33,489 nt of DNA from Solirubrobacterales bacterium (GTDB taxonomy: Bacteria; Actinomycetota; Thermoleophilia; Solirubrobacterales; Solirubrobacteraceae): positions 1-33,489 of the forward strand of contig PLES01000053.1 of assembly GCA_003137075.1 (NCBI GenBank). Direction: 5' to 3'. A program made the position numbers and the translations under genes. Below, piece after piece: positions 1-33,489 of this stretch (within the stretch, counting starts at the first letter, position 1; each line of letters begins with the position of its first letter). The notes under the pieces are model-generated. The model worked only from the letters and a program-made list of their open reading frames with translations. It was not told where the DNA came from and did not search any database.

Positions 1-2
1 AG

Positions 3-929
<927 letters not shown>

Positions 930-936
930 TCCTGCC

Positions 937-2034
937 CTACGGACCGCCGTCATGCGGCGGACCGTCGTCACCAGGCGCGTCTGTGCCCTCGGGCGGCGGC
1001 GCCGCGCCGGTGGACTCGCGCACGATCAGCGTGTGCGGATGCAGCAGCTGGCGCGGCGTGCCGGTGCCATGGCGCGCTCGGTGCACCTCCTCCAGCACCA
1101 GATCGACCGCGGCGCGTGCCATCGCCGCCACCGGCTGATGAATAGTCGTCAGTGACGGCCACACGCTGGTCGCCACCGGTGTGTCGTCGAAACCGACGAT
1201 CGACAGGTCCTGCGGCACCTCGAATCCCATGCGATGCGCCAGCGAAATCGCGGCCGCGGCCATGTCGTCGTTGGCAGCGAAGATCGCGGTAACCCCGGGG
1301 TCACGGACCAGATCGGCCGAGAGCTCGTAACCGGAGCGTGCGCTCCAGTCACCGACGAGCAGCTTGGGCACCCGCGCGTGCGCGACCTCAAGGGTCTGCC
1401 GCCAGCCGTCGACGCGGTCGACGGCCTCGAGCCAGTCGCCAGGGCCGGCGATGTGCCAGACCGTCTCGTGCCCGAGTTCGATCAGGTGGCGCGTGGCCTG
1501 GGCGGCGCCCTCAAACTGATGCACTGCGACCACTGGCACACCCTCGGCCGGACCCGCCTCGACCGCCACGACAGGGAGGTCGTGCGGCAGTTGCGTGAGC
1601 GCCTGCGCGACCTCGCGTTGCGGAGCGATGACAAGGATCGCTTCGACGTTCTGGCGCCGCAGGTCGTCCGAGGTAGAGATCAGCGACGGCATGTCAAGCG
1701 ACCGCAGGCTGGCGACGCTGACGAAGAAGCCGGCGTCGTGGGCGGCGCGCTCAATCCCGAAAAGCGTCGACGCCGGTCCGTAGAGCGGTGTGTCGAAGGT
1801 GATCACGCCGACGGTCTTAGAGCGACCGCTCGCGAGCGCGCGAGCGGTCGGGTTCGGGCGGTAGTTGAGCTTGGTCATCGCCGCCAGCACCCGCTCGCGG
1901 GTCTCGCTTGAGACCCGTTCGCTTTCATTCAGCACGCGTGAGACCGTCTGGTGCGAGACGCCCGCAAGCCTTGCGACGTCCGCCATCACTGCTGGGCGCG
2001 TCTGGCGCCGGTCTGGTTGTTCGATCAAGCCCAT
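937..2034 (-). CDS. LacI-family transcriptional regulator, probable arabinose-operon repressor
   Basis: 365 aa. Residues about 17-70 form the LacI helix-turn-helix plus hinge (DVARLAGVSHQTVSRVLNES, then YRPNPTARALASGRS), followed by a periplasmic-binding-protein-like effector domain (GVITFDTPLYGP, FAANDDMAAAAISLAHRMG, SIVGFDDTPVA). The C-terminal tail is Pro/Gly/Asp-rich and unusual. The ATG at 2034 leaves about 16 residues before the HTH; no clear ribosome-binding site precedes it. The gene is divergent from the ABC/araABD operon, and three similar 14-bp palindromic sites occupy the shared gap, so it most likely represses that operon and itself. That the effector is L-arabinose or a derivative is inferred from the neighbouring catabolic genes. 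Confidence 0.9.
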   Translation of the reverse strand: MGLIEQPDRRQTRPAVMADVARLAGVSHQTVSRVLNESERVSSETRERVLAAMTKLNYRPNPTARALASGRSKTVGVITFDTPLYGPASTLFGIERAAHDAGFFVSVASLRSLDMPSLISTSDDLRRQNVEAILVIAPQREVAQALTQLPHDLPVVAVEAGPAEGVPVVAVHQFEGAAQATRHLIELGHETVWHIAGPGDWLEAVDRVDGWRQTLEVAHARVPKLLVGDWSARSGYELSADLVRDPGVTAIFAANDDMAAAAISLAHRMGFEVPQDLSIVGFDDTPVATSVWPSLTTIHQPVAAMARAAVDLVLEEVHRARHGTGTPRQLLHPHTLIVRESTGAAPPPEGTDAPGDDGPPHDGGP

Positions 2035-2051
2035 GGTTCTGACATTTGGTG

Positions 2052-2065
2052 TGTTAGCGATCTCT
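2052..2065. promoter_or_regulatory. Candidate LacI-type operator, site 1
   Basis: TGTTAGCGATCTCT lies 17 bp upstream of the regulator's ATG. It shares its first 11 bases with site 2 (2112-2125) and matches site 3 (2188-2201) at 10 of 14 positions. Its position suits autoregulation. It is the weakest of the three sites. Confidence 0.4.
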
Positions 2066-2111
2066 CTGCAAATCCAACGGGTTACTCACGCTGATCCCGA
2101 GCGGTGGGCGA

Positions 2112-2125
2112 TGTTAGCGATCACA
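2112..2125. promoter_or_regulatory. Candidate LacI-type operator, site 2
   Basis: TGTTAGCGATCACA is an imperfect palindrome of the TGTnAnCGnTnACA form and matches site 3 at 12 of 14 positions. It lies midway in the divergent gap, 60 bp from site 1 and 76 bp from site 3 (start to start), which would allow looping between sites. Confidence 0.5.
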
Positions 2126-2174
2126 AGCCCGTGGATCCTGGGCTCGGAAGTTTTTCTAAAAGTTGAAAATTGAC

Positions 2175-2203
2175 TTGACACGACCCATGTGAGCGTTCAC
2201 ACT
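2175..2203 (+). promoter_or_regulatory. Candidate promoter of the ABC/araABD operon overlapping LacI-type operator site 3
   Basis: A perfect TTGACA (2175-2180) is followed after 17 bp by a weak -10 (CACACT, 2198-2203). The best operator-like palindrome, TGTGAGCGTTCACA (2188-2201), covers the spacer and -10 and closely resembles classical LacI-family operators of the TGTGAGCGCTCACA type. Binding there would block RNA polymerase. The -10 is poor, so the exact promoter is uncertain; the operator is the firmer part. Confidence 0.6.
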
Positions 2204-2265
2204 GCCGCCCTGTTACTGGTGAGCCGCAGAGGGGCGGCCCGCAGGAGTCCGAAGGAGGAGTGTTG

Positions 2266-3372
2266 TTGAAGAAGGGTTTCATCCCGGCGTTGATCGTCAC
2301 GGCCATTGCTGCCGTGTCGGTTGCAGGAAGCGCCACCGCAAAGAGTGAGAGCGGCCATGCCGCTAGCGCGTCGCTGCTCGCATCGACGGTTCATCCGCCG
2401 ACATTCAATGACGCAAAGCTGTTCGGTCTGCGCAATGCGCTGGCCGCCGCGCTCAAGGGCAAGAGCATGTCCGGCGTGAATACTTGGATGGTTGTGAACA
2501 TCCTCGCGACGTATTGGGTTGCAGGCCAGAAGGGCGATGCGCAGGCTTCTAAGGAACTTGGCATTGCCGCGCATTATGAGGGCCCGTCGCAGGGTCAGCT
2601 TTCCACGCAGGTCTCGGAGTACCAGACGCTGTCCTCCACCGGGGCGACAGGTTTCTTCAGCTCCGTCATCGACCCGACCTCTGAGGGGTCTGTCATCAAC
2701 GCCGCAGTCAAGAAGGGTCTTGACTTTGTGGCGATCGATTCGCCGGTGCCGTCTTCTATCCACTCGCTGATCTACGTCGGCACGCCGAACGTGGCGGCAG
2801 GTGAGGCTGCAGGCGCAGCGATGAAGAAGGCCCTGCCGAACGGTGGAGACGTTGCGATCCTGACCGGCTCGCTGACCGCGCAAAACGCGCTGCAGCGGAT
2901 CGCCGGCTTCAAGGCCGCACTCAAGGGCTCGAAGATCACGGTCTCGACCGTCCAGAACGACGCCGGTGTTGCCGCAACGGCATCGTCGAACGCCAGCTCT
3001 GTGATCGCGTCGAACCCGAACCTGAAGGGCATCTACGGCGTCTACTCATACGACGGGCCGGCCGGTGCAGTGGCCGTCAAGTCGAAGGGTGACATCGGCA
3101 AGATCAAGGTCGTCGCTGATGACACTGAGCCGGGCACGATCACTGGACTCAAGAACGGGTCGGTTTACGCCTCGATCATCCAGCAGCCGTACATGCAGGG
3201 CTACCTCGGCGCCTACCTGACCGCTGCTGAGCATGTGCTCGGCGCCTCCAAGGTGGCGGCGATCCTCAAGCCGTTCGAGACGGACGGAACGATCAGCACT
3301 GGTGTTGGCACGCTGACCAAGGCAAACCTGGCGGCAGACGTCGCCTACAACTCCAAAATCGGTGCCGGCTGA
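2266..3372 (+). CDS. Sugar ABC transporter periplasmic substrate-binding protein (ribose/arabinose type)
   Basis: Exported solute receptor feeding the ATPase and permease that follow. With the TTG at 2266 the protein is 368 aa and starts MKKGFIPALIV, a normal signal peptide ending near GSATA-KS. The in-frame GTG at 2260 is nearly on top of the ribosome-binding site GGAGG (2254-2258), whereas TTG 2266 lies 7 nt after it, so 2266 is chosen. There is no lipobox cysteine. The mature part has the Peripla_BP_4 fold pattern (FFSSVIDPTSEGSVINAAVKKG; AAGEAAGAAMKKAL; GIYGVYSYDGPAGAVAVKSKG). It is the first gene of the operon and overlaps the ATPase ORF by 11 bp. Arabinose as ligand is inferred from araA, araB and araD downstream; other pentoses are possible. 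Confidence 0.88.
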   Translation: MKKGFIPALIVTAIAAVSVAGSATAKSESGHAASASLLASTVHPPTFNDAKLFGLRNALAAALKGKSMSGVNTWMVVNILATYWVAGQKGDAQASKELGIAAHYEGPSQGQLSTQVSEYQTLSSTGATGFFSSVIDPTSEGSVINAAVKKGLDFVAIDSPVPSSIHSLIYVGTPNVAAGEAAGAAMKKALPNGGDVAILTGSLTAQNALQRIAGFKAALKGSKITVSTVQNDAGVAATASSNASSVIASNPNLKGIYGVYSYDGPAGAVAVKSKGDIGKIKVVADDTEPGTITGLKNGSVYASIIQQPYMQGYLGAYLTAAEHVLGASKVAAILKPFETDGTISTGVGTLTKANLAADVAYNSKIGAG

Positions 3373-4894
3373 TCCTCAGCAGCCGGGACGGACTGTGGTC
3401 GCCGGCAGGGAGGAACTCCTCCTTGCCGGCGTTCGCAAGACTTACGGCCCCGCGACTGTCCTAGATCTAGATCACCTGCGGCTCGAAGGTGGCCAGGTCG
3501 TCTGCCTTATCGGTGAGAACGGCGCTGGCAAATCGACCCTGATGGGCGTGATCAACGGCTCCGTCGAGCCCGATGCCGGCACGCTGACACTGAGCGGTGA
3601 GCCGCTCTCCGGCGGAACCCTGCAGGCGCAGGCGCAGGGCGTAGCCATGGTCTCGCAGGAGTTCCCGCTCGTCGGTCAGCTGACCGTCGCCGAGAACCTG
3701 CTGCTCGGCCAACGCGCCAGTGATCGCAAACTTTTCGTCGACGGCAAGGCGATGCACGCCGCAGCTGAGCGGATGCTCGAGGCGATCGGCCTTGACGTTC
3801 CGACTCGCAGGCGCGTTGATTCGCTCTCCGTCGCACAACGGCAGATGCTCGAGATTGCCAAGGCTCTGGGGCGCAACCCGCGGGTGCTGATCCTTGATGA
3901 GCCGACCTCGGCGCTCGGCCCGGCTGAGTCCGAGCACGTACTGCAGCTGGCTCGCGAGCTCGCCGCCCGTGGCGGCATCGCGATCTTCGTCGGGCACCGG
4001 CTGAACGAGGTGCGCAGCGTCGGCGATCGCATGGTCGTTCTGCGAAACGGCCGGCTGGTCGCTGACCTGACTCCGCAGGAGGCGACCGAGGATCGTCTCG
4101 TGCGTGAGATGGTAGGCAAGGAGCTCGCACAGATCGTTGAGGTCCCACCGGCGCCTGACGCCGAGCCGCTGCTTGAGGTTCATGGCCTTGAGACGGAGAA
4201 CTTCGGCCCGATCGATCTGACGGTTGGCTCCGGTGAGATCGTCGGCGTCGCCGGCCTGATGGGCTCGGGGCGCAGCACCCTGCTGCACCTGCTGCTTGGA
4301 GCGCGGCGCACAACCGCTGGCGAGATGACCTTGGCAGGCGAGGCGTACCACCCGCGTGATACGAGCGAGGGTGTAGAGGCCGGTGTCGGCCTGGTCCCCG
4401 AGGACCGCAAGGCGCAGGCGCTGCTGCTCGACTCACCGATCCGTTGGAACATCACGCTGGCGGTGCTCAAGCGGATTTCGGTGCGTGGTCTGTTTCTGCA
4501 GCGGCGTCCCGAACGTCGGATCGCCGCCGAGATGGTCAAGACCGTCAACGTCAAATGCCAGACCGCGGAGCAGCCGGCAAGGTCGCTCTCCGGCGGCAAT
4601 CAGCAACGCATGATCTTCGGTCGCTGGATCGCGACCAGGCCGAAGCTGCTGCTGCTCGACGAACCGACCCGCGGGGTCGACGTCGGGGCGAAGGCCGAGA
4701 TCTATAAGCTCATCGAGGAGGAGCGGAAAAAGGGTATGGCAATTGTTGTTGCTTCATCAGAGCTCGAGGAACTGCTCGAACTCTGCCACCGGATAGTTGT
4801 TCTCAAGCACGGACGCATCGCCGCTCACTTTGATCGCGCATCGTTCTCAAAGGAACGGATCATCGCCGCCGCTGCCTTTGGAGCGCCGTCATGA
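3362..4894 (+). CDS. Sugar ABC transporter ATP-binding protein (two ATPase domains, RbsA/AraG type)
   Basis: 510 aa with two fused nucleotide-binding domains on the cytoplasmic side of the importer. Domain 1 has Walker A GENGAGKS (51-58), a signature of the LSVAQRQM form, and Walker B VLILDEPTSA. Domain 2 has the degenerate P-loop GLMGSGRS, a good signature LSGGNQQR, and Walker B LLLLDEPTRGVD. A degenerate second P-loop is normal for this family. The GTG at 3362 overlaps the upstream gene; a GTG about 10 codons further in is an alternative, because the only clear GGAGG (3411-3415) lies inside the reading frame without a start codon after it. The 3' end overlaps the permease start by 4 bp (ATGA), which indicates translational coupling. 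Confidence 0.93.
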   Translation: MPADPQQPGRTVVAGREELLLAGVRKTYGPATVLDLDHLRLEGGQVVCLIGENGAGKSTLMGVINGSVEPDAGTLTLSGEPLSGGTLQAQAQGVAMVSQEFPLVGQLTVAENLLLGQRASDRKLFVDGKAMHAAAERMLEAIGLDVPTRRRVDSLSVAQRQMLEIAKALGRNPRVLILDEPTSALGPAESEHVLQLARELAARGGIAIFVGHRLNEVRSVGDRMVVLRNGRLVADLTPQEATEDRLVREMVGKELAQIVEVPPAPDAEPLLEVHGLETENFGPIDLTVGSGEIVGVAGLMGSGRSTLLHLLLGARRTTAGEMTLAGEAYHPRDTSEGVEAGVGLVPEDRKAQALLLDSPIRWNITLAVLKRISVRGLFLQRRPERRIAAEMVKTVNVKCQTAEQPARSLSGGNQQRMIFGRWIATRPKLLLLDEPTRGVDVGAKAEIYKLIEEERKKGMAIVVASSELEELLELCHRIVVLKHGRIAAHFDRASFSKERIIAAAAFGAPS

Positions 4895-5985
4895 TCGACT
4901 CCCCGACAGAGAACGAGCAAATGGACTCAGAGACCGGACCGCACGGCGTCGCCGCTCCCACCGAGAGTGCGACCACGGGAGCCGGAGGCCGGCTGGCCCG
5001 GCGCATGGTCGACTCGCCGGAGATCGGGATCATCATCGCCCTGATCGTCGCTTTCGTCGTGTTCTCGCTGAAGAACCCGCTGTTCGCCAGCGTCTCAGAC
5101 CTTCAGGCACCGCTTGGAATCGACCTCGCCGGCTTCGGCATCCTCGCCATCGGCGAGAGCTTCGCCATCATCACCGGCGGCATCGACCTCTCGGTCGGTT
5201 CGCTCGTCGCGTTCTTCTGCGTGTTCTCCGCGTGGCTGAACGTGACCGCGCACGTCCCAGTCGTCTTCACCTTCATCCTGACCATCGCGATCGGGGCGCT
5301 CTGGGGCCTGTGGCACGGCATGCTGATCACGCGGCTGGGGGTTGCTCCGTTCGTCGTGACGCTCGTGACCTTCATCTTCGCGGCGGGAGCGGATGAGGCG
5401 ATCGCCCCGAACCCGATCTCGATCAGCTCCGGGACGTTCCTGGCGGTGGCCAGCTCGAAGGTTCTGGGGATACCCATCGCGGTGATCATCTTTCTGATCA
5501 TCGGGATAGCGGCGTGGATCTTCCTCGAGCGCACATACATGGGGCGCCAGCTCTACGCGGTCGGTGGTAACCGTGAGGCTGCGCGGCTCTCGGGCATCCG
5601 GATCGATCGCCGCGTCGTCTTGGCGTACGTCGTCAGCGGCGCCTGCGCCGCCGTCGTAGGACTACTCGAGGCTTCGCGCCTGACCTCCGGCACGGCGGAC
5701 AGCGTCAGCGGCTGGGAGCTGATCGCGATCGCGTCATGTGTGATCGGTGGTGTCAGCCTAGTTGGCGGGCAGGGGCGCCTGATCGGCGTGGTCGCCGGTG
5801 CCGCTCTGCTGGTGGTGTTGCAGGACGGACTCGTTGCGGTGAATGTCAACGCCTACTACCAGCGAATGGTCGTCGGCGTGGTCTTGCTGATCGCGATCGT
5901 GATCGACCGCTTCCGCGTCCGTCGCATCGAACGAAGCGCACGCAGGGCGATCCGCCCGGACCGCGCGCCCGGACAGGTGAGCTGA
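4891..5985 (+). CDS. Sugar ABC transporter permease (RbsC/AraH type)
   Basis: 364 aa integral membrane subunit of the sugar importer, BPD_transp_2 family. The first 45 or so residues are hydrophilic, followed by roughly 9-10 hydrophobic segments. Typical motifs are FAIITGGIDLSVGSLVAF in the first third, GVAPFVVTLVTF, AVGGNREAARLSGI (cytoplasmic loop that contacts the ATPase) and IASCVIGGVSLVGGQG. The start ATG overlaps the ATPase stop (ATGA). It lies 5 bp before araA with no terminator, so transport and catabolism are one transcription unit. Confidence 0.92.
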   Translation: MIDSPTENEQMDSETGPHGVAAPTESATTGAGGRLARRMVDSPEIGIIIALIVAFVVFSLKNPLFASVSDLQAPLGIDLAGFGILAIGESFAIITGGIDLSVGSLVAFFCVFSAWLNVTAHVPVVFTFILTIAIGALWGLWHGMLITRLGVAPFVVTLVTFIFAAGADEAIAPNPISISSGTFLAVASSKVLGIPIAVIIFLIIGIAAWIFLERTYMGRQLYAVGGNREAARLSGIRIDRRVVLAYVVSGACAAVVGLLEASRLTSGTADSVSGWELIAIASCVIGGVSLVGGQGRLIGVVAGAALLVVLQDGLVAVNVNAYYQRMVVGVVLLIAIVIDRFRVRRIERSARRAIRPDRAPGQVS

Positions 5986-5990
5986 AAGCC

Positions 5991-7532
5991 ATGCAAACCC
6001 TGTCTGACACAGACGTCCGCACGGGCGCCGGGAAGCCCTACCCCGGATTGGAGCTCTGGCTGCTTGCAGGCAGCCAGGACATGTACGGGGCGGAAGCGCT
6101 GGCCCAGGTTGAGGCGCAGTGGCGCGAGGTTTGCGCCGCGATCGACGCCTCGGACTCGGTTCCGGTGCGAGTGATCCCGCGTGCGGTTGCGACGAGTGCC
6201 GACGGCATTCTGCGCGTCTGTCAGGCAGCGAACGCCGCGCCCGAGTGCATCGGCCTCGCCGTCTGGATGCATACGTTCTCACCCGCAAAGATGTGGATTG
6301 CAGGACTTTCGGCCCTGCGTAAGCCGCTGCTGCACCTACACACTCAGTACAACGAGCGGCTGCCGTGGTCGGAGATCGACATGGATTTCATGAATCTCAA
6401 CCAGTCGGCGCACGGCGACCGTGAGTTCGCGTATATCGCGACCCGCCTCGGCGTCCGTCGAAAGACTGTCGTCGGCCATTGGCGTGACCCGCGCACGCTC
6501 GACCGCATCGGAACCTGGTGCCGCGCCGCCTGCGGCTGGCACGAGGCGCACGGCCTGAAAGTCGCGCGTTTCGGCGACAACATGCGCAACGTCGCGGTCA
6601 CCGATGGTGACAAGGTCGAGGCGCAGATCCGGCTTGGTATCTCAATCGACGGCTACGGGGTCGGCGACCTCACGGACGCGATGGCGGCGGCCCCGGCGAG
6701 TGACGTCGAGGCGCTGCTAGAGCAGTACGACAGCGAGTACGTGATGGCGCCGGAGCTGCAGCCGCGCGGTGCGCGACGCGCTTCGCTCGAGGATGCGGCG
6801 CGGATCGAGGCCGGTCTGCGCTCGTTCCTGAGTGCCGGCGGTTACAACGCCTTTACAGACACGTTCGAGGACCTCCACGGGCTCACGCAACTCCCCGGCA
6901 TCGCAGCTCAGCGGCTGATGGCCGATGGCTACGGATTTGGCGGCGAGGGCGACTGGAAGACAGCTGCGCTGGTGCGGATCTTCAAGGTGATGGGCCGTGG
7001 TCTGGCGGGTGGCACCTCGTTCATGGAGGACTACACGTACGATCTCACGCCCGGCAATGAGCGCGTGCTCGGCTCGCACATGCTCGAGGTCTGTCCGTCG
7101 ATCGCGACGGCGCGACCGAGCTGTGAGATCCACCCCCTTGGCATCGGCGGGCGTGAGGACCCGGTCCGGCTGGTGTTCGACGCGGCGCCGGGGCCGGCGG
7201 TCCTGGTTGCGATGCTCGATCTGGGTGACCGCTTCAGGCTCGTCGCGAATGAGCTCGAGGTGCTCCCAATCGAGGAGGAACTGCCGAAGCTGCCGGTCGC
7301 GCGTGCGCTCTGGCGGCCCGCGCCGGACTTCTTCACTGCCACAGAGGCTTGGCTCTCTGCCGGCGGGCCGCACCACAGCGTGTTGAGCTGTGCTCTGGGT
7401 CTCGACGCGGTCACCGATCTGGCGACGATGGCCGGAATCGAACTGTTCGCGATCAAAGGTGATTCAACCCTCCCTCAGCTGCTGAACGAGCTGCGCTGGA
7501 ACGATCGCTCGTACTCCCAGCAATGCCGGTGA
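5991..7532 (+). CDS. araA: L-arabinose isomerase
   Basis: Converts L-arabinose to L-ribulose, the first catabolic step. 513 aa, close to the about 500 aa of E. coli AraA. The ATG at 5991 is chosen because the sequence MQTLSDTD...ELWLLAGSQDMYG starts like known AraA; the longer open frame upstream lies inside the permease gene. The four metal-binding residues of the family are present: E319 (GEGDWKTA), E346 (FMEDYTYD), H363 (GSHMLEV) and the His pair 461-462 (PHHSV). Other conserved blocks are WMHTFSPAKMWI and LLHLHTQYNERLPW. Its 3' end overlaps araB by 10 bp. The assignment is very safe and identifies the whole operon as an L-arabinose system. Confidence 0.97.
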   Translation: MQTLSDTDVRTGAGKPYPGLELWLLAGSQDMYGAEALAQVEAQWREVCAAIDASDSVPVRVIPRAVATSADGILRVCQAANAAPECIGLAVWMHTFSPAKMWIAGLSALRKPLLHLHTQYNERLPWSEIDMDFMNLNQSAHGDREFAYIATRLGVRRKTVVGHWRDPRTLDRIGTWCRAACGWHEAHGLKVARFGDNMRNVAVTDGDKVEAQIRLGISIDGYGVGDLTDAMAAAPASDVEALLEQYDSEYVMAPELQPRGARRASLEDAARIEAGLRSFLSAGGYNAFTDTFEDLHGLTQLPGIAAQRLMADGYGFGGEGDWKTAALVRIFKVMGRGLAGGTSFMEDYTYDLTPGNERVLGSHMLEVCPSIATARPSCEIHPLGIGGREDPVRLVFDAAPGPAVLVAMLDLGDRFRLVANELEVLPIEEELPKLPVARALWRPAPDFFTATEAWLSAGGPHHSVLSCALGLDAVTDLATMAGIELFAIKGDSTLPQLLNELRWNDRSYSQQCR

Positions 7533-9157
7533 GCCCGCGGTACTCGATCGGGATTGACTTCGGCACCGAGTCTGGGAGGGTGCTGTTGCTCAACCTCGAC
7601 ACCGGCGAGCAGAGCGTTCCGTTCGTTGTTCCGTACCCGAGCGCCGTGATCGATCGTGCGTTGCCGGGCACAAATGAACCGCTGCCGGCTGACTGGGCTC
7701 TGCAGGACCCTGACGACTGGACGAACGTAATCCTGAAGGGGGTTCCGGAGGCGCTCGAACGCACCGGCATCGACCCGCAGAGCGTTGTCGGGCTGGGCGT
7801 CGACTTCACCTCGTGCACGGTTCTGCCAGTGGCGGCCGACGCCCAGCCGCTCTGTACCCATGAGGCCTGGCGCGGCCGTCGCCACGCCTGGCCGAAGCTC
7901 TGGAAGCATCACGCCGCCCAGCCGGTGGCGGACCGCATCAACGCAGTGGCGATCGAGCGCGGGGAGCGGTGGCTTGAGCGCTACGGCGGGCGGATCTCGT
8001 CCGAGTGGTATTTCCCGAAGCTGATCCAGATCTGGCTCGAAGATCGCGAGGTCTACGACGCGACCGACGGCTTCTTGGAAGCGACCGACTGGATCGTGTC
8101 CTGGCTGACAGGGGTTCAGCTGCGGCAGACCTGCACCGCCGGCTACAAGGCGCTTTGGTCGCCCGACGAGGGCTTCCCGAGCGACGAGTACTTCGAGGCG
8201 GCGTTCCCGGGGTTCTCAAACCCGACGCAGAAGCTCGGCACCGACTTCGTGCCGCTCGGCAGCCCCGCGGGGCAGCTGCTGCCGGAGTTGGCGCAGCGGC
8301 TCGGTCTGCCACCGTCGGTGGTGGTGGCTGTCGGCAACGTCGACTCGTTCGTCTCGGTGCCGGGCGCCGGTGTCAGCGACGCCGGGACCTTCGTGATCGT
8401 GATCGGCACCTCGATCTGCGACATGGTCGTCCATCAGGAGGAGATCCGGCTGCCCGGGATCACGGGCGTGCTGCGCGACGGGATCCTGCCCGGGCTCTAC
8501 GGCTATGAAGCCGGTCAGGCGGCCGTCGGGGACATGCTCGCCTGGTTCGTCGCCAAGCTCGGTGGCGGCGCCAGCTATGAGGAGCTTGAAGCTGCGGCAG
8601 CTGAGATCGAGCCAGGGGAGACGGGGCTGCTCGCGTTCGACTGGTGGAACGGAAATCGCACGATCCTTGCCGACGCCGACCTCTCGGGGGCGCTGCTCGG
8701 CTTGACGATTCAGTCGTCGGCGGCGGAGATCTACCGCGCGCTGCTCGAGTCGATCGCGTTCGGCAACCGCCGGATCATGGACAACTTCGAGCAATACGGC
8801 ATGCCGCTGCACCGCATCGTCGCCTGTGGCGGGATCGCTGAGAGGAGCCCGTTGATGATGCAGTTGCTCGCCGATACGAGCGGCCGCGTGGTCTCGGTCC
8901 CGGCCGCGGCCGAGATCCCCGCTCGCGGTGCCGCCCTGTTCGGAGCGGTGGCGGCGGGCGCCTTTGCTGACATCGGCGCCGCGGTCGACGCGACGCAACT
9001 GGGCACGGCTCAGACCTACGAGCCGAAGCCAGAGGCAGTTGCGGTCTACGAGCGCGTTTACGAGATCTATCGCGAGCTCTACGAGACGCTCGGCCGCTCG
9101 CACTCGGACTGGCTGCATGGTCTCAAGCGGATCCGCGCGGACGTGCTCGAGTCATGA
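7523..9157 (+). CDS. araB: Ribulokinase
   Basis: ATP-dependent phosphorylation of L-ribulose to L-ribulose-5-phosphate. 544 aa FGGY-family kinase, similar in size to E. coli AraB (566). The N-terminal phosphate-binding motif is IDFGTESGR (11-19), followed by GVDFTSCTVLP and the long AraB-specific insert HAWPKLWKHHAAQPVADRIN. The C-terminal half has the FGGY ATP domain with ACGGIAERSPLMMQLLAD. Start ATG 7523 lies inside the end of araA; the stop overlaps the araD start (ATGA). AraB rather than xylulokinase is supported by the insert and by gene order. Confidence 0.95.
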   Translation: MPVSPRYSIGIDFGTESGRVLLLNLDTGEQSVPFVVPYPSAVIDRALPGTNEPLPADWALQDPDDWTNVILKGVPEALERTGIDPQSVVGLGVDFTSCTVLPVAADAQPLCTHEAWRGRRHAWPKLWKHHAAQPVADRINAVAIERGERWLERYGGRISSEWYFPKLIQIWLEDREVYDATDGFLEATDWIVSWLTGVQLRQTCTAGYKALWSPDEGFPSDEYFEAAFPGFSNPTQKLGTDFVPLGSPAGQLLPELAQRLGLPPSVVVAVGNVDSFVSVPGAGVSDAGTFVIVIGTSICDMVVHQEEIRLPGITGVLRDGILPGLYGYEAGQAAVGDMLAWFVAKLGGGASYEELEAAAAEIEPGETGLLAFDWWNGNRTILADADLSGALLGLTIQSSAAEIYRALLESIAFGNRRIMDNFEQYGMPLHRIVACGGIAERSPLMMQLLADTSGRVVSVPAAAEIPARGAALFGAVAAGAFADIGAAVDATQLGTAQTYEPKPEAVAVYERVYEIYRELYETLGRSHSDWLHGLKRIRADVLES

Positions 9158-9861
9158 GCGGCGACCTCACTGCACTGCGTGCGCAGGTGCTGGCCGCCAA
9201 CCTGGCCCTGCCGGCGAGCGGGCTCGTCACGCTGACCTGGGGCAACGCCAGCGCGATTGACCGCGATCTCGGCCTCGTGGTGATCAAGCCCAGCGGCGTC
9301 GACTACGCGGCGTTGACCAGCGCTGATCTGGTGGTGCTCGACCTCGACGGCAATGTCGTGCAGGGTTCGGCGCGCCCGTCCACCGACACCCCGACACACC
9401 TGGCGCTCTACCGCGCATTTCCGTCGATCGGCGCGGTCGTGCACACGCACTCGACCTGGGCCACTGCGTGGGCCCAGGCCGAACACGAGATTCCGTTGAT
9501 GGGAACGACCCACGCCGATCTGTCCCCGCACGCGATCCCGCTGACTCGGGCGCTGACCGAGGACGAGATCCAGGCTGGCTACGAAGCCGCGACCGGCACA
9601 GTGCTGATCGAGGCCGTGGCTGAGGTCGGTCCAGTCGAGCTGCCGTGCGCGCTCGTGCGGCAACACGGCCCGTTCTGCTGGGGTCCGGACTGCGCCAGTG
9701 CCGTCGACTGTGCCGTCACGCTCGAGGAAGTCGCACGCCTCGCCAGCATCACAATGACGCTGGCGCCGCTGAGCAAGACGTTGGACGCGCCGCTGCGCAA
9801 CAAACACTACGAACGCAAGCACGGGCCGCACGCCTACTACGGTCAGGCGCCACACTCGTAG
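9154..9861 (+). CDS. araD: L-ribulose-5-phosphate 4-epimerase
   Basis: Interconverts L-ribulose-5-phosphate and D-xylulose-5-phosphate, delivering arabinose carbon to the pentose phosphate pathway. 235 aa class II aldolase/adducin fold, against 231 aa in E. coli. Zinc ligands H97 and H99 (VVHTHSTWA) and H171 (VRQHGPFCWG) are visible, as are the phosphate-binding blocks TWGNASAID and KPSGVDYAAL. ATGA overlap with araB. It is the last clearly related gene of the operon. No terminator is visible in the 37 bp before the channel gene, so read-through is possible. Confidence 0.95.
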   Translation: MSGDLTALRAQVLAANLALPASGLVTLTWGNASAIDRDLGLVVIKPSGVDYAALTSADLVVLDLDGNVVQGSARPSTDTPTHLALYRAFPSIGAVVHTHSTWATAWAQAEHEIPLMGTTHADLSPHAIPLTRALTEDEIQAGYEAATGTVLIEAVAEVGPVELPCALVRQHGPFCWGPDCASAVDCAVTLEEVARLASITMTLAPLSKTLDAPLRNKHYERKHGPHAYYGQAPHS

Positions 9862-9898
9862 GGTCTTGGCCGCGGACGGCGAAGCATGCACTTGTCCG

Positions 9899-10867
9899 AT
9901 GCCGCTCTTTCTGATTACCAGCCGGTTTCTACGCCGGATCCGGCGCGATCGCGTGGCCGCGCTCGTTGGCCTGGCTGTGACGATCATCGTCGCCGGAGGA
10001 GCGCTCTTTTCGCTGACCCAGCACATCAGTTTTGGGACCGGGGTCTACTGGGCGATCACAACCGCCACGACTGTTGGCTACGGCGACGTAATCCCTCACA
10101 ACACCGCGGGCCGTGTGATCGCGTCAGTGGTGATGCTCACGACGATTCCAATTGTTGCCGCCGTGTTCGCCTTGGTGGCGGGCGCTGCGGTGCTCACTCA
10201 TATCCGGAGGTTGCTTGGCATGGACACGACCCTGCCCACCGATCCTTACACGGCCGTCTACGGATCAAACAGCGTGTTGCCAAGGGTTATGACCGAGCTC
10301 GCCCGCAGTGGCGATCCGGTTCTGTTGGTCGCGCATGAGAAGCCGACCGGACTGCCAGAGGATTTCCACTTCTTGGCCGGCGACCCCACTGACGACGCCG
10401 TGATCCGCCACAGCGACCCGACCAGGGCCAACCGCGCCTTGATCGCCTGCGACGAAGACGCCGACACGCTGGTGATCGCCGTGACGATCCACAGCATCGC
10501 GCCGGACCTGGAGGTCTACGCGCTCACGCAGTCTCCTCGCGTCGCCAGGGCGCTCGCGGACCTCGGCATAACCCACACGCTGGCAAGTGACGAGCTGATC
10601 GGGCACACGCTTGCCAAGAGCCTCGAGGCGCCACAGGCCGGCGATGTGCTGCTGGCGTTGGTCGACAGCACCAACTACCGCATGGTCGAGTCCGTGGTTG
10701 ACAGTGGCCTTGTATCGCAGCCGCTCTCGGCGGCTCGTGGACGCGCGGGTTCGTTCGTGCTCGGCGTCTACAGAGGTGGTCAGGTTGATCTCGGCATTGA
10801 CACCGACCCGATCCTCAGCGCCGACGACCGTCTGATCCTGCTGGAGACCTGCCCGCCGGTTCGCTGA
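9899..10867 (+). CDS. Two-TM potassium channel with C-terminal RCK (TrkA-N/TrkA-C) domains
   Basis: 322 aa from ATG 9899; a TTG at 9866 would add 11 hydrophilic residues and is less likely. Neither start has a clear ribosome-binding site. TM1 spans about 19-40, the pore helix and selectivity filter TTVGYGD is at 57-63, and TM2 about 70-95, giving the MthK-like layout. The cytoplasmic part has a TrkA-N-like Rossmann domain beginning AVYGSNSVLPRVMTEL, in which the usual glycine-rich GxGxxG loop is not conserved, and a TrkA-C-like end (SFVLGVYRGGQVDLG...LSADDRLILLE). It probably conducts K+ under control of a ligand, though nucleotide binding may be altered. Same strand as araD, 37 bp downstream, but no functional link to arabinose is evident. 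Confidence 0.88.
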   Translation: MPLFLITSRFLRRIRRDRVAALVGLAVTIIVAGGALFSLTQHISFGTGVYWAITTATTVGYGDVIPHNTAGRVIASVVMLTTIPIVAAVFALVAGAAVLTHIRRLLGMDTTLPTDPYTAVYGSNSVLPRVMTELARSGDPVLLVAHEKPTGLPEDFHFLAGDPTDDAVIRHSDPTRANRALIACDEDADTLVIAVTIHSIAPDLEVYALTQSPRVARALADLGITHTLASDELIGHTLAKSLEAPQAGDVLLALVDSTNYRMVESVVDSGLVSQPLSAARGRAGSFVLGVYRGGQVDLGIDTDPILSADDRLILLETCPPVR

Positions 10868-10875
10868 GCGCCGCT

Positions 10876-10898
10876 GGGACACGGCCTTGCCGTGTCTC
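10876..10898. terminator. Stem-loop between convergent genes
   Basis: GACACGGC (10878-10885) and GCCGTGTC (10889-10896) form a perfect 8-bp stem with a 3-nt loop, extended by two further pairs (one G-U). It follows the channel stop codon by 8 bp and lies between convergent genes. There is no T-run, so it is a terminator candidate by position and shape only. Confidence 0.5.
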
Positions 10899-10940
10899 AT
10901 TAACTAAGGTCGCGCAAAACTGCGGCCGTAGAGTCGCAGG

Positions 10941-12272
10941 TCAGGCAGCGACAGCTTGAAGTTCGCCGACGTAGACACCCAGAGCCCACCGGGCTTCGGG
11001 GTCAAGCTTGTCGGGAACGTCGCGATCGATGATCGCGAGTGCCTCGTGGGCCGGTAGCGGGCCGCGGTAGGGGCGGTCGGCGGTGAGGGCCTCGTAGATG
11101 TCGGCTACGGCTAGCACACGCATCGGCATGTCCAGGTCCTTGCCCCGCAGACCGCGCGGGTAGCCGGTGCCGTCAAGCTTCTCGTGGTGGTTCGCCGCCA
11201 GTTCAGCGAGGCTGGCGAAGCAGGGAGCGCGCTCAAGGATCTGTAGCGAGAAGACCGGGTGGGTCTTGATCGCCGCAAACTCGTCGTCTGTCAGCTTGCC
11301 CGGCTTGTCCAGGACCCGATTCGATACCGCCAGCTTGCCGATGTCGTGTAGGAGTCCGGCGCGGCGCAGGACCCGCCGCTCATCCTCATCGAAGCCGAGA
11401 ACGCCGGCGATGCCATCCGCGATCTCCGCGACGCGCTCAGAGTGACGCGCGGTGAAAGGTGACTTGGCGTCGATCACGCGCGCGAAGGCTTCGGCGATGC
11501 GATCGAGGCGAGCCTCGTCCCCGGAAAGCGCGAAGTCTTCGGGCTCCCAGGCGGATACGTCGGGTGTTTCGAGGCCTTCCCAAAACGCCCGATCGTTGGC
11601 GAAGCCGAGGAAGGCGTCCACCAGAGCCGGATCAAACCATGTGCCGCGACGGGCCTTAGCCATCTTGCGTGTTGCCTTGAGACCCTCGTTGGCGTGAAAA
11701 ACTTCAACTGTCTGCGCGAGACACATAATTCGTGCTGGCAACGGGATTTCCTCCCCGCGCAATCCGTCGGGCATGCCACGCCCGTCCCAATGCTCGTCGA
11801 GGCTGCGAATTCCGGCAGCCGTGTCCTCCGACAGGAAGAGCATGCGAGCGATCTCAGCGCCGCGGTCGCAACGGGCTTCCATGAACTTACGGGTCACGTC
11901 GCCCTCGTCGCGGATGCCCTTCAACACCTCGATCCGCTTGCGCAGTCCGGCGCCTGGAGCCACAGACCTCGCCGCCCAGAGAAAGGTTGCGCGCTTGTCG
12001 GTCCAGTCGAGCAGCTTCGAGGTCCGCTTGGTCTCCAGGTCATCCGCCTCGTAGAGCATCGACATCCGGTTCGCGTTTGCCGAACAGCCGGCGTCCTTGA
12101 GCAACAACGCGTAGAACAGGTGCGAGCGATCGGCTGGGTCCATCTCGAGCTCAGCGGCAATCTGCATGCCGATCAAGCAGGAGCGCACGGCGTGACCCTG
12201 CGGCTGGCCCTCGGCGATGTCCAGGGCGTATGAGAGTGATCCGATTACTCCGGAGAGGGCGAAGTCAGTCAC
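10941..12272 (-). CDS. Tandem HD-GYP domain protein, probable cyclic-di-GMP phosphodiesterase
   Basis: 443 aa, GTG start at 12272. The C-terminal domain is a complete HD-GYP module: H309-D310 in LLHDIGK and HHEKLDGTGYP at 362-372, the signature of enzymes that hydrolyse c-di-GMP. The N-terminal half is a second, degenerate copy: LLLKDAGC replaces the HD motif and EHWDGRGMPDGL replaces HHExxDGxGYP, so it is probably non-catalytic. No membrane segment or receiver domain is seen, so it is likely cytoplasmic. It is convergent with the channel gene and divergent from the DUF1684 gene across a 139-bp gap. No clear ribosome-binding site precedes the GTG. Catalysis is inferred from motifs only. Confidence 0.88.
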   Translation of the reverse strand: MTDFALSGVIGSLSYALDIAEGQPQGHAVRSCLIGMQIAAELEMDPADRSHLFYALLLKDAGCSANANRMSMLYEADDLETKRTSKLLDWTDKRATFLWAARSVAPGAGLRKRIEVLKGIRDEGDVTRKFMEARCDRGAEIARMLFLSEDTAAGIRSLDEHWDGRGMPDGLRGEEIPLPARIMCLAQTVEVFHANEGLKATRKMAKARRGTWFDPALVDAFLGFANDRAFWEGLETPDVSAWEPEDFALSGDEARLDRIAEAFARVIDAKSPFTARHSERVAEIADGIAGVLGFDEDERRVLRRAGLLHDIGKLAVSNRVLDKPGKLTDDEFAAIKTHPVFSLQILERAPCFASLAELAANHHEKLDGTGYPRGLRGKDLDMPMRVLAVADIYEALTADRPYRGPLPAHEALAIIDRDVPDKLDPEARWALGVYVGELQAVAA

Positions 12273-12282
12273 AGACCCGTAT

Positions 12283-12301
12283 CGGCTCGTAACGGCTCGT
12301 A
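12283..12301. repeat. Short direct repeat CGGCTCGTA, 10-bp period
   Basis: CGGCTCGTA occurs at 12283-12291 and 12293-12301, one helical turn apart, just upstream of the HD-GYP start codon. It could be a regulator site on that side of the divergent gap; no family is suggested. Confidence 0.35.
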
Positions 12302-12331
12302 CTTGAGCGGTGGTCGGCGATCGCGCTTTGC

Positions 12332-12380
12332 GCGCGGATCACGTTCTGTTATGCGTCGGTTCGCAAAACGTCGTTGGACA
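12332..12380. promoter_or_regulatory. Copy C of the 49-bp palindromic site, upstream of the DUF1684 gene
   Basis: The right half closely matches the right arm of the 22442-22490 palindrome: 15 of the last 18 bases agree, and the last 10 (TCGTTGGACA) are identical. The left half is poorly conserved but keeps GTT.tGT.ATG-like positions. TTGGAC (12374-12379) at its right end is placed as a -35 box, with a weak -10 near 12398-12403 (GATTCT) and the gene's ATG 38 nt downstream of the hexamer start. The same arrangement occurs at copy B, which supports a shared regulator. Confidence 0.6.
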
Positions 12381-12411
12381 TGATCGTCGCGGTGCAGGAT
12401 TCTCGTGCACT

Positions 12412-13266
12412 ATGAGCACAATCGAGATTTCACAGACGCAGCAAGCCGATTTCGAGCAGTATCTGGAACGCTGGAACGAGGCGCGTGAGACGCGGGAGCG
12501 CCAGCGCCGCGATCCCGACTCGTACATCTCGTACTCATCGTTTCAGAAGCTGAGCGTCGAACCGCGTCGGTTCGACGGCATTCCCGGGGAGTGGCGTCTC
12601 ACTCAAGCTGGGCCAGAGGTGGCGCTTGCCGCTGGTGAGAGCCTCGAGATCGACGGCCAGGTCATCAGCGGCATCCGGGCCTTCGGTCCCAGCCGGGAAC
12701 GTGAGTTCCGTCGCGTCGCGAAGCACGGTGCCGTGGTCCTCGAGCTTTCCCGCCGCGGCGGGCAGGATCTCCTTCGCACCCTGGATCCCGCTTTCGGGGC
12801 GCTTCAGATCGCGCGCTACGACTACACGCCCGCGTACGAGCCCGACACGAAGTGGATCGTCGAGGCTGAATTCATCCCGTTCGAGGAGCTACGCCCGACG
12901 GAGGTGGCGGCCACGATTGGGGGCATCGTCCACGTACATCCGGCGGTTGGCGAGGTCGTCTTCCGGCTCGGCGGCGCCGAGCAGCGGTTGTTGCTACTCG
13001 CGCGTGACACAGCCCAGGCACAGCAGCCCGGCACGGCCTTTGCGACCTTCACGGACGGCACCAGCGGCAGCACCACCGACCGGCACGGCCGCAGCATCGA
13101 GGTCGAGCATCAGGGCATTCGCGGCCCGGTGACCATCGACTTCAACTTCGCGCGCAACATCCAGCGGCCCTACACCAGCTTCGCGCCGTGCCCGCTGACC
13201 GCTCCTTGCAACCATCTTGACGTGGTTGTCGAGGCCGGCGAGCAGCTCCCGGTTTTCCGGGGCTGA
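12412..13266 (+). CDS. DUF1684 family protein
   Basis: 284 aa from ATG 12412. A longer open frame to 12310 would run through the conserved regulatory site and is rejected. It is recognised as DUF1684 by the C-terminal block TIDFNFARNIQRPYTSFAPCPLTAPCNHLDVVVEAGE and the middle FIPFEELRPTEVA region; the N-terminal third is charged and probably helical. It has no signal peptide or membrane segment. The biochemical role of the family is unknown to me; members are often near oxidoreductase genes. The SDR gene starts 15 bp downstream, so the two probably form an operon. With the predicted promoter, the mRNA would start at or next to the ATG (leaderless). Confidence 0.8.
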   Translation: MSTIEISQTQQADFEQYLERWNEARETRERQRRDPDSYISYSSFQKLSVEPRRFDGIPGEWRLTQAGPEVALAAGESLEIDGQVISGIRAFGPSREREFRRVAKHGAVVLELSRRGGQDLLRTLDPAFGALQIARYDYTPAYEPDTKWIVEAEFIPFEELRPTEVAATIGGIVHVHPAVGEVVFRLGGAEQRLLLLARDTAQAQQPGTAFATFTDGTSGSTTDRHGRSIEVEHQGIRGPVTIDFNFARNIQRPYTSFAPCPLTAPCNHLDVVVEAGEQLPVFRG

Positions 13267-13281
13267 GCGCCGCGACGCGAT

Positions 13282-14076
13282 ATGGATCTCGGTTTGGTCG
13301 GAAGGGTCGCCTGGGTCACGGGCGGCGGTGGCGGAATTGGGTCCGCGATTGCCGCCGCCCTAGCGGCGGAGGGTGCGGAGGTCGCGGTCACGGGCCGAAC
13401 TCTGAGCACGCTGGAGCAGCGGGCAACCGCCATCGCCGCCGCGAGCGGTCGGCGTGTGATTGGCATCCCGGCGGATGTCACCGACAAGGGCTCGGTGGAT
13501 CGGGCTGCGGCGGCGATCGTCGAGCAGCTGGGCGGCATCGACATCCTCGTCAACACCGCCGCGACCCCAGCAGGGGGAGGAGCAGCGGCTTCGCTTGAGA
13601 CGACGAGCGATCAACAGATGCTCAAGGACCTTGATGAGAAGGTCGTCGGCAACCTTCGCACTTCTCAGGCGGCCGTCCCCTACATGAAGCAGCGGGGCTG
13701 GGGCCGGCTGATCCACGTCGGCGGGCTGCTCGCTCGGCAGGCCAGTGCCTACGGCCCGCGCAATCTCGCAATCGTCCATCTCTCAAAGCGGCTGTCCGAT
13801 GAGCTCGGATCGCACGGGATCACATCGAACGTGGTGCACCCGGGGGCCACCCGCGGCGCACGGCTGACGGGGTCGCTCATGGCCCGGTCAGCGGCCCGCG
13901 GTATCTCGGAAGCCGAGCTGGAGGCTGAGATCGCGTCCAGCTATGCGATCCGCCGCCTGCTCGACCCAGAGGAGATCGCACACGTCGTGGTGTTCCTCGC
14001 TTCGCCGCTCTCCGGCGCCATCACCGGCGAGTCGATCGGCACCGGCGGCGGCAGCATCGGCACGGTGACGATCTAG
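13282..14076 (+). CDS. Short-chain dehydrogenase/reductase family protein with altered active site
   Basis: 264 aa SDR fold. The cofactor-binding TGGGGGIG (13-20) is intact, and ADVTD and DILVNTAAT blocks follow. The active site is abnormal: Tyr157 is present (SAYGPRN), but the lysine normally four residues later is Asn161, and the usual serine about 13 residues before the tyrosine is missing (region reads IHVGGLLA). The end has the family-typical VVFLASPLSGAITGESIGTGGG. It may bind NAD(P)(H) but work by a modified mechanism or have a non-catalytic role. Second gene after DUF1684, convergent with the ABC operon. The fold is certain; the reaction is unknown. Confidence 0.88.
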   Translation: MDLGLVGRVAWVTGGGGGIGSAIAAALAAEGAEVAVTGRTLSTLEQRATAIAAASGRRVIGIPADVTDKGSVDRAAAAIVEQLGGIDILVNTAATPAGGGAAASLETTSDQQMLKDLDEKVVGNLRTSQAAVPYMKQRGWGRLIHVGGLLARQASAYGPRNLAIVHLSKRLSDELGSHGITSNVVHPGATRGARLTGSLMARSAARGISEAELEAEIASSYAIRRLLDPEEIAHVVVFLASPLSGAITGESIGTGGGSIGTVTI

Positions 14077-14116
14077 GCACTTCGCAGGCCCGGACCTGCC
14101 CGCCACGGTGCTCGTC

Positions 14117-14959
14117 TCAAACGCTCAGGGTTTCCAGCTCGGCACGTAGCTCGCGGCGCTGCACCCCGTCCAGTGAATGCCCTGAGAGCGTTGGCGTCGA
14201 GCCGATCAGCAGCCGCGTGTACAGGTGCTGCGGCGTGCTCGCGAGCGCCCGCGTCGCGCCATGTTCGACGACGCCGCCGCGGTACAGCACGTAGGTGCGG
14301 TCGGTGATGCCGATCACCGAGCCGATGTCGTGCGAGATGTAGAGCAGGCCGACCGTATCCGAACGCAAAGAGAGGAGCATTTCGAGCACCTGCACGCGTG
14401 TGGCGGCGTCCAGCGCGCTCACGGGTTCGTCAAGGATGATCAGCTTCGGCTGCGTGATCAGCGCCCTTGCAATCGCGGCCCGCTGGCGCTGACCACCCGA
14501 GATCTCTGCCGGGAAGCGATCGAGCAGCGCCTCGTCCAGACGGACCTCTGCGGCCTGGGCGCACACCGCTGCCCTGATCTCGTCCTTGGATAGTCCACCG
14601 CGGATCCGCAGCGGCTCTGAGATCGAGTCGCCGATCTCCACATCGGGGTCGAGGCTACGCAGCGGGTCCTGGAAGACGTACTGCACCACACCGCGCCTGC
14701 GGAAGTCCCGCCACTGCGAGGCTGAGAAGCCGGTTACCTTCTCGCCGGCGACGCTGATCTCCCCCTCTGCGACGCGCGCAAGTCCAAGCACGGCGCGCGC
14801 GATCGTCGTCTTGCCGGAACCGCTCTCTCCGATCAGACCGACTATCTCGCCAGCGTGAACCTGCAGGTCAACGGAGTCAATCACCTGCTTGCGTCCCCGT
14901 CGCCGGCCGTATGCGACGTGGACGTTCTCCACGTTGAGTAGCGCAGTGTTCTCAGGCAA
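14117..14959 (-). CDS. Peptide/nickel-type ABC transporter ATP-binding protein (DppF/OppF type)
   Basis: 280 aa cytoplasmic ATPase and last gene of the leftward transporter operon. Walker A GESGSGKTT (44-52), Q-loop FQDPLRSLDP, signature SGGQRQR (154-160) and Walker B LIILDEPVSALD (D177-E178) are all intact, as is the switch histidine region YISHDIG. DppF-like by its position after a DppD-like partner and by the IGESGSGKTTIARA form. Overlaps the preceding ATPase gene by 8 bp. A weak 5-bp stem-loop (14084-14099) lies between it and the convergent SDR gene. The substrate is probably not a simple peptide, given the monooxygenase gene inside the operon. Confidence 0.92.
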   Translation of the reverse strand: MPENTALLNVENVHVAYGRRRGRKQVIDSVDLQVHAGEIVGLIGESGSGKTTIARAVLGLARVAEGEISVAGEKVTGFSASQWRDFRRRGVVQYVFQDPLRSLDPDVEIGDSISEPLRIRGGLSKDEIRAAVCAQAAEVRLDEALLDRFPAEISGGQRQRAAIARALITQPKLIILDEPVSALDAATRVQVLEMLLSLRSDTVGLLYISHDIGSVIGITDRTYVLYRGGVVEHGATRALASTPQHLYTRLLIGSTPTLSGHSLDGVQRRELRAELETLSV

Positions 14960-15797
14960 CTTGCAGCCTCTCCGACTCGATGATGCGGTCCAGCCCGTAG
15001 CGCTGGTGCTCAGAAATCAGCAGCTTGGTGTACTCGTTGCTCGGCGACTGCAGGACCTCATCAGTGGGGCCGTACTCGACGATCTCCCCGGAGCGCATGA
15101 CGAGCACGTCATCGCAGATCTGCGCGACCACGGCGAGGTCGTGCGAGACGATCACGAGTGACAGGCCTTCGCGTTCCTTGAGTTCGGTCAGCAGGTCAAG
15201 CACCTCGGCCTGGACGGTCACGTCGAGTGCGGTGGTCGCCTCGTCGGCGATCAGGATCTTAGGCCCGGGGGCGATCGCTGCTGCGATCACGACACGCTGC
15301 AGCATGCCGCCGGAAAGCTCGTGTGCGTACTGGTCATAAACGAGTTCAGGGTCGCGAAGGTGCACCGCGCTCAATAGCCGGAGCGTCTCCTGCTTGGCCT
15401 GCTTGCGAGAGAGACCCTTCTTGACACGCAGGACCTCATTGATCTGTTTGCCGAGACGGATCGACGGGTTCAGATAGGAGCCGGGGTCCTGGAATACGGC
15501 TGAGATCACGTTGCCCCGGAGATCGACCCATTGCTGCTTACCAAAGCTGGCGGTATTACTGCCGAAGATCTCGACCGTGCCGTGCGAGAGCTCTACCTGC
15601 TTTGGCAGGATTCCGAGCACGGCAGCGCAGGTGAGCGTCTTGCCGCTGCCCGACTCGCCGACGATCCCGAGGGTGCCGCCGCGGCGCAGCGTGAAGTTGA
15701 CACCGTGAACAAGTTCGCTGTCGGGGAATGTGCAGCGGATCCGTAGATCGCGGACCTGCACCGCGACCTCCTCATGGACTGTAGTTAGATCAACCAA
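14952..15797 (-). CDS. Peptide/nickel-type ABC transporter ATP-binding protein (DppD/OppD type)
   Basis: 281 aa partner ATPase. Walker A GESGSGKT (47-54), Q-loop FQDPGSYLNP, signature ELSGGMLQRV and Walker B ILIADEATTALD are intact; SGGMLQR is typical of DppD/OppD. The start is TTG 15797: a strong ribosome-binding site, GGGAGG, lies 5 nt upstream on the minus strand. The start region overlaps the end of the permease gene by 8 bp, and its own end overlaps the next ATPase by 8 bp, so all transporter genes are tightly coupled. Confidence 0.92.
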   Translation of the reverse strand: MVDLTTVHEEVAVQVRDLRIRCTFPDSELVHGVNFTLRRGGTLGIVGESGSGKTLTCAAVLGILPKQVELSHGTVEIFGSNTASFGKQQWVDLRGNVISAVFQDPGSYLNPSIRLGKQINEVLRVKKGLSRKQAKQETLRLLSAVHLRDPELVYDQYAHELSGGMLQRVVIAAAIAPGPKILIADEATTALDVTVQAEVLDLLTELKEREGLSLVIVSHDLAVVAQICDDVLVMRSGEIVEYGPTDEVLQSPSNEYTKLLISEHQRYGLDRIIESERLQVA

Positions 15798-16704
15798 GTT
15801 CGCCTCCCTTCCGGAGTCCGATGCGTGCTCGAGGCACGCGTGTCACTCGTCCTGCTTTTTTGGCGGCGCGGGCGTTCAGGAGCTGTCGCCCCGCCTCGCC
15901 CGAGACGTCGCGGACCGCGTCCGCGAAGAGGTTGCAGCCGAGCACCGCTGCCAGGATCACCACGACCGGCACCAGCGGCGCCAGCGGTTGGATCGCGATG
16001 TACTGCAGATCCGCGGCAAGGATCCCGCCCCAGGTCGCCGTCGGCGGCTGCACGCCGATCCCAAGGAACGTGAGGCTCGCGATCACGACGAGGCCGGTTG
16101 CCATCGTGGTTGAGAGCGCGATTGAGATCGGGGGCAGGACCTTGGCCAGGAAGTGCTTGCGCATAACCCACGCGGTCGACGCGCCCGATAGCGTGGCTGC
16201 CTCCACGTACTGCGATCGTGCCACCGACAGCGCCGAGGATCGCGCCACCCGGAAGAACACCGGCGAGAGCAGGATGCCCACGGCGAACATCGACTGAACG
16301 ACACCGTTGCCGAGCAGCGCCGTCATCGCGACGGCGAATACAAGGAAAGGCAGCGCGATCATCGTGTCGACGACGCGCAGACTCACCCACTCGAACGCGC
16401 GCCCGAGGTACACGGAGAGCAGCCCCGGGATGGCGCCGACGACGAACGCGATGACGACCACCATCAGTGCGCCCAGAACGCTGAGTGTCGAGCCCGCGAG
16501 CATGCGGCTGAGCACGTCGCGCCCGACATAGTCGGTGCCAAGCAGGTGCGCTCCGGACGGCCCCTGGAGCTGCGCTCCGACCGTGGTATTCGGAGCGTCA
16601 GGGGCTAGCACGGGACCGAAAATCGCGAGGAAGAAGACGATCCCGAGTAGCACCGCGGCTATGCGGCCGCTCGGTACACGTATGGCGTTCCTCAGCATCG
16701 TCAC
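15790..16704 (-). CDS. Peptide/nickel-type ABC transporter permease (DppC/OppC type)
   Basis: 304 aa inner-membrane subunit with about six hydrophobic segments. It has the DppC hallmark near the N terminus (HLLGTDYVGRDVLSRMLAGS) and the ATPase-contacting EAA loop (YVEAATLSGASTAWVMRKHFLAKVLPP). The GTG at 16704 overlaps the upstream permease stop (GTGA); an ATG two codons later is an equally possible start. The C terminus is basic and Arg/Gly-rich. Confidence 0.92.
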   Translation of the reverse strand: MTMLRNAIRVPSGRIAAVLLGIVFFLAIFGPVLAPDAPNTTVGAQLQGPSGAHLLGTDYVGRDVLSRMLAGSTLSVLGALMVVVIAFVVGAIPGLLSVYLGRAFEWVSLRVVDTMIALPFLVFAVAMTALLGNGVVQSMFAVGILLSPVFFRVARSSALSVARSQYVEAATLSGASTAWVMRKHFLAKVLPPISIALSTTMATGLVVIASLTFLGIGVQPPTATWGGILAADLQYIAIQPLAPLVPVVVILAAVLGCNLFADAVRDVSGEAGRQLLNARAAKKAGRVTRVPRARIGLRKGGELG

Positions 16705-17717
16705 GTTCCTCGCGAGGCTGACGGGACGAGGGCGTTCAAGATGACGTTGACGACCATGTTGAAGATGACCACGAGGATCACGGCGACCACCAGCACCGCT
16801 TGGACCGACGGGACATCACCTTGGACCGCGGCCTGAGTCGCGAACTGGCCATAGCCGGAGAGCTGGAATATCGACTCGGTCACGACCGCGCCGCCAAGCA
16901 AGGCCGGGAACTTGAGGCCAAGCACCGCGATCGAAGGGCTGACGGCGTTGCGCAGGGTGTGAACCCAGAAGACACGCCGCCCATTGAGACCGCGCACCAC
17001 GGCGCCCGTGACGTAGTGCTGGCGCTTGGCCGAGACCAGCCCGATCCGCAGCTGGCGGGCAACGTCGGCGACGGTGTCGAAGCTGAGCGCGACCGCGGGC
17101 AGGATGATGTGGCTGAACCACGGCTCGAAACCCTGTCCCAAAGAGACGTAGCCGGCGGCCGGCAGCAGGTGCAGTGAGGTCGCGAAGAGATCGATCAGGA
17201 CGACGCCGACGATGAACGGAGGCAGCGTTGAGATCGTCGCCGAGAGGATCGTCACAAGCCGGTCGACCCAGGTGTTCTGGTAGCGGGCGGCGAGCGCGCC
17301 CAGCGCGAAGCCGAAGACGATGCCGATCAGCAGCGCGAGGCCGGCGGCGGAGAGGGTGATGATCGCCCGCCCCTCGAGCAGTGTGCTCACCGGGTTGTTG
17401 TTGGCCCAGCTCCTGCCGAGATTGCCCGAGAGGACGTGTCCGAGCCACGTGAAGTACTGGTCGAAGAACGGCCGTGTGAGCCCCCACTTCTGCTCGAGTG
17501 CGTGGACGGCCGACAAGCTCGCCCCGTCACCTAGTTGCAACGGTGCCGGGTTCAGCCCGCTGATCGAGCCAAGCAGGAAGGTGAAGAACGAGCCGAGCAG
17601 GAAGACCGGGATGAATGCGGCGAGCAGCCGCCAGATCGCGCCCGCAAACTGGCGCGCGCGGTGGTGGATGAGCAGCGAGCCCCGGCTCGGGGCGCCGGCG
17701 ATCGACACCGTCGCCAT
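16701..17717 (-). CDS. Peptide/nickel-type ABC transporter permease (DppB/OppB type)
   Basis: 338 aa, longer at its N terminus than DppC as usual for DppB. Features are the periplasmic HALEQKWGLTRPFFDQYFTWLGHVLSGNLGRSW region, about six membrane segments and the EAA loop (YVTGAVVRGLNGRRVFWVHTLRNAVSP). The ATG overlaps the stop of the luciferase-like monooxygenase gene by one base (TGATG), so the oxidoreductase and transporter are translated as a coupled unit. The ligand is set by the binding protein at 18853-20436 and is unknown. Confidence 0.92.
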   Translation of the reverse strand: MATVSIAGAPSRGSLLIHHRARQFAGAIWRLLAAFIPVFLLGSFFTFLLGSISGLNPAPLQLGDGASLSAVHALEQKWGLTRPFFDQYFTWLGHVLSGNLGRSWANNNPVSTLLEGRAIITLSAAGLALLIGIVFGFALGALAARYQNTWVDRLVTILSATISTLPPFIVGVVLIDLFATSLHLLPAAGYVSLGQGFEPWFSHIILPAVALSFDTVADVARQLRIGLVSAKRQHYVTGAVVRGLNGRRVFWVHTLRNAVSPSIAVLGLKFPALLGGAVVTESIFQLSGYGQFATQAAVQGDVPSVQAVLVVAVILVVIFNMVVNVILNALVPSASRGT

Positions 17718-18769
17718 CAGCTCACCTTGCTCCGCAGCTGGGGGTAGATCTCGGTGGCGATGATCTCAAGCGCTTCGTCCTGGGCGCTGGAGCCCGCGGG
17801 TGTGTAGGGGAGGTTGAAGAGGTAGGTCGTCGACCGCGCAACGGCGGCGTCGAGATTCAGCGCCTCGACCACGTCGTCAGCCGAGCCAAAGGCGACGTCG
17901 GCTTTGATGAGGAACTCAGCGACAGACTCGGCGTCGAGGCTCTCGGGTCCGAAGGGGTGGCTATCAGGCCGAGCTTCGAAGTCGGCGACCGCGGTCGCAA
18001 TCGCCTGCTCGCGGGACGAGGCGATCAGCAGCGATCGCGAGATCCCGATACGTGGCTGCCCCCCGGAGTGGTCGAACTGCTCAAGGTAGCTGTCGATCAG
18101 CGGCGACTGAACTTCGCCGGCGATCCCGTCTGAGACGGTCCGGAACAACATCAGCCCGTCGCCGGCTCGGCCCGCTGCCACCGCGGTCGCATGGTCGCCG
18201 GTCGCCTGCCAGATACGGTCGAGCAGATCGCCCGCCGGCGGGAATATCGCGACCTCCTTGTCGCCGGCCGGGATCGGCTCGCCGAGCGCGGCCTTCAGCG
18301 CCGCGACAGCGTCGTCGAAGATCTCATTGCGCTTGGCCTCGTCAAGGCCGAACGCGTTGTATGTGTCGGTGGAGAAGCCGCGTGGGTTGCCTTTGCCGAC
18401 TCCGAGCTCAAGACGGTAATCGGACAGCGCGTTGACGATCGCTGCCGTCTCGGCTACCCGGATCGGGTTGTCGAAGGCGAGCGGCACCACGGCCGTGCCG
18501 AGCCTGATGCGATCGGTCGCCTGTGCCGCGGCCGCGAGGAAGGTGAGCGCCGCTGGCAGTGCGATGAGCGGATTGAAGTGGGCTTCTGCAACCCACGCAT
18601 AGGAATACCCGAGGGCTTCAGCGGTCAGGATCGAGTTCAGTGCGAACCGGTAGGTGTCGCGCGGATCGGCGACAGCCGGAGTCGCCAGGAAGATCGATAG
18701 TTCGCCGCGATCGGTCAGGTTCTCGTTGGCGTCGGTTGTGAGGTCTGGGGCTGCGCTGGCGGTGGACAA
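17717..18769 (-). CDS. Luciferase-like FMN-dependent monooxygenase embedded in the ABC operon
   Basis: 350 aa from TTG 18769, which has an AAGGAG (18783-18778) 8 nt upstream. The longer reading from ATG 18811 would start inside a 12-bp hairpin and has no ribosome-binding site, so it is rejected. TIM-barrel LLM motifs: LGYSYAWVAEAHF, DRIRLGTAVVPL, PIRVAETAAIVNALSDYRLELGVGKG, RIWQATGDHATAVAAGRAGDGLMLFRT. This pattern resembles, from memory, the KPN_01858-type LLM family known beside peptide-type ABC transporters. It would use reduced FMN and O2 on the imported compound. No flavin reductase gene is visible in the window, so FMNH2 must come from elsewhere. Reaction and substrate are unknown. Confidence 0.88.
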   Translation of the reverse strand: MSTASAAPDLTTDANENLTDRGELSIFLATPAVADPRDTYRFALNSILTAEALGYSYAWVAEAHFNPLIALPAALTFLAAAAQATDRIRLGTAVVPLAFDNPIRVAETAAIVNALSDYRLELGVGKGNPRGFSTDTYNAFGLDEAKRNEIFDDAVAALKAALGEPIPAGDKEVAIFPPAGDLLDRIWQATGDHATAVAAGRAGDGLMLFRTVSDGIAGEVQSPLIDSYLEQFDHSGGQPRIGISRSLLIASSREQAIATAVADFEARPDSHPFGPESLDAESVAEFLIKADVAFGSADDVVEALNLDAAVARSTTYLFNLPYTPAGSSAQDEALEIIATEIYPQLRSKVS

Positions 18770-18797
18770 GGTCCGTGCTCCTTGGTCTGAAAAGGGG

Positions 18798-18827
18798 CCG
18801 GTGGCGGCCATGCTGGGCCGCCACCGG
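18798..18827 (-). terminator. Intercistronic 12-bp GC hairpin between binding-protein and monooxygenase genes
   Basis: A perfect 12-bp inverted repeat (18798-18809 with 18816-18827, 6-nt loop) follows the SBP stop codon by about 25 nt on the minus strand and is followed by CCCCTTTT. It is probably a partial terminator or a 3'-end stabiliser that keeps binding-protein mRNA more abundant than the downstream genes, a common arrangement in ABC operons. Confidence 0.7.
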
Positions 18828-18852
18828 GATGGTCTAATCGGCGGTTGTGCCG

Positions 18853-20436
18853 CTACTTCACCGTCACGCCGTTCCAGCGGAACACGCCGTCGATCAGCGG
18901 GAAGCCAGAGAACGCTGACGTGGTCGCGTACGCGTTCGGCTCCGTGTAGACCGTGATCGTCGACCCGGTCTCGACGCCGATCTTGGTGAGGTTCTTGAGC
19001 GCTGGCTCATACCCCGCCGCCGTGATCGGGATCGCCAGCAGCTTCTTCTCCGCGGCCGCGAACTGGGCCGTTTCACGCGGGGCGCTCAGGTTCAGGATCC
19101 CGGTACTGCCGTAGTGCTCGTTGAGCGCCTCGACCTTAGAGTCGCGACCGACGTAGCCATAGAACGCGAGCTGGTCGGTCTTGCCGTAATAGCCCGCGTA
19201 GAAAGCGGTGATCGTCTGCGGGACGATCGTCACGTTGATCCCGACAGCCTTGAGCTGCTGCTGTATCAACTCAGGACCGCCGGTGTTCAGCGAAGACACG
19301 AGGTCGAGCGGAACCGAGATCTGGCCTGGCTTGTAACCGGCCTTCGCAAGCAGCTGCTTGGCCTTGGCCGGGTCATAGCTGTAGACGCTGTTGAGTGACG
19401 GGTCGTACGCCGGCGACGTCGTCGGGAATGGCTGTACCGAAGCGGTCGCGACCCCGAAGCCGAGCTGGCTCACCAACTGCTTGCGGTTGATCGCGTCCTC
19501 GACGGCCTGCACGACCAGCGGGTTGTTGAACGGCGCCTTGTTGAAGTTCAAGCTGAGAAAGTCGGCCAACCATCCGGCCGCTGTGTTGGCCACGACCTTG
19601 AGCCCGTCCTTGCGGGCCAAGGAAATGTCCTGTGCGGGCAGGCTGGTGACGAAGTTGTAGGTTCCGCTCTGGAGGCCCGAGAGGACCGTCGCCGGGTTCA
19701 CCTGGAGGAAGAGGTTGACCGTCTGGACGTGTATGTCCTTGGCATCCCAGTAGCCGCTCCACTTCTCGACCGTAAGCTCCGAGTCGGGCACGAGCTTCAC
19801 GAGCTTGAAGGGACCAGCGCCGACCGGATCATCCGAGTTGAGCCCGGCGAGGTTGGCCTTGGCTGCCTTCTCGCTGGCGAGCAAGCTCGTGCGGTTGGCA
19901 AGGATGAAGGGGATCTGGTAGTCGACCTGCGTCAGGTTCAGGCGCAGCTGTGTGGCGCTCAGGACGGTCTCAGACTTGATGTCCGCATAGTCAGCCGTCA
20001 GCGCTGAGTTGGTCTGCGTCTTCGCGCGGTTGATGTCGAACGCGACTGCCGCCGCGTCGAGCGGCGAGCCGTCCTGGAAGGTCAGGCCCTTGCGCAGCGT
20101 GATCGTGACCGCGGTACCTGCCGAGTTGTACTTGTAGCCGGTCGCCAGCGCAGGCTCGATCTCGCCCTGCGCGTTGAGCGTGAAGAGCGGCTCATAGATC
20201 AGAGATAGAAGCTGGGTGGCAGACGTGGCGCCAACGACAACCGGATCCCAGTCGGGCTCGTCGGAGTAGTAGCCCCAGTTGACGGTTGCGCCCGTACCGG
20301 TCGACGCTGAGCTACGCAACGCGCTGTTGGCCGCTGCGGACGACCCGCCGATCGCGGCGATCGCCACGTAGGCGGCCAAGATGGCCGCCGAAACGGCGAA
20401 CGTCCGGATCGGACGGCGTAGCAGATATCTCTTCAT
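18853..20436 (-). CDS. Family-5 (peptide/nickel-type) ABC transporter substrate-binding protein
   Basis: 527 aa exported binding protein, first gene of the leftward ABC operon. The N terminus MKRYLLRRPIRTF is followed by a hydrophobic stretch to about residue 36 (SSAAA-NS), a signal peptide without lipobox cysteine. SBP_bac_5 landmarks: SLIYEPLFTLNAQGEIEPALATGYKYN, ITLRKGLTFQDGSPLDAAAVAFDINRA, GAGPFKLVKLVPDSELTVEKWSGYW and a C-terminal hydrophobic-aromatic patch. TAGGAG lies just upstream of the ATG. It lies downstream of copy A of the palindromic site. The association with flavin monooxygenases suggests a small organic ligand rather than a normal peptide; this is inference. Confidence 0.92.
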   Translation of the reverse strand: MKRYLLRRPIRTFAVSAAILAAYVAIAAIGGSSAAANSALRSSASTGTGATVNWGYYSDEPDWDPVVVGATSATQLLSLIYEPLFTLNAQGEIEPALATGYKYNSAGTAVTITLRKGLTFQDGSPLDAAAVAFDINRAKTQTNSALTADYADIKSETVLSATQLRLNLTQVDYQIPFILANRTSLLASEKAAKANLAGLNSDDPVGAGPFKLVKLVPDSELTVEKWSGYWDAKDIHVQTVNLFLQVNPATVLSGLQSGTYNFVTSLPAQDISLARKDGLKVVANTAAGWLADFLSLNFNKAPFNNPLVVQAVEDAINRKQLVSQLGFGVATASVQPFPTTSPAYDPSLNSVYSYDPAKAKQLLAKAGYKPGQISVPLDLVSSLNTGGPELIQQQLKAVGINVTIVPQTITAFYAGYYGKTDQLAFYGYVGRDSKVEALNEHYGSTGILNLSAPRETAQFAAAEKKLLAIPITAAGYEPALKNLTKIGVETGSTITVYTEPNAYATTSAFSGFPLIDGVFRWNGVTVK

Positions 20437-20517
20437 TCCAAGCTCCTAGAAGTCTTTCTCGATCGGTCCGCTGCGCATCGCGAAGGCAGACCGGGTTGGG
20501 TTCACAAGTATCTTGAC

Positions 20518-20581
20518 CGACTTAGTGGAGATTGTCTAAACACGTTTCATGATTCCGCTCATCACAAAACATGGTCGAACG
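20518..20581. promoter_or_regulatory. Copy A of the palindromic site with flanking 19-mer, upstream of the SBP gene
   Basis: 20533-20581 aligns without gaps to the palindrome at 22442-22490 with 34 of 49 identical positions. The adjoining CGACTTAGTGGAGATTGTC (20518-20536) is identical in both places and overlaps the first four bases of the palindrome. Here the two arms match each other imperfectly, so an RNA hairpin is not conserved, which favours protein binding to DNA. On the minus strand TTAGAC (20539-20534) sits where copy B has its TTGGAC, about 100 nt upstream of the SBP start codon. The remaining intergenic DNA (20437-20517, 20582-20644) shows no other feature. Confidence 0.75.
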
Positions 20582-20644
20582 CGGATCACGGCTCCACGAG
20601 CCGAGAGAGGCGGGCTTCGGTGCAGGCGTAGGCACGCCCCGAAC

Positions 20645-22384
20645 TCACGCCTCGATGGCGACCCCGTCACGGTCGGTGACGGCACCAAGCACGCGGTCGA
20701 ACACAGCAGCCGAACCGCCCTCGGGTAGCTCCTGGCCGCGCCAGGCGACGTGTTGGTCGGGCCGGACCAGAACGACACCCGCTCCGTAGACGTCGAGCGC
20801 GTCGGGATCGGTGAGGTGGACGACCCGGAGCCCGATGGAGCGTTCGAACGCCTCCGTCACGAACGTCCGCTCCAGCTCGCCAGCATCGCCGAGCACAACC
20901 AGCCCGAAGTCGTTGCCGAGCCGGTCGTAGAGGGTCGTGCCGAACGGGTCGATGACGCCGTCCGGTGCGCGGTGCCCAGGGCGCGGGTCATCCTCGTAGA
21001 GGTCATGTCGCCACGGCGCCTCTTGCTCGAGCTGTCCGTCCTCGTACCAGATCGCCGGCGAGGCGTCGTAGCGCTCATCAAAGCTGATTCCCGGGCCGAA
21101 TCCGCTGGTCGTGGCGATCCGTTCGGAGATCTCGGCACGGCGCTGCTGTGCCGCCTCGCTGAGATCGGAGTCCTCTGGGATACCCTCGCGCCTGATCTCC
21201 GCCAGCATCGCCTCGGTGCGGCGAGAGAAGTCGAGCGCGTGGTCGGCGACCCGCCAGTTGTGCCGGCGCCGCTCGGCGTCGTAGGAGTCGAGCAGCGCGG
21301 CCGGCGCCTGCCCGTTGATCACCGCGGCAAGCTTCCAGCCGAGGTTCACGACATCGCCGAAGCCTTCTCCGAGGTTGCCGCCCGGAGTACGCACATGCGC
21401 AGCGTCGCCGGCGAGCACCACCCTGCCTTTGCGAAATGTCTCCGAGATACGGGTCGCGTTGTAGAAGGTCGTCGCCGAAACGAGCTCTAGGTCAAGGTCG
21501 AAGCCGAACGCGGCCTTGGCCACGTCGAGTAGCTCCTCCTCATTCGGTTCGTAGTCGAGCGGATACGGTCCCGCGTAGATCCTCCACTCGCGGGCGCTGA
21601 TGGCGGCAAGGAAGCCCGACGCCTTGTGGTTGAAGACGATGTTGGTCGCACTCGGGGCGGGGCCGACCCGGTCTGCGATGTCGCCGGTGCGAACCACCAG
21701 CCGCAGGCGCTTCTGCTCTGCGCGTTCACCCTCGCGTTCGATGCCGGCGAGTGAACGGACGGTGCTGCTGCCCCCGTCGGCCCCCAGCACGTACTGAGCC
21801 CGGATCCGGCGTCGCTCGCCGGTCTCTGTCTCGACCAACTTGGCGACGATGTGCGACTCCTTCTCGATCAGAGCCTCTAGCCGCCAGCCGCCGGCGACCG
21901 TCACGCCGCGCTCGCCAAGGTGGTCAAGGAAGACCTTCTGCAGCGCGGTCTGTGGTCTGCGCAACGCCTCGGCGAAGGGGGAGCGCGCGCCGTTGCGCTG
22001 CGTGAAGGACGGCCTGCGCACGGGCACCAACTCATGGCCGACCAACGACGTTGCCAATACGATGCCGCGGTTCCACTCAGGCGGGAAGGTCCACTCCTCG
22101 CGGATCCGGTGAAGCAGGCCCCAGCGCCTGAAGTGCTCGACCGTCCGGGGATTGTGGCCCATCGCACCCGCACGGATCAGCTCCTTGAAGCGCACCGTGT
22201 CCACAACCGCCACGTTGATCCCCCTGCCGTTGAGCTCGATCGCTGCGGAGAGCCCGACCGGTCCGGCGCCGATGACGAGCGCGTCGACCTCCCATGGGGG
22301 CGGTTCTGTCGGGAATCGGACGGTGTGTACGTCACGGTCACCGGTCGCATGACGCTGGTGCTCAGACACGGTGTAGTCGGTCAC
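20645..22384 (-). CDS. FAD-dependent monooxygenase (aromatic hydroxylase family, PheA/MhpA-like)
   Basis: 579 aa from GTG 22384 (MTDYTVSEHQRH), which has a GAGG about 8 nt upstream. ATG 22417 has no ribosome-binding site and may lie upstream of the transcript start; the open frame up to 22471 runs into the palindrome. FAD_binding_3 motifs: GAGPVG (39-44), the DG motif VLGADGGSSTVRSLAGI, and the GD motif VVLAGDAAHVRTPGGNLGEGFGDVVNLGWKL. The last about 150 residues resemble the thioredoxin-like C-terminal domain of phenol-hydroxylase relatives (VVLVRPDQHVAWRG). It probably hydroxylates an aromatic or unsaturated ring using NAD(P)H and O2. Divergent from the FMN-monooxygenase operon across the shared palindrome. 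Substrate unknown. Confidence 0.88.
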   Translation of the reverse strand: MTDYTVSEHQRHATGDRDVHTVRFPTEPPPWEVDALVIGAGPVGLSAAIELNGRGINVAVVDTVRFKELIRAGAMGHNPRTVEHFRRWGLLHRIREEWTFPPEWNRGIVLATSLVGHELVPVRRPSFTQRNGARSPFAEALRRPQTALQKVFLDHLGERGVTVAGGWRLEALIEKESHIVAKLVETETGERRRIRAQYVLGADGGSSTVRSLAGIEREGERAEQKRLRLVVRTGDIADRVGPAPSATNIVFNHKASGFLAAISAREWRIYAGPYPLDYEPNEEELLDVAKAAFGFDLDLELVSATTFYNATRISETFRKGRVVLAGDAAHVRTPGGNLGEGFGDVVNLGWKLAAVINGQAPAALLDSYDAERRRHNWRVADHALDFSRRTEAMLAEIRREGIPEDSDLSEAAQQRRAEISERIATTSGFGPGISFDERYDASPAIWYEDGQLEQEAPWRHDLYEDDPRPGHRAPDGVIDPFGTTLYDRLGNDFGLVVLGDAGELERTFVTEAFERSIGLRVVHLTDPDALDVYGAGVVLVRPDQHVAWRGQELPEGGSAAVFDRVLGAVTDRDGVAIEA

Positions 22385-22426
22385 TGGGACTGCCTCGTTT
22401 CTCGATGTTTTCTGCATAATGTTGAG

Positions 22427-22490
22427 CGACTTAGTGGAGATTGTCCAACGATGTTTCGTGATGAGGCTCATTACGAAACATCGTTGGACA
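22427..22490. promoter_or_regulatory. Copy B: 49-bp near-perfect palindrome with flanking 19-mer between divergent monooxygenase genes
   Basis: TGTCCAACGATGTTTCGT (22442-22459) and its exact complement (22473-22490) flank an inner ATGAG/CTCAT pair centred on 22466, with one mismatched pair. CGACTTAGTGGAGATTGTC (22427-22445) adjoins and overlaps the left arm. Both arms end in TTGGAC hexamers pointing outward. On the plus strand TTGGAC (22484-22489), a 16-bp spacer and CATAAC (22506-22511) form a promoter whose start would be at or next to the ATG at 22521. No T-run follows either arm, so this is read as an operator overlapping two divergent promoters. Confidence 0.85.
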
Positions 22491-22520
22491 GGACCCGCCC
22501 GTACTCATAACCCTGTAGAG

Positions 22521-23897
22521 ATGGAGCAAAGGAAACTCAGGGTCGGGACCGTCCTGATGGGCGTGGGTGGGCCTGGGCAACACAACACCTGGCTGGACCC
22601 CGAGATCCCGACCGACGCCAGCGTCGACATCTGGTGGTACATCGCGAGAGCCCAGGAGGCCGAGGCCGCCAAGCTCGACTTCATCTTCATCGCCGACAGT
22701 CAATTCATCACGGCTGACTCACCGAACCACTACCTCAGCCGGCTGGAGCCGCTGACCTTGTTATCGGCGGTTGCCGTCCACACACGGCACATCGGCCTGG
22801 TGGGAACGCTGACAACCTCCTACAACGAGCCGTTCAACTTGGCGCGCAGGCTGGCGTCTCTCGACCACATCAGCGGCGGCCGCGCGGCGTGGAACGTTGT
22901 GACGAGCGGCGATGCCGGAACGGCTGGGAACTACAGCCGCGACGAGCATTACGACTACGAGACCAGGTATGGACGCGGCCTTGAGTCGGTCCGGGTGGCG
23001 CAGGGCCTCTGGGACTCGGACGAGCCCGATGCCTTCCCTCGAGACACCGAGCGCGGAGTCTTCTTCGACCGTACAAAGCAGCATGCGCTGAACCACAAAG
23101 GCGAGTTCTTCTCCGTGGCCGGGCCACTCAACCTCGAGCGCATGCCTCAAGGCCAACCAGTCATCTTCCAGGCCGGCGATTCGCCCGAAGGAAGAGAACT
23201 GGGCGCTGAGATCGGCGAGGTCATATTTACCTTCCAGCCGACCATCGAGGCTGCGATCGCGTTTCGGACGGAGATGCGCGAGCGCGCCGAGCGCAAGGGA
23301 CGCAACCCGGATCACATCCTGATCGCGCCTGGGATCTCCGCGATCCTGGCCGAAAGCGACGAGCAGGCAAGGGCCCGGCAGGACGCAATCTTTGGCGCCA
23401 AGAGCTTTGACCGCGCCCTGGCTGAGCTAGGGAGACCATTCGGCTGGCACGACTTCAGCCAGTACGAACTCGACGCCCCTTTCCCGGATCTGCCGGATGA
23501 GATCGGAAGCAACAGCTTCAGGTCTCATGCCGGGGCGATCAAAAAGCTGGCGCGCGACAACAAGCTCACGCTCCGTGAGGTGGTGCAAGCGCAGATCGAC
23601 TCCGGTCGGTCCCCGTTCGTCGGCTCACCGCAGACCGTCGCCGACCAGATCCAGAAATGGTTCGAGGCCGGGGCGTTTGACGCGGTCAACTTCTTCGGCA
23701 CCACCCCGCAGGACTACGAGCTGTTCCTAGGCGTGGTGGTCCCGATCCTGCGTGAACGCGGAGTCGTCCGTAGCGACTACATGGCCAAGACGTTGCGCGG
23801 GAACCTCGGACTCCCGATCCCCGAGAACCGCTACACAGCGGCGCGAGGCCGGTCAGTTGATCGCGCGCCTGACGCCGAGATGGCCGCAATCCACTGA
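22521..23897 (+). CDS. FMN-dependent monooxygenase, NtaA/SnaA/DszA family (first of two paralogues)
   Basis: 458 aa from ATG 22521; the upstream extension of the open frame crosses the palindrome and is rejected. TIM-barrel flavin monooxygenase of the nitrilotriacetate/dibenzothiophene-sulfone monooxygenase type: MGVGGPGQHNTWLDP, FIFIADSQFITAD, LEPLTLLSAVAVHTRHIGLVGTLTTSYNEPFNLARRLASLDHISGGRAAWNVVTS, then VIFQAGDSPEGRELGAEIGEVIFT. Such enzymes oxidise the substrate with FMNH2 supplied by a separate reductase, often cleaving C-N or C-S bonds. There is no ribosome-binding site, and the predicted promoter places transcription start at the ATG. Strongly similar to the next gene over its whole length. 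Substrate unknown. Confidence 0.92.
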   Translation: MEQRKLRVGTVLMGVGGPGQHNTWLDPEIPTDASVDIWWYIARAQEAEAAKLDFIFIADSQFITADSPNHYLSRLEPLTLLSAVAVHTRHIGLVGTLTTSYNEPFNLARRLASLDHISGGRAAWNVVTSGDAGTAGNYSRDEHYDYETRYGRGLESVRVAQGLWDSDEPDAFPRDTERGVFFDRTKQHALNHKGEFFSVAGPLNLERMPQGQPVIFQAGDSPEGRELGAEIGEVIFTFQPTIEAAIAFRTEMRERAERKGRNPDHILIAPGISAILAESDEQARARQDAIFGAKSFDRALAELGRPFGWHDFSQYELDAPFPDLPDEIGSNSFRSHAGAIKKLARDNKLTLREVVQAQIDSGRSPFVGSPQTVADQIQKWFEAGAFDAVNFFGTTPQDYELFLGVVVPILRERGVVRSDYMAKTLRGNLGLPIPENRYTAARGRSVDRAPDAEMAAIH

Positions 23898-23941
23898 TTC
23901 TCACCCAGCCCGTCAGCGGGCTCGACCTGGAGACACACCTC

Positions 23942-25312
23942 ATGTCAAGAAAGCTTCATTTCGGTCTTCATCCCTACGGCGTTGGCGGCCCCGGCCAGGA
24001 CGGTCTCTGGAAGGACCCGCGCATCGCCAAGAACGCGAGCATCGATATCGGTTACTACATCGAGCAGGCTCAGATCGCCGAGCGGGGGCTGTTCGACGCG
24101 TTCTTCATCGTCGACAGCCAATTCATCAATGCGGACTATCCGGCGCACTACCTGAACCGGCTGGAGCCGCTGACGCTGCTCTCTGCCGTGGCCACCCACA
24201 CCAAGCACATCGGCCTGGTCGCGACCATGAGCTCAACCTATAACTCGCCGTTCAACCTCGCTCGCCGGGTGCTCTCGCTCGACCACATCAGCGGCGGACG
24301 GGCGGGCTGGAATGTTGTGACGAGCTTCGACTCACAGGTGTCGAAGAACTTCGGTCTCGACGATCACCTTGATTACGGAACCCGCTACGACCGTGCGCTT
24401 GAATTTGTCAACGTCGCGCGTGGACTCTGGGAGTCCTACGAGGACGATGCGTTTCCGGCAGATTTGCAGAGCGGGGTCTTCCTCGACCGCGACAAGCTCC
24501 ACGCGCTCAACCATGTGGGAACGCATCTGAAGGTTGCAGGACCGCTCAACCTCTCACGTTCCCCTCAGGGCGAGCCCGTGATCTTCCAGTCCGGCATGTC
24601 TGAGGAAGGGCGGGATCTCGGGGCGCGGACCGCCGAGGGCATCTTCAGCCATGCGGGAACGCTCGAGGAGGGGCAGGCGTATTACGCGGACGTCAAGCAA
24701 CGCGCGGCGCTGCTCGGCCGCAACCCTGACCACATCGTGATCCTCCCGCACGGTGGCCCGGTCGTCGCCGAGACCGATGCAAAGGCACACGCCCGCGCAC
24801 GTGAGATCTACGAGGAGGACAACGACTTTGAGCGCAAGCTCGGATTCCTTGGCCGTGCGTTCGGTGCCTACGACTTCAGCCAGCATGACCTCGACGATCC
24901 GTTTCCGGACCTCACCCACCTAACCGAGCGCGGGGGCCGGCGCGGCGCTGAGATCGTCTCTGATGCTCAGGCGAATGGCTGGACCCTTCGCCAGACGGTC
25001 GAGGCAACCTCTGCTTATAAGCCGAGCCCGTTCATCGGTTCGCCTGAGACCGTCGCCGACTCCATCCAGAAATGGTTTGACGCACGCGCGATAGACGGCC
25101 TGAACCTGGCGTTCCGGGTCACCGAAGAGCTCGAGTACTTCATAGACAGCGTGATCCCGATCCTGCAGCAGCGCGGGCTCTACCGCACTGAGTACGAGTC
25201 CACGACCCTGCGAGGCAATCTCGGCATCCCGATTCCGCAGAATCCCCACGCCGGTGCCGGCCACGGTGAGTCGTCCGCGTCGGTCCGTGCCGTCGACCTG
25301 GCTGGGGTCTGA
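23942..25312 (+). CDS. FMN-dependent monooxygenase, NtaA/SnaA/DszA family (second paralogue)
   Basis: 456 aa, ATG 23942 with GGAG about 10 nt upstream. It has the same domain and block order as the preceding gene (GVGGPGQDGLWKDP, FFIVDSQFINADYPAHYLNRLEPLTLLSAVATHTKHIGLV, LDHISGGRAGWNVVTSFDSQVSKNFG, VIFQSGMSEEGRDLGARTAEGIFSHAG), so the pair arose by duplication. Differences in the barrel-top loops suggest the two act on different substrates or successive steps. A 6-bp hairpin (23907-23922) sits in the 44-bp gap between the paralogues. The hydrolase-like gene starts 2 bp after its stop. Confidence 0.92.
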   Translation: MSRKLHFGLHPYGVGGPGQDGLWKDPRIAKNASIDIGYYIEQAQIAERGLFDAFFIVDSQFINADYPAHYLNRLEPLTLLSAVATHTKHIGLVATMSSTYNSPFNLARRVLSLDHISGGRAGWNVVTSFDSQVSKNFGLDDHLDYGTRYDRALEFVNVARGLWESYEDDAFPADLQSGVFLDRDKLHALNHVGTHLKVAGPLNLSRSPQGEPVIFQSGMSEEGRDLGARTAEGIFSHAGTLEEGQAYYADVKQRAALLGRNPDHIVILPHGGPVVAETDAKAHARAREIYEEDNDFERKLGFLGRAFGAYDFSQHDLDDPFPDLTHLTERGGRRGAEIVSDAQANGWTLRQTVEATSAYKPSPFIGSPETVADSIQKWFDARAIDGLNLAFRVTEELEYFIDSVIPILQQRGLYRTEYESTTLRGNLGIPIPQNPHAGAGHGESSASVRAVDLAGV

Positions 25313-25314
25313 GC

Positions 25315-26094
25315 GTGTCGACCGTCACAGCGTCGGGCTATCTGGACTTCACCGAACCCGCCGGACTCAAGCCTCGTGGCACGCTGTTGGTGCTGCCGGG
25401 ACGCGGTGAGTCTGCCAGTACCTACAGCCGGTTCGGCAGCCGCATCTCGGCCGACTCGTATCGCGTCCGCGTGCTGGAGAACGTGACCGGGAGCTCGCCC
25501 GACGCGGCGCTCGATCCTGTCCAAGCTGCCCTTGCGACGGCCGTCGCCGACCTTGGAGACGACCTGATCAGGCCGCTCGTGCTGGTGGGCAGCGACGCGG
25601 CGGCGGCGGTGTTGCTAGCCGCGGTCGGCGATGCCGACCCGCAAGCTGCGTGGTGGCCGGACGCCCTCGTGCTCGCGGCGCTGCCCGGATACGGGGAGCA
25701 CGAGATCGGCGATCAGTGGGAGTCCGAACTCGACGTACGGACTCACTGCCCGGTCCATCGTGGCGTATTGAGCAACGACGAGTTGCTTGACCGCCAGAGC
25801 ATCTCCGCGGCGGTCGCCGATGAGTTGCTGGACCAGGCCTACAAGAGCCGCGCCGAGCTTCCCCAGCTGTTGTTGGTCGGGGATGCAGATCCACTTGCCG
25901 ACCGCGCGGCGCTCGCCGGCTTGGCCCGCGCCCTGCCGGCTGCGCGTCTCTCGGTCGTCCGCGGAGGCCATCACGACGTCCTCAACGATCTTCAGCACCG
26001 GTCGGTCGCGGCGGAGATCGTGAGTTTCCTGGAGGCCCTGCGGGACTCGACGCCACTCGTGCCGCTGGTGCGCGTGGAGTCGTCGGCATGGTGA
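25315..26094 (+). CDS. Alpha/beta-hydrolase-fold protein with non-canonical nucleophile elbow
   Basis: 259 aa, GTG start 2 bp after the preceding stop, so translationally coupled. Fold landmarks: strand plus oxyanion region LLVLPGRGESASTYSRFG (about 24-41), elbow region LVLVGSDAAAAVLL (88-101), an acid-loop-like LLLVGDADPLADRAAL and a histidine near the end (VRGGHHDVLND). At the elbow the usual G-x-Ser-x-G reads G92-S93-D94-A95-A96, placing aspartate at the nucleophile position and replacing the last glycine. It could be an Asp-nucleophile enzyme, use Ser93 after a shift, or be non-catalytic. Context suggests it processes a monooxygenase product. Family assignment is moderately secure. Confidence 0.75.
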   Translation: MSTVTASGYLDFTEPAGLKPRGTLLVLPGRGESASTYSRFGSRISADSYRVRVLENVTGSSPDAALDPVQAALATAVADLGDDLIRPLVLVGSDAAAAVLLAAVGDADPQAAWWPDALVLAALPGYGEHEIGDQWESELDVRTHCPVHRGVLSNDELLDRQSISAAVADELLDQAYKSRAELPQLLLVGDADPLADRAALAGLARALPAARLSVVRGGHHDVLNDLQHRSVAAEIVSFLEALRDSTPLVPLVRVESSAW

Positions 26095-26124
26095 TTGTCT
26101 GGGCGAGCATCCGAACGACCACAA

Positions 26125-26171
26125 GTGAGCGTCGCCAGCGAGGCGAGGATCAGGGCGCCTCGGTCGCTCAC
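26125..26171. terminator. Nested inverted repeat after the monooxygenase-hydrolase operon
   Basis: GTGAGCG (26125-26131) pairs with CGCTCAC (26165-26171), and inside it CGAGGCG (26139-26145) pairs with CGCCTCG (26156-26162). The result is a 14-bp interrupted stem about 30 bp after the hydrolase stop. There is no T-run. Probably an operon-end structure separating it from the LysR gene's own promoter. Confidence 0.45.
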
Positions 26172-26193
26172 GAGGCGCTGCGCGTGACCCACT

Positions 26194-26226
26194 TTGACAC
26201 TTTGTGGATCGACTTAGTAGAGTATG
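26194..26226 (+). promoter_or_regulatory. LysR-gene promoter containing the CGACTTAGTRGAG element
   Basis: TTGACA (26194-26199), an 18-bp spacer and TAGAGT (26218-26223) form a good promoter. The -10 lies inside CGACTTAGTAGAGTATG (26210-26226), whose first 13 bases match the element beside palindrome copies A and B except at one position (A for G). Predicted transcription starts only a few bases before the ATG at 26234. Confidence 0.6.
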
Positions 26227-26233
26227 GGCTGGC

Positions 26234-27118
26234 ATGAATAAGGTTCTGGATATCACGCCGCTGCGAAGCTTCGTTGCTGTGTGCGACTGCGGTGGTTTCC
26301 AGCGCGCCGCCGCCACTCTCTATCTCAGTCAAGCTGCAGTGAGCCAGCACGTTCGTCGTCTTGAGACTGCGCTCGGTCGGCCGCTTGTGCAGCGACAGGG
26401 GAGAGGTTCGACATTCACTCCCGACGGTGAAAAGCTGCTTGTGCAGGCGAGGCAGATCCTTGATGCGCACGACCATGCCTTGCTGTCGTTCAACGCCGAG
26501 GAAGTGCAAACGCTGCGGGTCGGCTCGACTGAGCACGCTGCCGATCGGTTGCTGCCACGGCTACGGCAGGCGCTGATGGAGCGCCTGCCTGACCGCGAGT
26601 TGCACTTCCGCGTCGATCGCGGCGCCCACCTTCGAGACGAACTCTCCGGGGGTCGCCTCGACATGGCGCTGCTGTTCGGGCCGGCTGACGAGTTGGAGGC
26701 GACCCCCGTCGGTACGCTCGACCTGACCTGGTACGCGTCGCCGAGCTGGACCCACGACCCAGACGTGGTCCCGATCGTCGCGTTCGACAACCCATGCGCA
26801 ATCCGGAACCGTGCGATGGAGACCCTCGAAGCTCATGGGATAGAGGCGGCCGTGACCTGCGAGGCTCCTCACCTGCTGGGGGTTCAAGCCGCAGTTCGCG
26901 CCGGGATCGGCATTGCGCTGCTGGCAACACAGGCCCCGTACCCCGAGGGGCTTGTGCCGGTCGAGAGCCTTCCCGCCGCCGAACCGATTGAACTGTTCCT
27001 CTGGGCGCGCCAGGGCTTCGACCGCGAGCTCAGCGAGGGTACCGCCCATGTGCTCAGAGGCCTGGCTGCGCCTGCACCTGAGCTGCCGCCAGCTGAACTC
27101 CTTCCGCAGGCGGCCTGA
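26234..27118 (+). CDS. LysR-family transcriptional regulator
   Basis: 294 aa from ATG 26234 (MNKVLDITPLRSFVAVCDCGGF). The upstream extension to 26204 would begin inside the promoter and is rejected. Winged HTH at about 5-64 (FQRAAATLYLSQAAVSQHVRRLETALGRPLVQRQGRGSTFTPDGEKLL), then a LysR substrate-binding domain (LRVGSTEHAADRLLP, LDMALLFGP, GVQAAVRAGIGIALLA). Its promoter shares an element with the flanks of the palindromic sites, so it is a candidate regulator of the monooxygenase/ABC genes, though a 49-bp palindrome is not a usual LysR site. Lacks a clear ribosome-binding site; probably near-leaderless. Confidence 0.92.
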   Translation: MNKVLDITPLRSFVAVCDCGGFQRAAATLYLSQAAVSQHVRRLETALGRPLVQRQGRGSTFTPDGEKLLVQARQILDAHDHALLSFNAEEVQTLRVGSTEHAADRLLPRLRQALMERLPDRELHFRVDRGAHLRDELSGGRLDMALLFGPADELEATPVGTLDLTWYASPSWTHDPDVVPIVAFDNPCAIRNRAMETLEAHGIEAAVTCEAPHLLGVQAAVRAGIGIALLATQAPYPEGLVPVESLPAAEPIELFLWARQGFDRELSEGTAHVLRGLAAPAPELPPAELLPQAA

Positions 27119-27169
27119 ACGCGGCGTCAGCCGTTGTCGTTCGCCCAGATCCGAGAGAAAATCGAAGCC

Positions 27170-27748
27170 ATGTCACAAGAAGACCTCGCTGCGCAGGACA
27201 TCACCCAAGCGGCTAACGACGCGTGGCACCGTGACATGCCCGGCGACTCGCCGGCTGACAACGGTCACGGTGGTTCGCATGACCATCTGCCGCTTTGGCA
27301 GAAACCTCTGCATCACGTCAAGGCGGGGACCTTGGACGCGAACACGGGTCAGACCAAGGGCATGAAGCGCTTTGAGGCGCTCTCCCGCAAGCACGGCGGT
27401 ACCGAGAAGATCTGGCTCGGCGAGAACCACGTCGGCCCGCAGATGAAGTCCGGTGACCATCACCACGGCGAAGCCGAGACCGGCATCTACATCGTCTCCG
27501 GGCATCCAGAGTTTGTGTTCCTGCAGGACGGTGAGGAGCGGCGGATCGAGACCGGTCCGGGCGACTACATCTTCGTGCCGCCCTATGTGCCCCACCGCGA
27601 GGAGAACCCGCACTCCCAGCCGGCCGTGGTCGTGCTTGCCCGCAGCACGCAGGAGGGGATCGTCGTCAACCTGCCGAGCCTCGACACCCCGGTCGAGATC
27701 CCGCCGGACGGCAACGCCTTCCCGGCGGACGAGTCGGCCTGCGACTAG
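27170..27748 (+). CDS. Cupin-domain protein
   Basis: 192 aa from ATG 27170. A single cupin barrel lies in the C-terminal two thirds: metal-binding block HHHGEAETGIYIVSG (cupin motif 1: His-x-His, then Glu and Gly) and motif 2 GDYIFVPPYVPHREEN with the last histidine ligand. The N-terminal about 60 residues are His/Asp-rich (DNGHGGSHDHLPLW) and could bind metal. It starts 51 bp after the LysR gene on the same strand, so it may be its co-transcribed neighbour. It could be a small dioxygenase, isomerase or sensor; the function is not determinable. Confidence 0.85.
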   Translation: MSQEDLAAQDITQAANDAWHRDMPGDSPADNGHGGSHDHLPLWQKPLHHVKAGTLDANTGQTKGMKRFEALSRKHGGTEKIWLGENHVGPQMKSGDHHHGEAETGIYIVSGHPEFVFLQDGEERRIETGPGDYIFVPPYVPHREENPHSQPAVVVLARSTQEGIVVNLPSLDTPVEIPPDGNAFPADESACD

Positions 27749-27776
27749 CTCGGACGCCGTGAGGGCGCCCGTACCG

Positions 27777-29195
27777 TCAGGGTTCCGTGTGAACGACGAC
27801 GTCGGCGATAGAGGGGATCTCTTGGCGGAGCTCTTCCTCGAGATCGCTGGCGAGCTGGTGTGCATCGTCGAGTGAGGCGCTCGCGCCGACCGAGATGGTG
27901 ATGAAGAGCACTTCGCCTTCGGGGGTGGGAAGTAGCCGCAGATTCTGGGCCGGGGTATGCGCGTAGCGCTCGACCACAGCCTTGATCAACTCCAGAGCGT
28001 TCGGGTCGGCGGCAGCCGATGGGTCGATCGCGATCGGCTGTTCGAGTGGTTCGAGATGAGTGCGGACGTCGCTGACATTGGGAAGCAAGCCGATCGCGAG
28101 CTCAACGCGCTCAGCTACCTCGTGAGCGGCCGCCAGCGAGCTGTCGGCGGGCAGTTTGAGATGCAGCGAGACGCTGTGTTGGCCGTCATGGTCAAAGATC
28201 GTGATGTCATGCGCCTCGCTGACCGTCGGTTCGCTGAGTGCGATTGCGAGCACGCGGTCGCGAAGGGTCAAACCGCGAATAGCGGGCTCGACGTGCACGA
28301 CAACGTCGGTGCCCGGTAGGACGTCCTCTACGGCGCGTTCCACCGCGTCGGCGGTGGCGTGGGCCTCGACTACGGCTTGGCCCGGTGGGATCGCGACGAC
28401 CACGTCGGCGAAATAGCGTCCGCCGGACTCGCGCAGACGCAGGCGATCAAGCTCAACCTCCGGCAGAGCAGCGATGGCCTTCAAGGCGACGGCCTGCGCG
28501 TGCGCAGGCACGGTGTCCATCAGGACCTGTGCGTTTTCGAAGATCAGGCGACCGGCTGCCGTGAAGATCAAGCCGGCGACGATCAGCGCTGAGACCGCAT
28601 CGCCGTCGTGGAAGCCGTTGTGCACCGCGATCAGGCCGATCAGAACAGCGACCGATCCACCGACGTCGCTGGCGAAGTGAAATGAGTTGGAGCGCAATGC
28701 GGCGGAGCCGTATTGGCGGGCACTGCGCCGTGCGACGAGCGCGCGGCCGACGTTGACGACGATCGCCAGGCTGATGACCGCGAATACATACCAGTGCGGT
28801 GAGAGCGAACTGTGCCCGCCGATTAGCCGCTGGATCGCTTCGATGACGACGATCAGTCCACCGCCGAGCAGGATCGACGCCTCCGCAAGTGCGGAGAGGT
28901 TCTCTGCGCGGCGGTGCCCGAAGGGGTGAGATTCGTCCGCGGGCCTTGACCCGAGCCGCACGGCGAAGAACGTAACTACCGCAGCGACCACATCCCCAGT
29001 GGACTCGATCCCGGTCGAGACCAGGCCAAGGCTCGACGTCGCCAAACCAACACCGAGCATCAGGACCATCAGCGATGAAGCGGTGATGATCGAGACGACG
29101 GTCGTACGTTGTTGGCCGGCCAGATCCCCCCGTGCTGAAGCGGGCGAGCTGTCGTGCGGAGGAGCGGGCATCGCCAGAGGGTAGGGACTCGACAC
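27777..29195 (-). CDS. Cation diffusion facilitator (CDF) metal efflux transporter with three C-terminal domains
   Basis: 472 aa, GTG 29195 (an ATG at 29171 is an alternative start). Six membrane segments lie in residues about 32-230. Metal-site motifs are E64-x3-D68 in TM2 (IESTGD, where most CDFs have Asp or His first) and H173-x3-D177 in TM5 (HFASD); the HPFGHRRAE motif is at 90-98. Exchanges cytoplasmic divalent metal (Zn, Mn, Fe or similar) for H+. After the membrane part come three similar ferredoxin-like segments, each ending in a V-V-H-x-EP or similar block (VVVHVEP, VRTHLEP, VVVHTEP), whereas typical CDFs have one. Convergent with the cupin gene. Confidence 0.9.
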   Translation of the reverse strand: MSSPYPLAMPAPPHDSSPASARGDLAGQQRTTVVSIITASSLMVLMLGVGLATSSLGLVSTGIESTGDVVAAVVTFFAVRLGSRPADESHPFGHRRAENLSALAEASILLGGGLIVVIEAIQRLIGGHSSLSPHWYVFAVISLAIVVNVGRALVARRSARQYGSAALRSNSFHFASDVGGSVAVLIGLIAVHNGFHDGDAVSALIVAGLIFTAAGRLIFENAQVLMDTVPAHAQAVALKAIAALPEVELDRLRLRESGGRYFADVVVAIPPGQAVVEAHATADAVERAVEDVLPGTDVVVHVEPAIRGLTLRDRVLAIALSEPTVSEAHDITIFDHDGQHSVSLHLKLPADSSLAAAHEVAERVELAIGLLPNVSDVRTHLEPLEQPIAIDPSAAADPNALELIKAVVERYAHTPAQNLRLLPTPEGEVLFITISVGASASLDDAHQLASDLEEELRQEIPSIADVVVHTEP

Positions 29196-29272
29196 GGCGT
29201 CATCCCAAACTGGTGGGGTCAGGTGTCCTTAGGTGACCTGGTCCCTAAAGCCGTCTTGCGATCGTGCGTGAA

Positions 29273-29284
29273 GTCGTATACGAC
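29273..29284. promoter_or_regulatory. Perfect 12-bp palindrome in the CDF/membrane-protein divergent gap
   Basis: GTCGTATACGAC is fully symmetric and lies 78 bp upstream of the CDF start and 77 bp upstream of the divergent membrane-protein start. Its size and central position suit a dimeric repressor, perhaps metal-responsive. Nothing else stands out in 29196-29361. Confidence 0.35.
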
Positions 29285-29361
29285 GCCGCCGTCCTGAAAG
29301 AGGCGTCAGGGTTGTGTTGTCCTCGCGGTGCCGGTCCGGCGAAGTGAGCGACACTTGATTG

Positions 29362-30537
29362 ATGTCCGCATCCAGTTCCAACGGCTCCGCGACCGGCAGC
29401 CGCGGAGCCGCCAAGGTGCTGGGGGCTGTGGCGGTCGTCGTGGCCGTCCTGGTCTATGCCGTTCTGAAGGATCTCTCCGGCTATCACGGCAACTGGACCG
29501 GTTTCATCCACTTCGGCGTCGACTTCGCCGCCGGTACCCACCCTCCGCACGGGGCGATCGTTCTGCACGGCGCCAACGCCGATGGCGACGACGGCCAGTT
29601 CTACTATCTGATCGCGCAGGATCCGCTTCACGCCCGCCTCGCGGGTCTTTCCGGGCAGACCTTCCGGGCGCTGCGGATCGGCTACCCGCTGCTTGTTAGC
29701 TTGGCGAGCTCGATCAGCGGAGTGTCGGTGCCCGTGGCCATGGTCGTGGTCAACTTCGTAATCGTGCTTGTGGTGACCGCTGGGTTCGCCTGGTATGCGC
29801 TGCGCCAAGGCTGGTCGCCGTGGTGGGCGCTGGTGCTCGGGCTGCTACCGGGGTTCCTGACTGCGACCCTGCACGACCTGACCGATCCGCTCTCCGTCGC
29901 GCTGGTGCTCGCCGGGCTGATCGCCTGGACGCATCAGCGGCGCTGGTTGGCGGCGACCTTGTTGATCGGTGCGGTGCTGACGCGGGAGGCCGATGTGGTC
30001 GCGCTCGTCGCGGTGTTCCTGGATCAGTTGCTGATGAGTCGGCGATCGGAGGGCGGTCCTGGCTGGATCCGTAGGTTCCTGCTCAAGATCGGTCCGATTC
30101 TGCTGCCTGCCGCCGTCTTCCTCGGGTGGCTCACGTACCTCGTCCTCCGTACCCGCGGCATGGTTCCTTTAGCGAGCAGCACCTTCCCGTTCCATACCTT
30201 CGTCGACGATGCCGACTCCGCGTTGGGACTCGCGCACTCGGGTCAAACCTACTGGGCCTTAACTTATGAGGCGATCATGGTTGCCGCCGTGATGCTGGCA
30301 TTCTGGTGCGCCGTGAGACGTCCGGATGCGCTCTCGATCGCGGCGGTGGGGTTTGTCATGGCACTATCGATCGGCTCCTTCGCGCCGATCTGGAGCGACG
30401 CCCGGGACAGCCTGCCGGTCTTGTCCCTGCTGCTGGTGCTCGGTCTCAGAGACCGGCGCCGCCTGAACCTCGCGGTGTGTGTGGCGGCGGCGCTGATGAC
30501 GCCGGTGCTTCTCGTGCTTCCGGGTGTGCTGGCATGA
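29362..30537 (+). CDS. Polytopic membrane protein, possible GT-C-type glycosyltransferase (cell-surface glycopolymer)
   Basis: 391 aa from ATG 29362. One N-terminal membrane segment (about 20-38) is followed by an extracytoplasmic loop with the motif GDDGQFYYLIAQDPLHARLAG, then about eight further hydrophobic segments. The DGQFYY...DP motif after TM1 is characteristic, from memory, of the AZOBR_p60025-like cell-surface glycopolymer proteins, which look like GT-C transferases using lipid-linked sugars. An acidic motif (LTREADVV) lies in a later loop. Divergent from the CDF gene and convergent with the ClC gene. Membrane nature is certain; the enzymatic role is tentative. Confidence 0.7.
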   Translation: MSASSSNGSATGSRGAAKVLGAVAVVVAVLVYAVLKDLSGYHGNWTGFIHFGVDFAAGTHPPHGAIVLHGANADGDDGQFYYLIAQDPLHARLAGLSGQTFRALRIGYPLLVSLASSISGVSVPVAMVVVNFVIVLVVTAGFAWYALRQGWSPWWALVLGLLPGFLTATLHDLTDPLSVALVLAGLIAWTHQRRWLAATLLIGAVLTREADVVALVAVFLDQLLMSRRSEGGPGWIRRFLLKIGPILLPAAVFLGWLTYLVLRTRGMVPLASSTFPFHTFVDDADSALGLAHSGQTYWALTYEAIMVAAVMLAFWCAVRRPDALSIAAVGFVMALSIGSFAPIWSDARDSLPVLSLLLVLGLRDRRRLNLAVCVAAALMTPVLLVLPGVLA

Positions 30538-30636
30538 AGGTCGGCAGGTTGCGCACCGTCGCTCACCTCTTCTCACCGGCGTCCGGCAGGAGCGAGACAC
30601 CCGCCCTCGCCCGGTCATCACTCCCTCTGAGAGGAC

Positions 30637-32682
30637 TCAGCCTGTGAGGACCGAGATCGGATCTTGCGAGAGCTCGGCTGGATCTCCGGGTGCGAGAAGA
30701 ACGATGTGCTGCCCGTCACGAAGGATCGTGTCGCTGCTGGACCTCGTGTGTGCGTCGGGCTCGGTAACGGCGACGACCAGGCATCCGAGGGGCCAGGAGA
30801 TCTCGTCGACTCGCCGGCCGAGCGCCGAAGAGTTTGCGCTGACGATGATCTCGACGATCTGATAGCCGTCAAGTGGGGTGCTGGATCGGTGCGCGAGTTC
30901 TGAGGGATCGTCAACGCCGAAGTCCGCCGCTACCGCGCCTTGTTCGATCGATTGTTCGGAGGACTGCACAGTTTGGGTGAGTGCGTCGAGGATGCCGTGC
31001 CGAGTGATCCAGCCCTGCACGCGCGCGCGGTCATCCGACAGCACCGGAAGGCCTGCAGGGCCGTACAGAGTGAGTTGCCGGAGCGCCTGCTCGAGCGTCT
31101 CGTCGCCGAATAGCTCCTGGGGTTGGCGGCTGTCGCTCGCGGTCACGGTTCCGGCCAGGCGCTCCCAGTCTTCGTTGGTCACGCCGGTGTGGTCTGAGTC
31201 GGCGTCCCGCGACGCGTCCAACCGGGCAGCGGCGGTGGGTCGCGGGAGGGGTTGCATGGCGTCTTTGACGGTCAGCGTTTGCAGCACGTTGGTGGTCTTA
31301 GGTCGTTCGATGTCAATTCCACGGCGCAGCAGTTTGGTGGTGTAGACGCTGCCGTAGGAGATGTACTTGGACACGGCGGCAGCGATCCCGCAGGTGAGCA
31401 TGATCGGCAGTGTGAGCCCGAAGTTGCCAGTCATCTCTGCCACGCTCGCGATCGCGGTCAATGGTGCTTGCGCGGCGGCTGCGAAGACTCCGCCCATCGC
31501 GATGACGGCGTAGAGGGCGGGTGGCCCGACCGCTGCCCCGAACAGGTTGTGGACGAGGGTGCCGAAGGCCATGCCAGCCATCGCGCCGATGAAAAGCGAT
31601 GGTGCGAATACGCCGCCGGAGCCGCCGATCGACAGCGTCAGGCTGGTTGCGAGCACTTTGCTGACCAGGAACAGAAGGATCAGGCCGACGACTACGTGCC
31701 CGTTGATCACGTTGTTCATGACCGGGTAGCCGACGCCATACATCTGCGGGACCGCCAAAAGCAGGGCTCCGAGCGCGATGCCGCCTACGGCCGGCCGAGC
31801 CCACTCAGGCCGCCCCCTCCAGAGCTCGTCAACATAGTCCTCGAGCCAGTAGAGGAAGGTCTTGAATCCGACTCCGAGCAGTCCCGCGAAGATGGCGAGC
31901 AGAGCGACCAGCAGATAGGTGGCGTCATTGGTCACCGAAAGGCCATGAGGGATAGCGGCGAAGAACGGCGCGGAGCCGAAGATCGCGCGGCTGATGATGT
32001 CCCCTGTGACCGCCGCAAGGCTCGTGGCGACGAGCGCGTCGAGTGAGAACTCGCGCAACACGATCTCAAACCCGAAGAACAGTCCGGTCAGCGGTGCGTT
32101 GAAGGTGGCCGCGATCCCGCCGGCGGCTCCACAGGCAACGAGGATCCGCAGCCGGGCTTCAGACATACGGACCAGCTGACCGAGGGTCGAGGCCAACGCC
32201 GAGCCGATCTGCACAATCGGGCCCTCACGTCCAACCGAACCCCCGACACCGATCGTGATCGCCGAGGCGACCGCTTTGACGACGGTTACCTGTGGTCTGA
32301 TCCGTCCGCCGTTCTCGGCGACGGCGAGCATCACCTCGGGGACGCCGTGGCCTCGGGCCTCGCGGGCGTAGCGGTAGATCAGCGGGCCGTAGATCAGGCC
32401 ACCGAGGACAGGAACGATGAGCACGAACCAGATTCCTAGGCCCGGCAGGTGGGAGCTGGCAGCGTGTCCCTGCTGACCGAACTGGTTATGGCCGGTGACC
32501 AGCCAGGTAGCGCCGAACACCATCTCGCGAAACAGCGCGGCGCCGAGACCGGCACCAGCGCCGACGACCAAGGCCATCACTACCAGCCCCATACGGTTCC
32601 CGCCCAGCCACGCCGACGCGATCCGCAACAGTGAAGGACGGGACGGGCTTGAGTGCGTGCTGGCCACCCGTTCAGCAGCCAT
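30637..32682 (-). CDS. ClC-family chloride channel/transporter with CBS and TrkA-C domains
   Basis: 681 aa. Membrane part about 30-450 has ClC motifs GHGVPE (111-116, in place of GSGIP), GREGP (151-155, E153 equals the gating glutamate E148 of E. coli ClC), FNAPLTGLFFGFEI (194-207) and GGSGGVFAPSLFIGA. By alignment the internal proton glutamate (E203 in E. coli) is Ile207, so Cl-/H+ exchange is doubtful and channel-like behaviour more likely. The cytoplasmic part has a CBS pair (VKDAMQPLPRP and LEQALRQLTLYGPAGLPVLSDD...GWITRHGILDAL) and a C-terminal TrkA-C-like domain (YQIVEIIVSANSSALGRRVDEI...ILRDGQHIVLLAP). ATG overlaps the MarR stop by one base (TGATG). Confidence 0.93.
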   Translation of the reverse strand: MAAERVASTHSSPSRPSLLRIASAWLGGNRMGLVVMALVVGAGAGLGAALFREMVFGATWLVTGHNQFGQQGHAASSHLPGLGIWFVLIVPVLGGLIYGPLIYRYAREARGHGVPEVMLAVAENGGRIRPQVTVVKAVASAITIGVGGSVGREGPIVQIGSALASTLGQLVRMSEARLRILVACGAAGGIAATFNAPLTGLFFGFEIVLREFSLDALVATSLAAVTGDIISRAIFGSAPFFAAIPHGLSVTNDATYLLVALLAIFAGLLGVGFKTFLYWLEDYVDELWRGRPEWARPAVGGIALGALLLAVPQMYGVGYPVMNNVINGHVVVGLILLFLVSKVLATSLTLSIGGSGGVFAPSLFIGAMAGMAFGTLVHNLFGAAVGPPALYAVIAMGGVFAAAAQAPLTAIASVAEMTGNFGLTLPIMLTCGIAAAVSKYISYGSVYTTKLLRRGIDIERPKTTNVLQTLTVKDAMQPLPRPTAAARLDASRDADSDHTGVTNEDWERLAGTVTASDSRQPQELFGDETLEQALRQLTLYGPAGLPVLSDDRARVQGWITRHGILDALTQTVQSSEQSIEQGAVAADFGVDDPSELAHRSSTPLDGYQIVEIIVSANSSALGRRVDEISWPLGCLVVAVTEPDAHTRSSSDTILRDGQHIVLLAPGDPAELSQDPISVLTG

Positions 32683-33158
32683 CAGTCAAGGTCCCAGCCG
32701 AGCGACCAGTCCTGCTCGGGCACCTCGCCCGCCGCATCCGCAAACGCCCGTAACGCTCGCACGACAGGTTCCCGGTCAGCCGCCGGCATCCGTTCCACGA
32801 TCGCCGCGATCTCAACCCGCCGCCGTCGGCTCACCTCAGCGACTAGCTCGGCGCCCGCGGCGGTCAACGAGACCCGGACTGTTCGGCGATCGTCTTGCGC
32901 GCGGCGGCGGGCAACGAGACGCTTACGCACCAGACGGTCACACATGCGAGTCGCCGTAGAGCGATCAACGCCGATAGCGGTGGCGAGATCAGCGAGGCGC
33001 TGCGGCCCACGTGACGCCAGCACGATCAAGAACCGGTACTGGGGCAGCGTCACATCCTCGGCGAGGTTCGCCAATGATCGCGCCGCGACCGCCACCAGCG
33101 CACGACTGGACCCCAACACCGCATCAACCAAATCATCCCGATTTGACCTGGCGCTCAT
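32682..33158 (-). CDS. MarR-family transcriptional regulator
   Basis: 158 aa winged-helix regulator. The HTH (LADLATAIGVDRSTATRMCDRLVRKRLVARRRAQDDRRTVRVSLTAAGAELV, about 55-106) and the DDRR wing are typical. ATG 33158 has GGAGGG just upstream on the minus strand. The stop overlaps the ClC start (TGATG), so the regulator and channel are one operon. A pair of TTGCACATA repeats lies in the divergent gap and may be its binding site. The ligand is unknown; MarR proteins usually sense small phenolics or oxidants. Confidence 0.93.
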   Translation of the reverse strand: MSARSNRDDLVDAVLGSSRALVAVAARSLANLAEDVTLPQYRFLIVLASRGPQRLADLATAIGVDRSTATRMCDRLVRKRLVARRRAQDDRRTVRVSLTAAGAELVAEVSRRRRVEIAAIVERMPAADREPVVRALRAFADAAGEVPEQDWSLGWDLD

Positions 33159-33184
33159 CCCTCCGATCCTAACCTGAAGCTTGT

Positions 33185-33209
33185 TTGCACATAACTATCA
33201 TTGCACATA
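33185..33209. promoter_or_regulatory. TTGCACATA direct repeats upstream of the MarR gene
   Basis: TTGCACATA occurs at 33185-33193 and 33201-33209 (16-bp period) in an AT-rich stretch (33176-33240) unlike its surroundings. The first copy can act as a -35 for the rightward sugar-binding gene. Candidate MarR autoregulatory site and promoter region. Confidence 0.45.
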
Positions 33210-33252
33210 GCAAGTAAATGTTGGGACAACGAATTGGAAAGAGGGGAGCAAA

Positions 33253-33489
33253 ATGCACCTCGGGAAAACTACCCTGATCGCGACGCTGTCAGTCGCTGTG
33301 GTCACGGGCATTGCAGCGAGCGTGCGGCGGCTCGAGCTCTGGCTCGACCGCCAAGCCAACCAAGAAGCCGAGCAGCGGGTCGGTCCACTCAGTAAAGATT
33401 TCGCTGACTGAGCTGAGCGCGAGCAACTTCAACGCCATGAAGGTGCTGAAGCCGCTGGCCGCTGCCGGTACCGGCAAGATCGCAGCGAT
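33253..33489 (+). pseudogene. Sugar ABC transporter substrate-binding lipoprotein, 5' part, apparent frameshift (3' end outside window)
   Basis: A GGGGAG ribosome-binding site precedes ATG 33253. The first frame encodes a clean signal peptide (MHLGKTTLIATLSVAVVTGIAAS, residues 1-23) but then runs into RRLELW... and stops at 33409-33411. From 33323 the next frame reads CGGSSSGSTAKPTKKPSSG, then SVKISLTELSASNFNAMKVL, a lipoprotein cysteine, a Ser/Lys-rich linker and the beginning of a mature sugar-binding (xylose-type) protein, open to the window edge. Removing one base near 33322 joins the two parts at a plausible lipobox (IAAS-C). It is therefore a frameshifted gene, a sequencing error, or less likely a programmed shift. 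The ABC partners should lie downstream. Confidence 0.65.

Follow-up and report, generated by a model that had tools for sequence, protein, structure and literature searches.

Gene content of the locus and its palindromic sites

The stretch of DNA analyzed here, referred to as the window, comprises 33,489 nucleotides of a Solirubrobacterales contig (PLES01000053.1) and carries a catabolic-looking gene block between 12.3 and 27.7 kb. On the plus strand, this block contains LLM1 (22521..23897), an NtaA/DmoA-family FMN monooxygenase scoring above the TIGR03860 cut-off, followed in the same operon by LLM2 (23942..25312), also an NtaA/DmoA-family monooxygenase, and an alpha/beta hydrolase (25315..26094). 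Next to these are a LysR-type regulator with HTH_1 and LysR_substrate domains (26234..27118; ATG at 26234, the listed open reading frame running from GTG 26204) and a cupin protein (27134..27748), which is a neighbor of LysR in several Frankia too. LLM1 is similar to YtnJ, and nothing useful for LLM1 was found in the literature on YtmI/YtnJ. The minus strand encodes a RebC-like FAD monooxygenase (20645..22384) and an operon of SBP_bac_5, LLM3, two permeases and two ATPases (14117..20436), forming an oligopeptide-type ABC importer, while a DUF1684 protein and an SDR are encoded on the plus strand (12412..14076). The longest open reading frame of the FAD monooxygenase starts within the palindrome described below (ATG 22471); its start is probably GTG 22384, and thus 22471 is likely not genuine. 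Elsewhere in the window (937-9861) is a complete arabinose-type block, unrelated to the palindrome, with a LacI regulator, a sugar ABC importer, AraA, an FGGY kinase and a class II aldolase.

In 60 near relatives, the best match among orthologues of the FAD monooxygenase had 33% identity, and among 399 genomes of its own class only one LysR orthologue was found (45%), lacking the core of the site. With neither protein having close counterparts in near relatives, the block is accessory, and therefore no footprint of the site is possible in those relatives.

The divergent FAD monooxygenase and LLM1 genes are separated by a 49-bp palindrome, TGTCCAACGATGTTTCGTGATGAGGCTCATTACGAAACATCGTTGGACA (site B, 22442-22490, no assigned strand), a putative two-way operator-promoter with the layout TGTCCAACGA-TGTTTCGT-GATGAGGCTCATT-ACGAAACA-TCGTTGGACA. 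Just as the initial annotation had described, it consists of perfect outer arms of 18 bp, one mismatched pair, inner arms of 5 bp and a single central base, with 23/24 pairs matched; when the window was shuffled 60 times by a Markov model, the top palindrome of this length averaged 16.4 pairs and reached 19 at most. The left arm (22442..22459, minus strand) and the right arm (22473..22490, plus strand) are identical at 18/18 positions, and ACGA-N4-TCGT occurs once in each, 25 bp apart.

Two diverged copies accompany site B: site A (20533..20581, minus strand), the predicted promoter site of the importer operon, and site C (12332..12380, plus strand), that of DUF1684-SDR. The initial annotation had placed A correctly, but its identity to B is 35/49 by our count rather than 34/49. 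Site C matches B at 29/49 positions in the given orientation and at 30/49 when reversed, and both copies exceed the best unrelated 49-mer match within the window (26/49). For C and for the relatives, comparing plain 49-mers is too coarse, and promoter-oriented half-sites perform better. Scored against the outer core, both arms of B and the plus arm of C reach 10/10 and the minus arm of A 7/10, whereas the gene-less arms are degraded (A-plus 6/10, C-minus 3/10), a contrast that in A is weak taken alone. In site C, it is mainly the right arm that is intact, including a perfect TCGTTGGACA, and the left side faces an HD-GYP gene. This degradation explains why the copies, C in particular, had earlier appeared half-conserved.

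The likeness of A and B extends beyond the palindrome. Their 17-nt spacers on the minus-promoter side (20516-20532 and 22425-22441; ATCTCCACTAAGTCG[CG]T) are identical at 16/17 positions and thus better conserved than the palindrome itself, indicating either a recent promoter duplication or an extra constraint on the spacer. Given these shared bases, A is partly a duplicate of the leftward promoter of B and was, judging from the sequence, probably made by copying it; because the duplicated stretch is common to both, their likeness alone is no proof of function. The copies had been regarded as unlinked except by regulation, and of this claim the regulon stands but the independence of A does not.

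Association of the site with a LysR family

A search with LLM1 led to a Frankia homologue (72%) with ATAACGAAGCGTCGTTGGACA upstream, divergent from a LysR gene whose product is 55% identical to that of the window. Among 35 Frankiaceae genomes we found 19 LysR orthologues (53-57% identity), and in every case an LLM1 homologue (73-79%) is encoded divergently. When a matrix was derived solely from the window's four promoter-facing half-sites, its best match per locus fell in the LysR-LLM1 intergenic region in 19/19 of these loci, mostly scoring 21-26 bits compared to 4-15 bits for the next best match; the weakest case was locus L102 (14.6 vs. 11.7). Conversely, a matrix derived from Frankia alone ranked B-minus first in the window (29.8), followed by B-plus (25.9), A (12.4) and C (5.6). 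The score of C barely exceeds the background, and those of A and C are within the range of the best matches in shuffled windows, and hence only B is strong by the Frankia matrix alone. As C ranks only fourth, it is the least certain of the sites, and its membership in the regulon is probable but not certain.

The association extends to another genus of the same phylum, whose more distant LysR homologues (42-46%) have the core TCGTTGGAC upstream in 29/30 loci, although these 29 loci are mutual relatives rather than 29 independent events. The 6.6 kb lying upstream of the LysR homologues contain the core 30 times (the 29 loci and one Frankia locus), compared to twice in 119.6 kb of other sequence from these loci, and the extended pattern with three mismatches occurred once in six of seven genomes of this genus and twice in the seventh. 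One genome of this genus (L098, G543:C1:2821736, and L101) has a second LysR-site copy 2.5 kb away, before another gene. A Pseudonocardia plasmid LysR (51%) likewise has TCGTTGGACA at the corresponding place. In a second group of Frankia LysR genes (L122-L124 and L127-L130; 44-50%), the divergent partner encodes a homologue of the alpha/beta hydrolase found in the window (35-44%), and some members of this group carry the core variants GCGTTGGACA or TCGTTGGCC.

The site was not found with LLM1 relatives in Glaciihabitans, Novosphingobium and Pseudomonas, in genomes without a LysR orthologue. These relatives (L025-L033) lie partly within related importer clusters, also lacking both LysR and the site, and such enzymes thus occur independently of LysR regulation. 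The expectation of the initial annotation that orthologous genes would be preceded by the site therefore holds for the LLM1 orthologues alongside LysR, and its candidate regulon now has a named regulator, the LysR of the same block. Searching the literature, we found no link of TCGTTGGAC to any LysR-type transcriptional regulator (LTTR), the best-ranked papers containing the string being unrelated, and nothing on the Frankia LysR-LLM1 cluster.

Promoter layout and interpretation of site B

In the Frankia sites, the dyad centers precede the end of TTGGACA by 36.5 and 12 nt, and ACGA-N4-TCGT in the two arms of B occupies the matching places. At the 36.5 register, T-N11-A is present in 19/19 Frankia and 27/29 loci of the other genus, but this distal-dyad motif is kept at that register in none of the window sites. 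A -10-like NANNNT is found 17 or 18 nt past the -35 box in 19/19 Frankia and 29/29 loci of the other genus. Assuming that transcription starts 7 nt past the -10 box, the Frankia dyads would be located at approximately -66 and -42 relative to this predicted start, with the proximal dyad at the -35 box. Dyads at -65/-66 (IR1) and -43/-44 (IR2) are described for OxyR, IlvY and CynR (PMC5002191). The right arm of B has the register seen in the Frankia LysR-LLM1 intergenic regions; its ACGA-N4-TCGT, the putative promoter-proximal LTTR dyad, overlaps TGGACA, the predicted -35 box of the LLM1 operon, and the left arm is the same element mirrored, containing the predicted -35 box of the FAD monooxygenase gene.

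Applying the spacing rule of the relatives to the window, NANNNT lies exactly 17 nt past three of the four gene-facing arms: CAACAT for the FAD monooxygenase (22419..22424, minus strand; N17 from TGGACA), CAAGAT for the SBP operon (20510..20515, minus strand; N17 from TAGACA; ATG 20436) and GATTCT for DUF1684 (12398..12403, plus strand; N17 from TGGACA; ATG 12412). The GATTCT hexamer is also present at identical spacing in a second Frankia LysR locus. For LLM1 the predicted -10 box (22508..22514, plus strand) is either TAACCC at N17 or AACCCT at N18; it is the poorest of the set and would make the transcript near-leaderless (ATG 22521).

These comparisons establish, at the level of sequence, the site itself, its tie to the LysR family and its promoter-like layout and spacing. 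We consider it likely that two divergent units share the palindrome as their operator-promoter, controlled by LysR 26234-27118, the proposed binder of A, B and C. The gene of this regulator lies in the block, 4 kb from the palindrome, and its orthologues adjoin the site in 19/19 Frankiaceae loci. A LysR tetramer would occupy B as two dimers, one on each arm and approximately 25 bp apart, a layout that suits the guess of two dimers made earlier from the length of the palindrome. At either promoter, activation would take place at the near arm, which overlaps the -35 box TGGACA, and recognition at the far arm, at approximately -66. Since B is mirror-symmetric, these roles would swap for the opposite promoter, and owing to this swap one bound complex should be able to switch on both sides: rightward LLM1-LLM2-hydrolase-LysR-cupin, with LLM1 as the target conserved in Frankia, and leftward the FAD monooxygenase. 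Sites A and C would be one-sided forms of the site, A for the ABC-importer operon and C for DUF1684-SDR. The inducer of such activation would probably be the substrate taken up by the importer or a metabolite derived from that substrate.

How the two-sided arrangement may have arisen is suggested by the Frankia loci. In L132, L134 and L136, LysR and the site are followed by LLM1-SBP-permeases-ATPases-LLM2-FAD-LLM3 in one direction with a single site, and in one of the three a hydrolase follows LLM3. Shorter Frankia regions comprise LLM1 and the importer (L140) or LLM1 and the hydrolase (L138), while L141 runs off its contig. In the window, the genes of the Frankia operon are split into separate units with their own copies of the site. 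Each Frankia site is one-sided: toward LysR, nothing resembling the TGTCCAACGA arm is present (at most 4-6 of 10 positions match). We infer that the Frankia arrangement is the older state. A more specific proposal, for which we hold the chances to be even, is that B is an LTTR operator with mirror symmetry, each arm acting as recognition site of one promoter but as activation site and -35 box of the other, a single tetramer firing both ways, and that it arose by break-up of a one-operon regulon, as in Frankia, and doubling of a one-sided site into its mirror image.

The one-sidedness of the Frankia sites also agrees with a simpler reading, according to which LysR activates only the LLM1 side, the left arm became its mirror image by chance or mutation, e.g., through hairpin-templated quasipalindrome correction, and the FAD gene is either simply repressed or not regulated at all. 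The 18/18 identity of the arms indeed looks templated rather than slowly selected. However, it is the left arm that has the better -10 box at the right spacing (CAACAT), the Frankia FAD gene is within the same LysR-controlled operon, and copy A, which keeps the minus arm and spacer of B, precedes the importer operon. We therefore find one-way activation rather improbable.

Perfect palindromes suit many dimeric regulators, and the window encodes LacI (937-2034) and MarR (32682-33158), either of which, or a product of a gene elsewhere in the genome, might own the operator. This is much less probable still, as the site tracks the LysR family in Frankiaceae, another genus and Pseudonocardia, even with a different divergent gene. 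On paper, B could form a long hairpin, such as a terminator, an attenuator or a riboswitch-like element, but B lies upstream of both predicted -10 boxes and would not be transcribed from those promoters, no T-run follows the palindrome, and the pairing of the arms is lost in A and C (self-match 26/49 and 24/49, compared to 46/49 in B) while the gene-facing arm sequence is kept. An RNA element is thus hardly credible, in line with the initial annotation, which had taken the lost complementarity in A to indicate a DNA site. A REP, MITE or recombination site spread regardless of genes would account for three copies in one block, with A and B partly duplicated, but we consider this mainly refuted and scarcely tenable, since each copy lies just 5' of a gene start in promoter-facing direction, the site is at the corresponding position in other bacterial families, and the 3.86-Mb genome has no copy elsewhere, a scan for the arm with at most one mismatch returning only B (twice) and C, and one with three mismatches giving the same count as the reversed-pattern control.

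Comparison with known LysR-type systems

Taking the LysR-controlled, two-way operator-promoter as the preferred reading, a catabolic-looking block of three LLM monooxygenases, a RebC-like hydroxylase, an ABC importer and DUF1684-SDR gains a candidate regulator, predicted promoters and a testable regulon, in which the DUF1684 protein can tentatively be placed. The window and Frankia can also be compared with regard to how the regulon evolved, with one operon and one one-sided site in Frankia versus, in the window, several units with mirrored and copied sites. Judged on these comparisons, the LTTR regulon is real and well supported; it is ordinary in kind, while its mirror-symmetric operator is unusual, and we did not find a mirror-symmetric LTTR site in the open-access literature.

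The closest named model, also among solved structures, is the LrhA-type LTTRs, with similarity over most of the LysR protein (E 5e-30). However, the window LysR scores 123 bits, below the family cut-off of 530, and is thus not LrhA, the function of which is unrelated as far as known. The operators of OxyR, IlvY and CynR (PMC5002191) resemble the sites described here in having two dyads for two dimers, with the proximal dyad at approximately -42 touching the -35 box. In the relatives only, the likeness includes a distal T-N11-A dyad at approximately -66 and the divergent gene arrangement, the regulator being divergent from its target in all close relatives. In contrast, the window LysR gene is co-directional with its target operon and located at the end of it, T-N11-A is not kept at the register of the relatives in the window sites, the dyads are spaced by approximately 24.5-25 bp instead of 22 bp, and B is mirror-symmetric and would serve two target promoters. 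Control of divergent promoters is known for ThnR, an LTTR that activates the close divergent catabolic PB/PC promoters of tetralin genes and several further promoters (PMC4834489). Like the proposed role of LysR, the ThnR gene is itself in a target operon; however, ThnR uses a separate primary site per promoter, whereas here one palindrome would serve both.
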